64,000 nucleotides of DNA from Sinorhizobium sp. 8-89. GTDB taxonomy: Bacteria > Pseudomonadota > Alphaproteobacteria > Rhizobiales > Rhizobiaceae. The stretch spans positions 1-64,000 of the forward strand of contig NZ_JASKLR010000023.1 in assembly GCF_030124325.1 (NCBI RefSeq), read 5' to 3'. Under the pieces are notes generated by a model. The model was not told the DNA's origin, ran no database searches, and worked only from the letters and a program-made list of their open reading frames with translations. Below, in pieces: positions 1 through 64,000 of this stretch. Both the position numbers and the translations under genes were made by a program. The first letter of the stretch is position 1. Each line of letters starts with the position of its first letter.

Positions 1-4
1 AAAG

Positions 5-96
5 GTGCTCACGATCCTCTGAAATCGTTGCTCATGATCCCCTGAAATCCGTGCTCACGATGCAGTGAAATCCGTGCTCACGATCGCCTGAAATAC
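5..96. repeat. Terminal repeat array, istB-side end of the IS21 element
   Basis: Four tandem copies of a roughly 23-bp unit start near 5, 27, 51 and 74. Each has the form GTGCTCACGAT followed by about five variable bases and TGAAAT(C/A)C; the second copy has GTTGCTCATGAT. IS21-family ends carry multiple such units, presumed transposase-binding sites. The regular spacing and position at the tip of the element support this over a CRISPR or iteron array. Confidence 0.75.
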
Positions 97-835
97 GCAA
101 AGCTTTGCGCGGCAGATTTCGGCGCAGACTATCTCCGCTCAATTCGATGCGGTGGGCATTGTGGACCAACCTGTCGAGTATGGCGTCGGCATAGGTTGGG
201 TCGCCGATGACGCCGTGCCAGGCGGATACGGGAAGTTGGCTGGTAATGATCGTCGATCGACGGCCATAGCGATCTTCGAGGATTTCCAGCAGGTCGTGAC
301 GGGCCTGTTCATTGAGCGGTTCGAGCCCCCAATCATCCAGTATCAGGAGCTGAACATGGCCCAAGGTCCGTTGCAGCCGGGCATACCTGCCGTCACCACG
401 CGCGAGCGCAAGCTGGGCAAACAGCCTTGGGACACGCTGATAGAGAACTGAGCGATCGTCTCGGCAAGCCTTGTGGCCGAGAGCGCAAGCCAACCAACTC
501 TTTCCGACGCCCGAGGGTCCGCAAATGGCCAGATTGTCATGGGCGTTGATCCAATCGCCACTGAGCAGTTTCATGAAGAGAGCGCGATCAAGGCCGCGTT
601 CGCTACGATAATCGACATCTTCCGGGGTGGCCTGGTGGCGAAGCTTGGCAAACCTGAGGCGTGCCGCAAGCTTTCGATCGTAGCGGGAGCTCCACTCCCG
701 CTCGAGCAGCAGTCCGAGCCATTCGGCGTGCGAGAGATGTTCGCTTTCGCCGTTGGCAACGAGTTCACTGAAGGCCTTTGCCATGCCGGTCAGGCCCATG
801 GCATTCAGTTTATCCAGGGTTGGATGAGCAAGCAT
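32..835 (-). CDS. istB: IS21 helper ATPase IstB
   Basis: AAA+ ATPase that assists the IstA transposase in target selection. It is 267 aa. Walker A reads GPSGVGKSW around residue 107 and Walker B reads LLILDDWG around residue 163; the N-terminal part has the usual IstB start (LDKLNAMGLTGMAKA). It lies 12 bp downstream of istA in the same orientation, as in all IS21 elements. The last ~20 residues run into the terminal-repeat array, so the C-terminus is slightly longer than usual and encoded by element-end sequence. The frame is intact and all motifs are present, so it is probably functional. Confidence 0.93.
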   Translation of the reverse strand: MLAHPTLDKLNAMGLTGMAKAFSELVANGESEHLSHAEWLGLLLEREWSSRYDRKLAARLRFAKLRHQATPEDVDYRSERGLDRALFMKLLSGDWINAHDNLAICGPSGVGKSWLACALGHKACRDDRSVLYQRVPRLFAQLALARGDGRYARLQRTLGHVQLLILDDWGLEPLNEQARHDLLEILEDRYGRRSTIITSQLPVSAWHGVIGDPTYADAILDRLVHNAHRIELSGDSLRRNLPRKALRISGDREHGFHCIVSTDFRGS

Positions 836-847
836 CTTTCGTTCTCC

Positions 848-2398
848 TTAATGGTAATAGCGGGGTCCGCGGATGTTGGCGTGATGGATCGGTTCATGCG
901 GCGTCGCCCCATTTGACGCAGCCGTTCGGTCGAGGTGGTTGTCGAGGATGGAGCGTACCGAGCCATAGGTCCGGGCACCGATCTCCAGCGCCCGGCTGCA
1001 AGCGGCATTGACCCTGTCGCGGCCAAAGCTCTTGTTGAGGCGGATGATCCCGAGACAGGCTCGAAAGCCCTGCTCCGGGTGCGGCCTGTCGGCAAGAATG
1101 CGTTCGCACAACAGCGCAACATCCGGCCCCATCGCAGAGGCTTCGCGTTGAATGCGTTCGATCGTCCAGTCGGCAAAGCGGCGATGCGCCGAGGGCATAT
1201 GATCGGGGATCGTCGTGTGCTTGCCGTTGCCGCTGGAGCGGCGATGGGCGGCAATACGCTCGCCCTTGTGGAAGATCTCGATCGTATTGGCGGTGATACG
1301 AGCCTCGACCTGCTCGCGGGCGAAGCGATAGGGAACCGAATAATAGTGCCGCTCGATCTCGACGTGATAATCCAGCCCGGCACGCCGGATACGCCATTCG
1401 GCAAAAACATAGCGTTCGACAGGCAGCGGTCGCAAAGCCGGACGATCAAGCTCTTCGAACAATTGGCGGCGCGTGACGCCGACGCGGCGCAGAACGCGCT
1501 TATCGTTGAGATCATGGAGCAATTGGCCAATCGCCGCATTGACCTCGGCCAAGCTGTAGAAGATGCGATGGCGCAGGCGGCCCAACAGCCAGCGTTCGAC
1601 GATACGAACCGCAGCTTCCACTTTCGCCTTGTCACGCGGGCGTCGCGGCCGCGTCGGCAAGACGGCGCTGCCATAATGGGCCGCCATCCCGCAATATGTC
1701 CGGTTGACCTGGGGATCGAAGTGGCAGGCCTTGATGATCGCCACCTTGGCATTGTCGGGAACCAGCAAGGCTGGCGCACCGCCAAAGAACTCCAGCGCCA
1801 GGATATGGCATTCAATCCAGTCGGGAAGCGTCTCGCTCCAGCGTGCCTGCGCATATGAAAGGCTCGATGCTCCCAGAACCGCCACGAACAGGTGCGCCTG
1901 CCGTGTCTTGCCGGACAGCCGATCAATAACCACCGTGACCGTGTCGCCGGCATAGTCGACAAACAGCTTGTCGCCGGCCGCGTGATCCTGCCGCATCGTC
2001 ACAGGCAGCTTCATCGCCCAGCCGCGGTAGAGGTCACAGTACCGACTGTAGCGATAGCCGTCCGGATAACGGCTGATGTATTCGTCCCAAAGGATCTGCA
2101 GCGTCATGTGCTTGCGCTTCAGCTCGCGATGGACCTGCGCCCAGTCCGGCTCGGGGCTGCGACGATGACCCGTCTTCGTCCCGGCCGCCTTGTAAAGCGC
2201 CGCTTCCAGGACCGCATCGCTGACGTCGTCACCCAACGGCCAGGAAAGCTCCGCAACGGCCGCACGCCGCAGCGTCTCACGCACCGTCGAGGGCGCAGCG
2301 CCAACCCGGACCGCAATCGACTTGTGGCCAAGTCCTTGTTCGAAACGATATCTCAATATCTCGCGGACACGCCGCATCTCCAGTCTCTCCGCAGGCAT
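848..2398 (-). CDS. istA: IS21 transposase IstA
   Basis: DDE transposase of the IS21 family, 516 aa. The N-terminus (about residues 1-60) carries a helix-turn-helix with the sequence GLGHKSIAVRVGAAPSTVRE. The rve-type catalytic core spans about residues 125-300, with LFVDYAGDTV supplying the first acidic residue, VPDNAK around the second, and RPRDKAKVEAAV around the third. The C-terminus has the typical HANIRGPRYYH ending. It is transcribed toward istB with a short gap. The frame is open throughout. Several long open frames on the opposite strand are shadows of this GC-rich gene. Confidence 0.94.
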   Translation of the reverse strand: MPAERLEMRRVREILRYRFEQGLGHKSIAVRVGAAPSTVRETLRRAAVAELSWPLGDDVSDAVLEAALYKAAGTKTGHRRSPEPDWAQVHRELKRKHMTLQILWDEYISRYPDGYRYSRYCDLYRGWAMKLPVTMRQDHAAGDKLFVDYAGDTVTVVIDRLSGKTRQAHLFVAVLGASSLSYAQARWSETLPDWIECHILALEFFGGAPALLVPDNAKVAIIKACHFDPQVNRTYCGMAAHYGSAVLPTRPRRPRDKAKVEAAVRIVERWLLGRLRHRIFYSLAEVNAAIGQLLHDLNDKRVLRRVGVTRRQLFEELDRPALRPLPVERYVFAEWRIRRAGLDYHVEIERHYYSVPYRFAREQVEARITANTIEIFHKGERIAAHRRSSGNGKHTTIPDHMPSAHRRFADWTIERIQREASAMGPDVALLCERILADRPHPEQGFRACLGIIRLNKSFGRDRVNAACSRALEIGARTYGSVRSILDNHLDRTAASNGATPHEPIHHANIRGPRYYH

Positions 2399-2466
2399 CC
2401 CGTTCCTTCCTCGTCACGTCGAAGGAAGAAACTTCACACCAGCAGAACACCCACGCCAGATGCCCT

Positions 2467-2558
2467 CCGAAGGGGGCGGCATCATCTCGGAATCAGGGGG
2501 CGACTATTTCTCGGAATTGGGGGGCGAGATCATTTCGGAATCAGGGGGCGGATTGCCT
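2467..2558. repeat. Terminal repeat array, istA-side end of the IS21 element
   Basis: Three good copies and one partial copy of a roughly 24-bp unit, with copies starting near 2488, 2512 and 2536 and a degenerate one near 2467. The unit reads CGGAATCAGGGGGCG followed by an AT-containing spacer. In inverted orientation it resembles the repeats at the other end (GATTTCAGGGG core). The array marks the right tip of the IS21 element. Confidence 0.7.
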
Positions 2559-2565
2559 CGGAATT

Positions 2566-2800
2566 TGCACCGCCTATTGGGATTAAAGGTTCAGCACAAT
2601 TTCCGATGCCGGAAGCATCTCTTCACGCCGACCTCCTTGTGGCAGATATCGCCAGTTTAACCGCCGAAACGCCCTTACTTCGCGCAACTCGTGCCGCCGG
2701 GGCTACGACCTCCGACGGTAACGATATGCTTTCTGCTCAAATCAAGCTGATCGCGGGGTTTGCCGTCGGCCTGCCGGCAGGCACCTCTCTCGGGCAATAG
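2566..2800 (+). pseudogene. 3' fragment of a shikimate-dehydrogenase-like gene
   Basis: About 78 codons encode only the C-terminal part of an AroE-family protein: PIGIKGSAQFPMPE, then LLVADIASLTAETPLL and SDGNDMLSAQIKLIAGFA. It aligns without gaps to the last ~77 residues of the intact paralogue at 51127-51957 but is clearly diverged in DNA, so it is an old paralogue rather than a recent copy. The cofactor and substrate domains are missing; the break coincides with the right end of the IS21 element. A longer frame reading through from inside the IS is fortuitous. Confidence 0.8.
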
Positions 2801-2879
2801 TGATCGACTGACGTCAATTTGGATCTGCCGGATGTGCCTGCAGGCATCCTATCGTTGAATTGCGAGTGGACGTCCTTGT

Positions 2880-3535
2880 TCCAGCGGCTGTTCAGCCTTA
2901 AAATCACGCGCAGGATTACCTTTGCGTGCCTCCCACTCTTCGATTCGACGGATGCTGTTTGCAATATCAGCCGCAAGAACTGGTCGGGCGACATTGCGCA
3001 GATGAGGGCTTCGGAAGCAAGCCCCATGTCGGCGAGCCGTGCATGGCAGCCCGATCTGCTGAAAGAATTCCGTCATATCGTCGAGTTCATCCTCACTGCA
3101 GCCCTCTACGGCGAGCTGAACAAGAAGTCCGTAGGAACGTGTTCGCCTTGTTGGGCATGTCGCGTTCCGCGCGTAACGAGAAGGCCAAGCATCATGGCAT
3201 GGGCTATCGAGAGACCGCCATTTTCGAAGGCAAGGCAACTCACAGCGGCCTCAACTGCGGCCTCCACGTCTGCAGTGCAGTTGACTTCCCCGCGCTCTAC
3301 CGCGCGCATTGCGGCCACACCATGAGCCCGGATCATTGTGTAGCAGCCCTCGGCAACAAATCAATGCAGAACGCAGCTGCCTCAACCCGTGCCTGTTGAC
3401 ACCGGTTCCAGCAAACATCCGTGCGCTTCGAAGGACTTGGTTATTGCATCGCCGATGCCAGCACAAGAAAAGCGAGCCGGCGCGGCCGCGATCACGGCCG
3501 TGTCGACGATCACGCAATCAGCTACGGTTCATATG
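2880..3535 (-). pseudogene. Frameshifted glycerol-dehydrogenase-like relic (GldA/Fe-ADH family)
   Basis: Reading the minus strand in three frames recovers a colinear GldA-type C-terminal half: VIVDTAVIAAAPARF, AGIGDAITKSFEAHGC, then MIRAHGVAAMRAVERG and LAFENGGLSIAHAMMLGLL with a metal-site-like histidine, then a frame change to YGLLVQLAVEGCSEDELDDMTEF. At least two frameshifts and a premature stop break the frame, and the N-terminal nucleotide-binding part is gone. The family oxidises glycerol and related polyols with NAD. It lies between two IS21-type elements, which probably caused the decay. Confidence 0.72.
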
Positions 3536-3554
3536 CTCAACTGCCACGAGCCGA

Positions 3555-4659
3555 TGGTAATGATCGTAGACCCACAGTCCGCATTCCGGCAAGAAGGTGC
3601 CGATCGTCGATCGCAAGACTGGCGAGATCCGCGAGGCGAAGCTGTTCCTCGGCGTTCTCGATGCGTCGAGCTTCACTTTCGCCGAGGCCACCTGGACCCA
3701 GCCCTTGTCGGACTGGATCGGTTCGCATGTGCGGATGTTCACCTTCTTCGGCGGCGTGCCCCGTCTGGTCGTGCCCGATAGTCTGAAGTCCGGCGTCAAC
3801 CGGGCCAGCTTCTACGATCCGGAGATCAACGCTACCGCATGATGGCTTAGAACGGCGTGCGCTTCGCCCAGTGCAGCGCGACAACCAAGATGAGACGCGA
3901 TCTCAGCCAGATTTGTCGCTCTACAGCCCAGAGCTGCATTCTCGGTCGGCTGCGCAAGCAGACGTTATTCTCGCTCGCCGAGGCCAATGCCGTGATTGCC
4001 GACGTGTTGGAGCGTATCAACAATCATGTCATGCGCCGTTTGGGTGTCAGCCGTCGCCACTCTTCGAGACGGTCGAACGCGCGGGGCTCGCAAGCTTGCC
4101 CGCCGACGAGTACGAGTTCGCCGAATGGCTTTGCGCGGGTCTCGACGGATTACCATGCCGAGTTCAAGACCTTCTTCTATTCCGTCCCGCACGCGCTCAT
4201 TCGCCAGCAGGTCGATATCGGGGCGACCGCGCGGATGATCGAGATCTTTCATCGCGGCAAACGCGTCGCGGTCCATCAGCGCCGCTAAGGCGGGCCGCGC
4301 TATGGAACAGACCCGGCGCACATGCCGAACTCCCACCGCCGATATGCCTAATGGACGCCGGAGCGCTTCCGGCGCTGGGCCGCGTCCATCGGTCCGCAGA
4401 CCGAAGAGCAGATCGTCGCCATTCTCGCCAGCCGGCCACATCCCGAGCAGGGCTTCAGAACCTGCCTCGGCATCCTGCGCCTCTATCGCGACATCGGCCG
4501 CGAGCGCGCCGAGGTCGTTTCGGCACGGGCCGTCGAGATCGGCGGCCTGGCAAGACGATTGCCTCGCTCATCGCCACCCACAAGGCCACCAGACATTCCA
4601 CCGAACCCGCCGCCGTCATGGAACACGCCAATCTGCGTGGTCCCGGCTACGTTCGTTGA
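3555..4659 (+). pseudogene. Degenerate istA of a second IS21-type element
   Basis: Pieces of IstA appear in order but in different frames: KKVPIVDRKTGEIREAKLF to FYDPEINATA (about 3580-3842), ILGRLRKQTLFSLAEANAVI (about 3940), STDYHAEFKTFFYSVPHALI to RMIEIFHRGKRVAVHQRR (4140-4288), and the ending MEHANLRGPGYVR at 4618-4659. The N-terminal third and part of the catalytic core are missing, and several frameshifts are present. The sequence differs from the intact IstA at 848-2398, so this is a different IS21 subgroup and not a copy of it. Confidence 0.82.
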
Positions 4660-4672
4660 GGAGACACCAACG

Positions 4673-5095
4673 ATGCTGACCCAATCCGACCATCGACATG
4701 CTGCGCGAACGGCCTGACAGGCATGGTCAGTGCCTATCAGGAACTCGAGGCGCAAACGGAAGCGACACCTCGAGCATGGCGAATGGCTTGCACTGCTGCT
4801 CGAACGCGAGGCGACGACACGCCGCCAGAAGCGCTTCGGGCGAGAGCGCGCGCTGCAAAGCAGCGCCATGACGCCCAGATCGAGAACGCTGACTTCCGCG
4901 CCGCCCGCGGCCTGGACCGCAATCTTTTCATGAAGCTCGCCGGTTGCGACTGGATCTCTCGGGGCCATAGCCTGCTGTTGGTCGGACCCGCCGGCATCGG
5001 AAAGAGCTGGCTTGCCTGCGCGCTCGGAAACAAGGCATGCCGCGGGGACTTCTCCGTCGCCTATCACCGCCTTCCAAGGCTGTTCTCCACCCGAG
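4673..5095 (+). pseudogene. Truncated istB of the second IS21-type element
   Basis: Follows the degenerate istA by about a dozen bases. IstB sequence is recognisable across frame changes: LTGM and YQELEA near the start, LEHGEWLALLLEREATTRR in one frame, and RGLDRNLFMKLAGCDWIS with Walker A GPAGIGKSWLACALGNKA in another. Similarity stops abruptly after YHRLPRLF near 5095, so the Walker B half is deleted. The break abuts the oxidoreductase gene that begins the next intact locus. Confidence 0.82.
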
Positions 5096-5124
5096 AATTC
5101 TATGTTAGGTTTCAGCGGTATAAA

Positions 5125-6141
5125 TCAGATTGTTTTCATAGCAGACTGTAGCACCAGGTGAGCAAGTTCTAAACTTTTCACGTTGTCCTCAGCTGACGGA
5201 AAGAAGTCTTCACACTGCCCGCTTACCACCGCTGCTTGGAAGTCGGCCAGGACAGCGGCTCGACCAAACAAATCCCGGGTGGCTAATTCTTCTTCAGTGG
5301 AAGTTTCGCCGCGTCGCACCTGAAGGCGCTCTCCATTTAGTGATACGTCGCGATCTCCGCGGCTACACCAGTCCACGCATCCGTTTTCAAACTCCATTCG
5401 CCAATCGCCCGAGAAAGTCGTTTCAGGGGCCCGGGTTATCCAGCTACCGCTCCAGTTGACGACCACCCCGTTGGCAAAACGGATCAAGGCCGACGCTGAC
5501 GCCGGGTCGCTATATTTACTCCAGATGGGGCTTGAGGCGAGAGCATCAACATGTGTTGGTTCAGCGCCTATAATCATGCGCATAAGATCAAAGTGATGGA
5601 TTCCCATGTCAAGGAGAAGCGGCTGCACCATCGTCTGGTGCCAGCGAGCTCGAGCTTCTGATTCGAAAGTGATGCGGCGGCGAAAATCTACGCGCACGTC
5701 GCCGAGCAGTCCCAGCTCTTGTTTCCGCACTATTTCGCGTGCGCGGACAGCCGCGGGGTAGTAGCGGAAGTTTTGATTGACCATCAGGACGCGACGCGCT
5801 TCCCGAGCGATTTCTGTCAGACGACGCGCATCGCTCAGTTCGCTGGTAAAGGGCTTCTCGACGAGAACATGCAGCCCGATCTGCAGGGCCTCTGTGACAA
5901 GGTCCGGATGAGCATCGGTTGTTGTGAGGACGAGAGCGGCTTCTGCGCCAGTCGCGGCGGCCGCTTCGCTGATTGAGCGGAAGAAGAGGGACGGCAACAC
6001 ATTCAGACGGCTTGCTGCCTCTGCGACTTTTGAGGGCTGCCGGTTTACGAAGGCGACTATCTCGATACCCGCGACTTGCGGAACAACTGTCAATGCCCAG
6101 TTGACACCCCAGTCGCCAATGCCAACCTGGATGACTCGCAT
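5125..6141 (-). CDS. Gfo/Idh/MocA-family oxidoreductase
   Basis: Probable NAD(P)-dependent sugar or cyclitol-type dehydrogenase, 338 aa. The N-terminal Rossmann fold starts at once with VIQVGIGDWGVNWAL. The family motif EKPF (in HVLVEKPFTSEL) is near residue 95, and the C-terminal domain carries DMGIHHFDLMRMI, matching the usual GxHxxD-type active-site segment. I chose the ATG at 6141 because the Rossmann glycines follow directly and AGGGGAAC precedes it; a longer frame upstream adds unrelated residues. It is last in the minus-strand run after the potD-B-C-A-like genes, 97 bp after the ATPase, so it probably acts on the imported compound or its product. The substrate is unknown. Confidence 0.85.
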   Translation of the reverse strand: MRVIQVGIGDWGVNWALTVVPQVAGIEIVAFVNRQPSKVAEAASRLNVLPSLFFRSISEAAAATGAEAALVLTTTDAHPDLVTEALQIGLHVLVEKPFTSELSDARRLTEIAREARRVLMVNQNFRYYPAAVRAREIVRKQELGLLGDVRVDFRRRITFESEARARWHQTMVQPLLLDMGIHHFDLMRMIIGAEPTHVDALASSPIWSKYSDPASASALIRFANGVVVNWSGSWITRAPETTFSGDWRMEFENGCVDWCSRGDRDVSLNGERLQVRRGETSTEEELATRDLFGRAAVLADFQAAVVSGQCEDFFPSAEDNVKSLELAHLVLQSAMKTI

Positions 6142-6238
6142 GAAAGTTCCCCTGCTGCTGATGCGGTTGATCGCGCTTTGCAAATGTATGGAACTAGTCC
6201 CGTAGGCGATTTCACGGGGCCGGCTTTGAATGGGTTGG

Positions 6239-7384
6239 TCAGCCGCGTGTGGCTTTTGGCACCAGAACCGCATTCTCCGTTGGGAACCGCAGTCCGACCG
6301 TCTGGTCGAGTACGAAACGACGCGACGGGCTCGGCTTCGCGAACGCCGTTACTGTTCCCACCGGCGTGTCGACCTCGATCCGCGTGAAACTACCCAGGTA
6401 GACGGACTTCGTTATTCGACCTTGCAGCATGGCCTCGGTTTCGGAGCAGACCTCGACGTTTTCCGGGCGGAGCAATAGGAGATATTGCTGCGCCGGATTG
6501 ATGGCGAAATCCAGGCTACAACGCAATACCCTGCCGTCCGCGAGTTTGAAGTCGCTTTCGGACGACTGATTGACCGGAAGGAGGTTTGCCTCCCCCAGGA
6601 AGTTAGCCACGAATTCGGTCTGAGGGCGCTGGTACAAGCTCTCAGGTGATGAGACCTGTTCGAGCCGACCATCTCGCATCACAGCTGCGCGATCAGAAAG
6701 CATCAGGGCCTCACTCTGGTCGTGAGTCACATAAACGATCGTGAGCCGCAGCCGCTCCTGCAGGTTCAAAAGCTCCAGTTTGAGCTCCTCGCGAAGATTC
6801 TTGTCCAACGCGCCCATGGGTTCGTCCATCAGGAGCACATGGGGCTCGTAGACCAATGCGCGGACAAGAGCGACGCGTTGGCGTTGGCCGCCTGACAACT
6901 GGAGCGGCAATCGGTTGGCGAACTTATCAGGCGATAACTTCACCGTTTCCATTGCCCGGCGCACGCGTATGTCGATGTCAGCTTTTGACATGCGTCTGAG
7001 CTTGAGGGGATAAGCGATGTTGTCGAATACGCTCATATGGGGGAACAGCGCGTAGCTTTGAAACACCATTCCAATGCCTCGTGCATATGGCGGAACCGAT
7101 GTGACATCCTGGTGGCCGATGTGGATTGATCCCGACGTTGAACTCTCAAACCCCGCCAGCATCATCAGTGCTGTCGTCTTGCCCGACCCGGATGGGCCGA
7201 GCAGAGAAATGAACTCTCCAGGCTCGATATCGAGTGAGACGTTGTCGACAGCGCGAACTATCCCATACTCTTTCGTGAGACCTCGCATTTGCACCCGAGA
7301 ACCGGCTACTGAACCAATTTTTTCTAACACCGGAACTTCTCCTGTATAACTTTGCGACTGCACGATTGCTGATTGGATGCCCAC
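6239..7384 (-). CDS. Polyamine-type ABC transporter ATP-binding protein
   Basis: ATPase of a spermidine/putrescine-type (PotA/PotG family) importer, 381 aa. Walker A GPSGSGKTT, signature LSGGQRQRVAL and Walker B LLMDEPMGALD are all present, with the switch histidine in YVTHDQSEA; the C-terminal ~120 aa form the TOBE-type regulatory domain. A GTG start at 7384 follows AGAAGGA. It is the fourth gene of the minus-strand operon after binding protein and two permeases. Substrate class is inferred from family membership; amines or amino-acid-like compounds are plausible given the neighbouring aminotransferase. Confidence 0.9.
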   Translation of the reverse strand: MGIQSAIVQSQSYTGEVPVLEKIGSVAGSRVQMRGLTKEYGIVRAVDNVSLDIEPGEFISLLGPSGSGKTTALMMLAGFESSTSGSIHIGHQDVTSVPPYARGIGMVFQSYALFPHMSVFDNIAYPLKLRRMSKADIDIRVRRAMETVKLSPDKFANRLPLQLSGGQRQRVALVRALVYEPHVLLMDEPMGALDKNLREELKLELLNLQERLRLTIVYVTHDQSEALMLSDRAAVMRDGRLEQVSSPESLYQRPQTEFVANFLGEANLLPVNQSSESDFKLADGRVLRCSLDFAINPAQQYLLLLRPENVEVCSETEAMLQGRITKSVYLGSFTRIEVDTPVGTVTAFAKPSPSRRFVLDQTVGLRFPTENAVLVPKATRG

Positions 7385-7421
7385 GAAACTTTCCTTCTAA
7401 GTCAATTTGACACACGTCGCT

Positions 7422-8234
7422 TCACATTGCAGGGGCGGCTTCCGCCCACCGCCGCTGCCAGCGCTGGAGGATGCCCGCCATGCACATCAGCACGACTGCA
7501 ATTATGATCTGGACTGTTGAAACGGCAGCGACGACCGGCGAGGCTGCCATGGATAAACTGGAGAAGATCCGCACAGGCAGTGTCGGCGCAAGCGATCCCG
7601 ACACGAAAACTGTCACGACGACCTCATCGAACGAGATCAGGAAGGCGAACAGCCCTCCAGTGATGATGGCCGGCAGATTGACGGGCATCGTCACGTCGCG
7701 AATTGTGCGCCAGCGATTTGCTCCTAGGCTGAGGGCAGCGAGTTCGATGCTGGGATCGATCCGGGCCAATGCCGAAGCTACGATCAGGTAGACATAGGGG
7801 ACACCCAGCACAGTGTGCAATACGGCAAGACCAATATTGGAGCCGATCATGTCCAGCTTTGCAAAAAGTGAATAGCCACCCGTTGCCAGGATGATTGGCG
7901 GAACCACCAGCGGTGCGATTGCGAGGGCTTCAACCAGACGCTTTGCTGGAAGTTTTGTCCGCGCCACGCCAAAGGCTGCAATGCTGCCAATCGTCGTAGA
8001 GAACAAGGTGGCCAGACCACCGACAAAAAGCGTCCGCAAGACCGCCTCATTCCACCGTTCGTCAAACACAAACTCCTGATACCAGCGCCAGGAAAACAGT
8101 TGCGGAGGAAATCTTAGGACGTCGTCGGTGCTGAACGATAGCCAGACGACTACCAGTGTCGGGCCGGTAAGATAGAGAGCTACCAGTGCAATGAGCAGAA
8201 AACGAATGCGGCGGATGTTTGCTGTGTCGCCCAT
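7422..8234 (-). CDS. Polyamine-type ABC transporter permease (PotC-like)
   Basis: Inner-membrane permease of about 270 aa with six predicted hydrophobic segments, beginning with LIALVALYLTGPTLVVVWLSF. The EAA loop reads ELAALSLGANRWRTIRDVTMP near residue 180, as in PotC/PotI proteins. Start chosen at the ATG 8234 behind CAGGAGATAG; a longer open frame upstream overlaps the other permease. It begins 2 bp after the stop of the PotB-like gene, so the two permeases are co-translated. Together they form the membrane channel of the importer. Confidence 0.88.
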   Translation of the reverse strand: MGDTANIRRIRFLLIALVALYLTGPTLVVVWLSFSTDDVLRFPPQLFSWRWYQEFVFDERWNEAVLRTLFVGGLATLFSTTIGSIAAFGVARTKLPAKRLVEALAIAPLVVPPIILATGGYSLFAKLDMIGSNIGLAVLHTVLGVPYVYLIVASALARIDPSIELAALSLGANRWRTIRDVTMPVNLPAIITGGLFAFLISFDEVVVTVFVSGSLAPTLPVRIFSSLSMAASPVVAAVSTVQIIIAVVLMCMAGILQRWQRRWAEAAPAM

Positions 8235-8236
8235 CT

Positions 8237-9133
8237 CTATCTCCTGTAGTGAGCAGCGACGCTGCCGATTTTGCTGGCAATGAAAAGCAGGCAAAGGGTC
8301 ACTAATAGTAGGAGAACGGACATCACTGCACCGCCCTTCAGGTTGTAAAACGTAATGACCTCCGTGCTGATCATATTGGAGATCATTGCGCTTTTCGGTC
8401 CGCCGAGAATTGCTGGTGTAATGTAGAAGCCGAGGGAAATGACGAATACCAGGATAGCGGCCACCGCCGCTCCCTGCTTCGTGAGCGGCAAAACAACCTT
8501 GGTAAACGTCTGCCGCCCTTTTGCACCGCATATCGCAGATGCTCGTAGGAGGTCGAGGTCAAGACTCAGAAGCGTTGTGTAAATAGGGAGGATTGCAAAA
8601 GGCAGCATAGCCTGCACCATGCCAATCAGGACGACAGGTTCGGAGTTCAGCATCGTCAGCGGCTGGTCGATTAAGCCGAACTTGAGCAGCACTGTATTGA
8701 TGATGCCAAAACGACTGAACATTGCCGTCCAGGCGTACGTCCTGACGACGATGCTCGTGAAAAGCGGAAACATGATGAGGGCCAGGGCGATTGAGCGCAC
8801 GGTTTGTGAACTCCTCCACATCGCGTAGGCCATGGTGTAACCGACAACGACGCTGATGATCGTGACGATCAACGCGACCCGAAATGTTCGGAACGCAACG
8901 GAGTGAAACAGATCATCTCGCATAACGTCATATAACAGTTGACCAGCGGCTCCTACTCCCTGATCGAATATTGCTAAAATCAGTGCGATAATGGGTCCGA
9001 AGAAGAATACGCCAAGTACGGCAAAAAGCGGGGAAACGCTCGCAAAGCCAATCGGCTTCGAAAGAACAACTCCCTTGTCGACTTCCGCGACGGCGCTTCC
9101 CCGCTGAGGTTTGAATTTGTACGTCGATTGCAT
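8237..9133 (-). CDS. Polyamine-type ABC transporter permease (PotB-like)
   Basis: Inner-membrane permease of about 298 aa. After a ~30-residue polar N-terminus, the first membrane segment is VSPLFAVLGVFFFGPIIALILA; further hydrophobic segments follow, and the EAA-type loop is DLLRASAICGAKGRQTFTKVVLP. The ATG at 9133 is chosen; a TTG four codons upstream (9145) is an alternative and neither has a strong ribosome site. It sits between the binding-protein gene and the PotC-like gene in one operon. Confidence 0.87.
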   Translation of the reverse strand: MQSTYKFKPQRGSAVAEVDKGVVLSKPIGFASVSPLFAVLGVFFFGPIIALILAIFDQGVGAAGQLLYDVMRDDLFHSVAFRTFRVALIVTIISVVVGYTMAYAMWRSSQTVRSIALALIMFPLFTSIVVRTYAWTAMFSRFGIINTVLLKFGLIDQPLTMLNSEPVVLIGMVQAMLPFAILPIYTTLLSLDLDLLRASAICGAKGRQTFTKVVLPLTKQGAAVAAILVFVISLGFYITPAILGGPKSAMISNMISTEVITFYNLKGGAVMSVLLLLVTLCLLFIASKIGSVAAHYRR

Positions 9134-9175
9134 AACAAGGTCCAATTGGTCTTTCGCCTGACTACTTAGACTAGA

Positions 9176-10261
9176 TTACCGAGCCACGTAGGCCTGCCAG
9201 GCTTTGCCAAGTTCGACTTCCTGGTCCGACATCTTCTCTAACAGATCATCAGTCAATGTCGTGAGAACCGCCTGTGCCTCCGGCGTCACGCTGAGAAACG
9301 GCTTTAGTTCCTCTGGGAGGTAGTCAATCGCCTCCGGATTCGGCGCGCTATAGCCGACTTGCTTGGTGAACTCCGCCTGCCGCTTCGGATCCAGCATGTA
9401 TTCGACGAAAGCATTAAGAACGTCCGCGTTCTTCGTTCCCTTCGTGTAGACGAAATAGGCAAAGAATTGGATGCCGCCGTTGTACTGGATTTTCCATTCC
9501 GGGTTCGCTTGCGCCGCTTGAATGATCCGGCCGTCCCAGCAGAGGCAATAGTCGACGTTATTGTCGATCATCAACTGGGCCATCTGACTTCCGTTTGTCC
9601 AGTAGGACGTAACCTGGTCTTTGATCCGGTCGAAGATCTTGAGGCATCGATCGACGTCGATACCTTTGCTGAGGTCATCGACACTGACTCCATCGCTTAT
9701 CAGTGCCAGCGTGCAATTGAACGACGCTGAGCCGGCGTTCGAGCCCATGGCGCGGGCGCCCTTGATACTCGGATCAAAAAAATCTTTCACGCTCTTCATT
9801 GGTGTGACGTTGTCACCCGAGCGATAGGAGACTGTCACGACCTGATTGATAACTCCAACGCCATTTCCATGTATCGCCGCCTTGGGAAGCTTGCTTAGGC
9901 CGGGAATGGCAGACGCGTCGATCACTTCGATCACTCCGTCGCTAACCAGCCTTGGCATGTAAGGGGCATCAACCGACGAGAGGCCGTCCCACTGGACATC
10001 CTTCGACTTGGCCTGGGCTGAAGCCGCGGTAACCGCTTGGTCCATACTCGCCTCAACCAATCGAATCTTAGCGCCGGTCTCAGCTTCGAACGGCTTTACG
10101 TAGGCCTCCTGGAGGGCGGTCGTATACTTCCCACCCGGGCTCCAGATAACGGCTTCTCTGCCTTTAAGGTCTGCCGCAAGCACGGCAGACGTCGCAAATG
10201 CAAATGCGGCAGTGATGCCGACGTAAAGCATCGGTTTCTTAAGCAATGATTTTATGCTCAT
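9176..10261 (-). CDS. Polyamine-type periplasmic binding protein (PotD-like)
   Basis: Extracellular solute-binding protein of 361 aa, first gene of the minus-strand importer operon. A Sec signal peptide covers about residues 1-29 (LYVGITAAFAFATSAVLAAD). The mature protein has the PotD-family arrangement: ADLKGREAVIWSPGG at the start of lobe 1 and a conserved WDG segment near residue 95. The start has a strong AAAGGAGAG site. The MocR-type regulator is divergently transcribed 280 bp away, a standard arrangement for regulation of uptake genes. The ligand is unknown; amines or amino acids are the best guess. Confidence 0.88.
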   Translation of the reverse strand: MSIKSLLKKPMLYVGITAAFAFATSAVLAADLKGREAVIWSPGGKYTTALQEAYVKPFEAETGAKIRLVEASMDQAVTAASAQAKSKDVQWDGLSSVDAPYMPRLVSDGVIEVIDASAIPGLSKLPKAAIHGNGVGVINQVVTVSYRSGDNVTPMKSVKDFFDPSIKGARAMGSNAGSASFNCTLALISDGVSVDDLSKGIDVDRCLKIFDRIKDQVTSYWTNGSQMAQLMIDNNVDYCLCWDGRIIQAAQANPEWKIQYNGGIQFFAYFVYTKGTKNADVLNAFVEYMLDPKRQAEFTKQVGYSAPNPEAIDYLPEELKPFLSVTPEAQAVLTTLTDDLLEKMSDQEVELGKAWQAYVAR

Positions 10262-10541
10262 GCTCTCTCTCCTTTGGTGAATCGCCCGGTGTCGTAATGC
10301 TCCCGCAAGCGGTTGCAGATCGTGTTTCTAAGCATCGTAGAGGACAACTGCAGAAGCTCTGCTCGCAGCACGAAGCTCTGAACAAACTCAGCCTCGCGGC
10401 TGTTGATGTCTCGCCGAAACGTTAGTCCTGTTCCCCGCCGCCTTGAGGCGGTCATTGGTTATGCGGAATGCAGTTCCATCTAGAACATCAATACAAAAAT
10501 GTGTCAAGCTGATTCATGTCAGTGCACAAAAAGGTGACGAC

Positions 10542-11984
10542 ATGCCGGTACAAAACGCATACAAGTTACAAAATTTGTATCGTTCCCACTTGCGAACAGA
10601 ATGTACGGAGCTTAACTTCGGGCCACTTAGATTTTTTTGCGGAGCATTTGCCGTTTTGAGCAAGAGTGAAGACCTGTTAGCCACAGTTCTGGCCGACTTG
10701 AAATCGGGGCGATATCGCGTCGGCTCCAAACTGCCGCCCTTGCGTGAATTGGCTCGACAGAACAAGGTTTCCGTTTCGGTCGCCGTCAAGGTCTACGACG
10801 AATTGAGACGGCGAAATATCATTGAGACCGGGGGGAGCCGCGGTACAACCGTCACCGCGTTCGCCACCGATCCGAATGAACATCCATCGAACGCATGGTT
10901 CGGCTCTGTTATCGATCTTAACCAGACCTATCCTTATGTGCCAGAGCTGATCGGCGAACTATCAGAGCTATTTTCCGACACTGCCCAACGTCAGGGTTAT
11001 ATTGGTCCGGGAGTGGCCGATCCTCGGATATTGCAAAGCGCCGGCGATCGCTGGTTTCAAATGACGCAGGTGCCGATCGTTGGCCGATCCGTGCAGGTTA
11101 CAGCCAGCGGGCAATCGGCCTTGTTTTCCATTCTGCTGATGCTGCGCCGGAGATTGCGCTATGTTTATGTCGACACCTTCACTTATTTCGGCCTGCGTTT
11201 CATCTTGGAAGCTTTAGACTTGAAAGCGCTTGCCGTTGAGGGCGACGAGGATGGCATGCGGCCGGATGCCTTGGAAAAGGCGCTGAGATCTAACAAGCCC
11301 GGCGCGATTTACCTCATGCCTTCAGTTCACAGTCCAATGGCATATTCTATGCCCGCCGCACGAATCGAAGATCTTGCGAGAGTCGCGAAGAGCCACGATT
11401 GTCCAATCATCGAAGACGATCCCTTCCGCTATTTGCTAGACGTGCCGCCGCCAAGTTTCGGCGAATTCTATCCCGAAGGAACATTTAGTGTATCGAGCTT
11501 CTCCAAGGTCTATGGAGCGCAGACACCACTGGCGTTCGCCGCCGTTCCCGAGTCAGCGCGCGGGGACATCGTGCTCAATGCGCGTAGTGCCTTTTGTGAA
11601 TTTGCCTTGCCCCAGTCGTGGATTATATCCCAATGGATCATGTCAGGCAGAATCGAGGAGCATCTCGCCGTGACGAAGTCGGTGTGCTCGGCGTTTCAAG
11701 CCATAGCCGCAAGAATCTTTCCCGCGCAGGCGGTTTCCGCCCAGAAACAGGCGCCGTTTATATGGCTGAAGCTGCCGCCCCAATGGGTCAGCAGTTCTTT
11801 TGTCGGATCGGCGATGCGCAACGGCGTGCACGTTGCGGGAGGGGATGATTTTTGGGCTGGCGGTGAACGTCGGGGCGACTACGTCCGGATCTCCGCCTTT
11901 CCTACTTCTGGACCGAAGCATTTGCCCCGAGCCCTTGAGATTCTCGGCACAATTTATAGCCGCGATCGCCTGAATCTGGCGTAA
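10542..11984 (+). CDS. MocR-type regulator (GntR HTH fused to aminotransferase fold)
   Basis: Transcription factor of the MocR/GntR family, 480 aa from this start. The winged helix covers about residues 42-105 (DLLATVLADLKSGRYRVGSKLPPLRELARQ in part), followed by a class I aminotransferase-like domain whose PLP lysine is in SSFSKVYG and whose upstream aspartate is in IIEDDPFRY. Such proteins usually sense PLP adducts of an amine or amino acid and activate nearby genes. The ATG at 10542 has AAAAGGTGAC before it; a TTG at 10656, just before the HTH, is an alternative because candidate operator sequence lies between. It is divergent from the importer and 227 bp before the aminotransferase gene, its likely targets. 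Confidence 0.88.
   Translation: MPVQNAYKLQNLYRSHLRTECTELNFGPLRFFCGAFAVLSKSEDLLATVLADLKSGRYRVGSKLPPLRELARQNKVSVSVAVKVYDELRRRNIIETGGSRGTTVTAFATDPNEHPSNAWFGSVIDLNQTYPYVPELIGELSELFSDTAQRQGYIGPGVADPRILQSAGDRWFQMTQVPIVGRSVQVTASGQSALFSILLMLRRRLRYVYVDTFTYFGLRFILEALDLKALAVEGDEDGMRPDALEKALRSNKPGAIYLMPSVHSPMAYSMPAARIEDLARVAKSHDCPIIEDDPFRYLLDVPPPSFGEFYPEGTFSVSSFSKVYGAQTPLAFAAVPESARGDIVLNARSAFCEFALPQSWIISQWIMSGRIEEHLAVTKSVCSAFQAIAARIFPAQAVSAQKQAPFIWLKLPPQWVSSSFVGSAMRNGVHVAGGDDFWAGGERRGDYVRISAFPTSGPKHLPRALEILGTIYSRDRLNLA
10546..10580. promoter_or_regulatory. Candidate MocR operator cluster
   Basis: Overlapping elements: GGTACAA at 10546-10552; ATACAA at 10559-10564 paired with TTGTAT at 10575-10580; and inside it TACAAAATTTGTA, a perfect 13-bp palindrome (10567-10579). 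The half-site GGTACAA recurs as a dyad upstream of the aminotransferase gene (12121-12142). It overlaps the first codons of the regulator if translation starts at 10542, which may mean the true start is further downstream. Assignment to the adjacent MocR protein is inference. Confidence 0.45.
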
Positions 11985-12120
11985 ACAAGGCTCCGAAACA
12001 ATTACGCGACACCACGTCTCTGCGCTCCCTTCGTCAGGCCGCGCACTGGGAATGCTAAAGCACGCCCGTACAGGGTACTTGACAACTCAATCTTGTTATG
12101 TTCATTAGTAGCAATGTTCC

Positions 12121-12142
12121 GGTACAAAGACAAGCTTGTACC
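12121..12142. promoter_or_regulatory. Palindromic operator candidate before the aminotransferase gene
   Basis: A perfect 22-bp dyad, GGTACAA-N8-TTGTACC, lies 70 bp before the start codon of the class III aminotransferase. A TTGACA hexamer is found at 12079-12084, though no good -10 box stands at the right distance from it. The same half-site occurs at the regulator's own start region (10546), so the MocR protein probably binds both. The dyad is seen directly; the regulator assignment is inferred. Confidence 0.55.
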
Positions 12143-12211
12143 CGATAGAGCACCTCACCCGATCCCCCGAAGTTGATTCATTGGCAATCCAACCCGATTC
12201 TAGGAGATAAC

Positions 12212-13552
12212 ATGAGTTCGGTTTTTCATCGGCAAATCCACGGACACCCCGAAACTGCCGAGTACGGTGATGGTGTTTTCGTGATTACCAAGCAGGGCAA
12301 GCGCTATCTCGACGCGAGCTCCGGGGGAGTGGCGGTTTCCTGCCTTGGGCACAACAATGCAGAAGTCATCGATGCCATTGAACGGCAGCTTCGGAAGCTG
12401 CCGTTTTTCCATGGCTTTGTGTTCACTACCGATCCACTTGAGGAACTCGCCGAGGAACTCGTTTCAAACGCGCCATCGGAACTGACAAAGGCCTTCTTCG
12501 TATCGAGTGGTTCGGAGGCAGTGGAAACCGCAGTCCTGCTGGCGCGCCAGGCCGCGGTAGAGCGTGGTGATACGAAGCGCAGGCGTATTATCGCGCGCAG
12601 GAACAGCTATCATGGCGCGACCATCAATGGCTTTGCAGTGGGGCACAACGTGGTGCGGAGGAGTCCCTTTCTGGACATGGCTGTCGAAATGTCGCACATC
12701 GCGCCATGTTATGAATACAGGCATCGCCTTCCTGGGGAGAGCCTGAAGGAATACAGCTTGCGAGCCGCCAACGAGCTCGAAACACAAATACTTGCGCTGG
12801 GAGCTGATGAAGTTCTCGCATTCGTCGCCGAGACTGTAGGTGGTAGCGCGTCGGGCGCCGTACCTCCGGTTCCGGGCTATTTCAAACGCGTGAGAGAGAT
12901 CTGCGACAAATATGGGGTAACTTTGATCCTCGACGAGGTTCTCTGCGGCCTCGGCCGGACAGGAACGCTTCACGCGTTCAGTGAGGAAGGTATCGTTCCG
13001 GATTTGGTCGCTCTCGCGAAAGGCCTTGGGGCTGGATACCAGCCAATCGGCGCCGTACTCGTGTCGTCCAGGATTCATGAGGCGATCGGAGCGGGCTCAG
13101 GCATGTTTAGGGGTGGTGGGACGTACACAGGACATGCATCGGCCTGCGCCGCCGCTCTTACAGTGCAGCGTATTGTTCGCCGTGACCGGCTCGTGGAGAA
13201 GGTAGCTGTTCAGGGGCAGCGTCTGCAGGAACTTTTGAAAGCTCGATTTGGCAACAATCCGTTTGTCGGAGATGTTCGTGGTCGCGGCTTTCTGCAATGT
13301 ATCGAGTTGGTCGCGGATCAACCGACGAAAGCACCGTTCGAAAAGACACAGGCCATCAGTTCGCGCATCCGCGACGAAGCCATGAATCTAGGCCTTATAT
13401 GCTTCCCCGGGGCAGGGACGGTTGACGGATTGGTTGGCGACCATATCGTCCTCGCTCCGCCGTTCATAACGACACCGGACCAGATCGAAGAGATGGTCGA
13501 CAAGCTCGGGAAAGCGGTGGATTCTGCCTTGGCGCATTCCTGTTCAATGTGA
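12212..13552 (+). CDS. Class III PLP-dependent aminotransferase
   Basis: Omega-amino-acid/amine-type transaminase of 446 aa. The family signatures are present: SSGSEAVETAVLLARQA (PLP phosphate region), RRNSYHGATINGFAVGH, LILDEVLCGLGRTG with the cofactor-ring aspartate, and ALAKGLGAGYQPIGAVL with the Schiff-base lysine. TAGGAGATAAC precedes the ATG at 12212. It follows the MocR regulator with a palindrome in between and probably deaminates a compound brought in by the neighbouring importer. Class III members act on polyamines, GABA-like acids, beta-alanine and others, so the substrate is not determined. Confidence 0.92.
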   Translation: MSSVFHRQIHGHPETAEYGDGVFVITKQGKRYLDASSGGVAVSCLGHNNAEVIDAIERQLRKLPFFHGFVFTTDPLEELAEELVSNAPSELTKAFFVSSGSEAVETAVLLARQAAVERGDTKRRRIIARRNSYHGATINGFAVGHNVVRRSPFLDMAVEMSHIAPCYEYRHRLPGESLKEYSLRAANELETQILALGADEVLAFVAETVGGSASGAVPPVPGYFKRVREICDKYGVTLILDEVLCGLGRTGTLHAFSEEGIVPDLVALAKGLGAGYQPIGAVLVSSRIHEAIGAGSGMFRGGGTYTGHASACAAALTVQRIVRRDRLVEKVAVQGQRLQELLKARFGNNPFVGDVRGRGFLQCIELVADQPTKAPFEKTQAISSRIRDEAMNLGLICFPGAGTVDGLVGDHIVLAPPFITTPDQIEEMVDKLGKAVDSALAHSCSM

Positions 13553-13976
13553 ACTGACCTGGCATAGCCGGTCACAGACTTCAAGCGTAAACCCTAGCCT
13601 CATATTGCGGCGGCGATGCGTTCGCCCCGCTTTAATTATCGGGGCTGCGGCAAGTGCTATCGGCGCACCATCCGTCGAATGCGATATTGCGGTTTCGCGC
13701 GACATATCCTGGCAGAGCACCCCCTTCGTGAAATTTTCCCACGATGACGGTGGGTGCGAATCCGCTGCCAATTCCACAGTGTGGGACTGGAGTAATCAAT
13801 GAGCTGCTCTCGGGCGGGAAGATGGCATAGAGATCATGCTAGGGTAAGAACTCTCCACCTTGCACTGAGCTTTTATGCGCGTTCTGCAATGTAACGCCGA
13901 TTCACGTAAACCGCCCATTTGACGTTGTTGGATTCAGATCGGCGCATTGTTGCAATAACTACAAGGAATTATCAGG
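13553..13976. other. Intergenic stretch without a recognised gene
   Basis: About 420 bp after the aminotransferase. A 65-codon open frame on the plus strand (13605-13802) has no family resemblance I can name and no good ribosome site. I see no clear terminator, IS end or RNA gene here. Confidence 0.5.
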
Positions 13977-14495
13977 ATGAATCCGTCGACTGACATCCGT
14001 CCTGCCCGTACGTCCGACCATCCGGTCCTGGTTAAGGCCATCCAGACATGGTGGGAAGAATCTCGCACTCCTGAACAGGCACGGATGCTGTCCTTGCTGC
14101 TCCCTCGGTTGTTTCTGCAGCACTTCGCCTCCAGTAGTTTGGTGGCGGAGGATGAAGCAGGAGTCCGAGCTTTCTTGGTGGGTTTTTTCTCTCCCGATCA
14201 TCCCGAGCAGGCCTATATTCACTTCGTTGGCGTGGATCCGCACTGTCGTGGACAGGGACTTGCACGCCGGCTCTATACGACCTTTTTTGACCACGCGATT
14301 GCCGCCGGACGATGCGAGGTCCACGCCATTACCTCACCCCAAAACACCGGCTCGATCGCCTTTCACAAGGCCCTCGAATTTACTGTCGATGGTGAAGACA
14401 AAGGTATATCCGTCCACAGCGACTATGACGGCCCGGGTGAGGACCGCGTGGCCTTCCGCCGTAGCTTGATACACTCTGTGCCACGTGGGACCTAA
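13977..14495 (+). CDS. GNAT-family N-acetyltransferase
   Basis: Acetyltransferase of 172 aa with a single GNAT domain. The acetyl-CoA loop is VGVDPHCRGQGLARRLY (about residues 84-100), the classic R/Q-x-x-G-x-G/A motif A, followed by SPQNTGSIAFHKALEF (motif B). AAGGAATTATCAGG precedes the ATG. It stands alone between two regions without intact genes. Substrate unknown; small-molecule amines or amino acids are common for this type. Confidence 0.88.
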   Translation: MNPSTDIRPARTSDHPVLVKAIQTWWEESRTPEQARMLSLLLPRLFLQHFASSSLVAEDEAGVRAFLVGFFSPDHPEQAYIHFVGVDPHCRGQGLARRLYTTFFDHAIAAGRCEVHAITSPQNTGSIAFHKALEFTVDGEDKGISVHSDYDGPGEDRVAFRRSLIHSVPRGT

Positions 14496-14670
14496 CCGGA
14501 ACGAAAATCCCTATTCCCTTCCGATCACTCGACCAGTTCCTGACGCTTGTGGGTGGCCTCAATATGGAGGATTGGAGCAACTACGAGTTCGGAGCCCACA
14601 AGGCTTGACGGGGACGTCAAGCCATTGACGGTCCAGTTTTCAAATTTTGCTCCAATAAAGATGGTGCTGG

Positions 14671-15410
14671 TCATGCCAGATCTTGCGTCTCAGGTTGCTG
14701 CGCATGCATCCAGTCTGCCGCCTGTTGCGTCTTGCTAGCGGCGATGAATATGGCTTTGGGATCGTCCTTCAACACCAGCAAAGAGGCGACATAGGCGGCA
14801 TGATCGGGGCGCGGATGGTGGGCGATACCCAGATCAGCCAGGACTAGCCCATTGAGAATTTCTGTCACGTTTCTTCGGCGGCATAGGCCGCTGACCCGAA
14901 GCGGCCGGAAAGATCGCGGTCAAGCCTGTCCTTCGAACCGCGGCGTGACCGGCTCGTGAATCATACGGCATAGAATGACGCGGCGTTGCGCGGCGTCGCG
15001 AAATGAGGTGAACGGCGGCATGGTGTCGGAAGACGGGAGGTGGTAGGCTTCCGACCCGCCGAATACGGTCTTGATGCGCAGGTTCGCAGTGCATGCTTTG
15101 GCATGTGGGATACGTTAGGTCTCGGGCAGGTGGCGGGCGCTCGTAGCCGTCAACCTGCGCGCCGGCCGCAGCCCGCGGCCCAGAGCGCCAGCGGTAGAGT
15201 AGGCGCGAAGCACCTCTGTCGAGGCCGCGATAGCGCTTGCCGGATGAGACGTTGGTCGGACGGACAATGCTGGTCCCAATGTGGAACCTGGGCGCCTGCC
15301 ATCCACCTGTGCCTTGCTCGATGGTGGCAGTGATCTCGGCCGTGACGCGGGAATAGACGTCGGCGCGCTTGGTCCGGACAGCGTGGCTCCGGCCCGTCGC
15401 TCGTCAAAAT
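14671..15410 (-). pseudogene. Decayed ardC antirestriction gene
   Basis: Colinear ArdC segments lie in several minus-strand frames: DVYSRVTAEITATIEQGTGGW and KRYRGL (N-terminal ssDNA-binding domain, about 15360-15220), then ANLRIKTVFGGSEAYHLPS and MPPFTSFRDA, RLDRDLSGRFGSAAYAAEE, and ADLGIAHHPRPDHAAYVASLL to KTQQAADWM (C-terminal zincin domain, ending 14671). The zinc-binding HExxH helix is destroyed and several frameshifts and a stop are present. ArdC proteins travel on conjugative plasmids, protecting incoming DNA from restriction, so this is a trace of a plasmid backbone. Confidence 0.78.
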
Positions 15411-15812
15411 AGATCAGCACTGCGTTGAGAGTTGGCCGAGGCTGCGCCGGTTCTCGACCTCCGCTCAGAAGTCGGATCGGCCGGAGCCGGCATAGCCTTC
15501 GAAAGCGGCGACGGAGGCATGTTTAGACTGGATCATGCCGGTGATTGTGCCCAACGGACGGTTGGTATGTGCCATTCGATCTTGCGCCTGAACTGCCGCG
15601 TCGTGATCCGCCAACGTTGCCCACCTGGCTCGTTCGGGACCGCCCGGCCTGTCGGGTGTGCCGAACAGGTGGTTGATATGGTCGCCGAAGTGATTGAGCT
15701 GGCGGACGATTTCGGCCGAGAGGTGGTCCTTGCAAACAGGCCGTGCCACCAGAACGGGCCGGAGCGTTGTGAGGCCTCGGGTGGATGCCACCCGGAACGA
15801 CGGGCGTTCCAA
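15370..15812 (-). pseudogene. Relic resembling a plasmid recombinase-like protein C-terminus
   Basis: A minus-strand frame encodes VRQLNHFGDHINHLFGTP and PLGTITGMIQSKHASVAAFEG, then a stop after GYAGSGRSDF; the same frame resumes as AEVENRRSLGQLSTQ, and YFDERRAGATLSGP follows after another stop. The text reads like real protein interrupted by stops. From memory it resembles the C-terminal part of large site-specific-recombinase-like proteins on rhizobial plasmids, but I cannot confirm that. It ends where the ardC relic begins. Confidence 0.35.
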
Positions 15813-16327
15813 AACCTCGATTGCGTTGGCTAGCGGCTCGACGGTAATCCACCCGGCAGGCTCACCCTGGCTGGATTTGCCTTTGTATCAGCAAGGCACT
15901 CCACAGTCCGGAAACGAGAGAAAACAAAGGAACCTGCTTCCCGCGTACAGTCTTGTTTGCCATCTCCCTTGACTGCACGGTCCGAATTGCGCTGGCCGCA
16001 TAGATCAGACCCTCGAAGCATGTGGAGAGACAAGACGTCCAATCGCACCGGTGGTCTGACGACAAAGCATTGTAGGTCTTCATAGATGCCAGTAGCACGG
16101 GGAGGCCATGCATGCCTAGGTTGCCTCGCCAGTCGTTTACGACAGGCCTGAGTCGGGCCCTTCACAGGCCGCGTTAAGCGAAAACTCCAGCATGCCACAG
16201 TCGCGGCACGAGGGACGAATCACTTTGAATCTGGCCATTTCAGAGATTGATGTGCCTCAGGCCCACATCGGACAGACACGTCGGCACCGCTCCTCTAGCA
16301 CGCGCTGGCTGAGATCCATAGCACTCA
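15813..16327. other. Stretch without a recognised gene
   Basis: About 510 bp before the IclR promoter. Minus-strand open frames here (15830-16198 and 15862-16113) carry no motif I recognise and are probably fortuitous or part of the adjacent decayed plasmid sequence. Confidence 0.45.
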
Positions 16328-16356
16328 TTGACAGGTGCGTCTGTTGCTAGCAATAT
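16328..16356 (+). promoter_or_regulatory. Sigma-70-type promoter of the iclR gene
   Basis: TTGACA at 16328-16333, a 17-bp spacer, then CAATAT at 16351-16356. Transcription would start near 16363, just ahead of the palindrome at 16375, so a protein bound there would block this promoter. Strong -35 match and ideal spacing; not verified. Confidence 0.6.
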
Positions 16357-16374
16357 CGTGCCGGTCCGAACAAA

Positions 16375-16389
16375 TGGAACATTATTCCA
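16375..16389. promoter_or_regulatory. IclR operator candidate 1
   Basis: TGGAACATTATTCCA, a dyad with 5-bp arms TGGAA/TTCCA and a 5-bp centre. It overlaps the first in-frame ATG of the iclR gene and lies directly after its promoter. The same pattern stands at the start of the iclR paralogue at 43971 (TGGAATGGTATTCCA), which argues for autoregulation. Confidence 0.65.
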
Positions 16390-16391
16390 CG

Positions 16392-17198
16392 ATGAAAGTC
16401 ACTAATTCCTTAGTCGAAAATTGCTTCGCTGTCATTGAACTCTTGGCTTGCGAGGGACGGAGCGTGCGCCTCAGCGAGATTGCACAGACGCTTCAGCTTC
16501 AGCGCAGCGGTACACATCGGTTACTTTCGACACTTTGTGCTTTGGGATGGGTGGAACAGGACCAGAAGACAGAATTTTATCGGCTAACACTCAAGTTGTC
16601 CGCTATTGGATATCGGTATCTACAAGTGGCCCAAATTCCTGACATATGTCAGCCAATCATTGATCGCGCTGCGAATGAATGCAAAGAACTTGTTCGCTTG
16701 GCTGGCATAGTTGGAAGCGATCTGATTACATTTGCTCATGCACAAGGCGCCACCGGAAGTCTGATTTGTCAACCACGTACATTTCCGGTCTTGCCGCTGC
16801 ACGTGACGGCAAGCGGAAAAGCGTGGTTGGCAACCCTTGCAGACGAGAAGGCACTCAAACTGGTACTCGACGCAGGCTTCGACTATCCGGGAGGATTTGG
16901 CCCCAATGCGCTACGTTCCGCCGACGCGTTGCTTCAAGAGCTGGCTAGAACGCGCGACCAGGGCTACGGAGTTGCAATAGAAGAGGCTGAGGTTGGAGTT
17001 TCATCTGTTGCTGCTGCCGTTATCTCCAACCAAGGAAATGCTGTTGGTGCTGTGGCGATTGTGGCCCCGGCCTTACGTCTGCATGAACGTCGAATCCCAG
17101 AGTTAGCCGAACTGGCGCGACGAACTGCCGAGGAACTCGCTTTCATGTGGCCCCTGCGTCAACTGCTGACAGAGCTGTCGGGCGAAATGAAAAACTGA
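16392..17198 (+). CDS. IclR-family transcriptional regulator
   Basis: 268 aa from this ATG. The N-terminal winged helix covers residues 1-65 (SLVENCFAVIELLAC, then VRLSEIAQTLQLQRSGTHRLL), and the C-terminal GAF-like effector domain runs to the end with LPLHVTASGKAWLATL and RDQGYGVAIEEAEVG. An upstream in-frame ATG at 16374 would add MEHYST but sits inside the operator palindrome, so I prefer 16392. It is closely related to the regulator at 43971 (same MKVxNSLxENCFAxIELLA start). It lies upstream of IS debris and the dimethylformamidase-like gene, which may be its target. Confidence 0.9.
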   Translation: MKVTNSLVENCFAVIELLACEGRSVRLSEIAQTLQLQRSGTHRLLSTLCALGWVEQDQKTEFYRLTLKLSAIGYRYLQVAQIPDICQPIIDRAANECKELVRLAGIVGSDLITFAHAQGATGSLICQPRTFPVLPLHVTASGKAWLATLADEKALKLVLDAGFDYPGGFGPNALRSADALLQELARTRDQGYGVAIEEAEVGVSSVAAAVISNQGNAVGAVAIVAPALRLHERRIPELAELARRTAEELAFMWPLRQLLTELSGEMKN

Positions 17199-17211
17199 CC
17201 CCCCTATTGCC

Positions 17212-18792
17212 TCACCCAGGGATGTTACCGAAGCGTTGTGCGCTGAGATGGCCGTTATCTTCTCCTGCCGCGGCGGGAGAAGATAACGGCGCGCGCTCCA
17301 TCCAGTCTCCATCGAGAATAATCTGCCCGGCTGTTTCGATGCGCCAAGCCTTGACGGCCATTTGCACCGTCCGCAGGCTTTTCTTCGTGAAGCGTGACGG
17401 ATCGGCGCTCATTAGACGCTCTAGGACCGAGGCTGCCGAGACCGCCGGATCCGCCTCAAGCCACGCTCGAATCTGGGGCTCGAATGGCTCCAGCATGCTC
17501 CGCCTTTTCGGGTAAGGCTTGGTACGACGATATGGCCTCCGATGTGTCGGCCGTTTCTCCCCAACCTGCCAGGCGGTCTTCAGGCTCAAGGTGAAGCGTT
17601 GCAGATCGACGACGACCGGTTCTTCGGATCTGGCGTTTAGGCCACGCCGATCGACCCGCCTTCCGAGCTCCTCCTGGGCGGCGCGGATCCCGGCAAACAG
17701 TATCACTGGATCCGCGCTTGCCAACATCGCCTTCAGCCGATCCTTGTCGGCCTCGGCCACACCGGAATGGGCCAGCACCCGCGCAACAGGCGGCACGGGC
17801 GGATGGTAGCGTTTGATGACACGAGCGCCGATCCGCGTCTTCTCCCGCAACTTGAATGAAGGTTGGAACAGGTTGCCATGCAGGCGCACCACCTCATAGA
17901 GGCGAGCCAGCGCTGTCGTCGCCTCCGCGCCGACGAACCTTCCGTAACCGACCAGCCGTCGCACGATCGCACCGTTCTTCTGCTCGACCCAGGCTTGATC
18001 GTTCTTTCGATACGCGCGCGAACGGGTCACCTCCAAGCCTTGGCTTCGACACCAGCAGACCACCAGTTCGTTCATGAAGGCGCTGTCATTGTCGAAGTCG
18101 ACGCCAAGCAGCGGAAATGGAAACTGCGAGCGGGCCTGCTTGAGGGCAGCAATCACGAGGCCGCTTTCGCGCGTCCGCACCGGCACGCACTCGGTCCAGC
18201 CCGTAGCGATATCGGTCAGCACCATCGTCTGCGCGAAGCTGCCGGACGAACAGGTACCCGAATGGGCCACGAAATCGATCTCGACGTAACCGGGCAACGG
18301 ATCGTTCCAGTCCCGAAAGTACGCACCGGGACCGACCGGCGAACCGCGGAACTCATTCCGGCGCGCCGACGCTGGCCACCGCGAGCCACCACACGTACCT
18401 CTGACAGCAACCGATCCATCGTCGCTGCACTGACCATTAGCAGTTTATCGCGAAGCTCGCTGCTCAGCTCGAGCCGGCCGTGACGCTCGAGGGCGGGCAG
18501 TAAAATCGGAATCAGCGGCTTCAGGCGTTTCGAGCAAAGACGATCGGACGCTTCCCATAGAGCCACCAGCGCTTCCCTGACGTCGGGACCATACTGGACA
18601 GCGTGCTGCCGAGCGGAAGGCGGCTCGGACCCACGATGGCGGAGCTCTGATCGCATGCTTGCGGTGGTAGCCGGTAACCGCGACGAACTCATCTAGGATC
18701 CTATGCTTGTCCGCCCGACAGCTCGATCGACAGCGCTCAATGATTGCCTCAATCAGTTCCGTCCGTGTCGCCATGCTGATCCGCCGTGCCAT
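17212..18792 (-). pseudogene. Frameshifted rve-type transposase
   Basis: An integrase-core (DDE) transposase of about 500 residues in three frame segments: MARRISMATRTELIEAIIERC near 18792, then PDVREALVALWEASDRLCSKR and LSSELRDKLLMVSAATMDRL (about 18600-18400), then from about 18315 the catalytic core PGYVEIDFVAHSGTC, VDFDNDSAFMNELVV and QAWVEQKNGAIVRRLVGYGRF. The frame breaks near 18630 and near 18318 (VPVRTFG shifts to WNDPLPGYVE). The C-terminus contains a long hairpin (17251-17290). I cannot name the IS family with confidence. Probably inactive unless a frameshift mechanism operates. Confidence 0.8.
17251..17290. repeat. 40-bp near-perfect inverted repeat
   Basis: The 20 bases GCCGTTATCTTCTCCTGCCG are followed immediately by their reverse complement with one mismatch (17271-17290), giving a long hairpin with almost no loop. 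It falls in the last ~20 codons of the transposase gene, 52 bp after the iclR stop and convergent with it. It could act as a two-way terminator or be the end of a small palindromic element. Confidence 0.7.
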
Positions 18793-18869
18793 CCATCCCC
18801 CGAGCCGGGACAGCGAACCATGACCATCCCATCGGGAGCATCAACACTATCGGTAACATTTTGCTTGAG

Positions 18870-19057
18870 GCAATGCGCCGTCTCATCCTGATCGCCGCGC
18901 TATACCCAACAAATGGAGCGCAGGCGATCGCGTCGCTTGGCCCGAAACACGAACACGTCACCACAACAGGGATCGGCCGCAAGGGCTGACGCCACCAGTG
19001 CAAGTCGACAGGTTGGGTCGCCGTCATGATCTTTACATTCGGCGAAAGTCCAATCAC
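18870..19057 (-). pseudogene. IS66 tnpB remnant
   Basis: MIGLSPNVKIMTATQPVDL is the hallmark start of IS66-family TnpB (Orf2); after a frame change VFVFRAKRRDRLRSICWV matches its conserved FVFRxKRxDRLK region. The middle part is deleted and the C-terminus is lost at the junction with the rve transposase. It directly follows the tnpA remnant in the usual IS66 order. Confidence 0.75.
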
Positions 19058-19084
19058 CGGCGCCCTCGCAACGCCACGAGCCGA

Positions 19085-19455
19085 TCACGGCCATGCGTGC
19101 TCCGGCAATCTCGATCTCAATTCGACTGGAGGCAACGGAAGCGATATCCGATGATGCGCTGGTGAGGCGTTCGTTTTCCAACCACTGTCACCGGCACGAA
19201 CATGGCCTGCTGTGCGCAGGCTTGCTCGGATCGTCGAACGGTCAGCCCGGCTTCGCGGCGCCAGACATTCAGCAAACCGCGATTGACGCCCCAACGCCGG
19301 ACGACGGCCGAGATGTTCACGTCGGGTTCTGCGCTTTCGGCAAGAATCCACGCCTTCTCTGCGTCGGTCCAATTCCGCCGCTGGCGTCGACCGGTGATCA
19401 CCTCGATCCGCCGGTAGACTCCATCGTGCCTGGCTTCATCCATGACTCCAAGCAT
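19085..19455 (-). pseudogene. IS66 tnpA remnant
   Basis: IS66 Orf1-type protein: VITGRRQRRNWTDAEKAWILAE and VNISAVVRRWGVNRGLLNVWRREAGL form the helix-turn-helix region typical of the family. A frameshift near 19160 moves the C-terminal part (ASSDIASVASSRIEIEIAGARM) to another frame. With the tnpB fragment it is what is left of an IS66 element; no tnpC is present. Confidence 0.8.
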
Positions 19456-19805
19456 GGCACCAGCGCGATCTCCGTAGCGCTCACGATCATGCGGCGATGG
19501 AAGCGGCCGTCCTCAGCACCGTCACCTCGGGTCGAGGCCCCAATTGGAGGAAAGCGTTGTCGTCGTCAGAACGATACAACCGCGTTATTGCAATGCCATT
19601 CTTTGTGGAATAGAGTTTCACTCGCTCCCTTGCCAACTTCCAAGCTGAAGGGGCATTCACCTAGAGAGTGCGCAGTTGAGCCGCTGGAGCCATGACCAAT
19701 GCCGAGCTCTGCTGCGTTGCGAGCCCACATTTGAGGTTCGCAATGGATGGGCAGGTTCCGCGCCAATGAATTCGGCTTCCGTAACCAATAAAATTGGAGA
19801 AGACT
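19456..19805 (+). promoter_or_regulatory. Upstream region of the dimethylformamidase-like gene, with a weak IclR-type site
   Basis: No gene in this 350-bp stretch. At 19606-19620, TGGAATAGAGTTTCA matches the TGGAAT-N3-ATTCCA pattern with two mismatches in the right arm. It could be a degraded or weak operator for the IclR protein encoded at 16392, which would link the two genes now separated by IS debris. Confidence 0.3.
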
Positions 19806-21470
19806 ATGATTAGTGAAGATATAGACGAGGGACGCGAGCTTCCTCACGAACCTCTTGAGCACTGGGGCGGATTCATTCCAAGACCCCAAGGCTTCGATGC
19901 AACTCGGTCGAGGTCTTACGAAACAGTGATTGATGATGCGCGAGTAGCGCAGGTCTTCTGTTATACAAACCTTCTTTCGTACCGCCCAGGCGACGACGTA
20001 CTTATCCATGCGAGCACAACTGCTACCGAGATATCCATTGAAATTCGAAGAGATGAGATTGGGTCAAACCCAGTAGATGTCATTCAGCAAGTCAAAGCGC
20101 CGTTTTCACTGCTGCCGGCCGACTTTGCAGCAAACGGCTGCGGCTGGCCCGTTGTAGCTCGTTGGACTGTGCCGCGCGATCTACGAAGTGGATTCTATTT
20201 AGTGATCGCACGTGCAGCGGATGGCCAAGGGAATGTTCGCGAACACGTGCACGGGATTACAGTACTTCCCGCAAAGCGGGGCGCTCGAGCCCCTGTTCTA
20301 TTCATTCTCGCGACAAGTACCTGGACCGCCTATAATGACTTTGGCGGCTCATGTCATTACCTCGCTGATAACGAGCCGGAGGGTCTGCCCTTTGCCCCTA
20401 AACTGTCAATCCATCGGCCTTGGGCGCGAGGATTCATGTCGCTTCCCGCAGGTGCGCCCAGAAAGGGATATGGCACAGCACTTGAGGTGGGCGCGATTCC
20501 GCGCTACCCAGCAAGTGAATTCGCGACCCTGCGTGGGTATAGTAGATATTATGCCAATGCTGGTTGGGCAAATTATGACCGCCATTTTGCCTTCTGGGCC
20601 GAACAAAACGGTTATAATCTCGACTACGCCACACAAACCGATTTGCATAACGACCCAGATATTCTCGAGGCTTACCGATGTGCAGTTATTGTCGGGCACG
20701 ACGAGTACTGGACATGGGAGATGCGCGAAGCAGTCGATCAATATGTTGAAAAAGGTGGAAGAGTTGCTCGCTTCGGCGGCAACTTCTACTGGCAAATCCG
20801 TCTTGAGGATGGCGGCACCAAACAAATTTGTTACAAAAAACTTGCTAAAACACACGATCCACTAATGGGTTCAACGCACGCTCGAAGGATAACTGCTGAA
20901 TGGGAAGATCCGTTGGTCGGCCGGCCTGGAGCAGCCACCTTTGGCCTAAATGCAACGTGGGGCATGTATGCTAATCACGGCGCCTTTGCGCCGCGTGGAT
21001 CCGGCGGCTTCACTATCTATCGCCCTGAACATTGGGCGTTCACTGGAGGTAATTTCTACTACGGCGATATTCTCGGGGGAAGCGCGCGAATTTTCGGCTA
21101 CGAAGTAGACGGACTTGAGTACGAGATACGCGACGGTTTACCTTATCCGACTTTCAAGGATGGTGCACCGGAAAATCTCGAAATTTTGGCGATGGGATTG
21201 GCCAATAATCGTGAGGTCCCCCATTACAGCACCGGCGAGAGCTTGTACTATTCCGACGAGACAGACACTTTCACCGTACCTAGATATGGAGCCGACACTC
21301 CCGAAAATCGCGACAAAGCGTCGCGCGGTAGCGGAATGATTGTACACTTCACACGTGGCAAAGGGGAAGTGTTCAACGCGGGTGCGGCTGATTGGGTGGC
21401 TGGATTGGCGGCACGTGAGCTAGGTACGGAAATTGTTACTAGAAATGTTCTAGATCGATTTTCTCGGTGA
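19806..21470 (+). CDS. N,N-dimethylformamidase large-subunit-like protein
   Basis: 554 aa. The C-terminal domain resembles the beta (large) subunit of N,N-dimethylformamidase: FILATSTWTAYNDFGGSCHYL, SIHRPWARGFMSLPAG, LDYATQTDLHNDP, and CAVIVGHDEYWTWEMREAVDQ with GGRVARFGGNFYW. Residues 40-150 form a beta-rich N-terminal region. Characterised dimethylformamidases hydrolyse amides using an iron centre and usually have a separate small subunit, which I do not see here. Start chosen at the ATG 19806 because GGAGAAG precedes it by 3 bases; a TTG at 19794 is possible. No signal peptide. Function on an amide is plausible, but the actual substrate is unknown. Confidence 0.75.
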   Translation: MISEDIDEGRELPHEPLEHWGGFIPRPQGFDATRSRSYETVIDDARVAQVFCYTNLLSYRPGDDVLIHASTTATEISIEIRRDEIGSNPVDVIQQVKAPFSLLPADFAANGCGWPVVARWTVPRDLRSGFYLVIARAADGQGNVREHVHGITVLPAKRGARAPVLFILATSTWTAYNDFGGSCHYLADNEPEGLPFAPKLSIHRPWARGFMSLPAGAPRKGYGTALEVGAIPRYPASEFATLRGYSRYYANAGWANYDRHFAFWAEQNGYNLDYATQTDLHNDPDILEAYRCAVIVGHDEYWTWEMREAVDQYVEKGGRVARFGGNFYWQIRLEDGGTKQICYKKLAKTHDPLMGSTHARRITAEWEDPLVGRPGAATFGLNATWGMYANHGAFAPRGSGGFTIYRPEHWAFTGGNFYYGDILGGSARIFGYEVDGLEYEIRDGLPYPTFKDGAPENLEILAMGLANNREVPHYSTGESLYYSDETDTFTVPRYGADTPENRDKASRGSGMIVHFTRGKGEVFNAGAADWVAGLAARELGTEIVTRNVLDRFSR

Positions 21471-21504
21471 TGCTCTATCAGGGTGACCGCTCCCACATGC
21501 GGAA

Positions 21505-21537
21505 GACCACCACCGGGCTAAAACTCCGGTGGTGGTC
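21505..21537 (+). terminator. Rho-independent terminator after the dimethylformamidase-like gene
   Basis: A perfect 12-bp stem, GACCACCACCGG (21505-21516) and CCGGTGGTGGTC (21526-21537), with a 9-nt loop, 35 bp after the stop codon, followed by ACAGATTTTC. The T run is short but the stem is strong. Confidence 0.65.
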
Positions 21538-21942
21538 ACAGATTTTCGTTGGATGGCGTCCCCTGCAGCGTTTTTTCAATCACATCCCCTCGCTTAATCA
21601 TCTCCCGGAACATCTCTGTGGATAAATACCTCTGAAGCATGACGTGCCCGCTGCTCGGTCGTGATGTCGCACTTCGCTACGGCGCGTGTTGAGGGCGCGC
21701 TCCCAAGAGCTCCGATACTGTCGAGCTGCACCACCGCGCGGGACACGACCCAAATCAACATCACGGCCAGGGGACCTCGAGGCTCGATTTTTGTCAGCTG
21801 GCTCCGACCGGACTATCGGACTATCCACTCCTCCTGTTCGTCACCCAGCCGACGCCCCATGCGGAGCAAATCGATCAGACGACGAGCCACGTGCCTGGAC
21901 TGCTACTCTGTCGAAGCGAGTCTAGGACTTCTGTAAATCAAG
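21538..21942. other. Stretch without a recognised gene
   Basis: About 400 bp with overlapping short frames on both strands and no family match that I can see. It ends in the amidohydrolase fragment and is probably decayed sequence. Confidence 0.4.
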
Positions 21943-22075
21943 AGCCGTTGTGAGGCTTGGCGCCACGGCTGATCGGCCTTGGTGGAAACTACATAACCAT
22001 TGGGAACGTGGTTGGGCATGCAGCGATCGCGCTGGCCGGTCTCACTGAAGCAATCTCGAGCTTAGTCGCGATCTC
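21943..22075 (+). pseudogene. Short amidohydrolase fragment
   Basis: About 40 codons read LIGLGGNYITIGNVVGHAA and then LAGLTEAISSLVA. This matches LIFGGDYIAVENVVGHAA and RAGLTETISSLVE near the C-terminus of the intact amidohydrolase at 52069-53355, with a locally high DNA match. Everything else of the gene is missing. The fragment runs straight into a glutamate-dehydrogenase fragment, so a deletion or illegitimate recombination joined them. A remnant of a second copy of the 50-53 kb gene cluster. Confidence 0.75.
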
Positions 22076-22825
22076 GAGGGCGCCACCGTGATTGTTCAGG
22101 GCTTCGGCAATGTCGGCTACCACGCCGCCAAGTTCCTCTCCGAAGAGGACGGCGCGCGCATCTTCGTCGTTGCGGAACGAGACGGCTATGTTGCCAATCC
22201 TGACGGCCTGGCGATCGAGGCGCTGAAGCAGCATCAGATCCGCACCGGCAGCATCCTCGGTTTCGACGGTGGCGCCTCGCTCGCCCGCGACATGACGGGC
22301 ATCGAGCAGCCTTGCGACGTGCTGATCCCGGCGGCGATGGAAAATGCCATCCATGCGGAAAACGCCGAGCGCATAAAGGCGCAACTCGTCGTAGAGGCCG
22401 CCAACGGGCCGATCACCTTCGATGCGGACAAGATCCTGCGCGCGCGCGGCGTAACAATCCTTCCCGATCTCTATGTCAACGCCGGCGGCGTGGTGGTGAG
22501 CTATTTCGAGTGGGTGAAGAACCTGACCCACATCCCATTCGGCCTGATGGAACGGCGGCGGCGCGAGCGGCGGAACCATGCAATCGCCACTGTCCTGGAG
22601 CGGATGACCGGTAAGGAGTTTCCCACCGACATGCGCGACGAATTCCTCGAAGGGGGCGCCGAAATCGACCTCGTACGCTCCGGCCTCGAAGACGTCATGC
22701 GCAGCACGTGGTCGCGTATTGCCGACCTGATGCAGGAACAACCGGAACTCGGCGATTACCGCACGGCCGCCTACGTCGCATCCATCCGTCAGATCGCGGA
22801 AGCCTACGAAGCGATAGGCATTTGA
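22066..22825 (+). pseudogene. 5'-truncated glutamate dehydrogenase
   Basis: Encodes only the NAD-binding and C-terminal part (about 250 aa) of a Glu/Leu/Phe/Val dehydrogenase: DLEGATVIVQGFGNVGYHAAKF (Rossmann loop), CDVLIPAAMENAIHAENA, QLVVEAANGPITFDAD, and DLYVNAGGVVVSYFEW. The substrate domain with the catalytic lysine is absent, so activity is impossible. The GC content and codon use are higher than in the surrounding sequence, suggesting origin from the core genome. The 5' breakpoint is the junction with the amidohydrolase fragment near 22066. A GTG at 22088 opens a frame but has no ribosome site. Confidence 0.85.
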
Positions 22826-23115
22826 TTGGAGTTGCTCTCACACGGCATTATCAGTCTGTGTCGCGGCATACATGTGCGTATAAGCTCATCAGCATCTTAT
22901 TCAATACAGGTCGGGAGGGGCTGCGACGCAAATGGCTGAGAGTACGACTTTCATTTGCAAACGCGACTCCGTTTTTCGCACCTCGCCCAGCCATCGGCGT
23001 TGGCGTTGTCGACCAGCATTAGGTAGGGCTTAGCACCTTTTGAAAGGCGGCCCGATAGTGGATCTTTTCTAAGGCAGCAAGTGGACCTTTCCTTTACGCG
23101 GCAGGACGGACCATC

Positions 23116-24204
23116 ATGGAGCCGCTTATCAACTATCTCGTTCGCTCATACTTCATGCGTGAGGGATGTACGGCTGTGGAGGAAGTCATGGACGATCTCA
23201 AATACGGTACCCGTAACAAGCGCGGGGACTGGGCTCCAAACGCCAATGCGCAACCCGCACCACTATTCGCACTGCCGCCACGGCCGATCGCATTCCTAAA
23301 GTGGTTGCCGCATTATTTCTTGCCGTGGAACCTGCTTTTCGCGGCTTCCGCAGTGGCATATTGGCATTTCGTAGTGCCCGATCCTGAGGTGACAAAGACC
23401 CTGGCGATGTCTTGGATTCTGCGCCTCTTCGTTGTCAATTGTGTAGCCGTGTTTCTGTTTTACGGCGCCTTTGAACTGCGGCTTTACATTTTGCGCCGCC
23501 AGGAGAACAGGTTCAAGTACAACAGCAAATTTCCCGCCGAGCAACGAAGCGAAGCCTTTTTCTTCGGACGGCAAAATATAGACAACATGATCCGCACCTT
23601 CGGCACCGGCTTGCCCATTTGGACCGCGATCGAAGTTGTGATCCTATACGCTTATGCCTGGGGATATGCCCCTTGGATGACTTTTACGGAACATCCGTGG
23701 TATATTTTGGCAGTGGGCCTGGCAGTGCCTCTTATTCATTCTACGCATTTCTATCTGCTGCACCGACTTCTCCATTGGGGCCCGTTATATAAATGGATTC
23801 ATTCGGTACATCACAACTCGGTTAACCCATCACCGTGGTCGTCTCTATCGATGCACCCGATAGAGCAGCTGGGTTACTTCGGGGAAGCCCTTTGGCATCT
23901 CGTAATTCCCTCTAATCCCATTCTCGCTCTTTACCAATTGCACTACACAGGGTTCGGCGCAATCGTAGGGCACGTGGGCTTTAACAAAATCGAAGTTGCC
24001 GATGACATCCTCGTGGATGGCGACGACTACGTCCACTACCTCCACCACAAGTTTTTTGAGGTGAACTACGGCGGCGGGTTGATCCCTTTCGATCAGTGGT
24101 TTGGAACTTACCATGACGGCAGCAAGGAAGCTGATGCGCGAATGCACGCTCGCTATCAAAAGAAAAAAGAGCGCGTAAACAAGAAATTATCCAAACCAAT
24201 GTGA
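23116..24204 (+). CDS. Membrane di-iron hydroxylase (sterol desaturase/fatty acid hydroxylase family)
   Basis: 362 aa integral membrane protein. Hydrophobic segments lie at about residues 70-95, 100-125, 165-190 and 195-215. The histidine clusters that bind the di-iron site are present: HSTHFYLLHR near 215-224, HSVHHNSVNP near 235, and VHYLHHKFFEVNYGG near 305. The family inserts oxygen or desaturates lipid-like molecules. It is immediately followed by a Rieske ferredoxin and a ferredoxin reductase on the same strand, which probably supply electrons. The ~60-residue N-terminal extension before the first membrane segment is not diagnostic. Substrate unknown. Confidence 0.85.
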   Translation: MEPLINYLVRSYFMREGCTAVEEVMDDLKYGTRNKRGDWAPNANAQPAPLFALPPRPIAFLKWLPHYFLPWNLLFAASAVAYWHFVVPDPEVTKTLAMSWILRLFVVNCVAVFLFYGAFELRLYILRRQENRFKYNSKFPAEQRSEAFFFGRQNIDNMIRTFGTGLPIWTAIEVVILYAYAWGYAPWMTFTEHPWYILAVGLAVPLIHSTHFYLLHRLLHWGPLYKWIHSVHHNSVNPSPWSSLSMHPIEQLGYFGEALWHLVIPSNPILALYQLHYTGFGAIVGHVGFNKIEVADDILVDGDDYVHYLHHKFFEVNYGGGLIPFDQWFGTYHDGSKEADARMHARYQKKKERVNKKLSKPM

Positions 24205-24266
24205 ACTCACGCAAGGTCAAAGGAGGGGGAATACCGCTCCTCGTTCAGAACATTAGAGGAATTAGA

Positions 24267-24578
24267 ATGGCACAGTGGGTGGAAGCTTGCTCTACAGAAG
24301 CAATTGAGCAGGAGGAGGTGATCCGCTTTGATTTCGGCGGGCGCACCTTTGCTATTTTTCGCAGTCCTGAAGATGAGTATTTCTGCACGGACGGCTTATG
24401 CACGCATGAGAAGGTTCACCTCGCGGATGGTCTGGTGATGGACAACACGATCGAATGTCCCAAACATGACGGGGTATTCGACTACAAAACCGGCGAGGCG
24501 CTGCGCATGCCGCCGTGCGTCGATCTCAAAACCTATCAAGCCAAAATCGAGGACGGCCGTGTTTGGATTGAGATTTGA
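24267..24578 (+). CDS. Rieske [2Fe-2S] ferredoxin
   Basis: 103 aa small Rieske protein. The cluster ligands are in CTHEKVH (about residues 46-52) and CPKHDGVFD (about 66-74), the C-x-H and C-x-x-H pairs. It resembles ferredoxin components of ring-hydroxylating oxygenases (NdoA/BphF type). The ATG at 24267 is preceded by AGAGGAATT; a longer frame from 24201 overlaps the hydroxylase and is unlikely. It is the middle gene of a three-gene electron-transfer and hydroxylase unit. Confidence 0.93.
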   Translation: MAQWVEACSTEAIEQEEVIRFDFGGRTFAIFRSPEDEYFCTDGLCTHEKVHLADGLVMDNTIECPKHDGVFDYKTGEALRMPPCVDLKTYQAKIEDGRVWIEI

Positions 24579-24588
24579 ACGGGCAGGA

Positions 24589-25791
24589 ATGGCCATCGTC
24601 GGCGCTGGCGAGTGTGGAACCCGAGCAGCGTACGCACTACGCGAAGCCGGATACAACGGACCGGTGACCTTGATCGGCGACGAGGCAAGCTTGCCCTATG
24701 AGCGGCCGCCGCTGTCAAAACCTTCGAACAGGGGCATAGAGCATAAGTTGATCTGCGATACCGCCCAGTTGGAAGCTGCTGGAATAACCTACCTGCCGGG
24801 TACACGAGTGACGTCGCTTGATTCGGCTAGAAAGGTTATTTCCCTAGACAAACAAGGCCATCTTCCCTACGAGCGCCTCCTATTAGCAACCGGCGCAACG
24901 CCGCGCAGACTAACCTGTCCCGGCGGAGAACTCACTCACGTTCTACGGACGCTGGAAGATGCGAAGCGGCTCTATGAGATGGCTTCCACCGGCGCTCGTT
25001 TCGCTATCATCGGAGCCGGCCTAATCGGAATGGAACTGGCAGCTTGTCTCAAAAAACTTGGCATCGATGTAACCGTGATCGATGTGGCAACGCGTCCGCT
25101 CGGAAGGGCGGTGCCAGATGTACTGGCGCGACGTATTCACGAAAGGCATGTGGAGGAAGGCGTCAAATTCCGATTTGATGCAATCGTCGAAGAGATCGAC
25201 AAATTTGGGGTGCGTCTAACAGATAAAAGCCTTGTCGCGGCGGATGTCGTCATAACCGCGATCGGCGTTGCTCCCAACATTTCCCTTGCCAAAGCTTCGG
25301 GAGTTTCTACTCAAGACGGCGTTCTCGTAGACGCTTTTCTTCGTACTTCTGCCTCCGATATCTTTGCGGCTGGTGACTGCGCACGCCTCGATCTTGGTGC
25401 AGGGAAAACCGCGCGCTATGAAACGTGGCGTAACGCACGCGTACAAGGGGAGATCGCCGCGCGCAATATGGCTGGCGGAGCGCAACCGATCACTACCCAG
25501 CCTTGGTTCTGGTCCGATCAATATGAGCTCGGGCTGCAGGTCGTCGGGCTGCCATCAAGGGACCATGTAAACATAACCCGTCATCTGGTTGATGGTGCCG
25601 AGATTGTTTTCTTCCTTGACGAGCACGGACGCCTGGCGGCTGCTGCGGGCCTCGGTCCTGGCGGCGCTATCGCCAAAGACATTCGCTTAGCGGAAATGCT
25701 TATTGATACACAGGTAAGCTTGGATACGAAGCTTCTCGCTGATCCAACTGTAAGCCTTAAATCGTTTCTGAAACGGACGCAGCTTGCTTGA
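24589..25791 (+). CDS. NAD(P)H:ferredoxin reductase, FAD-dependent
   Basis: 400 aa flavoprotein of the ring-hydroxylating-oxygenase reductase type (BphG/ThcD-like). The FAD fold starts with VGAGECGTRAAYALREAGY; PYERPPLSK follows; the NAD fold is FAIIGAGLIGMELAACL near residue 143; IFAAGDCARLDLG is the second FAD motif. ATG 24589 is the conservative start; a TTG at 24568, overlapping the ferredoxin gene's end, would add seven residues and normal family length before the Rossmann strand. Translation coupling to the Rieske gene is likely. It would reduce that ferredoxin for the hydroxylase at 23116. Confidence 0.9.
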   Translation: MAIVGAGECGTRAAYALREAGYNGPVTLIGDEASLPYERPPLSKPSNRGIEHKLICDTAQLEAAGITYLPGTRVTSLDSARKVISLDKQGHLPYERLLLATGATPRRLTCPGGELTHVLRTLEDAKRLYEMASTGARFAIIGAGLIGMELAACLKKLGIDVTVIDVATRPLGRAVPDVLARRIHERHVEEGVKFRFDAIVEEIDKFGVRLTDKSLVAADVVITAIGVAPNISLAKASGVSTQDGVLVDAFLRTSASDIFAAGDCARLDLGAGKTARYETWRNARVQGEIAARNMAGGAQPITTQPWFWSDQYELGLQVVGLPSRDHVNITRHLVDGAEIVFFLDEHGRLAAAAGLGPGGAIAKDIRLAEMLIDTQVSLDTKLLADPTVSLKSFLKRTQLA

Positions 25792-25925
25792 AGTGGATGT
25801 GCTGAAATAGCCGTGGTCAACTAAATGGCTGCACGACAAAGCGGCAATCAAAAATCGAACTACTCTAAAGATGATCGCGACAACAACTCTAAGCCACAAG
25901 CCTCATCATCTTTCACGACGAGGTG

Positions 25926-26219
25926 AATAATCACTATTGGCGGACATTCGGCTCGGCGGCGCTGATTGCGCTGATTGGCACAGGGATCGACGCCTCGATA
26001 CCGGAGAGCTCGACGCTTGCCACGCAGGAGACCGCGTCGGATGCGGCCAGGCGGAATTTCGCGGAAAGCTTCGGCCGGGTCGCCGAGCGGACGATCAGTC
26101 GCAACCTCAATGTCCAGCCAACGCTGGAGATCCGGCCAGGCTACAAGTTCAACGTGCTTGTCGATCAGGATATTGTGTTTTCAGGCGCCTACAAAAATCA
26201 GATTCTGCTCGGCAAATAA
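25926..26219 (+). pseudogene. trbI: 3' fragment of trbI (conjugal transfer)
   Basis: About 97 codons encode the C-terminal beta-barrel of TrbI, the VirB10-like core protein of the mating channel: ALIALIGTGIDASIPESSTLA, RNFAESFGRVAERTISRNLNVQPTL, and GYKFNVLVDQDIVF. The full protein is over 400 aa; the rest is missing, and no other trb genes are here. It is the footprint of a Ti/Ri- or rhizobial-type conjugation system removed by deletion. Confidence 0.85.
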
Positions 26220-26729
26220 TAGCAAAGCATAGCCGATCTCGGATCCGAGCGCGTAGGATCGGTGATCTCGTGCATCATCCGCTCGCATCCAGTGGATTGT
26301 CGATTGTCGGACCGCAGCGGCAAGCCGCTCGGCCAGCTGCAGGCGCCGTTCGGCAACCGCAGAAGTCGCCGCCCTCCGAGCAATGCGATCGCCGTCATAA
26401 GCGGATGTCACCTGCCTGCTTCCAACGCTAGAAAAGCCAAGGACAACAACATATCGTCGGTCATGGCAGCTAGCGAGATCGGTCGCAGGGTTGGCTCGAA
26501 CGGCCGAATTCTGCATCAAATTAACCGCTTAAGCTACATCCGCCAACCTCTCCAACTACGCCGCTGGCATGAGACGGAGTGTGAAACTAGTGCCTCGCCC
26601 GTTGACATCGACCTAATAAATGGCCCCGTGCACCTGAGCCAAGTGGACCTTGTTTAAATGCTGTTGCTGGCACTCAATGGAGCCGCTTTAAAACCGAGAA
26701 AAGCTCTTGGGAGAGCTAAGGGAGATAAC
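26220..26729. other. Stretch without a recognised gene
   Basis: About 510 bp between the trbI scar and the binding-protein gene. A 112-codon minus-strand frame (26181-26519) overlaps the trbI end and has no motif I can name. The 12-mer CAAGTGGACCTT at 26640-26651 also occurs before the hydroxylase gene (23078-23089). The last ~80 bp must contain the promoter of the next gene. Confidence 0.45.
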
Positions 26730-27980
26730 ATGCATATAAAATCAACAATGGGGATCGTTCTTGCAATGACATTGGTCGCAGCACCTATTGCTCGCGGCGC
26801 CGAAGTCACTTGGCCCAGCTATGTGTGGCAAGACCCGGAAGATTCACCTTTTTATAAAGCCTTCGAGAAAGGATTTGAGGAGGCAAATCCAGATATCGAT
26901 ATCAAAGAAATTCCCACGCCGTTCGGCAGCTTCTGGGACAAACAGTTTCTGGATCTCTCTTCCGGGAACTCAGCGGATATCGTGACGATGTTTGATACGG
27001 AAGTGAGATCATACATCGACAAAGATCTTCTCGAACCACTCAACCCATATCTCGAGAAGGCAGGAATTTCGCTCGACGACTTTTATCCTGGCGCTCGCGC
27101 CGCCGTCAAAGACGGCAAGATCTACGGGATTAACTTGATTATCAATCCCCGGACACTGTTCTACCATCGAGGAATGATCGAAAAGGCTGGCCTCAAGCCG
27201 CCGACCAACCTGTCCGAGTTCACAACTGCTGTCGAAAAGTTGCGCAACGAGAGCGAAGGTGAATTCGGGTTCGCAACTTGGGCAAAAGCTGGCGATCCGA
27301 ACACCCTTTATCTCGAAACCGCGCCAATCGTGTTTGGCTTCGGCGGTTCGTTTTTTGAGAAGGGCGAGCCCACTGCAACCAAGCCGGAGACCATCGAGGC
27401 GTTGCGTTTCTATAAGAAGCTTTACGATCAAAGCCTGATACCCAAGGGCATGGATGTAAACGGCTATCGGCAGATCTTTGTCCAAGGAAAAATCGCAATG
27501 TATGCTGGAGGGCCCTACATGGGCGCCTTGGTAGAGAAAGCCAACGCGGAACGCGGAAAAGAACTTGCTGCCGAGCAATTGCCCTTCCCCGGAAAACGGA
27601 CGTTTGCGTTGAGCGTATTTATGGGAATCGGCAAATCCGCTAAGAACAAGGATGCAGCAGCAAAGGTCCTCACCTCTATGGTGAGCCGCGAGTGGCAAAA
27701 TAAACTGCTCGAAATCGCTGGACAACCTCCGGGGCGGCGCGATGTGGATTACAGTGGTTATCTCGCAGAGCATCCGTGGTTCAAGGCGTTCATTGAAGCT
27801 GCCAAAGATCCGAACACCGTTTCCTATGCTCCTGATGGCGCCGAGTCTTATGCTCCCGAGGTTATTAAGATCATCGGTGGCAATGTTGAGGCCATGCTCT
27901 TCAACAATGTCACGCCTGAAGATGCCGCCGCGAAAATGCAGAAAGAATTGGTAGCCTTGGCGATGTCTCACAAAAAGTAG
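26730..27980 (+). CDS. CUT1-type sugar ABC substrate-binding protein, paralogue 1
   Basis: Periplasmic binding protein (MalE/UgpB class), 416 aa. A Sec signal peptide spans residues 1-23 (STMGIVLAMTLVAAPIARGA). The mature part has WDKQFLDLSSGNSADIVTMFD, GIGKSAKNKDAAAKVL and YAPDGAESYAPEVIKIIGG, segments shared with paralogues at 29436, 34385 and 42622. GGGAGATAAC before the ATG supports this start over an upstream in-frame ATG. No permease or ATPase genes adjoin it, so it probably works with the transporter encoded at 40.8-47.5 kb or elsewhere. The aminotransferase follows 142 bp later. Confidence 0.92.
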   Translation: MHIKSTMGIVLAMTLVAAPIARGAEVTWPSYVWQDPEDSPFYKAFEKGFEEANPDIDIKEIPTPFGSFWDKQFLDLSSGNSADIVTMFDTEVRSYIDKDLLEPLNPYLEKAGISLDDFYPGARAAVKDGKIYGINLIINPRTLFYHRGMIEKAGLKPPTNLSEFTTAVEKLRNESEGEFGFATWAKAGDPNTLYLETAPIVFGFGGSFFEKGEPTATKPETIEALRFYKKLYDQSLIPKGMDVNGYRQIFVQGKIAMYAGGPYMGALVEKANAERGKELAAEQLPFPGKRTFALSVFMGIGKSAKNKDAAAKVLTSMVSREWQNKLLEIAGQPPGRRDVDYSGYLAEHPWFKAFIEAAKDPNTVSYAPDGAESYAPEVIKIIGGNVEAMLFNNVTPEDAAAKMQKELVALAMSHKK

Positions 27981-28048
27981 CTTCACCCAGAAGCTTTGGC
28001 TGCGGTCTGCATCGTGAATGCCGTAGCGGCCGGCCCACAAAGAATTTT

Positions 28049-28072
28049 CTCGCGGTCAAAGGCGACCGCGAG
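28049..28072 (+). terminator. Hairpin between binding protein and aminotransferase genes
   Basis: A 9-bp perfect stem, CTCGCGGTC (28049-28057) and GACCGCGAG (28064-28072), with a 6-nt loop, 69 bp after the binding-protein stop. There is no T run after it, so it may attenuate or protect mRNA rather than terminate. Confidence 0.4.
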
Positions 28073-28122
28073 CGGGGACGAATGTCCTTCTTAATCTCGC
28101 TCAAAACTTAGTAGGAGAATCC

Positions 28123-29067
28123 ATGAGCAACAGCAAAACCAAGATCTACATGGATGGAAAGATCATTCCATGGGAAAGTGCCACGATCCACGTGGCATCC
28201 ACCGGCGCGAAATATGGTGCCAATGTCTTCGAGGGTATTTGCTGTTACTATGGCGACCAGCAGTACCTGTTCAGACTACGCGAGCACCTGGACAGGCTGC
28301 GCGAATCTATTGACCTAATGAGGCTTCCCCAACAGTACTCTGATGCGGAGTTCGAACATGCGATTTGGGAAACTCTCAAAGCTAACGACATCTCAGGGGA
28401 CGCCCATATTCGCCTTTCCATCATCGTAACCGGTGAAGGTCTCTACGACGTGAGCGGTCCTCTCGCACTCGTATGCACCGCAACACCCCGCGAGCCCGGG
28501 ACATTGTCGGACCGAACAGTAAGTTTGGGATTCAGTAGTTGGCGACGCATCGACGATGCCTCGATGCCTCCGCGCATCAAAGCGGGTCCTAATTATCACA
28601 ACGGCCGTTTCGCACTCATGGACGCTAAGCGTCATGGTTATGATGAGGCGCTTCTTCTGAACTCCGCTGGCATGGTGTCGGAATCAACCAATTCCTGCTT
28701 CATGATGATTCGCCGCGGGGCCCTCGTCACGCCTCCAGTTTCGGCAGGTATCCTCGAAAGCATCACTCGTGATACGTTCCTTAAAATTGCTGCTGACGAA
28801 CTTGGCATCCCCGTCGAGGTAAGAGAGATTGACCGGACAGAAACGGCAATTGCCGAGGAAGCGTTCCTCTGCAATAGCTTCCAAGAGGTGCGTCCAGTTC
28901 GCAGCATTGACGGTATCAAGCTGAAGCGAACGGCTCCGGGTCCTGTCACCCTACGTCTTTGGGAGTCTTACGAGAACGTGGGACGGGGGCGGATCTCAAA
29001 ATACAGGGATTGGCTCACGACACGAGTGGATGTTCAGCCGCAGAAATCAGGTGCGGCCGCTGAATAA
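28123..29067 (+). CDS. Class IV aminotransferase (branched-chain aminotransferase-like)
   Basis: 314 aa PLP enzyme of the IlvE/D-amino-acid-transaminase fold. It starts with KIYMDGKIIPWESATIHV and ANVFEGICCYY, typical of IlvE. RIKAGPNYHNGRFALMDA probably carries the PLP lysine, and NSAGMVSESTNSCFM corresponds to the usual glutamate segment of the cofactor site. The last ~25 residues are an unconserved tail. TAGGAGAATCC precedes the ATG. It lies between two sugar-type binding-protein genes, an unusual place for a housekeeping IlvE, so a catabolic or biosynthetic role on another amino acid is likely. Confidence 0.88.
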   Translation: MSNSKTKIYMDGKIIPWESATIHVASTGAKYGANVFEGICCYYGDQQYLFRLREHLDRLRESIDLMRLPQQYSDAEFEHAIWETLKANDISGDAHIRLSIIVTGEGLYDVSGPLALVCTATPREPGTLSDRTVSLGFSSWRRIDDASMPPRIKAGPNYHNGRFALMDAKRHGYDEALLLNSAGMVSESTNSCFMMIRRGALVTPPVSAGILESITRDTFLKIAADELGIPVEVREIDRTETAIAEEAFLCNSFQEVRPVRSIDGIKLKRTAPGPVTLRLWESYENVGRGRISKYRDWLTTRVDVQPQKSGAAAE

Positions 29068-29135
29068 TTTCCACCCAGTGATCCGAAGCTCGGATCCGCC
29101 GAACAGCCCATAGCCTCGACGAAGCTAAACTGACT

Positions 29136-29154
29136 CCGGTGGGCTGCCCACCGG
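29136..29154 (+). terminator. Hairpin after the class IV aminotransferase gene
   Basis: Stem CCGGTGGG (29136-29143) and CCCACCGG (29147-29154) with a 3-nt loop, 69 bp after the stop. No T run follows. The remaining ~280 bp up to the next gene contain nothing I recognise. Confidence 0.45.
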
Positions 29155-29435
29155 ATAACAGCCTTGAGCCGCCGTATTCGACGAAGTCTTCAAATTCGGA
29201 GGATATAACGCACGGCTATGACCAATCTAAAACCGCGGCGAACATCACAAGTTCGGATCGTCGAACACAGTGCTGAAATATGTGAAGGATCGAAACACCG
29301 ACTCGGCTCACGATAGTGTTGGTGAGGACGTGAATTCTCCGATCTCTACTTCATCTCGATGAGGCAGACCTTTCAATCTTCAATCGCAGTGAGGGGCGGG
29401 AACAATAGGCCGCCATCCGTTAATAGGAGGAAAAG

Positions 29436-30773
29436 ATGGGGAGCAATCGGACAAATACGCAAGCCAATGGCCCATCGCCAATTCTAATGGACGCTACAAC
29501 TTTTCAGCTCTCGCGACGGCAGGTTTTGGGCGCCGCCCTGGCTGCTACCGTAGCAGGTTACACCACGGCCAATGCCGCAGAGCCTGTCACCGAGGTAGCA
29601 TTCCCTGGTTATGAGTGGTCAAACCCACAGGATATTTTGTTCTGGCGGCCATTCAAAGAGGAGTTCGAGAACAGTAATCCTGACGTCAAAATCCGCGATA
29701 TCCCAGTGCCGTACGGAGATTTCTGGGATAAGCAGTTTGTTGAGCTGTCCGCCAGTAACGCACCTGACATCGTAACGATGTTCGACACCGAGATAAAATC
29801 ATACGTCGAACACGGCTTCCTTGAGCCGCTCAATTCGTACATCGAGAAAGCCGGCGTCACACTCGACAGTTTCCAGCCCGGTGCTCGCGCTGCAGTCAAG
29901 GATGGCAATATTTATGGATTGCTGTTTCTCGTCAATCCGCGGGCGCTATTTTATCACGGCAGTTTACTTCGAAACGAAGATTTAGAGGCACCAAGAAATC
30001 TCGCGGAATTCCACGCAGCTCTGCGAAAGTTGCGAAAAAGGGATATGCAGCAGTGGGGTTTTGCTACCTATTCCAAACCAGGAGACCCAAACAACCTGTT
30101 TAGTGAAATCATGCCGATCATCACTGGGTTTGGTGGAGCTTTCTTCGAAAAGGGGACGCCAACAGCGACCAAGCCGGAAACGATCGAAGCGCTGAAATTC
30201 TACAAACAGATCTATGACGAAGATTTGATCCCGAGAGGCATGGATATTAACGTTTACCGCCAGCTTTTCGCAGAGGGTAAAATTGCGATGTATGCCGGTG
30301 GTCCTTTCATGAGTGGCCTGGTTCGAAAAGCAAGTGCGGCACGGATGGACGAGCTAGGTGCGACGGCTTTGCCATTTCCCGGCAACCGCACATTCGCGCT
30401 CTCAGTATTCCTAGGAATTGGCAAGACGGCGCAGCATAAAGATGCAGCAGCGCGCGTCCTTCTAGCCGCGACGAGCCGGCGATGGCAAGGCGAGGTACTT
30501 CGCATACAGGGTTCGCCACCAGGCCTGCGGGACATCGACTACTCAACCTTTATCGCTGCAAACCCATGGTTCACCGCCTTCAGAGACGCCGCTAACGATC
30601 CACACACGGTCTCGTTTGCACCGGACGGAGCGGAAGCTATTGGCCCAGAAGTCATCAAAATCGTTGGCACCCGCTTCGATCAAATGCTCTTCGGCGACTC
30701 CAAACCTGAGGAGGCGGCGAACGCGATGCAGGAAGATTTGGAGGCGCTTCTAGCAGCCCGCGGGAAGAATTAA
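29436..30773 (+). CDS. CUT1-type ABC substrate-binding protein, paralogue 2 (Tat signal)
   Basis: 445 aa, paralogous to the protein at 26730 along its whole mature length (WDKQFVELSASNAPDIVTMFD, LGIGKTAQHKDAAARVL, FAPDGAEAIGPEVIKIVG). The N-terminus differs: about 24 polar residues, then SRRQVLGAALAATVAG, a twin-arginine motif, with an ANAAE cleavage site near 47-48. It is therefore probably exported folded through Tat while the paralogues use Sec. AGGAGGAAAAG precedes the ATG, an excellent ribosome site. No permease adjoins it. Confidence 0.92.
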   Translation: MGSNRTNTQANGPSPILMDATTFQLSRRQVLGAALAATVAGYTTANAAEPVTEVAFPGYEWSNPQDILFWRPFKEEFENSNPDVKIRDIPVPYGDFWDKQFVELSASNAPDIVTMFDTEIKSYVEHGFLEPLNSYIEKAGVTLDSFQPGARAAVKDGNIYGLLFLVNPRALFYHGSLLRNEDLEAPRNLAEFHAALRKLRKRDMQQWGFATYSKPGDPNNLFSEIMPIITGFGGAFFEKGTPTATKPETIEALKFYKQIYDEDLIPRGMDINVYRQLFAEGKIAMYAGGPFMSGLVRKASAARMDELGATALPFPGNRTFALSVFLGIGKTAQHKDAAARVLLAATSRRWQGEVLRIQGSPPGLRDIDYSTFIAANPWFTAFRDAANDPHTVSFAPDGAEAIGPEVIKIVGTRFDQMLFGDSKPEEAANAMQEDLEALLAARGKN

Positions 30774-31007
30774 CATGATGGGAACGCTAATTTTGCGCCT
30801 TGATTATTCCTTCAAGGGTTCGCTTCAGCGGTTAGCGTCGCTTAATGACTGTCTCTGGATACGAACTGAAGACGTTGCCGCAAACATTGCATTCTGTCTC
30901 TTTGCTGTTTGGCCGCGCCTCTCACCGACTACTAGGCATGTGGTTGGACGATGCGATGCTGTTACACGCAATCAACGCCCTTTTTAATTCTCAGTAAGGT
31001 TACCCCC

Positions 31008-32042
31008 ATGCTTGTCATCCACCACCCTGATCAAGCTCTACATGATCCACAATGGGCTCTACGACGCGGCAAGCTCATGGAGGCACCTGATCGAGCGGAG
31101 CGGTACGGTATTCTCCTAGCAGCCGCGCGCGATGACGGGCATGAAGAGGAGATCGCACCGATTGGGCCTATTGATCCTGTTCTCGCGGTGCACGATCGTG
31201 AGTACGTCGAGTTCTTAAGGACACTTTATCAACGCTGGAGCACAATGCCCGACTGCGGAGACTACGCAGTACCTGACTCCCATCCAACGCACCGTATGCA
31301 CCGAAAGCCAAAGGACTTACGTGGAGAACTCGGATGGTATTGCAACTCCACAGGTTGTCCAGTCACAGCTGAAACCTGGACCGCCGTTCATGCGAGTGCT
31401 CAGGTGGCCGCCCATGGTGCTCGCAGGGTGCTTGAGGGGGTGAATGCGGTGTACGCACTTTGTCGCCCCCCCGGACACCACGTCTACCCGGATCTTATGT
31501 CTGGAAGCTGTTTTCTTAACAATGCCTCGATCGCAGCACAGTTGCTCGCAACGCGTTTTGAGAAGGTTGCGCTTGTAGATATTGACGTTCATCACGGCAA
31601 TGGCTCTCAGCACATTTTTTACAGTCGATCCGATGTATTGTTTTGTTCCGTTCACGTTGACCCATCGGTTGCGCCGCCTTTCTATGTAGGCTACGCAGAC
31701 GAAGAGGGGGAGGGGCTAGGTAGAGGGTGCAATATCAACCTGCCCTTGCCAAGAGGTACCCGCAATGCTTCATGGCTGCTGGCGCTCGACAGCGCGCTTT
31801 CGAAAGTCGAGCAATTTGGTGCGCAGGCCGTCGTTGTATCCCTTGGGCTTGATGCCGGCCAACACGATCCCAATGGTATCTTTAATATCACCGATGACGG
31901 TTTCTTTGAGGCTGGCAGACGCTTTGCAGGGCTACGGCGACCAACATTGCTGGTACAGGAGGGGGGGTATCTCAGCGCCTACTTAGGCGGCTACCTCAAA
32001 AGTTTTTTACGTGGCTTTGAGAACGATCCACCCGCGGGCTGA
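31008..32042 (+). CDS. Histone deacetylase/acetylpolyamine amidohydrolase family protein
   Basis: 344 aa zinc hydrolase of the class II HDAC family. Catalytic segments are clear: RPPGHHVYPDLMSGSCFLNN with the tandem histidines (about 150), LVDIDVHHGNGSQHIFY with two zinc ligands (about 185), VVSLGLDAGQHDPNG with the third ligand (about 275), and LVQEGGYLSAYLGG near the end. Bacterial members remove acetyl groups from polyamines or other small amides. ATG 31008 begins the family's usual MLVIHHPDQ-type start; a longer upstream frame is unlikely. Possibly linked to acetylated amines among the substrates of this region. Confidence 0.9.
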   Translation: MLVIHHPDQALHDPQWALRRGKLMEAPDRAERYGILLAAARDDGHEEEIAPIGPIDPVLAVHDREYVEFLRTLYQRWSTMPDCGDYAVPDSHPTHRMHRKPKDLRGELGWYCNSTGCPVTAETWTAVHASAQVAAHGARRVLEGVNAVYALCRPPGHHVYPDLMSGSCFLNNASIAAQLLATRFEKVALVDIDVHHGNGSQHIFYSRSDVLFCSVHVDPSVAPPFYVGYADEEGEGLGRGCNINLPLPRGTRNASWLLALDSALSKVEQFGAQAVVVSLGLDAGQHDPNGIFNITDDGFFEAGRRFAGLRRPTLLVQEGGYLSAYLGGYLKSFLRGFENDPPAG

Positions 32043-32741
32043 GACTGAATCTCCTAGTAGAGCATTATCCCGAACCGCCGGCCATCAAGCTGTTTCATTG
32101 CTCAATCCAAACTCGCTGAGGAAACCGACCGATTGTCGCCTGATGGCCAGCGGTCCGCGTCTACGGGCGCCTCATTCCGTTGTCGACCTCTCCGCCGCCT
32201 GCGGCATCTCCAGAGATTGGCTCACACCCCGGTGTGAGTACATCGACAATATGCACGTCTGCAAGATCGAATACGCCAGGCTGATCTCGGACCCATCCAG
32301 TAAATCGTAACCAACTCAGACAACATCGATTACGGCGAGATGTTCCATGCTATGATCGCACGGAAGGCGTGCCTTAACACCTCAACCGAACGCTCTCGCT
32401 AAAATCCGCACCTAGCATGGCAGTGTGTCCGGCATTTCCTCGTCGATGAGCAATGTTGATCCGGAAAAGATCGAACGCATCATCGCAGACCAGCCGAACC
32501 AATACACTCCGCGCGCTCGCCGGATTCCAATTCATTTAGTTGACGAACCGCGGCGAAACCTGAAATGCAAGGATGCTTCACGATCTCGGGCCTCCCCCCC
32601 GCTGTCTTCGCTGGAGCCGAACCAGCGAACGTGTGCGGGCACAATTTCGCTCCCCGCCCAGTCGCCGCTTCGGCTAAACAAATTCGCTTGCGGTTCGGAA
32701 GACCTCATCAAAGTCTATTTAAGATGGATGCCGTCCTGCGA
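32043..32741. other. Stretch without a recognised gene
   Basis: About 700 bp between the HDAC-like gene and the convergent amidase gene. Plus-strand frames at 32011-32310 and 32425-32745 show no motif I can assign and lack ribosome sites. Probably decayed or non-coding. Confidence 0.45.
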
Positions 32742-34217
32742 CTAAGCACCCTGCAGCCCAGCTGGAGGCTCTAAACTTGCTAATCGTGAGGGCCACCCGA
32801 TTGCTTGCTCCATCTGAGTAGCAACTTGCAGCAACAACCGATCTTCGCCTCGCGCTGCAGCAACCTGAACGCCGACGGGTAGCTGTTCCTCGGTCCATCG
32901 GACAGGGAAGACCATCGCTGGTTGACCAGACGCATTGAAAGGCTCAAGAAACACCGATTCGCTAAGGTCAATGGCCGACTGCTGCTCAAAGGAACTCTCA
33001 GCTACTTCTTTGAGGCGATACTGCAACTGATGCACAACCGGCGTCACAAGGAGATCGAAACCTTGCTCCCACCACTGTAGCATTCTCGCTGATCGAGCAA
33101 GATGCCAATTCCAGGACTCGCGAAGATCTTGAGAAGAGAGCCCCAAATTCTTCTGGTATTCTGCCCAGGTGCGCGGTTCGACGTCCTTCTCTTCCACCGG
33201 ACGGCCAAGAACCTTCGCAAGGTGTGCGATTGCCGCAGGAAAGCAGTCTCCAAATCTAACTCGGTCAACCCATCCCGGTTTGGTCTCGAGTATCGCTGAT
33301 GGGTGCGTGAGTTCCACGTTATGGCCGGCCGCCTGCAGAAGCTTTCCGACATCTTCGACCGCGCGGACACATTCCGGATCGACTTTCAATCCGCCGGGAG
33401 CGTCCGTCAAGAGACCAATTCGTAGCACACGCGCAGGCGCACCTAGATCGGCAAAATATGGTGCACTGGGCCGTGGAAGCGAGAAAGGGTCGCCCGGAAG
33501 CGAACCATTCACTGCGTCAAGAACCACCGCGCTGTCGCGTACCGTGCGCGAAATCACGAATGGCACGCTATATATGTCGTCAATCGAACCCACCAGCTTC
33601 GGCATCCGCCCGCGCGATGGCTTCAACCCGAAAACCCCGCACCATGCTGCGGGCTGCCTGATCGAGCCACCGCCGTCGCCCGCGTGCGCAACGGGAACAA
33701 AACCGGCCGCAACTGCAGCTGCTGATCCTCCCGACGAGCCCCCAACTGAGTGATCCAAGGACCAGGGATTGCGCGTGGGGCCAAACGCGAGCGATTGAGT
33801 GTCGCAAAGCTGCCCGAATTCCGGCATGCTGGTCACCCCAAGGGTGACCAAACCCGCTTCTTTGAAGCGTGCACCGAGCGCAGAATCGGCTTCGGCCGTG
33901 TAGTTAATCCGCTTGAGCGCAATGTTCCCTAGGGTATGTGGTACCCCAGCCTGTGCGGCGCCGGTAGTATCCTTCAACAGGAACGGCACACCGGCAAGTG
34001 GCGCTGTAGACCCTGGCCGGACAAAATCAGCCTCCTCTAGCGCCTGTTCAAACCTTCTGTGTACCACCGCATTGACTACGCCGTTTCCGGCCTCGATGCG
34101 GTGGATTGCCGCTTGAACCAGTTCACGGGCCGAAAGTTCACCTTTCCGAACTAGTTCGGCCTGCGCAACGCCGTCTAACCGGGCTAGCTCAATCGCGGTA
34201 TTCTTTTCTGCGCTCAT
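32742..34217 (-). CDS. Amidase-signature family hydrolase
   Basis: 491 aa. The Ser-cisSer-Lys triad is visible: LAGVPFLLKDTTG with the lysine (about residue 82), and NPWSLDHSVGGSSGGSAAAVAAG followed by GDGGGSIRQPAAWCGVFGLKPSRGR, the complete amidase signature (about 150-200). Members hydrolyse amides of varied acids; without neighbours of known pathway the substrate stays open. ATG 34217 follows AAGGAAAC on the coding strand; an in-frame upstream ATG is less likely. It is last in a minus-strand run below the MocR regulator, SDR and binding protein. Confidence 0.92.
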   Translation of the reverse strand: MSAEKNTAIELARLDGVAQAELVRKGELSARELVQAAIHRIEAGNGVVNAVVHRRFEQALEEADFVRPGSTAPLAGVPFLLKDTTGAAQAGVPHTLGNIALKRINYTAEADSALGARFKEAGLVTLGVTSMPEFGQLCDTQSLAFGPTRNPWSLDHSVGGSSGGSAAAVAAGFVPVAHAGDGGGSIRQPAAWCGVFGLKPSRGRMPKLVGSIDDIYSVPFVISRTVRDSAVVLDAVNGSLPGDPFSLPRPSAPYFADLGAPARVLRIGLLTDAPGGLKVDPECVRAVEDVGKLLQAAGHNVELTHPSAILETKPGWVDRVRFGDCFPAAIAHLAKVLGRPVEEKDVEPRTWAEYQKNLGLSSQDLRESWNWHLARSARMLQWWEQGFDLLVTPVVHQLQYRLKEVAESSFEQQSAIDLSESVFLEPFNASGQPAMVFPVRWTEEQLPVGVQVAAARGEDRLLLQVATQMEQAIGWPSRLASLEPPAGLQGA

Positions 34218-34337
34218 ATATGAAAGTTTCCTTATCTGCACAAATCAACAAACAGGGTATGGCGCCCTAGTTGCCCGATCGATGGTGCGGCGACTGCATG
34301 AGGCTTACTTCGTTCCACACCGCGTACGGTGTAGGGA

Positions 34338-34361
34338 GTGGCCGCAATGCTTTGCGGCCAC
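34338..34361 (-). terminator. Strong hairpin between binding-protein and amidase genes
   Basis: A perfect 10-bp stem, GTGGCCGCAA (34338-34347) and TTGCGGCCAC (34352-34361), with a 4-nt loop, 24 bp downstream of the binding-protein stop on the minus strand. The T run (TATTTTTTA) stands on the plus-strand side, so it is a classical terminator for plus transcription and a stable hairpin for minus transcription. Confidence 0.65.
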
Positions 34362-34384
34362 TATTTTTTACGTTCCTGAAGCAG

Positions 34385-35638
34385 CTAGTTCTTCTTTTTG
34401 GAAGCGACTAAAGCCAGAAGTTCCTTTTGCATCTTCGCCGCCGTGTCCTCTGGCGAGACGCCGGAAAAGAGCATAGCTTCCACATTTGCGCCGACAACCT
34501 TTTGCACTTCCGCCGCGAAAGACTCCGCCCCTTCGGGCGCGATTGACTTCGTCTTCGGATCATGCGCCGCGTCGATGTAAGCTTGGAACCAAGGATATTT
34601 GGATAGGGTTGCCGTGTAATCTATATCAAGACGTGCCGGCGGCTGACCAATGAGATCGAGGATCTTCTGCTGCTCCTGAAGAGTCGCGATGAAGGCCACC
34701 ATTTTACCCGCAGCATCCTTGTTTTTGGAATCTTTTCCGATCCCCACGAAGACGCTCAGCGCTTTGGTTGCGTGTCCAGGAAAAGGTAAGGCCATGGCAC
34801 GGAGGTGAGGTCCCAACTCAGGGCTTATCTTTCCGACAAGCTTTCCCGCAAAAGAAGCTACGGGCTCCATGGCGATCTTGCCCTGATAGAAAAGCTGAGC
34901 AGCGCCGTTGATGTCCATGCCTTTTGGCGTCAGGTTTTCATCATAGATTTTTTTGTAGAAACGCAGCGCCTCGATCGTTTCAGGTTTGTCGGCAGTCGGC
35001 TTACCTTTCTCAAAAAAGTCTACCCCAAACCCTCTTACATAGGTCTGTACGCTGTTATATTGCAGGTTCGCTGCACCAGGCTTCGCGAAAATATTGGTGG
35101 CAAATTGGTGCTTTTCAGGTTGATTGAGTTTCTTGAGCGCCTCGTAATATTCCGAAATATCCTTCGGCGGCTGCACGCCGGCCTGTTCCAGCAACTTTGA
35201 ATGATAGAGTAGTACCACCGGATTGACGATTATGTTTACGCCATAGATCTTGCCGTCCCTAACCGCAAGACGAGCACTGGGGCCAAAATCGTCAAGCGAA
35301 ATACCCGCCTTGTCGAGATAGGGATTGAGCGGCTCAAGAAATCCGTTCTCGATGTAGGTTCCCAGTTCGCCATCGAACATTGTCACAATGTCGGCTGGAT
35401 TCCCCGAAGCAAGGTCGGTGAACTGCTTGTCAAAGAATCCGCTATAAGGTACCGGGACCCGCTTGATTTGGATATCCGGATTCGCTTTCTCAAAATCATC
35501 CGCGAAGGCTCCATAAAAGGGAACGTCTTCGGGATCTTGCCACATATACCCGGGCCAGGTTATCTCTTCAGCGTGGACGACTGTTGCCGTCCCCAAAGTC
35601 ATTGCTAACACCATCCCCATTGTTGATATTATACGCAT
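34385..35638 (-). CDS. CUT1-type ABC substrate-binding protein, paralogue 3
   Basis: 417 aa, third member of the local family. Signal peptide at residues 1-23 (STMGMVLAMTLGTATVVHAE), almost the same as paralogue 1. Shared mature segments: FFDKQFTDLASGNPADIVTMFD, VGIGKDSKNKDAAGKMV and IAPEGAESFAAEVQKVVGANVEAMLF. Strong GGGAGAGAG site before the ATG at 35638. No transporter membrane genes adjoin. It follows the SDR gene on the same strand and probably belongs to the MocR-headed group. Confidence 0.92.
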   Translation of the reverse strand: MRIISTMGMVLAMTLGTATVVHAEEITWPGYMWQDPEDVPFYGAFADDFEKANPDIQIKRVPVPYSGFFDKQFTDLASGNPADIVTMFDGELGTYIENGFLEPLNPYLDKAGISLDDFGPSARLAVRDGKIYGVNIIVNPVVLLYHSKLLEQAGVQPPKDISEYYEALKKLNQPEKHQFATNIFAKPGAANLQYNSVQTYVRGFGVDFFEKGKPTADKPETIEALRFYKKIYDENLTPKGMDINGAAQLFYQGKIAMEPVASFAGKLVGKISPELGPHLRAMALPFPGHATKALSVFVGIGKDSKNKDAAGKMVAFIATLQEQQKILDLIGQPPARLDIDYTATLSKYPWFQAYIDAAHDPKTKSIAPEGAESFAAEVQKVVGANVEAMLFSGVSPEDTAAKMQKELLALVASKKKN

Positions 35639-35829
35639 GCTTTCTCTCTCCCTAGACGAAGCGTTGCTCGCGGTTTCACAGAGCGACGCCAATGTCGGCG
35701 TTGGCTTTTCGTTATTGAAGGGCCGCATTTCGACGTTGGATAGAGCCACTTCCCGGCCCCCCTAAATGCGGAACAAATTCAGAAAGGCCCGCGCGTGCTT
35801 TCGGTGAGCCGAAACACGCTCTCAACTAC

Positions 35830-36651
35830 TCACCAGACAGTGTAGCCACCGTCGGCCATGACGATCGCACCTGTCATCAGGCTCGATGCATCCGAGGCCA
35901 GAAAAAGCACGACTGAGCCAATTTCGTGTGGCTCGCCTTGCCTATTCATGGGCGTGGAACTCATCCACGTGGAAAAGATCGAGTCGTCATCCTTGCCCCA
36001 TCTCCCCGGCTTGTCGATGTAGGTCGGAGCTACAGCATTGACACGCACGCCACGATCAGCCCATTCGGCCGCTAGACACTTGGTCAGATGGTGCACACCG
36101 GCCTTTGCGACGTTGTAATCCGACTGGAATTGCGGGCGGTTGACAATCTCACCAGAGATGGAACCGATGTTGATAATCGCTCCTTTTTTCTTTGTGAGCA
36201 TTTGCCTACCAAAGGCGCGGCAGCATCTGAAGACGCCATTTAGATTGAGATCTAGCGTTTGCATCCAAGCCTCATCGGCTAGATCTTCCGCCGGAAATCT
36301 TCCAAGTCCTGCGCCAGAATTGCAGACGAGAATGTCTGCGCCACCAAACTGATCAGCGACAATTTCCGCGGCCTTTTCGACCTCGTCGGCTTTGGTTACG
36401 TCGAATTTCAAGACACTGGCGTCGTATCCGAGATGCGCGAGTTCATCCCTTCCACGTTCAGCCGTGTCGCTGTCTGACCGTCCAGTGATGACAACTTTGG
36501 CACCGGCCTCGGCTAGAGCTTGTGCACATGCAAGTCCTATGTTGCGCCCGCCGCCGGTGACAACGGCAGTACGACCTGTTAAGTCGAATTGTCTTCCGTA
36601 GAATCCGGCAAGCGGTCGATGCGTGAGAGGCTCGTTTGGGTTTGAAATCAT
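35830..36651 (-). CDS. Short-chain dehydrogenase/reductase (SDR)
   Basis: 273 aa classical SDR. The nucleotide loop is TGGGRNIGLACAQALAEAGA (about 32-50), the structural motif is CNSGAG in place of the usual NNAG (about 110), and the active site is IGSISG followed by YNVAKAG (Y and K spaced by three, about 180). It ends MADGGYTVW, typical of sugar or polyol SDRs such as gluconate 5-dehydrogenase. Located between the MocR regulator and a sugar-type binding protein, it probably oxidises or reduces the imported compound. Confidence 0.92.
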   Translation of the reverse strand: MISNPNEPLTHRPLAGFYGRQFDLTGRTAVVTGGGRNIGLACAQALAEAGAKVVITGRSDSDTAERGRDELAHLGYDASVLKFDVTKADEVEKAAEIVADQFGGADILVCNSGAGLGRFPAEDLADEAWMQTLDLNLNGVFRCCRAFGRQMLTKKKGAIINIGSISGEIVNRPQFQSDYNVAKAGVHHLTKCLAAEWADRGVRVNAVAPTYIDKPGRWGKDDDSIFSTWMSSTPMNRQGEPHEIGSVVLFLASDASSLMTGAIVMADGGYTVW

Positions 36652-36722
36652 CGTGCGTTTCCTAATGCTCAGATCTTCTCAGCTTATAAGCTGCGATGAC
36701 AACCTGACAGGACCGCTTGGCG

Positions 36723-38273
36723 TCAGTGCGGGGAGCCAATTCTGCTGGTGTTCAATTTCGCGGAAGCGAAAGTTTCTCTGGAGTTAAGGAGCGTGGCGAG
36801 ACGCGAGACAGCAAGATTTATTTCAGTTTGACTGAAACCTGCGAATGCAAGCAGAAGGCCATGTGCATCCGTTCTCTTGATGCACATCGGACTGATCGGC
36901 TTAAGAGCAACACCAACGTCCGCCGCTCGCCGACAGAATTCCACATCGTTTATTCGTTTGTCGCGCAGGTGAGCAAACAGTTGCGTTCCTTGTACAGTTG
37001 GCAATATTTCGATGTGATCGCCCAAATGGCGATCGATTGTCTTACAGAGTTGGTCTCGTGCTTCTCGGTAAACGCGGCGCATTCGAGAAAGGTGGCTAGT
37101 CAAATGGCCCTCAGCGAGAAAATCTGCCATGAGCAGTTGCTGAAACATGGGAGGCTGGCGATCAGCCAGGAAACGAGCCGCAAGAAATGCAGGCATTAAC
37201 CGTGTTGGCACCACAGCGAAACCCACGCGCAGGCCAGGCATAAGCATCTTGGAGAATGTTCCTATATAAATCACTCTCGATGCTTCATCCAGCCCCTGCA
37301 AAGAGGCTAGAGGCCGGCCTTCATATCGGATTTCGCTATCAAAGTCGTCTTCAATAATCCAGGCATTATTTTCGCGCGCCCACCTCAGAAGTTCCAGTCG
37401 ACGTTGTAGTGAAAGCGTGACGCCAAGAGGATACTGGTGCGATGGTGTCACGAAAGACAAACGGGCAGTCCTGCAGTTGGCCACACCGAAGCCGACGTCT
37501 ATGCCGTCGCTATCGACAGGGACTGGAAATATGCGGCCTCCTACACTCTCAACTGCCGCTCGCGTCGTTGAATAGCAAGGGTCTTCAAGCCAAACGTGAT
37601 CGCCGCTGTCGACCAGGACCTTAAGGGCCAAGTCGACTGCCTGTTGAGCACCGCTGACAACAATGATGTTCTCCGCATCGCACCTCACCGCTCGCGCAGC
37701 TCGTAAGTAGATAGCTATTTGCTCCCGCAGTTGAGGCAGCCCTTGAGGATGCGAGTAGGATGAGTGGCTTTCGCCCAAGGCTAGCAAGTGACGTTGGGCT
37801 AGCCTGCGCAGGCTCTGGAGGCTATTTGCATCGAGTGAGCAGACGCCGGGGTTGAATGGCTGCCGACCACCAAGGGGGAGTGACGGCCACCAGTGCTCGG
37901 CAATTTTGCCTAACTTGGAGAGATCATCTGGTGGAGCGAACGTTTGCTCTACGCCACGGGCTCTCGTTGGCTGCAATAGGTCAATGGAAACGTCGGCAAC
38001 AAACGTGCCCGAACCTGAACGCCCACAAATGTAACCCTCTGCCGTTAGTTGCTCGTATGCCTGTGTGACCGAATTACGAGAAACGCTAAGTTCATCCGCT
38101 AGAGCCCGTGTGGACATCAGTCTAGACTCAGCCTTCAAGCGCCCCCCGATGATCGCCTCTCTCAGTCCCAAATATATTTGTCGGAAGATTGGAACGTCCG
38201 AAGATCGATCGATCGTCAACGCGATAAGTTCGGCGAGTGACCCTCGCGGCGCTCGCTTGGATTCAATGGACAT
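36723..38273 (-). CDS. MocR-type regulator (PdxR-like), second copy
   Basis: 516 aa GntR-HTH plus aminotransferase-fold regulator. The HTH is at about residues 28-95 (IFRQIYLGLREAIIGGRL, TRALADELSVSRNSVTQAYEQL). The aminotransferase-like part has VVSGAQQAVDLALKVL, TPSHQYPLGVTLS, IIEDDFDSEIRY, and the PLP lysine in YIGTFSKMLMPGLRVGF. This is a different subgroup from the regulator at 10542 and closer to PdxR/GabR. It heads a minus-strand run with the SDR 72 bp downstream. Effector unknown. Confidence 0.93.
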   Translation of the reverse strand: MSIESKRAPRGSLAELIALTIDRSSDVPIFRQIYLGLREAIIGGRLKAESRLMSTRALADELSVSRNSVTQAYEQLTAEGYICGRSGSGTFVADVSIDLLQPTRARGVEQTFAPPDDLSKLGKIAEHWWPSLPLGGRQPFNPGVCSLDANSLQSLRRLAQRHLLALGESHSSYSHPQGLPQLREQIAIYLRAARAVRCDAENIIVVSGAQQAVDLALKVLVDSGDHVWLEDPCYSTTRAAVESVGGRIFPVPVDSDGIDVGFGVANCRTARLSFVTPSHQYPLGVTLSLQRRLELLRWARENNAWIIEDDFDSEIRYEGRPLASLQGLDEASRVIYIGTFSKMLMPGLRVGFAVVPTRLMPAFLAARFLADRQPPMFQQLLMADFLAEGHLTSHLSRMRRVYREARDQLCKTIDRHLGDHIEILPTVQGTQLFAHLRDKRINDVEFCRRAADVGVALKPISPMCIKRTDAHGLLLAFAGFSQTEINLAVSRLATLLNSRETFASAKLNTSRIGSPH

Positions 38274-38404
38274 AGCAAAGCGGCCTCATATTTCCTATCC
38301 GACGAGGTGATACACAGGATCCAAGTTACTCCTTAATACGCGGGTATTCTATTGTTAAACAGGCTCAAATACCCCAGGTTCGGCCTGCTCCTACGTCACT
38401 GCTA

Positions 38405-38440
38405 ATTGACCCCGAGACCACTACGCGCACCGGGGTCAAT
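38405..38440 (-). terminator. Terminator-like inverted repeat after the CoA-transferase gene
   Basis: ATTGACCCCG (38405-38414) and CGGGGTCAAT (38431-38440) form a perfect 10-bp stem around a 16-nt loop, 12 bp past the stop of the minus-strand operon's last gene. No T run follows. It probably marks the 3' end of the transporter operon. Confidence 0.5.
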
Positions 38441-38452
38441 ACTAATTTACGC

Positions 38453-39634
38453 CTATACCGTTTCGACAGAGGAGAGACCGATTTCAGCCAACACCTCTTT
38501 GGTATGCTCCCCCAATGCCGCTGCCGGTCGGCGCGAAACAAGTGGCGTTTTCTCCATGCGGAGAGGTTCCACGACAACCTTATATTGACCGCCGTAAGGG
38601 GTATTAACGTCTTGGATGATCCCCGTTTCGACCACCGCGGGGTCAGCAAGCGCTTCGCCAAGTGTGCGGACAGGCGCAGTCCAGGTGCCTGTCGGCTCAA
38701 TTATCGCCGTGGCTTCGGCAATGCTCATGGTTGCAAGGCGCTTGGCAATTTTTCCAGCAATTTGATCCCGATTGAAGCGGATCTTCTGCTCAGTGATATC
38801 CTCTTCGGTCAAGTCTTCGATTTGTAGCGCGATAACGAGTTTTTTGACCATCGGTACGCCACCAAATGTCGACAGGACAATCGCCCCATCCTTCACTTGA
38901 TACACACCGTAAGGAGCCGATTGGTTGACATGGGCAATCCCAGCGCTGCTTCTGATCGGATTGGGATTAACGTTGAGGATGTAGGAAGCTTCCTGTGACA
39001 TCAGAAACATCGACGATGACATCATGTCCGCGCGTACAGCTTGCCCCTCGCCAGTCGCGTCCCGGTGGCGTAGCGCTGCGAGGATACCCACTAGGACCTG
39101 CATCGCGGTGAAGCCGTCAATAATGTACGCGCCCACGGGGATTGGAGGGCCGTCACCCCGACCGGTCAGGGACGCGATTCCGCTCAGCGCTTGGATCAGA
39201 AGATCCTGTCCCGGGCGGTCGCCCGCCGAACCTTCGGGATCATATGCCGAGATTGACGCATAGATAATGCGTGGATTGATTTTCTTGACCTCCTCGTATC
39301 CCAGGCCTAGCTTTTCCATCACGCCCGGACGATAGTTCTCAATCAGCACGTCGCTTGATGCTATCAGGGCCTTCGCAGCGGTTAAGCCATCCTCAGTCTT
39401 GAGATTCAAGCAAGCATTGCGCTGATTGCGGTTCGTCACGACAAAATAGGGGCTGATGCCCTGCAGATGACCGTCCGGATCGCGCAACGCGTATCGATTT
39501 ACGTCCTGAGCCGGGCTCTCGATTTTAATCACATCGGCGCCCAAAGAACCCATGTATTGAGCTGCGATCGGGCCGGCAGCAAAATGTGTGAAAGCAACGA
39601 CGCGGATTCCGTCAAGTGCAGTCTTAGGCATCAT
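38453..39634 (-). CDS. Family III CoA transferase (CaiB/Frc type)
   Basis: 393 aa. It moves CoA between carboxylic acids. Family segments: GIRVVAFTHFAAGPIAAQYMGSLGADVIKIE at the N-terminus, LNLKTEDGL and LIENYRPGVMEKLGLGYEEVKK, and GQDLLIQALSGIASLTG, where the aspartate corresponds to the catalytic Asp that forms the acyl anhydride in formyl-CoA transferase. Its start overlaps the stop of the acyl-CoA dehydrogenase gene by 4 bp (ATGA), so the two are translationally coupled. It would activate the imported acid as its CoA ester. Last gene of the five-gene minus-strand operon. Confidence 0.93.
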   Translation of the reverse strand: MMPKTALDGIRVVAFTHFAAGPIAAQYMGSLGADVIKIESPAQDVNRYALRDPDGHLQGISPYFVVTNRNQRNACLNLKTEDGLTAAKALIASSDVLIENYRPGVMEKLGLGYEEVKKINPRIIYASISAYDPEGSAGDRPGQDLLIQALSGIASLTGRGDGPPIPVGAYIIDGFTAMQVLVGILAALRHRDATGEGQAVRADMMSSSMFLMSQEASYILNVNPNPIRSSAGIAHVNQSAPYGVYQVKDGAIVLSTFGGVPMVKKLVIALQIEDLTEEDITEQKIRFNRDQIAGKIAKRLATMSIAEATAIIEPTGTWTAPVRTLGEALADPAVVETGIIQDVNTPYGGQYKVVVEPLRMEKTPLVSRRPAAALGEHTKEVLAEIGLSSVETV

Positions 39635-40776
39635 GCAGCCTCCTTCTTAAGGTGACGTGCAATGATCATTCGTTGCACTTGGTTGGTTCCATCCCAGATC
39701 TGATGAATTTTCGCATCCCGGAAGAGCCGCTCGATCGGATATTCCTTGGAGTAGCAATAGCCGCCAAAGATCTGCATGGCGTTGGTTACGTTTCTCATGC
39801 ACATGTCGCCGGCAAATGTCTTCGCAAGCGATGTGGCGAACGTGAAGGGCTGGTCGGCATCTCGTAGTGCCGCGGCATTATGCATCAGAAGCCGAGCAGC
39901 CTCGATCTCGATCGCCATGTCGGCAAGCATGAACTGTACCGATTGGAAGTCGAAAACAGGCTGACGGAATTGTTCGCGTTCAAGCGAGTATTTCAGTGCG
40001 ACGTCCATAGCGGCCTGAGCGACGCCCACTGCCATCGCGGCTGCACCCAAGCGGCCAGCGCCATCAAGTCCGTGCATCACTGCTCGAAATCCTTCGTCTC
40101 CACCAAGCTGCTGGCTTTTGGAGATCCTGCAATTGTCGAAGAATACCGGCGCTGTCGCGAAGCCGCGGATGCCCATCAGGTCGAGCTTCTCGCCGAAATT
40201 GAGGCCCGGGGTTCCCCTTTCGACGATATAAGTGCGAACGCCTTTGGAGCGTTGCGACTTGTCGACTGTTGCGACAACAATAAAGAAGTCGGCGACGAGG
40301 GCGCCTGAAATCCACATCTTCTGGCCATTGAGAATGACGTCATCGTCCTCGATGGTAGCAGTGGTAGTTAGAGAAGCGGCGTCGGAACCAGCGTTTGGTT
40401 CGGTAAGGCAAAAGCTGCAAAGCGATTCGCCACTGGCAAGGCGCGGAAGATATTTCTGCTTTTGCTCCTCAGTGCCCATCGCGACAAGATAGTGCACCAT
40501 AGATTCCGTAAGAGTAACGCCGTTGGCCACTGCGGAGGACGCTTTGGCGATCTCCTCAACAACCATGCACCAGGTAACGGTATCTGCACCGCTTCCACCG
40601 TATTCCACTGGAGCTGTCATGCCGAGGAGCCCGAGCTCACCGAGTCTCTTGTGAAGCCCCCGGTCAAACGTTGAAGTTTCGTCGATTTGACGAGCTTTGG
40701 GTGCGATCTCCTCAGCAGCAAATCGTCGTGCCATGTCTTTAATGGCGCCTTGCTCTGGAGTTAACGTAGCGTGCAT
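39631..40776 (-). CDS. Acyl-CoA dehydrogenase
   Basis: 381 aa FAD enzyme that forms an alpha-beta double bond in an acyl-CoA. FAD and substrate motifs: LCSFCLTEPNAGSDAASL (about 125-142) and MWISGALVADFF. The C-terminal signature reads MQIFGGYCYSKEYPIERLFRDAKIHQIWDGTNQVQR. At the position of the usual catalytic glutamate (YEGTNQ) this protein has aspartate (WDGTNQ), which could change rate or chain-length range, or mean another residue is the base. The gene starts 7 bp after the permease stop, a rare direct coupling of transporter and dehydrogenase. Electrons would go to EtfAB at 47.6 kb. Confidence 0.93.
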   Translation of the reverse strand: MHATLTPEQGAIKDMARRFAAEEIAPKARQIDETSTFDRGLHKRLGELGLLGMTAPVEYGGSGADTVTWCMVVEEIAKASSAVANGVTLTESMVHYLVAMGTEEQKQKYLPRLASGESLCSFCLTEPNAGSDAASLTTTATIEDDDVILNGQKMWISGALVADFFIVVATVDKSQRSKGVRTYIVERGTPGLNFGEKLDLMGIRGFATAPVFFDNCRISKSQQLGGDEGFRAVMHGLDGAGRLGAAAMAVGVAQAAMDVALKYSLEREQFRQPVFDFQSVQFMLADMAIEIEAARLLMHNAAALRDADQPFTFATSLAKTFAGDMCMRNVTNAMQIFGGYCYSKEYPIERLFRDAKIHQIWDGTNQVQRMIIARHLKKEAA

Positions 40777-40783
40777 AGTGCAA

Positions 40784-41629
40784 TCATCCCTTTACTGCGC
40801 CAGCGCCGAGGCCAGCCATGAAGTGCTTTTGAATGAGGAGGAAAAGGATCACGGGCGGTAGCGTGAAGATCGTTGCAGCCGCCAGAATTTGATCCCAGGG
40901 CGTCACATAAATCCCTATGAAGGACGCCAGTCCCACAGTACCAACCCACTTGTCTGTCGCCGTAACGACCGTGCGCGCGAACATGAATTCGTCCCACCCA
41001 TTGATGAAGGTAAAGACGGAGACGGCGACCAGTCCGGGAAGCGCGATTGGCAAGGTGATGCGGGTCATAATGAAGAACCAGGACGCACCATCGACGCGAG
41101 CAGCCTCTTCTATTTCCACGGGGATCGTGTCAAAAATTGACTTCATCATCCAGATCACGACGGGAAGCGAAAACGCGAAGTTTCCAATGACTAGGCCGAA
41201 AAGCGTGTCCGTCAGATTCAAGCTAATATAGATTGTGTAGATCGGGATGATCAGGACGAGCGGAGGCATCATCTGCGTCGTGAGAACGATAAGCGCCAGA
41301 GAAGACTTTGCGCGATACCTGAACCGGGACAGCCCATAAGCGCCGGAGATACCCGCGGCCAAAGCGAGCACCGTGGATCCAACGGCAACCACGAGCGAGT
41401 TCCAAAGCCAGAGGACTATTTCTGTGCTGTTTAGTAGGCCGACATACGCATGGAAGTCATAAGACTGGGGCACTAACTTCGGCGGGTAGGCAAAGATTGC
41501 TCCGTTCGAATCCATGGAGGTTTTGAACATCCAGTAGAACGGGAACAATACCGCGACAAGAAGAATGACAAGTGCCACGTAGAATGCTGCTGACCAGAGC
41601 AACTGCTTTGTCTCATGTATTTTAGTCAT
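40784..41629 (-). CDS. CUT1 sugar-type ABC permease (MalG/UgpE-like)
   Basis: 281 aa inner-membrane protein with six hydrophobic segments, the first being AFYVALVILLVAVLFPFYWMF. The EAA loop is EIEEAARVDGASWFFIMTRITLPIALPG (about 190-218), which docks with the UgpC-like ATPase. It overlaps the upstream permease gene by 4 bp. With the permease at 41626 and the binding protein at 42622 it makes the only complete CUT1 transporter in this window. Confidence 0.93.
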   Translation of the reverse strand: MTKIHETKQLLWSAAFYVALVILLVAVLFPFYWMFKTSMDSNGAIFAYPPKLVPQSYDFHAYVGLLNSTEIVLWLWNSLVVAVGSTVLALAAGISGAYGLSRFRYRAKSSLALIVLTTQMMPPLVLIIPIYTIYISLNLTDTLFGLVIGNFAFSLPVVIWMMKSIFDTIPVEIEEAARVDGASWFFIMTRITLPIALPGLVAVSVFTFINGWDEFMFARTVVTATDKWVGTVGLASFIGIYVTPWDQILAAATIFTLPPVILFLLIQKHFMAGLGAGAVKG

Positions 41630-42585
41630 CGCTGGCTTCCTTTCCGATAAACCAGAGCAAGGTACGCTGCCGAGAATGTGAGAGACAGGAGCAGAACAAT
41701 TGCGCCGATCGCGCTGGCAGTGCCTACGTGGAAAAACTTGAAGGCTTCAAGGTAGCTGCGTACCACGATGGTTTCTGTGCAACCGGCCGGCCCGCCCTCT
41801 GTCAGAAGGAAGATTGCTGTGAAGCTCCACCCGAAGCTCCAAATCGCAATCAGGAGCGTGAGCATGACTGTTACACCGCGTAAGCCGGGTAGGGTGACAT
41901 GCCTGAATGCCTGGATGGGGCCGGCCCCGTCGATCTTTGCGGCTTCGTAGTATTCGGACGGTATGGTCTGCAAGCCCGCCAAGTACATCACCGTGCCGAA
42001 CGGCACGAGCTTCCAGATCGACAGAGCACCTACGCTATAGAAGGCTGACGGGCATGCCGTGAGGAAGTTGACCTTGTTTGACGCAAGGCCAATCGCATTG
42101 ATCAGGTAATTCAGTACGCCAAATTCATAGTCATACATCCAACCCCATACGATACCTGCTGCAACGTACGGCACCGCCCAAGGCAAAAAGAACAATGCAC
42201 GGACGAGACCCCGCCCCGGAAATTTCCTATCCAGCATCAGGGCAATCGCCAGCGAGAAGCCGCATACGAAGATGACATTGCCAACGGTCCAAAATAACGA
42301 AGTCCTCATCACCGTTGGAAACCAGTCGCTTGCGATGACCTCTCGATAGTTCTGAAGGCCAATAAAGTGAGCCGCGCTTCCGATGTTATTCGAGTAGAAG
42401 CTGATAACGATCGCGTGGATCATCGGGTAAAAAAATACGACCGCCAAGGCGAGGAAACTTGGCAGAAGAAACGCGTAAGGCACCAGCGCCTCCCGTTTCT
42501 GGTAGCCGAACCACCGGCGCCGTTGTTCCACCTCCATGTTCAATGCGGCCGCTTGAGTGCCGCTTCTCTGTATCTCGCTGTTCAT
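41626..42585 (-). CDS. CUT1 sugar-type ABC permease (MalF/UgpA-like)
   Basis: 319 aa inner-membrane protein. A polar ~35-residue N-terminus precedes VPYAFLLPSFLALAVVFFYPMIH, the first membrane segment; the EAA loop is EYYEAAKIDGAGPIQAFRHVTLPGLRG (about 215-240). It lies 36 bp after the binding-protein gene and overlaps the next permease. GGGGAAACGCG precedes its ATG. Family membership is clear; the sugar is not. Confidence 0.93.
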   Translation of the reverse strand: MNSEIQRSGTQAAALNMEVEQRRRWFGYQKREALVPYAFLLPSFLALAVVFFYPMIHAIVISFYSNNIGSAAHFIGLQNYREVIASDWFPTVMRTSLFWTVGNVIFVCGFSLAIALMLDRKFPGRGLVRALFFLPWAVPYVAAGIVWGWMYDYEFGVLNYLINAIGLASNKVNFLTACPSAFYSVGALSIWKLVPFGTVMYLAGLQTIPSEYYEAAKIDGAGPIQAFRHVTLPGLRGVTVMLTLLIAIWSFGWSFTAIFLLTEGGPAGCTETIVVRSYLEAFKFFHVGTASAIGAIVLLLSLTFSAAYLALVYRKGSQR

Positions 42586-42621
42586 CTCGCGTTTCCCCTG
42601 CGATTTTGACGTTCAAAAAAC

Positions 42622-43860
42622 TCAGTGCTTTGTCGCAATGAACGTTGTGAGCTTTTGTTGAAGGCTGTTCGCTGTCTCCTCTGGAGAGAGGCCTTGGAAG
42701 AGCATGTTCTCCACGCCTTCGGAAACGATCTTGATGATCTCCGGTCCGTACTGCTCCGCGCCTTCGGGCGCATAGGAACGAGCAGAGAGAGATGCGCTCT
42801 CGAATGCCTTGAACCACGGATTTTGATCGAAGAACGTGGCAGGCAACATATTCACGCGGCCTGGGTAAGCCTTGCCGATCTGCGCGATCTTCAGCTGGAA
42901 ATCGTCTTTGAGCATCCGCATTAGCACAGCGGCGGCAGCATCTTTGTTCTTGGCGCCTTTGGGGATCCCAAGGAACACAGTGACCGAGACTGTCTGATGG
43001 CCCGGGAACGGCAATGGAACTGCGCGCAGATCCTTGTAGACGTCCTTGTCTGCGTTCTCAACAACGCCAGCAATGAAGGAGCCAGCTGCGTACATGCCAA
43101 CCTTCCCATGGGCAAACATGTCACGATAGACGCCGGTTTCGACGCCCCGTGGTATTAAGTTTTCATCGAAAAGTTGCTTGTAAAGCTTAAGTGCAGCAAT
43201 CGTTTCGGGCGAATTGGCACTCGGACGTCCTTCCTTGAAGAAGCCGCCGCCGAATCCTACGATCAAAGGCGAAATTTCGATATAATTCAGGCTAGCATTG
43301 CCGGGCTTGGATGCAGTGGCATACCCGAATTGCTGCGCCGCAGGTTGGCGCAATTTCTTGGCCGCCTCCAGAAACGTCGCCGAGTCTTTGGGAGGCTGCA
43401 GCCCAGCCTCGCGAAATAATTTTTCATTATAGAAAAGCGCGCGGGCGTTAACGACAACCGGCACGGCATAAATATGTCCGTCCTTCTGTCCAAGGGAAGC
43501 GGTAGGTACAAAACTGGAGCGATCAATGCCGGCCGCCCCCAGGTAGTCGTCAAGAGTTTCTAGAAGACCTTGCTCGATATAAGAACGAACATCGGGATCG
43601 TAGAAGGTACCAATATCCGGCGGGTTTCCATTGCTCACGTCAGCAAACTGCTTGTCCCAAAAAGTTGAGACCGGGATCAGTACATTGTTGATGTGATCCT
43701 GGGGATGCTCCTTCTCGTACGTGCCTTTCAGTTCCTTGAGGGCGGGCGCCAGTCCAGGATCATTCCAAAGAAAGCTCGGCCATTCGATATCCGCCGCATG
43801 GCTCACAGTCGACGTAAGCGCAAAGCCGAAGGCGATTGCGGCTCTTTTGAAGGCTTTCAT
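42622..43860 (-). CDS. CUT1-type ABC substrate-binding protein, paralogue 4
   Basis: 412 aa, first gene of the minus-strand operon and the only one of the four paralogues linked to permeases. Signal peptide at 1-22 (RAAIAFGFALTSTVSHAAD). Shared segments: FWDKQFADVSNGNPPDIGTFYD, LGIPKGAKNKDAAAAVL and YAPEGAEQYGPEIIKIVSEGVENMLF. GGGAGGAGTCAC precedes the ATG. Its promoter must lie in the ~90 bp before the divergent iclR gene, next to the palindrome at 43951, so control by that IclR is very likely. Confidence 0.93.
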   Translation of the reverse strand: MKAFKRAAIAFGFALTSTVSHAADIEWPSFLWNDPGLAPALKELKGTYEKEHPQDHINNVLIPVSTFWDKQFADVSNGNPPDIGTFYDPDVRSYIEQGLLETLDDYLGAAGIDRSSFVPTASLGQKDGHIYAVPVVVNARALFYNEKLFREAGLQPPKDSATFLEAAKKLRQPAAQQFGYATASKPGNASLNYIEISPLIVGFGGGFFKEGRPSANSPETIAALKLYKQLFDENLIPRGVETGVYRDMFAHGKVGMYAAGSFIAGVVENADKDVYKDLRAVPLPFPGHQTVSVTVFLGIPKGAKNKDAAAAVLMRMLKDDFQLKIAQIGKAYPGRVNMLPATFFDQNPWFKAFESASLSARSYAPEGAEQYGPEIIKIVSEGVENMLFQGLSPEETANSLQQKLTTFIATKH

Positions 43861-43950
43861 GTGACTCCTCCCGGGACCATTTGATTGATTGAGCGAACTT
43901 AGCAGGTTGACCGTCGTCGAAAAGGAGTCTACCTTGAAACGAGTTCTTAA

Positions 43951-43965
43951 TGGAATGGTATTCCA
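43951..43965. promoter_or_regulatory. IclR operator candidate 2
   Basis: TGGAATGGTATTCCA, a perfect dyad with 6-bp arms and a 3-bp centre, in the divergent interval between the transporter operon and iclR. It overlaps an upstream in-frame ATG of iclR (43950). A TTGAAA at 43934-43939 may be part of a plus-strand promoter. One bound regulator could control both directions. Confidence 0.7.
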
Positions 43966-43970
43966 CGCAG

Positions 43971-44780
43971 ATGAAGGTTGTCAACTCGCTTATCGAAAAT
44001 TGCTTTGCAATCATCGAGCTTCTGGCAACGGAAGCGCAGAGCATGCGCCTTTCGGACTTGGCAGACAGGCTTGAATTGCAAAGGAGCGGCGCCCATCGCG
44101 TCCTGACGACGCTCGTCGGTTTGGGGTGGGTGGAGCAAGACGATGCCACAGACTTTTACCGCCTGTCGTTGAAGCTGCCAGCCATAGGTTATCGCTTTAT
44201 GCAGGCGGCATCGTTACCGGATGTGTTGCAGCCTGTACTGGATAGACTCGCTCGAAGCAGCCGAGAACTTATCCGGCTGGCTGCGCTCGTAAGTGAAAAT
44301 CTAACGACGGTTGCCCACGCTCAAGGAGCCCAGGGAAGCCTAATCTGCCGCTCGCGAACATTTCCCGTCCTGCCACTTCACGTCAGCGCAAGCGGCAAGG
44401 TTTGGCTGGCAACACTGTCGCGTGAAGCTGCGCTCAAACGTGCGCTGGAGGCAGGGCTTGGCAAGCCGGGCAGTTATGGCCCGCGCGAAATCAAGACCGT
44501 AGATGAGTTCATGTCTGAACTCGACCGCACTGCAGCAAGAGGTTACGGGATTGCGCTGGAGGAAGCCGAAGAAGCAATCGGCGCCGTTGCGGCTCCAATC
44601 GTCACGACCTCTGGTCAATTCGTAGGGTCGCTCGCCATCGTTGCGCCAGCCTTTCGCTTAAATGAAGCACGACTGGAGGAACTTGGTGCGCAGGCAAAAG
44701 CTAGCGCAGCAGAGCTTGCGCTGGTGTGGCCCCTCCGCTCCGTGGCCGGATCTGATTCAGGCGAAGGCGACGCAGCATGA
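43971..44780 (+). CDS. IclR-family transcriptional regulator, second copy
   Basis: 269 aa. The winged helix (residues 1-65) reads SLIENCFAIIELLATEAQSMR and LADRLELQRSGAHRVLTTLVGLGWVE; the effector domain has TFPVLPLHVSASGKVWLATL and RGYGIALEEAEEAIGAVAAP. It is a close paralogue of the protein at 16392, and both begin MKVxNSLxENCFA. The ATG at 43971 is preferred because the upstream one (43950) is inside the operator. It heads the plus-strand operon with the KdsB-like gene 58 bp later and is divergent from the transporter operon, its probable target. Confidence 0.92.
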   Translation: MKVVNSLIENCFAIIELLATEAQSMRLSDLADRLELQRSGAHRVLTTLVGLGWVEQDDATDFYRLSLKLPAIGYRFMQAASLPDVLQPVLDRLARSSRELIRLAALVSENLTTVAHAQGAQGSLICRSRTFPVLPLHVSASGKVWLATLSREAALKRALEAGLGKPGSYGPREIKTVDEFMSELDRTAARGYGIALEEAEEAIGAVAAPIVTTSGQFVGSLAIVAPAFRLNEARLEELGAQAKASAAELALVWPLRSVAGSDSGEGDAA

Positions 44781-44838
44781 ACATTACATTGATCGGTGAC
44801 TTTCCTCGCGAAACAGATGCGTCACGGTGGAGGAAGCC

Positions 44839-45591
44839 ATGAAACCAGTCGTCGTTATTCCCGCGCGAATGGATTCGAGCAGGCTTCCTGGCAAGCCTCT
44901 TGCTGACATTCACGGAGAGCCGATGATCCGGCATGTGCTTCGCAGAGGTGTGGAAGCGGGTTTGGGCCCTGTGTTGATCGCCGCCGGGGACCAGGTGATC
45001 GCTGATGCGCTTGTGGGAACGGGTGCCAACGTCATTTTGACGGAGACCGATCTTGCATCTGGGTCGGACAGATGCCACGCGGCGTTGTCAAGCTTTGATC
45101 CTGATCGAATATACGACGTTGTCGTAAACCTGCAGGGCGACATGCCCACGTTCTCACCGCTTTTATTGCGCAAAGCAATTTCTGTACTCGAAACCCTTAA
45201 TGTCGACATCGTCACGCTGGCAACTCCTGTATCTGATCCGTCTGAAGCGGAGCGCACGGCGGTCGTCAAGGTGGCTGTAGAGCCCTCAAAAGAGGATTCT
45301 CTGATGGGTAGAGCCATCTACTTCAGTCGGTCACCGGTCCCGCATGGGGCACGTAACCTTCTGCATCACATCGGGCTGTATGTTTACCGACGCGACGCAC
45401 TCGACCGTTTTGTAGCCGCCCAGCCATCCCAACTTGAACGCCTTGAAAAACTTGAGCAACTAAGAGCTCTTGCCTTGGGTCTGACCATCGGTGTCGCAGT
45501 TGTTGATACACTGCCTCTTGGGGTCGACACTCACGACGACCTCGAAGAAGCCCGCCGCCGATTAGCTCTATCTGCACAGAGGACGTCATGA
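44839..45591 (+). CDS. KdsB-like cytidylyltransferase
   Basis: 250 aa protein of the CMP-Kdo synthetase family, which couples CTP to 3-deoxy-octulosonate-type acidic sugars. Motifs: IPARMDSSRLPGKPLADIHGEPMI (nucleotide loop), LASGSDRCHAAL (usual SGTDR), VVVNLQGDMPTFSP (usual NxQGDxP), and HHIGLYVYRRDAL. The residue after QGD is methionine where many enzymes have glutamate or leucine. The organism must also have a chromosomal kdsB for lipopolysaccharide, so this is an extra copy. GGAGGAAGCC precedes ATG 44839. Overlap of 4 bp with the next gene shows coupling. Confidence 0.87.
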   Translation: MKPVVVIPARMDSSRLPGKPLADIHGEPMIRHVLRRGVEAGLGPVLIAAGDQVIADALVGTGANVILTETDLASGSDRCHAALSSFDPDRIYDVVVNLQGDMPTFSPLLLRKAISVLETLNVDIVTLATPVSDPSEAERTAVVKVAVEPSKEDSLMGRAIYFSRSPVPHGARNLLHHIGLYVYRRDALDRFVAAQPSQLERLEKLEQLRALALGLTIGVAVVDTLPLGVDTHDDLEEARRRLALSAQRTS

Positions 45592-46418
45592 ATAAAAATC
45601 TTCACGAGGCGTCTTTACGATTGGTAGGAAAGCGGAGGAATACCCGCTCCGGCGAGGTAAGCCTATCCGGCATTGGCGCGCTAAGCGATGCGTATAAGGT
45701 ACAGGCACAAACACGCCTGCTCCTTGCCGCTTCTATTGTCGGTTGGAAGGCTTCACTACAGGCGAATGGAGCCCTGTTATCAGCACCACTGTTTGATTGC
45801 GACACGTTTCATAGCGGCAGCAAAGTGCCGTTTGTCGGGCGAATTGGTCACGGGGTCGAATGTGAGCTCGCTTTCCTAATCGACGATCCATTGCCGCCAC
45901 GGCCGTGTCATGGCTACACAAAATCTGAGGTCCTTTCGCACGTCAGTGGCGTAGTACCAGTATTTGAGATGCTGGAGAGCCGCCTAGTCGACGGGTTCGG
46001 GTCGTCTCAAGCACATCTCGTGGCCGACAACCTGGGCAATGGGGGAGTTGTGCTGGGTATGCCGATGTATGGCGGGCAGCATCGAGGCTTAGCAGAGATC
46101 GGCATCACGGTTAATATCGATCGTAAGGTTATCCTTTCGAAGCGTTACACCCACCCTGCAGGTGATCCGGTGGATGTGCTGGTTGCCCTGGCAAATCATT
46201 TGGCCGACCGAGGATTGGTATTGGAAGCCGGTCAATTCGTTATCACCGGTTCCTATACGCCCGCGCAAAAGGTCTTGCCGGGCGCCCTTATCACAGCCTC
46301 GTTCGATGGGTTCAACCCTGTCACGCTTCGAGTTGCGGCCGAGGAAGAGCCGCCAACACTCGCGGCAGCCGCCCACATAGAAGGCGCATCCCTCCACAGG
46401 CAGATGCCTCAAAAGTAA
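45588..46418 (+). CDS. 2-keto-4-pentenoate hydratase-like protein
   Basis: 276 aa protein of the MhpD/FAH-fold family. GHGVECELAFLIDDPLPPRP keeps the E-x-E metal site (usual VEPEIAF), then YTKSEVLSHVSGVVPVFEMLESRL and DNLGNGGVVLGMP. The C-terminus has ITGSYTPAQKVLPGALITASFDG, matching the usual TGS...PG...V.A.F.G ending. Members hydrate or decarboxylate 2-keto acids in meta-cleavage and related pathways. Overlap with the KdsB-like gene is notable, since both families handle 2-keto-acid compounds; a shared substrate is possible but unproven. Confidence 0.78.
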   Translation: MNKNLHEASLRLVGKRRNTRSGEVSLSGIGALSDAYKVQAQTRLLLAASIVGWKASLQANGALLSAPLFDCDTFHSGSKVPFVGRIGHGVECELAFLIDDPLPPRPCHGYTKSEVLSHVSGVVPVFEMLESRLVDGFGSSQAHLVADNLGNGGVVLGMPMYGGQHRGLAEIGITVNIDRKVILSKRYTHPAGDPVDVLVALANHLADRGLVLEAGQFVITGSYTPAQKVLPGALITASFDGFNPVTLRVAAEEEPPTLAAAAHIEGASLHRQMPQK

Positions 46419-46444
46419 ACCAAACAACTAAGGGAACACCGCAC

Positions 46445-47521
46445 ATGGCAAATTTGAAAATCGCAAATCTCCGCAAGGCGTACGGCAATTATCCCGTCAT
46501 CCATGGAGTTGACATTAACATCGCGCATGGTGAGTTCGTGATTCTCGTGGGCCCCTCCGGCTGCGGGAAGTCAACGTTGCTGCGCATGATCGCTGGTCTC
46601 GAATCCATCAATTCCGGAGAAATCCGCATCGGGGAAAGGGTCGTCAACGACATTTCTCCGAAAGAGCGTGACATCGCGATGGTGTTTCAAAACTATGCGC
46701 TCTATCCGAATATGACGGTCGCGCAAAATATGGGATTCGCGCTCAGACTGCAGAGAGCCTCTAAATCGGATATCAGTCAGCGCGTATCTAATGCAGCGAG
46801 TATCCTCGGACTTGAGAAATTGCTCGACAGATATCCCCGCGAACTGTCAGGTGGTCAACGTCAGCGCGTTGCAATGGGAAGAGCGATTGTGCGGGACCCG
46901 AAGGTGTTCCTTTTTGATGAGCCTCTTTCCAACCTGGATGCGAAGTTGCGCGTATCAATGCGATCGGAGATCAAGGCTCTGCATCAGCGCTTGGGCAGCA
47001 CGATTGTGTACGTGACGCACGACCAGATCGAAGCGATGACGATGGCAGATAAAATCGTCGTGATGCATGATGGCATTGTGGAGCAGATCGGCACTCCGTT
47101 GGACCTCTACGATAGTCCCGCAAACTTGTTTGTCGCAGGTTTCATTGGCTCTCCAGCGATGAACTTCGTGAAGGGAACGCTGACCACAACGGGAATGAAA
47201 GATGACAGCGGCACGATCTGGAACATCGCAGAAGATCGAGGGAACGTCGTTGGGAAACCGGTTACGCTTGGAATCAGACCGGAACATATTCGGCTTGATC
47301 CTCAAGGATACAAGGCGAAAGTATACGTCGTTGAGTCAACCGGCTCTGAGACTCAGATTATCGCTGATGTCGGGCAGACGAGACTCACATGCCTCATCCG
47401 GGAGCGCATCGAGGTCCGGGTGGGCGATGAAATTTCAATCGGCTTCGATCCTTCAATCGCACACCTCTTCGACGGCGCCACGGGGGAACGTATTGTTGGC
47501 ACGAGCAGACTCGCAGCGTAA
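46445..47521 (+). CDS. CUT1 ABC transporter ATP-binding protein (UgpC/MalK-like)
   Basis: 358 aa. Walker A GPSGCGKSTLLRM (about 37-49), signature LSGGQRQRVAMGRAIVRDP (about 134), Walker B VFLFDEPLSNLDAKLR, and switch histidine in YVTHDQIEAMTMADK; TOBE-type domains fill residues 240-358. It is separated from its probable membrane partners at 40784-42585 by the divergent promoter region but controlled from the same site. It is the only sugar-type ATPase in the window, so it may energise transport for all four binding proteins. Confidence 0.93.
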   Translation: MANLKIANLRKAYGNYPVIHGVDINIAHGEFVILVGPSGCGKSTLLRMIAGLESINSGEIRIGERVVNDISPKERDIAMVFQNYALYPNMTVAQNMGFALRLQRASKSDISQRVSNAASILGLEKLLDRYPRELSGGQRQRVAMGRAIVRDPKVFLFDEPLSNLDAKLRVSMRSEIKALHQRLGSTIVYVTHDQIEAMTMADKIVVMHDGIVEQIGTPLDLYDSPANLFVAGFIGSPAMNFVKGTLTTTGMKDDSGTIWNIAEDRGNVVGKPVTLGIRPEHIRLDPQGYKAKVYVVESTGSETQIIADVGQTRLTCLIRERIEVRVGDEISIGFDPSIAHLFDGATGERIVGTSRLAA

Positions 47522-47638
47522 GCAGTTTGAACTCTTGTTACGTGCTGCGAGGTACTCAGCACTTGTGCGCACAATAGCAAGTTGACTAGTGCGCCTTTTG
47601 GCGCGCTGCTCATTGATAACAGACAGGTGAGCATTACA

Positions 47639-48388
47639 ATGAAAATTCTCGTCCCCGTGAAGCGGGTGGTTGATTACAACGTGAAGATCCGCGTGAAGTC
47701 GGATGGCACGGGTGTTGAGCTTGCCAATGTGAAGATGTCGATGAACCCGTTCGACGAGATCTCGGTCGAGGAGGCGCTGCGGCTGAAGGAAGCCGGCAAG
47801 GCCGAGGAGGTGATCGTCGTGTCGATCGGTCCGGCCAAGGCCGAAGAGACGCTGCGCACGGCGCTTGCGATGGGTGCCGACCGCGCCATCCTCGTGGAGA
47901 CCGACGACGCCGTCGAACCGCTCGCCGTCGCCAAGATCCTCAAGGGCGTCGTCGACGCCGAACAGCCGGGGCTGATCATCGTCGGCAAGCAGGCGATCGA
48001 CGACGACTCGAACCAGACCGGCCAGATGCTGGCGGCGCTGCTCGGCACCGCGCAGGCGACCTTCGCCTCGAAGATCGAGATCGGCGACGGCAAGGCTGAG
48101 GTAACGCGCGAGGTCGATGGCGGTCTGCAGACGATCGAGATCAAGCTTCCGGCCGTCGTCACCACCGATCTGCGCTTGAACGAGCCGCGCTACGCTTCGC
48201 TGCCGAACATCATGAAGGCGAAGAAGAAGCCGCTCGACAAGAATAGCCCAACCGACTTCGGCGTCTCCACCGCCCCGCGTCTGAAGGTGCTGAAGACCGA
48301 GGAGCCATCCGGCCGCAAGGCGGGCGTCAAAGTCAAGTCGGTCGCCGAGCTGGTCGAGAAGCTGAAGACCGAAGCTGGCGTCCTCTAG
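47639..48388 (+). CDS. etfB: Electron transfer flavoprotein beta subunit
   Basis: 249 aa. It starts [20 protein letters not shown], has [17 protein letters not shown], the AMP-site region [22 protein letters not shown] and the recognition-loop sequence [29 protein letters not shown], all typical of alphaproteobacterial EtfB. GC content and G/C-ending codons rise sharply at this gene relative to those before it. It is paired with etfA 24 bp later, and probably accepts electrons from the acyl-CoA dehydrogenase at 39631. Core genomes carry etfBA too, so this is probably an extra set. Confidence 0.96.
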
Positions 48389-48412
48389 GGTTCGACAAAG
48401 GGAGATATATCC

Positions 48413-49357
48413 ATGGCCATTCTTCTTCTGGCTGATCACGACGGCAATCACCTTTCCGACCAGACCGCCAAGACGCTGACGGCCGCAACGCAGATCGGCG
48501 GTGACATTCACATTCTAGTCGCCGGCAAGGACGCAAAGGCCGCCGCCGACGCGGCTGCCAAGCTCTCCGATGTGTCCAAGGTGCTGCTCGCTGAGGGCGA
48601 AGCATTTGGTCACAGCCTAGCGGAACCACTTGCCGAACTAATCTACTCCATTGCGGCGGACTATGAAACGATCATCGCCGCGGCCAGCTCGACCGGCAAG
48701 AACGTTATACCACGCGTCGCCGCCCTGCTCGACGTCGCCCAGGTTTCGGAAATCATCGAGGTCGTCTCCTCCGATACCTTCAGACGGCCGATCTATGCCG
48801 GCAACGCCATCCAGACGGTGCAGACAACCGATTCTAAGAAGGTGATCACCGTACGTACCGCCTCCTTTTCCCAGGCCAGTTCCCAAGGCCTACCTGCTGC
48901 CGTTGAGGAAATCTCGACGGCAGCCTTTTCTTCCGACCTATCGCGCTTCGTTACCGATGTGCTGTCGACGTCTGAACGTCCGGAGCTGACCTCGGCGAAG
49001 ATCATTATCTCGGGTGGACGGGCGCTCGGCTCGTCGGAAAAGTTCAAGGAAGTGATCCTGCCGGTTGCCGACAAGCTCGGGGCTGCCGTCGGTGCCAGTC
49101 GCGCGGCCGTCGATGCCGGTTTCGCCCCGAACGACTGCCAGGTCGGCCAGACAGGCAAGGTGGTCGCCCCCGACCTCTACATCGCCTGCGGCATTTCCGG
49201 GGCCATCCAGCATCTCGCCGGCATGAAGGACAGTAAGGTCATCGTTGCCATCAACAAGGATGAAGAGGCGCCGATTTTCCAGATCGCCGACTATGGCCTC
49301 GTTGCCGATCTGTTTGAGGTGCTGCCAGAGTTCCAACGGCAGATTACGAAGGTCTGA
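48413..49357 (+). CDS. etfA: Electron transfer flavoprotein alpha subunit
   Basis: 314 aa. The N-terminus is [18 protein letters not shown]; the FAD domain carries [65 protein letters not shown] and [21 protein letters not shown]. Complete and intact. GGGAGATATATCC precedes the ATG. With EtfB it passes electrons to ETF-QO, which is encoded 9.4 kb downstream. The base composition is GC-rich with some mixed patches, like etfB. Confidence 0.96.
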
Positions 49358-49407
49358 CTACTTAGCCGCCAGTTGCGAGGTCATAGATTTCTCTCTGGTC
49401 TAATTGA

Positions 49408-49422
49408 TTGGAAACGAATTCC
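49408..49422. promoter_or_regulatory. IclR operator candidate 3
   Basis: TGGAAACGAATTCCG fits TGGAA-N5-TTCCA with one mismatch and lies at the start of the third iclR gene, the same relative place as the sites at 16375 and 43951. Confidence 0.45.
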
Positions 49423-50245
49423 GTTTTGGAGTTTTTCACGAACCCGGAGATATGGATGACAGTCGCCGCCGTAACGAGATGCCAAATTTTGGCTGGAGAG
49501 CCTGATCCGGTTGAGCTTTCAGAATTGGCCGGTCGACTTGATATGCCGGCGAGTGCAGTGCATCGACTACTCGCGACTCTGGCTGGTCAAGGCTGGGTAA
49601 TACAGGATACGACAAGTCAAAAGTATGCACTTTCTTTAAGGATGAGCACATTGGCCTTTCGCAATCTCGATGCTCGAAATGTCCCAGATGGCGCAATCCA
49701 TTTTAGATAAGCTGGCCTTGCAAACTCGGGAATATTGTCGATTGGCTATATTGGAGGGCCAGGACTTGGTTTGGGTTGCTCGCGCGCAAGGTGCTATTAG
49801 CGGACTGAAGTATGATCCCGACATGGGGCAGGAGATAATCCTGCACGCTACGGCGAACGGGAAGGCTTGGCTTGCAACACTGCCGGAGGAGGAAGCGCTT
49901 TCGATTGCATATTCAAGGGGCTTTGGCGGCTCCCGCAAGCTCGGCCCAAATAGCGCACGCAATGTTGACGAGCTTCGAGAGAAGCTAGCTGAGACACGGC
50001 GTCAGGGCTTCGCGACTTCATTGGAAGAGGCCGAAGCAGGTACCGCGGCTGTCGCGATCCCGTTTCGAGATAATTCCAGTTCCAACGCAAGGGTTGCCGG
50101 CACCGTATCGGTCGCCGGGCCCATGGTTCGGATAACACCAGATCGCTGGCAAGAGCTTGCGGCCGCACTTAATCAGGCGGCGGCTGAACTTAGTCAGATC
50201 TGGCCACTCCGCAACCGTCAACGCACCGCGGTCCGTCCCAGATGA
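49408..50245 (+). pseudogene. Frameshifted IclR-family regulator
   Basis: The HTH part (TTG start at 49408; PVELSELAGRLDMPASAVHRLLATLAGQGW) runs to AFRNLD, where the frame shifts; the effector domain continues one frame over as EMSQMAQSILDKLALQTREYCRLAI to AAELSQIWPLRNRQR at 50245. Removing one base near 49669 restores a single ~278-codon gene. It is therefore a single-indel pseudogene, a sequencing error, or unusual recoding. A variant of the IclR operator pattern, TGGAAACGAATTCCG, overlaps the start (49408-49422), as at the two intact iclR genes. Confidence 0.82.
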
Positions 50246-50300
50246 CCCTGGGTGTGAGCAACTGCTGCTGCAGAGATTACTTGATGGGTTTATCGTCGAG

Positions 50301-51152
50301 ATGTCTTTAACTGAAAGTTCCTCAAGATCTGTCGTCATTAACCACGCGACAGTTCGAGAACGCGCCGATATGACGACTCTCGTTCGACTTTGTGCCGAAC
50401 GAGACATTCGGGTGGTCTCCGTTTGGGGCAACGAGATCGACAGGGTCGGAGAGGCTGAAGCGCTGAATGCTCTTCGCGAACATGGCATCACCGTCTCCGG
50501 CTACAACCGAATTGTCCCGTTCACTCCTGGATATCTGGAGCAGGCACGGTTCGAACTCGAAAGAGCTGCGAGGTTTGGCGCTGATCACGTCTTCCTTTTT
50601 ACCGGCGGTCTTGCGCAAGGAGATCGCGATCTCGGTATGGCTCGACGCCGTGTCGAAGACGAGATGGGTCACTTGCTGGAGATCGCAAAGCCCCTTGGAA
50701 TGAAGCTGGCAATCGAGCCTCTCCACCCAATGCTAACCGGCGATCGAACCGTCGTTGCGAGTGTTTCCCACGCAAATGATCTCTGCGAAACGCTCGGACC
50801 GGGTATCGGGATCGTCATTGATGTATACCACGTCTGGTGGGATGAGCGGCTGGAATCGGAAATCCACCGCGCAGGAAGTGCCGGCCGGTTGCTTGGGTTC
50901 CACGTTAACGATTGGTTGCTTCCGACCAAGCACCTTCTCACCGACAGAGGCATGATGGGCGACGGGATCATAGATCTTGCCGCCATCGATCGTCTAATGC
51001 GGGAGGCAGGTTTTGAGGGTCCTGTCAAGGTGGAATTGTTTTCTAGGGATTGGTGGGAGCGCGATCCGGCCGAAGTGCTGGATGTCGCGCTTTCCCGTTG
51101 TGAACAAATTTTTGGGGGCACTCAACGTGCAGGAACAGATACCCAATCTTAA
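50301..51152 (+). CDS. TIM-barrel sugar isomerase/epimerase-like protein
   Basis: 283 aa protein of the AP-endonuclease-2/xylose-isomerase-like family. Metal-site segments: MKLAIEPLHPMLTGDRTVV (glutamate, about 150), GIVIDVYHVWWDERLE (aspartate and histidine, about 190), FHVNDWLLPTKHLLTDRGMMGDGIIDL (histidine and aspartate, about 220) and VKVELFSRDWW (glutamate, about 255). The family includes inosose dehydratase and 3-dehydroshikimate dehydratase as well as sugar epimerases. The ATG at 50301 begins just before the first barrel strand. Its 3' end overlaps the shikimate-dehydrogenase-like gene, so the two products probably act in sequence. Confidence 0.82.
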   Translation: MSLTESSSRSVVINHATVRERADMTTLVRLCAERDIRVVSVWGNEIDRVGEAEALNALREHGITVSGYNRIVPFTPGYLEQARFELERAARFGADHVFLFTGGLAQGDRDLGMARRRVEDEMGHLLEIAKPLGMKLAIEPLHPMLTGDRTVVASVSHANDLCETLGPGIGIVIDVYHVWWDERLESEIHRAGSAGRLLGFHVNDWLLPTKHLLTDRGMMGDGIIDLAAIDRLMREAGFEGPVKVELFSRDWWERDPAEVLDVALSRCEQIFGGTQRAGTDTQS

Positions 51153-51957
51153 CGGTCACTCACGCGTCTACGCCGTCTTTGGCGATCCTATTACGCAGGT
51201 GCAGACGCCACACTTAATTAATCCGATCTTTGCTGCAGCGGGTGCCAACCTTTACGCTGTCCCCTTCCACGTCAGATCGGCAGATTTTGACGCTGCCTGG
51301 GATGCATTCTCAGAAATGTCCAACCTAGCTGGCATTGGTGTTACGGTACCCCACAAGGTGGCGGCCTGCGGACGGTGTTCAACCTTGACACCTACAGCGA
51401 AAGCGGTTGGAGCAGTCAACTCGGTTCAGCGCGGCCTCGATGGCCGCATGCACGGAGCGCTGTTTGATGGACAGGGCTTTATCGACGGCTTGGGTAAAGC
51501 GAAGGAGCGTTTGCGCGATGCTCGCGTGCTAATGGTTGGAGCAGGAGGCGCCGGGCGTGCCATCGCTTTTGCCCTCGCGGCTGAGGGCGTCGCTCGACTG
51601 GAGATCATCGATCCAAACGCTACTGCGCTTACGTTCACCGTGGACATGTTCAACGCTGCGAAAAGAAGCGGTCGCGCCAAGGGGGCAGATGCCACAGGGG
51701 GGTGGGACTACGACATCATCATAAATGCTTCGCCGATCGGAATCAAAGGAGCCGCTCACTTCCCAATGCCGGAGGAGTTGCTTCGGCGCGACATGCTTGT
51801 CGCGGACATCGCCAGCCTGACAGCGGAGACGCCCCTTTTGCAAGCGGCACGTGCTGCCGGTGCCACAGTATCGGACGGCAATGATATGCTGGCCGCTCAG
51901 ATCAGGTTGATAGCGGGATTTGCTGCGGGATTTGAAGCGGGTACTCCTCTTAGTTAG
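51127..51957 (+). CDS. Shikimate-dehydrogenase-like oxidoreductase, paralogue A
   Basis: 276 aa AroE-family protein. Substrate domain: VYAVFGDPITQVQTPHLINPIF (usual GxPIxHSxSP, here with Q-T-P) and GIGVTVPHKVAACGRC with the catalytic lysine; NAD domain: VLMVGAGGAGRAIAFALAAEG. The C-terminus SDGNDMLAAQIRLIAGFA matches the fragment at 2566-2800. A GTG start at 51127 with GGGGGCACTC before it is preferred. Loss of the usual serines in the substrate loop suggests a substrate other than shikimate. It overlaps the TIM-barrel gene by 26 bp. Confidence 0.85.
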   Translation: MQEQIPNLNGHSRVYAVFGDPITQVQTPHLINPIFAAAGANLYAVPFHVRSADFDAAWDAFSEMSNLAGIGVTVPHKVAACGRCSTLTPTAKAVGAVNSVQRGLDGRMHGALFDGQGFIDGLGKAKERLRDARVLMVGAGGAGRAIAFALAAEGVARLEIIDPNATALTFTVDMFNAAKRSGRAKGADATGGWDYDIIINASPIGIKGAAHFPMPEELLRRDMLVADIASLTAETPLLQAARAAGATVSDGNDMLAAQIRLIAGFAAGFEAGTPLS

Positions 51958-52068
51958 CGTTGCGCAGAGTCGAGTTTCAGCGCGGGACCTTAGGGAGTCT
52001 AGAGCTAGGCGGCACAGAGCCCTTCTCGTTGGCGAGGGCGCATGCAGGACCTCAAACGGAAAGATAAG

Positions 52069-53355
52069 ATGGCAATCACATCGAAAGCTTGGATCAGGGA
52101 TCTAGTTGAAGAAACTCCGCTCATTGATACGCACGAGCATCTGGTAGAGGAACCGCGCAGGTTCTCGGGCGTGATCGACACAATGTTCCGATGCGACGAC
52201 TGGCCGCTTTTGTTCAGGGACTACGTCTTAGAAGATCTCCATAGTGCTGGCATGAGCACGGTTGAGGAAGAGCAGTTTTATGACCCAGATTTGTCTTCCG
52301 TAGACAAATTCAGTGTTATATCACCTTATTGGGAGCGCATCCGCCATACCGGCTATGCTCAAGCGTTAAGCATAACATTTAGAGAGCTCTATGGCATCGC
52401 TTCTCTTTCATCAAACACTGTTGAGGAATTGGCGGATAAATACCATCAGGTAAAAAAACCTGGCTTTTACAATTACGTTCTGAAGGACGTTTGCCGCATC
52501 TCGGAATGTCACGTGCACTCCGTCGAACGCATTTTCATGGAAACTGCCCAACCTGCACTCCTGAAGCAAGACCTTAGCATAATGGAGCTTACTAGGTGCA
52601 GCCTCACGGACATCCGCAGAGTTGAAGAAGAGATGGGATTAACAATCAGCTCCTTCGACGACTGGCTAAAGACCATCGATACCTACTTCGAGCGGTTTGG
52701 AACGAAAGCAGTCGCCGTCAAATATCAAGGCGCATACTACAGAGGACTTCGATTTGCCCACGTGGAGCGACACGTTGCCGAAAAGCAATTCAAGACCCTG
52801 ATTGCCCCTAGACCTTATCTCGGTCCAGAGGGCGCACAGGCATTGGAAGATTACCTGTTTCATTACTGCATGAAAAAAGCTCAGGATTTCAAGCTGCCCG
52901 TCAAGCTACACACTGGCTACTATGCAGCGAAAAGCAACATGCCGCTCGTCCGGATAAGAGATAACGCAGTCGACGTGTGTCGGCTATTAGAGGACTATCC
53001 CGGGATCAACTTTGTGCTCATGCACATTGGATATCCATATCAGGATGAGTACATTGCACTCTGCAAGCAATATAGCAACGCGTATGTCGATCTCTGCTGG
53101 GCATGGATAATCAACCCTGTTGCATGCGTCAGATTCCTGGCCGAGTTTCTGATGGCGGTACCAGCCAACAAGGTTTTGATATTCGGCGGAGACTATATTG
53201 CCGTCGAGAATGTGGTTGGGCATGCAGCGATCGCGCGCGCGGGTCTTACCGAGACAATCTCATCCTTGGTAGAGCGTGGTTGGCTCGGAGCCGAAAACGT
53301 GCCCGAGCTTCTGGATCGCCTCATGCGTCGGAACGCTCATGAGCTTTTCAGGTGA
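52069..53355 (+). CDS. Amidohydrolase-superfamily protein (amidohydrolase_2 type)
   Basis: 428 aa. The first metal site is LIDTHEHLVEEP (H-x-H, about residue 20); KLPVKLHTGYYA gives the barrel histidine near 275, VLMHIGYPYQDE the next near 310, and LIFGGDYIAVENVVGHAA the final aspartate near 370. The family includes uronate-isomerase-like and decarboxylating hydrolases. ATG 52069 is chosen, after ACGGAAAGATAAG; an ATG nine codons upstream is possible. It is the last gene of the plus-strand operon and overlaps the end of the convergent gene by 8 bp. A fragment of a relative lies at 21943. Confidence 0.85.
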   Translation: MAITSKAWIRDLVEETPLIDTHEHLVEEPRRFSGVIDTMFRCDDWPLLFRDYVLEDLHSAGMSTVEEEQFYDPDLSSVDKFSVISPYWERIRHTGYAQALSITFRELYGIASLSSNTVEELADKYHQVKKPGFYNYVLKDVCRISECHVHSVERIFMETAQPALLKQDLSIMELTRCSLTDIRRVEEEMGLTISSFDDWLKTIDTYFERFGTKAVAVKYQGAYYRGLRFAHVERHVAEKQFKTLIAPRPYLGPEGAQALEDYLFHYCMKKAQDFKLPVKLHTGYYAAKSNMPLVRIRDNAVDVCRLLEDYPGINFVLMHIGYPYQDEYIALCKQYSNAYVDLCWAWIINPVACVRFLAEFLMAVPANKVLIFGGDYIAVENVVGHAAIARAGLTETISSLVERGWLGAENVPELLDRLMRRNAHELFR

Positions 53356-54163
53356 CCTCGCCCCAGATTTCGCAGATGTGGTCCGCAATAAGATCAACCT
53401 GGCTATTGATCATGTGCATGCCCGAGTGGGTCTCAACGCCCCGTGCTTTTGCCTGCAATAAAAGGGGTGTGATTTCTGGCTCAGCGATAACCTCAGCAAC
53501 GGTCATTCCGGGCTTCAGCACAACGGGGTCGAAGGGGAGGGGATCCGCCGTCTTCAGGCCAAGCGACGTGGCATTGATAACGAGCTGCCCGGCTGTGGAT
53601 ACGGGGTTCCCGGCCCTGGCGACGCTACGTCTGAAATAGGAATTCACCGCTCCTGCTAAAGCCTCAGCCTTTTCAACGGTGCGGTTCGAGACGACAACCC
53701 TTTTTGCTCCCGCCTCGACAAGTGCGAAGGCGATGGCGATCGCGGCGCCGCCCGCGCCGACCAACAGCACATCCCGGTCCTCGGTGGCGACTTTTCTTGA
53801 TCGCAAGCCACGGACGAAGCCCTTTCCATCGAATTGGTACCCACGGAAGCTGCCGTCCCGTTCGCGACGCACGAGATTGACCGCGCCGACCCGGTCGGCG
53901 ACCGGATCAAGCGTGTCGCAGAGTCCGATGGCAGTCTGCTTGTATGGCAGAGTAATGCCGAACCCCACGAGGTTCGGCATCGCCTTCAGTCCCGCCCAGA
54001 TCGTGGAAAGATCGGCGGGGGGTACATGCAACGGCACGCATGCGATGTCGACGCTGCGAGCCACAAAGATGGGATTGATAGCAGAGGGTGACTTTGCCTG
54101 AGCTATTGGATCACCGATCAGCCCCAGCAACCTTGTCGTCCCTTTGATCTCGACACTCACCAA
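53348..54163 (-). CDS. Shikimate-dehydrogenase-like oxidoreductase, paralogue B
   Basis: 271 aa AroE-family protein, quite different from paralogue A. LLGLIGDPIAQAKSPSAINPIF (S-P retained), FGITLPYKQTAIGLCDTL with the catalytic lysine, GAVNLVRRERDGSFRGYQFDG, VLLVGAGGAAIAIAFALVEAGA and INATSLGLKTADPLPFD. The substrate loop is closer to true AroE but still atypical. Its start overlaps the beta-propeller gene's end by 7 bp, so it is second in a minus-strand operon. Biosynthetic aroE should be elsewhere; this copy probably serves catabolism of a hydroxylated cyclic or linear acid. Confidence 0.88.
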   Translation of the reverse strand: MVSVEIKGTTRLLGLIGDPIAQAKSPSAINPIFVARSVDIACVPLHVPPADLSTIWAGLKAMPNLVGFGITLPYKQTAIGLCDTLDPVADRVGAVNLVRRERDGSFRGYQFDGKGFVRGLRSRKVATEDRDVLLVGAGGAAIAIAFALVEAGAKRVVVSNRTVEKAEALAGAVNSYFRRSVARAGNPVSTAGQLVINATSLGLKTADPLPFDPVVLKPGMTVAEVIAEPEITPLLLQAKARGVETHSGMHMINSQVDLIADHICEIWGEVT

Positions 54164-56136
54164 GAAAGCTCCTCGCGCTTCAGCCAGACGATGCTACCGT
54201 CCTCGACGCCGACGACGAGATCGAGAGCGCCGCGTCCGGCCCAGTCCACTGCCTCCGGCGAAGCGACGTGCATTGCCATGGCGATGGTTTCGTCCCGGAA
54301 CTTGAACGGGATAGGAAGCGCGAAGCGCGGCTCTTCCGGTGTACCGACATTACGGGACAGGAAGAGACCCGCCTGTTTGGTTGTGTTTCGCGGCGCTCCC
54401 GTTTGCGGGTCCGGTGGAACGCAGGCGCGGGCATGGGTGCCGAAAATTAGGTCCGTGCGGCCGGTGCCTTCCCAATCGCAGAAGCAGAGCTTCACGCGCC
54501 CGCGCCCACCGCCGACATCGACCGTGAAGCGCATTTCGTCGCCGTTTTCCCAGCGAAGGAAATGTTTTTCGACAAGTTCAGTGTCGGACGCCTTCTTCCA
54601 GTCGCTGAGAACGCCGTCTTCGTCGAGAGCGACATAATGTAGCTGACCATTCTTCTCCCAGTCGACGACGGCTGGGCGCACACGCCAGACTGTCTTCAGG
54701 GGCTTGCCCTTATAGGTTAGGAATTCCTCTGCGCCAAAACGCGGAGGAATGGTTTTTTCTCCGGTGTTGCGGAACAACCGATGACGGCCGGTCACGTCGC
54801 TGACCAGGATGTCCATGTGGCCGGAACCGGTCCAGTTCGCGAGTGTCGGGCAAGAATAACCGAACATCTTTTCGGATGGGCCCTGGATGGAACCGGTCAA
54901 ACCGGCTGCAAGCCGCACCGGCTTGCCGTCAGCCTCCAGCATGACTTCTTTGTCCAGATAGATCATGCCGTTCTCTTCGCGGCTTGCGTAAAAGAGAAGC
55001 TCCCCGGTGCTGTTACCGACGACGAGGTCGAAATGACCGTCGCCGCTGAAGTCGTGAGCTGCCGGGCTTGGTAGTACGCCGGCATGGATCAATGGTTTGG
55101 TGGTCTCGACGCGTCCGCGCTTTTCGAAGCGTGGCAGGCCGTCTTCGCTGATGCCGACATTCTTGAGAAACGTCACGTAACCGTCCTCGGCTCCGACGAG
55201 AATATCTTCAAGCCCGTCACCATCCCAGTCCACGACGCAGGGCAGGTGGATGCACTGGTCGAGTTCGAGGACTTCGTCATTCACCGCGGCGATCAGGCTC
55301 GTCGGTGCAAACGTTCCGTCTTCATGCTGCCGGGCGATATGCAGAATATTCCAGAACTCGCCCGCGATAACAGTCTGGCTATCACTTCCGAAACGACCGA
55401 ATGCCGGGGCAAGCTGACCATAAACTTCGAGCGGCGTTTCTCCGGATACCAATGCCTTACCACGTTCAAGCGACGGCGATGCCAGCGTGCCCTTGTTCTT
55501 GAAGACATAAAGAAATCCGCGCAACGGACCGCCGAGCCAACGGCCGGCATCGTCATAGCCGCGATAGCCTTCATCGTTCCATTCGAGACCGTTCGGCCAA
55601 TAGTCATCCCAATAGTCGCTGCCGACGATCAGTTCCGGAACGCCGTCTCCGTCGATGTCGTGGAAGCGAGCCATATGGAAATACTCGTTGCCCTTTACCC
55701 AGTCAGCATCGAGATCAAGCCGCACCGGGTCGGCAAACTCCGGGTCGCCCTTACTTCCGACATTGGGAAAGATATAGATTTGCTTGCGCATACGCGATGC
55801 TGAAACCAAATGAAAAACGTCGCCGTCGCGAACGGCCGTAACATAACCCCTGACCCCTTCGACGAGTTCTTCCTTGCCGAGGATCGGGCTGCCATCTTCA
55901 TTCGTGCCAATTTGGCGGCGCAAGAAGACGCGACCGTCATAGCAGGGATCCCAAGCGGATAGGAGAAGGTCTCGTGTTCCGGTGCCGCTCCAGTCGACGA
56001 CCTCGACGCATGTGATAATGCGACCTGCCACAGCGGCCGACTTCACGTCCGGATGATATTGCAGTGCTTCCGAACCGTAATCGGGGCCATGCCAGACTGT
56101 CGCATCATCCTCCCATCGTTTAACACTCACTTGCAT
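54157..56136 (-). CDS. FG-GAP/VCBS-type beta-propeller protein without signal peptide
   Basis: 659 aa. At least eight copies of a D-W-x-G-x-G repeat followed by D-(L/I)-(L/I/V)-V-G are spread through it, for example VVDWSGTGTRDLLLSAWD, FHDIDGDGVPELIVGSDYW, VVDWDGDGLEDILVGAEDG, LANWTGSGHMDILVSD and AVDWAGRGALDLVVGVEDG. This matches one or two calcium-binding beta-propellers as in integrin-type or rhamnogalacturonan-lyase-like proteins, which are normally secreted. Here the ATG at 56136, preceded by AGGGAG, gives no signal sequence, and the longer upstream reading lies over operator DNA. First gene of the operon with AroE paralogue B. Function unknown. Confidence 0.8.
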   Translation of the reverse strand: MQVSVKRWEDDATVWHGPDYGSEALQYHPDVKSAAVAGRIITCVEVVDWSGTGTRDLLLSAWDPCYDGRVFLRRQIGTNEDGSPILGKEELVEGVRGYVTAVRDGDVFHLVSASRMRKQIYIFPNVGSKGDPEFADPVRLDLDADWVKGNEYFHMARFHDIDGDGVPELIVGSDYWDDYWPNGLEWNDEGYRGYDDAGRWLGGPLRGFLYVFKNKGTLASPSLERGKALVSGETPLEVYGQLAPAFGRFGSDSQTVIAGEFWNILHIARQHEDGTFAPTSLIAAVNDEVLELDQCIHLPCVVDWDGDGLEDILVGAEDGYVTFLKNVGISEDGLPRFEKRGRVETTKPLIHAGVLPSPAAHDFSGDGHFDLVVGNSTGELLFYASREENGMIYLDKEVMLEADGKPVRLAAGLTGSIQGPSEKMFGYSCPTLANWTGSGHMDILVSDVTGRHRLFRNTGEKTIPPRFGAEEFLTYKGKPLKTVWRVRPAVVDWEKNGQLHYVALDEDGVLSDWKKASDTELVEKHFLRWENGDEMRFTVDVGGGRGRVKLCFCDWEGTGRTDLIFGTHARACVPPDPQTGAPRNTTKQAGLFLSRNVGTPEEPRFALPIPFKFRDETIAMAMHVASPEAVDWAGRGALDLVVGVEDGSIVWLKREELSW

Positions 56137-56158
56137 TACTCCCTGCTTCCGTTTAAAT

Positions 56159-56203
56159 TGGAATTCAATTCTAAAACGAAATCGCCTTACAATTCCAGTG
56201 GAA
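56159..56203. promoter_or_regulatory. Divergent promoter region with IclR-type half-palindromes
   Basis: TGGAATTCAATTCTA at 56159-56173 matches TGGAAT-N3-ATTCCA with one mismatch. A second, inverted arrangement, TTCCAGTGGAA, is at 56193-56203. Both are in the 76-bp gap between the beta-propeller and the DapA-like genes, so one regulator could control both. Binding by the IclR protein of this window is inferred. Confidence 0.5.
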
Positions 56204-56212
56204 AGTACGAAG

Positions 56213-57145
56213 ATGACCAAAAACGCTCACGGCGTCGTTCCGGTGATGCTCACCCCGCTTACGATTGACAACCGCATAGATTGGGGCGGGCTCGAAAGGC
56301 TTGTAGAGTGGTACATAGCACTGGGAGCGGACGCGCTCTTTGCCGTGTGCCAATCGAGCGAGATGCAAAGGTTGTCGCTTGAAGAGCGCGTAGCGCTCTC
56401 GACGAGGGTAGTATCCCTTGTGCGAGGACGCGTTCCGGTTATTGCTTCAGGCCATGTAAGTGAAAATACGGAAGATCAGCGAGCCGAATTGAAGGCCATG
56501 GCCGACACCGGTATCGACGCGCTTGTGCTCGTTACCAATCGGCTCGATACGGCCAATGCCGGATCAGAGGCTTTTCGTTCCAGCATCGATGCCGTGCTGA
56601 GCTGGGTGCCAGGTGATTTGCAGCTTGGCCTCTATGAATGCCCTGCGCCGTACCGCCGACTTCTCAGCGATGACGAGTTCAAGCTTTGCCGGGACACTGG
56701 CCGCTTTGTGACATTGAAAGACGTCTCTTGCGATATTGAGACGGTGAAGCGTCGCGTGGCTCTCGCCGAGGGCTCCGATCTTGCGGTTGTGAACGCGAAC
56801 GCAGCCATCGCCGCGGCTGCAATGCGTGCCGGTTCGAAAGGCTTCTCAGGCGTCTTTACCAATTTTCACCCAGATCTTTATGCTTGGCTGTATCGCCATG
56901 CGGCGGAAGATAGTGACCTGCGCCGAGATCTGGAAATCTTTCTGGCATTGTCTGCTATGGCGGAGCCAATGGGGTATCCTGGCCTTGCCAAAACCTATCA
57001 CACCCGGATTGGCACGTTCGCCAGCGCACGCTCTCGCGTGACGGATTACGACATCGCGGAGCGGCACTGGGCCGTGGTGAAGCTACTCGACCATATTCAT
57101 GAAGGAACCGAGCGCTTTAGGCAGTCGATCGCCAAACGCGGATAA
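56213..57145 (+). CDS. DapA/NanA-family aldolase or dehydratase
   Basis: 310 aa class I lyase of the dihydrodipicolinate-synthase superfamily. GVVPVMLTPLTIDNRIDWGGLERLVEW at the start, then CQSSEMQRLSLEER where the usual motif is GTTGE..L, LGLYECPAPYRRLL with the conserved tyrosine, and FVTLKDVSCDIE with the Schiff-base lysine near 170. Family members split or dehydrate 2-keto-3-deoxy acids. ATG 56213 is preceded by GGAAAG. First of the plus-strand operon with kinase, exporter, ETF-QO and pyruvate carboxylase; pyruvate released by such an aldolase would fit the carboxylase downstream. Confidence 0.86.
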   Translation: MTKNAHGVVPVMLTPLTIDNRIDWGGLERLVEWYIALGADALFAVCQSSEMQRLSLEERVALSTRVVSLVRGRVPVIASGHVSENTEDQRAELKAMADTGIDALVLVTNRLDTANAGSEAFRSSIDAVLSWVPGDLQLGLYECPAPYRRLLSDDEFKLCRDTGRFVTLKDVSCDIETVKRRVALAEGSDLAVVNANAAIAAAAMRAGSKGFSGVFTNFHPDLYAWLYRHAAEDSDLRRDLEIFLALSAMAEPMGYPGLAKTYHTRIGTFASARSRVTDYDIAERHWAVVKLLDHIHEGTERFRQSIAKRG

Positions 57146-57198
57146 CAATCTTGAGCGATGTAGCACCCGAGCATCGCGTTCCCACGAAGAATGTACCC

Positions 57199-58080
57199 AT
57201 GATCATCACATTTGGTTCCATCAATGTCGATCTCATCTTTTCGATGAGCGAGATACCTCAAGCCGGCCAGACGCTTCTGGCGAAAGACTTTCGAACAGAA
57301 GCGGGCGGCAAGGGCGCAAATCAAGCCGTCGCTGCCGCCCGTGATGGCGCCGCGGTTGTGATGGTGGGGGCCGTGGGCGATGATGCTATGGCCGCAATCG
57401 CTTTGCGAAACCTGCAAGATAAGGCAGATGTTACCCGAGTACAGCGGGTACGCGAGCCAACCGGCTGTGCTTCAATTCTGATCGACGCTGGGGGCCGAAA
57501 CATGATCGCCGTCGCAGCGAGTGCGAATTTGATCGCGTCTTCCGATGTCATTGATGAGTCTCTTCTTCAGCAGGCGTCGATTGTCCTCATGCAGATGGAA
57601 AATGACGTTTCTCAAATCGCGAAACTTGTTCGGCGGGCCAAGGAAACAAGCGCGCAATCGATCTTGAATCTTGCACCCGCATTTCCGCTAGATCCTCAAA
57701 TTCTGTCCCTTTGCGATCTCATTGTCGTTAACGAAGACGAGGCCGAAACGCTGGCGGTGTGGCTTGGATGCGAGCCCTCCGCTCGATCATTGTCAAAGCG
57801 ATTGAATACGGGAGTTCTAAGGACCTTGGGGGGCGAGGGTGCGGAAGCGGTGACGAACGGTAAGGAGATCAGGGTTTCGGCGATGGCAGTCGATGTGAAG
57901 GACACCACCGCGGCCGGCGATTGTTTCGTCGGCGTCCTTGCGGCGGCTTTAGATCGCGGCTTTTCTCTCGAGGACGCAATGCGACGAGCTTCGAAGGCGG
58001 CGGCAATAGCCTGCTCACGCCCAGGCAGTCAGTCAAGCATCCCCTTCGCGTCCGAAACTGACAATTGGAGGACCCTATGA
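57199..58080 (+). CDS. PfkB-family sugar kinase (ribokinase-like)
   Basis: 293 aa. ITFGSINVDLIFSMSEIPQAGQT and FRTEAGGKGANQAVAAARDGA form the substrate and first PfkB signatures; VDVKDTTAAGDCFVGVLAAAL holds the catalytic aspartate (second signature). The resemblance to ribokinase is strong. ATG 57199 is chosen from the position of the first strand; the ribosome site is poor, so it may rely on coupling with the gene 53 bp before it. Likely phosphorylates a sugar or sugar acid in the same pathway as the lyase. Confidence 0.9.
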   Translation: MIITFGSINVDLIFSMSEIPQAGQTLLAKDFRTEAGGKGANQAVAAARDGAAVVMVGAVGDDAMAAIALRNLQDKADVTRVQRVREPTGCASILIDAGGRNMIAVAASANLIASSDVIDESLLQQASIVLMQMENDVSQIAKLVRRAKETSAQSILNLAPAFPLDPQILSLCDLIVVNEDEAETLAVWLGCEPSARSLSKRLNTGVLRTLGGEGAEAVTNGKEIRVSAMAVDVKDTTAAGDCFVGVLAAALDRGFSLEDAMRRASKAAAIACSRPGSQSSIPFASETDNWRTL

Positions 58081-58144
58081 TTTCGCCCCAGCACAGGGCT
58101 CGATCCAGTCGTTTTCACCCAGATGGCCGCATCAAGATTTACCT

Positions 58145-58717
58145 ATGACCTATTCTGCTTACGTGTTCGCTGTTCTTGCATTGCTTGCGACACCCGGACC
58201 CACAAATACGCTGATGGGATTAGCTGCCTTACGCAAAGGCCTTCGGTCTACTGTTGAATTGCTACCAGCTGAGCTGGGGGGATATCTTACAACGATACTA
58301 CCTCTAACCTTGCTTGGAGCCGAGATTATCTCAAAATGGCCGGCGGTTTCTGTGCTAGTCAAGGCCGCCGCAGCAAGCTGGGTCCTATATCTCGCGGCCA
58401 AACTCTGGACGATTGGCGCCAATGTCGGGCGTTATGACGAGATCACAATTCGGCGTGTTTACTTTACCACCTTATTGAATCCGAAGGCCTTGGTTTTCGC
58501 CCTCGTCCTCCTGCCTCCGCCCACGGATGAACGGTTTCTCCCGAAGCTCGGTATCTTCGTTCTCTTGGCAGTCTCAATGGCGATTGCCTGGGGCGGATTG
58601 GGCGCTCTTTTGGGAAGCCAGAAGACGCAAACGCGTCTGCTTCTGATCCAGCGCGTCTCCTCAGTATGGCTTGCAATCGTTGCGACGACACTCATCCTCG
58701 GCATCATTCGCAGCTAG
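58145..58717 (+). CDS. LysE/RhtB-family exporter
   Basis: 190 aa inner-membrane protein. It starts YSAYVFAVLALLATPGPTNTLM, the family signature with the conserved PGP, and has about six hydrophobic segments, including VLVKAAAASWVLYLAAKLW and FTTLLNPKALVFALVLLPP. Members export amino acids or related metabolites. It is placed 9 bp before the ETF-QO gene and 64 bp after the kinase gene. It may relieve build-up of a pathway intermediate. Confidence 0.88.
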   Translation: MTYSAYVFAVLALLATPGPTNTLMGLAALRKGLRSTVELLPAELGGYLTTILPLTLLGAEIISKWPAVSVLVKAAAASWVLYLAAKLWTIGANVGRYDEITIRRVYFTTLLNPKALVFALVLLPPPTDERFLPKLGIFVLLAVSMAIAWGGLGALLGSQKTQTRLLLIQRVSSVWLAIVATTLILGIIRS

Positions 58718-58726
58718 GGAAAAAAC

Positions 58727-60388
58727 ATGGAAAACGTAGCAGCTCCCGAACGCGAAAGCATGGAATTCGACGTTGTGATCGTCGGGGGCGGTCTTGCGGG
58801 GTTGTCGGCTGCGATCCGTCTGAAGCAGGCCAATCCGGATCTGTCGGTCGTCGTGCTCGAGAAGGGGGCTGAAGTCGGCGCGCACATCCTGTCAGGTGCC
58901 GTCGTCGATCCCATCGGCATCGACCGTCTGCTGCCTGGCTGGCGCGACGAGCCCGACCATCCGTTCAAGACCGAGGTGACGGACGACCACTTCCTGGTGC
59001 TCGGCCCTGCCGGCTCGGTGCGTCTGCCGAATATCATGATGCCGCCGCTGATGAGCAACCACGGCAACTACATCGTTTCGCTTGGCAACGTCTGTCGCTG
59101 GCTGGCGACCCATGCCGAGGCGCTCGGTGTCGAGATCTATCCGGGCTTTGCCGCAACGGAAGTGCTCTACAACGACGAGGGCGCGGTGATCGGCATCGCC
59201 ACCGGCGACATGGGCATCGAGCGCTCCGGCGAGCCGGGACCGAACTTCGCCCGTGGCATGGCGCTGCTTGGCAAGTACACCCTTATCGGCGAGGGCGTGC
59301 GCGGTTCGCTCGCCAAGCAACTGATCGCCAAATACCGGCTCGGTGAGGGCCGCGACGTGCCGAAATTCGGCATCGGCCTGAAAGAACTCTGGGAGGTCAA
59401 GCCCGAGAACCACAAACAGGGGCTGGTGCAGCACTCCTTCGGCTGGCCGCTCGGCATGAAGACCGGCGGCGGCTCCTTCCTCTATCACCTCGAGGACAAC
59501 CTCGTTGCCGTCGGCTTCGTCGTCCACCTGAACTACAAGAACCCTTACCTCTATCCCTTCGAGGAGTTCCAGCGCTTCAAGACGCATCCGGCGATCCGCA
59601 CGACCTTCGAGGGTGGCAAACGGCTGTCCTATGGTGCGCGTGCGATCACCGAGGGCGGCTATCAGTCTGTACCGAAGTTGTCCTTCCCCGGCGGCGCGCT
59701 GATCGGCTGTTCGGCGGGCTTCGTCAACGTGCCGCGCATCAAGGGCAGCCACAATGCCGTGCTGTCGGGCATGATGGCGGCGAACCGGATCGCCGCGGCT
59801 ATTGCAGCCGGTCGCGCCAATGACGAAGTGGTCGAGATCGAGAACGACTGGCGCTCGAGCGATATCGGCAAGGACCTGAAGAGGGTGCGCAACGTCAAGC
59901 CGCTGTGGTCGAAGTTCGGCACGGCAATCGGCGTGGCGCTCGGCGGCTTCGACATGTGGACGAACCAGCTCTTCGGCCTTTCGATCTTCGGTACGCTGAA
60001 GCACGGCAAGACGGATGCGGCCTCGCTGGAGCCTGCCTCGCAGCACAAGCCGATCGCCTACCCGAAACCCGACGGCGTTCTCACCTTCGACCGGCTTTCG
60101 TCGGTGTTCCTGTCGAACACCAACCACGAGGAAGACCAGCCGGTGCATCTGCAGGTGAAGGACATGGCGCTGCAGAAGTCGTCCGAGCACGACATCTATG
60201 CAGGTCCCTCGACGCGCTACTGTCCGGCCGGCGTTTACGAATGGGTGGAGAAGGATGGGCAAGAGACCTTTGTCATTAACGCCCAGAACTGCGTCCACTG
60301 CAAGACCTGCGACATCAAGGACCCGAATCAGAACATCAACTGGGTTCCGCCACAGGGTGGTGAGGGGCCGGTCTATCCGAATATGTAA
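58727..60388 (+). CDS. Electron transfer flavoprotein-ubiquinone oxidoreductase
   Basis: 553 aa. FAD site FDVVIVGGGLAGLSAAIRLKQ (about 14-34), ubiquinone and FAD regions with GWPLGMKTGGGSFLYHLEDN and LIGCSAGFVNVPRIKGSHNA, and the C-terminal 4Fe-4S site with cysteines in YCPAGVYEW and CVHCKTCDIKDPNQNI. It links reduced EtfAB to the membrane quinone pool. It is complete, GC-rich and core-like in sequence. Placing an ETF-QO gene on the same accessory segment as etfBA and an acyl-CoA dehydrogenase gives an almost self-contained electron route. Confidence 0.96.
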   Translation: MENVAAPERESMEFDVVIVGGGLAGLSAAIRLKQANPDLSVVVLEKGAEVGAHILSGAVVDPIGIDRLLPGWRDEPDHPFKTEVTDDHFLVLGPAGSVRLPNIMMPPLMSNHGNYIVSLGNVCRWLATHAEALGVEIYPGFAATEVLYNDEGAVIGIATGDMGIERSGEPGPNFARGMALLGKYTLIGEGVRGSLAKQLIAKYRLGEGRDVPKFGIGLKELWEVKPENHKQGLVQHSFGWPLGMKTGGGSFLYHLEDNLVAVGFVVHLNYKNPYLYPFEEFQRFKTHPAIRTTFEGGKRLSYGARAITEGGYQSVPKLSFPGGALIGCSAGFVNVPRIKGSHNAVLSGMMAANRIAAAIAAGRANDEVVEIENDWRSSDIGKDLKRVRNVKPLWSKFGTAIGVALGGFDMWTNQLFGLSIFGTLKHGKTDAASLEPASQHKPIAYPKPDGVLTFDRLSSVFLSNTNHEEDQPVHLQVKDMALQKSSEHDIYAGPSTRYCPAGVYEWVEKDGQETFVINAQNCVHCKTCDIKDPNQNINWVPPQGGEGPVYPNM

Positions 60389-60409
60389 CAACTCTAGCGA
60401 GAATAACCA

Positions 60410-63400
60410 GTGCCCATATCCAAGATACTTGTTGCAAACCGTTCGGAAATTGCAATCCGCGTGTTTCGCGCGGCCAACGAGCTCGGCATAAAAACGGTCG
60501 CGATATGGGCGGAAGAAGACAAACTGGCGCTGCACAGGTTCAAGGCAGACGAAAGCTATCAGGTTGGCCGCGGCCCGCATCTTGCCCGCGACCTCGGGCC
60601 GATCGAGAGCTATCTGTCGATCGACGAGGTGATTCGCGTCGCCAAGCTCTCGGGCGCCGACGCCATCCATCCAGGCTATGGCCTCCTGTCGGAGAGCCCG
60701 GAATTTGCCGAAGCCTGTGCCCAAAACGGCATCACCTTCATCGGCCCGAAGCCCGAAACGATGCGCCAGCTCGGCAACAAGGTGGCGGCCCGCAACCTGG
60801 CGATCTCGATCGGCGTGCCGGTCGTGCCGGCGACCGAGCCGCTGCCGGATGATCCGGCCGAGATCAAGCGGCTCGCTGACGAGATCGGCTATCCGGTGAT
60901 GCTGAAGGCCTCCTGGGGCGGCGGCGGCCGCGGCATGCGGGCGATCCGCGACCCCAAGGACCTGATCCGCGAGGTGACCGAGGCCAAGCGCGAGGCGAAG
61001 GCTGCCTTCGGCAAGGACGAGGTCTATCTGGAAAAGCTGGTCGAGCGGGCCCGCCACGTCGAGAGCCAGATCCTCGGCGACACGCATGGCAACGTCGTGC
61101 ATCTGTTCGAGCGCGACTGCTCGATCCAGCGGCGCAATCAGAAGGTCGTCGAGCGGGCGCCGGCGCCCTATCTCAGCGAGGCGCAGCGCCAGGAGCTTGC
61201 CGCCTACTCGCTAAAGATCGCCCAGGCGACCAACTATATCGGCGCCGGCACCGTCGAGTATCTGATGGATGCCGACACCGGCAAATTCTACTTCATCGAG
61301 GTCAATCCGCGCATCCAGGTCGAGCACACGGTCACCGAGGTGGTCACCGGCATCGACATCGTCAAAGCGCAGATCCACATCCTCGACGGCTTTGCCATCG
61401 GCACGCCGGAATCGGGCGTGCCGAAGCAGGCGGATATCCGCCTCAACGGCCACGCGCTGCAGTGCCGCATTACTACGGAAGATCCGGAACACAACTTCAT
61501 TCCGGACTATGGCCGCATCACCGCTTACCGGCAGGCTTCAGGATTCGGTATTCGGCTCGACGGCGGTACTGCATACGCAGGTGGCATCGTCACCCCTTTC
61601 TATGATCCGCTGCTAGAGAAAGTCATCGCATGGGCGCCGTCCCCGGCCGAAGCCATCCACAGGATGGACCGGGCGCTACGCGAGTTCCGTATCCGCGGTG
61701 TCGCGACTAACCTGACATTCCTGGAAGCCATTATCACGCATCCCAAGTTCAAGGAAAACAGCTACACCACGCGCTTCATCGACTCCACGCCGGAGCTCTT
61801 CCAGCAGGTCAAACGCAAAGACCGCGCAACCAAGCTTTTGAGTTACCTTGCGGACGTGACGGTCAATGGTCACCCCGAGGCAAAAGATCGCCGACGGCCA
61901 CCAAAGGACGCTGCGAAGCCGATTGCGCCCGTGAGCTACGAAAGCCCTATCAAATCTGGCACCAAGCAACTTCTCGACAAGCTCGGTCCGAAGAAGTTCG
62001 GCGAGTGGATGCGAAACGAGAAGCGCGTGCTGCTGACCGACACGACGATGCGCGACGGTCACCAGTCGCTGCTCGCCACCCGCATGCGCACCTATGATAT
62101 CGCGCGGATCGCCGACACCTATGCACATGCATTGCCGAGCCTTCTCTCGCTGGAATGCTGGGGTGGGGCGACGTTTGACGTTTCGATGCGCTTCCTCACT
62201 GAGGATCCCTGGGAACGCCTGGCGCTGATCCGCGAGCGGGCGCCCAATATCCTGCTGCAGATGCTGCTGCGCGGCGCCAACGCCGTCGGCTACAAGAATT
62301 ATCCCGACAATGTCGTGAAATATTTCGTCCGCCAGGCAGCCCGGGGGGGCATCGACGTTTTCCGCGTCTTCGACTGCCTGAACTGGGTCGAGAACATGCG
62401 GGTATCGATGGATGCCATCGCCGAGGAGAACAAGCTCTGCGAAGCGGCGATCTGCTATACCGGCGATATCCTCAATTCAGCCCGCCCGAAATACGACCTG
62501 AAATACTATACCGAACTTGCGGTCGAGCTCGAGAAGGCCGGCGCCCATATCATCGCAGTCAAGGATATGGCGGGTCTGTTGAAGCCGGCGGCGGCGAAGG
62601 TGCTGTTCAAGGCGCTGCGCGAGGCGACCGGCCTGCCGATCCACTTCCACACGCATGACACCTCGGGCATTGCCGCCGCGACCGTTCTTGCGGCCGCCGA
62701 AGCCGGTGTCGATGCCGTCGATGCGGCGATGGATGCGCTCTCCGGCAATACCTCGCAGCCCTGTCTCGGCTCGATTGTCGAGGCGCTCTCCGGCTCCGAA
62801 CGCGATCCGGGCCTCGATCCGGAATGGATCCGCCGCATCTCCTTCTATTGGGAGGCGGTCCGCAACCAGTATGCCGCCTTCGAAAGCGACCTCAAGGGGC
62901 CGGCCTCGGAAGTCTACCTCCATGAAATGCCGGGTGGCCAGTTCACCAACCTCAAGGAGCAGGCACGCTCGCTGGGTCTGGAGACCCGCTGGCACCAGGT
63001 AGCGCAGGCCTATGCCGACGCCAACCAGATGTTCGGCGATATCGTCAAGGTGACGCCCTCCTCCAAGGTGGTCGGCGACATGGCCCTGATGATGGTGAGC
63101 CAGGACCTGACGGTCGCCGACGTCGTCAGCCCCGAGCGCGAAGTCTCCTTCCCGGAATCGGTGGTGTCGATGCTGAAGGGCGATCTCGGCCAGCCGCCGT
63201 CGGGATGGCCGGCAGCGCTGCAAAAGAAGGCGCTGAAGGGCGAAAAGCCCTATACGGTGCGCCCCGGCTCGCTGCTGAAGGAAGCCGATCTCGATGCCGA
63301 GCGCAAGGTCATCGAGACCAAGCTGGAGCGCGAGGTCAGCGACTTCGAGTTTGCCTCCTATCTGATGTATCCGAAGGTGTTCACCGACTTTGCGCTCGCC

Positions 63401-63874
63401 TCCGATACCTATGGGCCGGTCTCGGTGCTGCCGACGCCTGCCTATTTCTATGGGCTTGCCGATGGCGAGGAGCTGTTCGCCGATATCGAACGAGGCAAGA
63501 CGCTCGTCATCGTCAATCAGGCGATGAGCGCCACCGACAGCCAGGGCATGGTCACCGTCTTCTTCGAGCTCAACGGCCAGCCGCGCCGCATCAAGGTGCC
63601 GGACCGGGCTCACGGTGCGACGGGTGCGGCCGTGCGCCGCAAGGCCGAGCCCGGCAATGGTGCTCATGTCGGCGCGCCGATGCCCGGCGTCATCAGCCGC
63701 GTCTTCGCCTTGGCCGGCCAGGCCGTCAGCGCCGGTGACGTGCTCGTCTCCATCGAAGCGATGAAGATGGAAACGGCGATCCATGCGGAAAAGGACGGCA
63801 CAATTGCCGAAATCCTCGTCAAGGCCGGCGACCAGATCGATGCGAAGGACTTACTCATCGCGTACGAAACATAA
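60410..63874 (+). CDS. pyc: Pyruvate carboxylase
   Basis: 1154 aa, full length, GTG start at 60410 with the standard PISKILVANRSEIAIRVFRAA beginning. Biotin carboxylase domain about 1-450 (MLKASWGGGGRGMR ATP loop, FIEVNPRIQVEHTVTE), carboxyltransferase domain about 530-800 (DTTMRDGHQSLLATRMRT metal and substrate site, MAGLLKPAAAK with the active-site lysine region), and biotin carrier at the C-terminus with SIEAMKMETAI. It makes oxaloacetate from pyruvate. It follows ETF-QO by 21 bp. Base composition is mosaic: the first ~100 bp and about 61540-62000 look less GC-biased than the rest. Confidence 0.96.
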   Translation: MPISKILVANRSEIAIRVFRAANELGIKTVAIWAEEDKLALHRFKADESYQVGRGPHLARDLGPIESYLSIDEVIRVAKLSGADAIHPGYGLLSESPEFAEACAQNGITFIGPKPETMRQLGNKVAARNLAISIGVPVVPATEPLPDDPAEIKRLADEIGYPVMLKASWGGGGRGMRAIRDPKDLIREVTEAKREAKAAFGKDEVYLEKLVERARHVESQILGDTHGNVVHLFERDCSIQRRNQKVVERAPAPYLSEAQRQELAAYSLKIAQATNYIGAGTVEYLMDADTGKFYFIEVNPRIQVEHTVTEVVTGIDIVKAQIHILDGFAIGTPESGVPKQADIRLNGHALQCRITTEDPEHNFIPDYGRITAYRQASGFGIRLDGGTAYAGGIVTPFYDPLLEKVIAWAPSPAEAIHRMDRALREFRIRGVATNLTFLEAIITHPKFKENSYTTRFIDSTPELFQQVKRKDRATKLLSYLADVTVNGHPEAKDRRRPPKDAAKPIAPVSYESPIKSGTKQLLDKLGPKKFGEWMRNEKRVLLTDTTMRDGHQSLLATRMRTYDIARIADTYAHALPSLLSLECWGGATFDVSMRFLTEDPWERLALIRERAPNILLQMLLRGANAVGYKNYPDNVVKYFVRQAARGGIDVFRVFDCLNWVENMRVSMDAIAEENKLCEAAICYTGDILNSARPKYDLKYYTELAVELEKAGAHIIAVKDMAGLLKPAAAKVLFKALREATGLPIHFHTHDTSGIAAATVLAAAEAGVDAVDAAMDALSGNTSQPCLGSIVEALSGSERDPGLDPEWIRRISFYWEAVRNQYAAFESDLKGPASEVYLHEMPGGQFTNLKEQARSLGLETRWHQVAQAYADANQMFGDIVKVTPSSKVVGDMALMMVSQDLTVADVVSPEREVSFPESVVSMLKGDLGQPPSGWPAALQKKALKGEKPYTVRPGSLLKEADLDAERKVIETKLEREVSDFEFASYLMYPKVFTDFALASDTYGPVSVLPTPAYFYGLADGEELFADIERGKTLVIVNQAMSATDSQGMVTVFFELNGQPRRIKVPDRAHGATGAAVRRKAEPGNGAHVGAPMPGVISRVFALAGQAVSAGDVLVSIEAMKMETAIHAEKDGTIAEILVKAGDQIDAKDLLIAYET

Positions 63875-64000
63875 TAGCTTCGAAGGGCCCGTTAGTTCTG
63901 CGCTGAGCATCAGTTCGCGCGGGCGACGCGAAACCCAAAGAAACGGCTATAATGTGGTTTTCACATGCGCTCGCTTGCTTCCGCCGTAGATCACCCGCGG

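Follow-up and report, generated by a model that had tools for sequence, protein, structure and literature searches.

A large, rare candidate cassette for the import and breakdown of a sugar-like compound in Sinorhizobium sp. 8-89

A 64-kb stretch of Sinorhizobium sp. 8-89 DNA (the window) carries what looks like a large and rare import-and-breakdown route for a candidate compound that is sugar-like. We hold it to be somewhat probable (about 0.55) that this is one cassette, in which a widespread core is combined with an importer and a CoA arm for the oxidative catabolism of a sugar-like or cyclitol-like compound to pyruvate and a CoA ester; most related loci seem to be without the CoA branch. 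The cassette, of plasmid type, is about 22–25 kb long: it takes in positions 38453–60388 and probably extends to 63874. Its features are listed in Table 1.

The genes from 38453 to 53355 lie where an earlier note on this DNA had placed them. Its minus-strand series of solute-binding protein, two permeases, acyl-CoA dehydrogenase (ACAD) and CoA-transferase (CaiB) is confirmed, each gene passing its Pfam cut-off, and the spacings are exact (36 bp, a 4-bp overlap, 7 bp and a 4-bp overlap). All of the plus-strand genes it listed are also present, but not as a single operon ending at 53355: there is a second IclR gene, the amidohydrolase is missing from the relatives, and colinearity with S. chiapasense ITTG S70 extends past this point up to the ETF-ubiquinone oxidoreductase (ETF-QO) gene, ending at 60388, which adds AroE2, an FG-GAP propeller, a DapA-like protein, PfkB, a LysE-like protein and ETF-QO. 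Gene order is conserved in another rhizobium: on the S. chiapasense plasmid pSchITTGS70b (253846–279316) the set recurs with order and orientation unchanged; because this order is kept at 60–92% protein identity, the arrangement is more than chance. The S. chiapasense copy, which is annotated as separate genes only, differs from the window in lacking the amidohydrolase, in having an intact IclR2, and in that the pyruvate carboxylase after ETF-QO is a 5′ stub. The amidohydrolase (Amidohydro_2, plus strand), previously counted with the set, is found in none of 26 relative stretches; its GC content is 0.498, compared with 0.565 for the window, and on sequence comparison it is outside the conserved set. 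The claim that no described pathway has such a set stands for open-access full text, in which searches for SMc04130, for 7VPF and for the combinations of gene names that were queried found no paper.

Table 1. Features of the cassette, with positions in the window; percentages are protein identities to S. chiapasense, and fractions are relative stretches with the gene.
Feature	Position	Strand	Basis and remarks
CaiB-type family III CoA-transferase	38453..39634	-	PF02515, 333.6 bits
Acyl-CoA dehydrogenase (ACAD)	39631..40776	-	Pfam domain architecture over cut-offs
CUT1-type permease, MalG/UgpE side	40784..41629	-	PF00528; NCBIfam neighbours; 83%
CUT1-type permease, MalF/UgpA side	41626..42585	-	PF00528; NCBIfam neighbours; 77%
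Solute-binding protein SBP_bac_1	42622..43860	-	PF01547, 106.8 bits; 83%
IclR-family regulator 1 (IclR1)	43950..44780	+	PF01614, PF09339; 84%; at divergent promoter
KdsB paralog (CTP_transf_3; CMP-ulosonate synthetase family)	44827..45591	+	Passes 3/5 NCBIfam KdsB models
FAA-hydrolase-superfamily 2-oxo-acid hydratase/decarboxylase-like enzyme	45588..46418	+	PF01557, 28.0 bits (cut-off 23.9)
UgpC/MalK-type ABC ATPase	46445..47521	+	NF008653, 500.8 bits (cut-off 432)
EtfB	47582..48388	+	PF01012
EtfA	48413..49357	+	PF01012, PF00766
IclR-family regulator 2 (IclR2), disrupted	49408..50245	+	Split over two frames
Xylose-isomerase-like TIM barrel (SMc04130-like)	50157..51152	+	PF01261; 77%
AroE1, shikimate-dehydrogenase-fold enzyme	51013..51957	+	PF08501; nearest solved structure 4k28
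AroE2	53348..54163	-	Overlaps adjoining propeller gene; 25/26
FG-GAP/VCBS protein, 657 aa (propeller)	54157..56130	-	PF13517, 69.8 bits
DapA/NanA-family aldolase or dehydratase	56198..57145	+	PF00701; 88%
PfkB-family sugar kinase	57151..58080	+	PF00294; 9/26
LysE-like small membrane protein	58145..58717	+	Assigned by eye, no Pfam match; 7/26
ETF-QO	58727..60388	+	PF05187, PF21162; 90%
Second pyruvate carboxylase	60410..63874	+	21 bp 3′ of ETF-QO

The transport genes have the make-up of a CUT1 ABC importer—an SBP_bac_1 protein, two BPD_transp_1 permeases and a MalK/UgpC-type ATPase, all with Pfam matches over the cut-offs—and by family assignment the ATPase is the component that completes it; on the same footing, ETF-QO is the electron outlet for EtfBA. 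The genome has four paralogs of the binding protein on contig C19. CaiB is below every listed NCBIfam cut-off, and in a tree with 19 distinct background CaiBs it forms its own clade with the S. chiapasense and Woeseiaceae orthologs (support 100/100). In the E. coli cai/fix carnitine pathway a family III CoA-transferase, an ACAD and an Etf pair occur together, which CaiB, ACAD and EtfBA recall. A carnitine- or betaine-type CoA pathway with a sugar-type importer is nevertheless highly improbable: the window proteins are far under the curated cut-offs (CaiB 99.8 bits versus 413, crotonobetainyl-CoA dehydrogenase [CaiA] 168.2 versus 540, FixA-type 70 versus 219), the importer and the remaining genes differ, and the cassette has no betaine-type importer. 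Sugar acids and cyclitol acids, both suggested by the earlier note, still stand as candidate substrates, as do keto-sugars; enzymes of carnitine type fail these cut-offs.

In the loop that reads YEGT in its three nearest PDB homologues, the ACAD has WDGTN, as do the S. chiapasense and Woeseiaceae proteins, with Asp in place of the canonical catalytic Glu in all three; an ACAD paralog of the same genome (L096) likewise has Asp (WDGTS). According to PMC11659651, the catalytic Glu is conserved in most, but not all, ACADs, and smaller residues ahead of the catalytic acid are reported for alpha-substituted substrates. A cyclohexanecarboxyl-CoA route, prompted by the loop Asp, was considered and rejected since L096 has the same residue and this ACAD has Trp at the site of those smaller residues. 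The scores against the cyclohexanecarboxyl-CoA (cyclohexane-1-carbonyl-CoA) dehydrogenase models of NCBIfam are 301 and 222, below cut-offs of 650 and 575. In the ACAD tree, which includes one fragmentary row, the cassette clade appears in 29% of bootstrap trees and is not resolved.

AroE1 and AroE2 are both below every listed NCBIfam shikimate-dehydrogenase cut-off; with shikimate/quinate dehydrogenase models, AroE2 scores 164.7 (cut-off 252) and 156.4 (cut-off 200.2), and AroE1 146.2 (cut-off 200.2). The Lys and Asp that we take to be the catalytic residues of the family are kept (TLPYK/TVPHK where 2egg has TIPHK, and FDG where it has TDG), and the HSxSP motif of 2egg, whose serines presumably bind the substrate carboxylate, is replaced by QAKSP in AroE2 and QVQTP in AroE1. 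A quinate/shikimate or cyclitol-acid variant, in which the AroE proteins would oxidise a ring hydroxyl, the TIM barrel would dehydrate, and CaiB and ACAD would use the ring carboxylate as a CoA ester, could draw on the kept Lys and Asp and on the TIM-barrel fold, which is common to dehydroshikimate and inosose dehydratases. We consider it unlikely, given the sub-threshold AroE scores, the altered HSxSP motif and the lack of a dehydroquinate dehydratase among the scanned cassette genes; the ACAD match to the cyclohexane-1-carbonyl-CoA dehydrogenase model counts for it as a likeness, and its shortfall from the cut-off and the Trp count against it.

Relatives of AroE2 in the PDB include 5-ketofructose reductase (7cok) and the SDH-family 4k28, at a modest 94.8 and 126.9 bits. 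In PMC7954740, the Tatumella 5-ketofructose reductase is described as related to shikimate dehydrogenases, and a putative shikimate dehydrogenase resembling it was inactive on 5-ketofructose, so the resemblance of AroE2 predicts little. The adjoining propeller protein is predicted by modelling to fold as two five-bladed propellers and is a candidate core enzyme. It has no sequence relative in the PDB at E 0.1; plain Foldseek returned mostly DDB1 chains (TMq 0.27–0.43, rmsd 10.8–26), judged uninformative, and when these candidates were aligned with VIA-align, folds of the GH43 type emerged at about 10% identity, a likeness of fold alone. No GH family, such as GH43 or GH32, was matched in the Pfam scan, and a likeness of fold does not by itself establish function. 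Aldos-2-ulose dehydratase (4a7k), a VCBS propeller enzyme, is counted among the closest known systems. The S. chiapasense AroE-fold and propeller proteins are annotated as shikimate dehydrogenase, ThiF family and VCBS repeat-containing protein, and protein lengths in that strain put the true starts of AroE1 and the TIM barrel probably near 51127 and 50300. Mycosporine-like compounds were also considered as substrate; a literature search showed no catabolic cluster for them.

The KdsB paralog passes three NCBIfam KdsB models (312.7 versus 281, 222.8 versus 193, 176.5 versus 155.2) and fails two (207.9 versus 255, 195.1 versus 234); the genome also has a housekeeping KdsB, which on alignment is 50% identical with similar motifs. 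The paralog would fit a 3-deoxy-2-ulosonate-like intermediate, but lacks an explained role. These scores and motifs, together with the presence of DapA/NanA and FAA-hydrolase families, speak for a pathway that degrades Kdo, or a different ulosonic acid, derived from the pectin of plants or the glycans of bacteria, with all three enzymes acting on a 2-keto-3-deoxy acid. This is quite improbable, however: CMP activation consumes CTP and usually belongs to biosynthesis, a KdsB ortholog is present in 1 of 26 relative stretches (at most 10 kb on each side of the propeller), and the AroE and CoA enzymes would be left without a role. The nearest solved structure to the FAA-hydrolase-like protein, which is 60% identical in S. 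chiapasense and 52% in Mesorhizobium AR07, is NahK, the LKD lysine of the DapA-like protein is also present in four relatives compared, and the TIM barrel has PDB relatives 3ju2, 3qc0 and 7vpf.

On reading frames and a DNA alignment, IclR2, between EtfA and the TIM barrel, is frameshifted, with frames at 49408–49710 and 49670–50245. The gene is whole in S. chiapasense, as it also is elsewhere in this genome, on contig C30, where a second copy of the region has EtfB, EtfA and AroE1 broken or cut; with IclR2 disrupted here and these genes damaged there, the pathway may therefore be dispensable. No Rfam match was found in the 64-kb window, and a search near the divergent promoter gave no convincing inverted repeat.

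For the single cassette that we favour, the following route can be proposed. The binding protein, permeases and UgpC-type ATPase would take up a sugar-like compound, probably with a carboxyl or keto group; the AroE-fold dehydrogenases and TIM barrel would create or move a ketone, beside which the propeller would perform an elimination or bond cleavage. The resulting 2-oxo acid would pass to the DapA-family and FAA-hydrolase-family enzymes, yielding pyruvate and a fragment on which the PfkB kinase would act, and the second pyruvate carboxylase would refill oxaloacetate from pyruvate. A carboxylate fragment or side chain would be activated by CaiB and oxidised by ACAD, with electrons passing via EtfBA and ETF-QO to ubiquinone, and IclR1 would regulate from the divergent promoter. 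Such a pathway would be undescribed, with central enzymes that have no assigned reaction, and would show a core pathway gaining importers and a redox-linked CoA branch while moving between replicons. The locus offers gene sets that can be tested, together with a divergent promoter and a CoA-transferase clade that is rare.

Relative stretches were found by scanning genome contigs with two exact peptide patterns, which more distant propellers escape, and their genes were called by a codon-position-GC method and tblastn tables. The widespread heart is the propeller–AroE2 pair (25 of 26 stretches), with the TIM barrel, DapA-like enzyme, IclR2 and AroE1; elsewhere it lies beside NMT1-type ABC, TRAP or distant CUT1 importers. 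The stretches reach at most 10 kb on each side of the propeller, several less, and mostly do not extend to the positions of the binding protein, permeases, ACAD and CaiB (10–18 kb away in the window). Whole genomes were searched for CaiB (24 propeller genomes) and for the binding protein (G459, G461 and G475); counts for ACAD, Etf and KdsB refer to stretches only. A CaiB ortholog is present in one of the 24, a Woeseiaceae genome; L045, with a generic CaiB (34%) and ACAD (31%), was left out of the ortholog counts. Plasmid pMspAR07d of Mesorhizobium sp. AR07 shares the FAA-hydrolase-like, IclR2, TIM-barrel, AroE2–propeller, DapA, PfkB and LysE-like genes; its 24.7-kb stretch has no match for CaiB, ACAD, Etf, KdsB or CUT1, the best CaiB in the whole genome is 38%, and, unlike the window, class III aminotransferases and a GFO/IDH/MocA gene lie nearby. 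The earlier note's definition of the system by its CUT1, CoA and beta-oxidation genes is not supported, the propeller–AroE core being the part that is widespread.

As 23 of 24 propeller genomes searched in full have no CaiB ortholog, the core functions in its absence, and each of the two parts could have a compound of its own. They might then be independent adjoining units, CUT1/CaiB/ACAD/Etf under IclR1 and the propeller–AroE–DapA core under IclR2, an arrangement that the two IclR genes and the changing importers favour. We rate this as possible though rather doubtful, since S. chiapasense keeps the order despite its divergence and the Woeseiaceae CaiB-clade gene lies some 5 kb from the propeller although each is rare: the propeller profile is found among 398 genomes of the phylum in its own genome only (best few candidates per genome scored), and the CaiB clade among 196 genomes of the order of G475 in G475 itself. 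The CaiB–core coupling is probably real because the Woeseiaceae ortholog, of the same clade, neighbours the propeller, and on tree and position the clade is non-generic and goes with the locus in two lineages that are not related; as a point against the single cassette, the 22-kb Woeseiaceae stretch has no AroE2, EtfBA, TIM or CUT1 ortholog.

More tentatively, we suggest that propeller and AroE2 constitute a new catabolic module of two enzymes, in which a cytoplasmic tandem five-bladed propeller acts as dehydratase or lyase on an AroE-made keto-sugar or keto-cyclitol. The pathway would then span Rhizobiales and beyond with changing importers, and a reaction would be added to AroE-fold and VCBS-propeller proteins. 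In Sinorhizobium it would have gained the CoA/ETF branch, and possibly also a step involving CMP-ulosonate, to deal with a special substrate from plants. The record titles of propeller genomes include plant-associated and marine-named bacteria alike.

The locus is a real, unusual catabolic cassette whose individual parts are of known kinds; a literature search of open-access full text located no paper for the combinations of its gene names that were tried. Its gene order is conserved in another rhizobium, a check that the earlier note had proposed: the copy on Sinorhizobium chiapasense ITTG S70 plasmid pSchITTGS70b (253846-279316) is colinear throughout, with 60-92% protein identity. The shared order comprises CaiB-ACAD-permease-permease-SBP on the minus strand, with genes and spacings as the earlier note gave them; IclR1-KdsB-FAAH-UgpC-EtfB-EtfA-IclR2-TIM-AroE1 on the plus strand; and AroE2-propeller / DapA-PfkB-LysE-like-ETF-QO. 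The limits drawn earlier were wrong, as colinearity runs through to ETF-QO. The plus-strand families had been named correctly, though not as an uninterrupted list, for a second IclR gene sits between EtfA and the TIM barrel. IclR2 is split across two frames in the window; S. chiapasense has it intact, and so has contig C30 of the same genome, within a partly decayed second copy of EtfB-EtfA-IclR2-TIM-AroE1. The amidohydrolase, which was found in none of the 26 relative stretches (0/26), has probably been inserted between AroE1 and AroE2. Behind ETF-QO the window has a complete pyruvate carboxylase, whereas S. chiapasense has just a 5' piece matching its codons 4-42 (87%). Another pyruvate carboxylase lies on contig C38 of the same genome, and the ETF-QO-linked gene is therefore a second copy.

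Features of contig C19 and of contig C30 in the same genome (G000)
Feature	Position	Remark
Amidohydro_2 gene	52042-53355	GC 0.498 vs 0.565 for window
Complete pyruvate carboxylase	60410-63874	21 bp after ETF-QO
Extra binding proteins	26658-27980, 29436-30773, 34385-35749; G000:C19:67762-68967	39-43% to cassette SBP
Second EtfB-EtfA-IclR2-TIM-AroE1 copy, partly decayed	G000:C30:56-3994 (stretch L068)	Contig end; IclR2, TIM still open

Scanning genome contigs with an alignment of the propeller returned 26 loci; with the partial L063 dropped and L036 added, 26 stretches reaching at most 10 kb each side of the propeller were counted at set identity thresholds (70% for UgpC). The propeller is present in 26/26 by construction, and AroE2 adjoins it in all 25 of the 26 that have AroE2. 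TIM (21/26), IclR2 (20/26), DapA (18/26) and AroE1 (16/26) follow, then PfkB (9/26) and the LysE-like gene (7/26). CaiB, ACAD and FAAH occur in 2/26 each; KdsB, EtfA, EtfB, ETF-QO, SBP, both permeases, IclR1 and UgpC occur in 1/26 each, always S. chiapasense. Given the fixed thresholds and the 10-kb limit, little weight can be put on a zero count for the SBP, the permeases or ACAD.

Importers beside the core vary: an NMT1-type ABC system (binding-protein cluster c6, in 10 loci, its type tested on one member), TRAP DctP (tested at L053, and assigned to L061 via its cluster mate), and elsewhere a distant CUT1 system with GFO/IDH/MocA, SMP-30 and AKR genes. The core therefore does not need the window's CUT1 set, and the earlier emphasis on the CUT1/CoA genes was misplaced. 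Near the core of L053 (Pararhizobium ih9, 14419-21862) are TRAP, GFO/IDH/MocA, TauE/SafE and gamma-glutamyltranspeptidase genes, which may hint at a nitrogen-containing substrate there.

Just three sources yielded a CaiB ortholog above 50% identity: the window, S. chiapasense and a Woeseiaceae genome (G475). In the last, about 5 kb separates CaiB from the propeller; the stretch also holds ACAD (49%), PfkB (37%) and a gene with weak similarity to DapA, and is without AroE2. Whole-genome searches covered 24 propeller genomes, that of L051 being left out; in the 23 other than G475 the best CaiB reached 41% (matches at E 1e-60). At genus level 2/33 genomes were recovered (the window's own and S. 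chiapasense); an order-level search of 397 genomes (E 1e-120, best few candidates per genome) returned the window's own only, and one in the order of G475 (E 1e-110) returned 1/196, G475 itself. Of the 1,223 plasmid records that matched CaiB, one, from S. chiapasense, exceeded 60%. The three proteins form a single clade (100/100) against a background of 20 rows (two identical, thus 19 distinct); in the ACAD tree, where one row is a fragment, the cassette grouping appears in 29% of bootstrap trees. The CaiB clade and this distribution support a functional link of the CoA arm to the core, but they come from two independent lineages, and in one of these, the Woeseiaceae, AroE2 is missing from the stretch. 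The analysis establishes gene content, colinearity, core frequency, the CaiB clade, family scores and predicted folds; the putative catabolic mechanism is proposed from families, gene order and distribution.

The genome measures 7.06 Mb and contig C19 78,050 bases. About 9-13 kb past the window end, C19 carries conjugation-type T2SSE and TraG P-loop ATPase genes (L123, 8810-13004), so it probably belongs to a plasmid or a conjugative element. It also holds five related binding proteins within about 42 kb (at 26658, 29514, 34391, 42640 and 67762), mutually 39-63% identical where compared; they are all of the family members matched at E 1e-40 in this genome. S. chiapasense has one, and genomes G459, G461 and G475 have none at that threshold. 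The cassette's own permeases are the only closely related ones on C19, the four extra binding proteins being without theirs; a distant ABC set at 6239-10261 has 25.7% identity to one permease. The four may feed the cassette importer, which would widen its intake.

Elsewhere in the window, a further IclR gene (16335-17198; 58% identical to IclR1) adjoins a weak integrase-core match just below the Pfam cut-off (17212-18297). An N,N-dimethylformamidase beta-subunit-like protein (PF20254; 19794-21470) shares its region with a histone-deacetylase-family protein (30951-32042) and an amidase (32742-34241).
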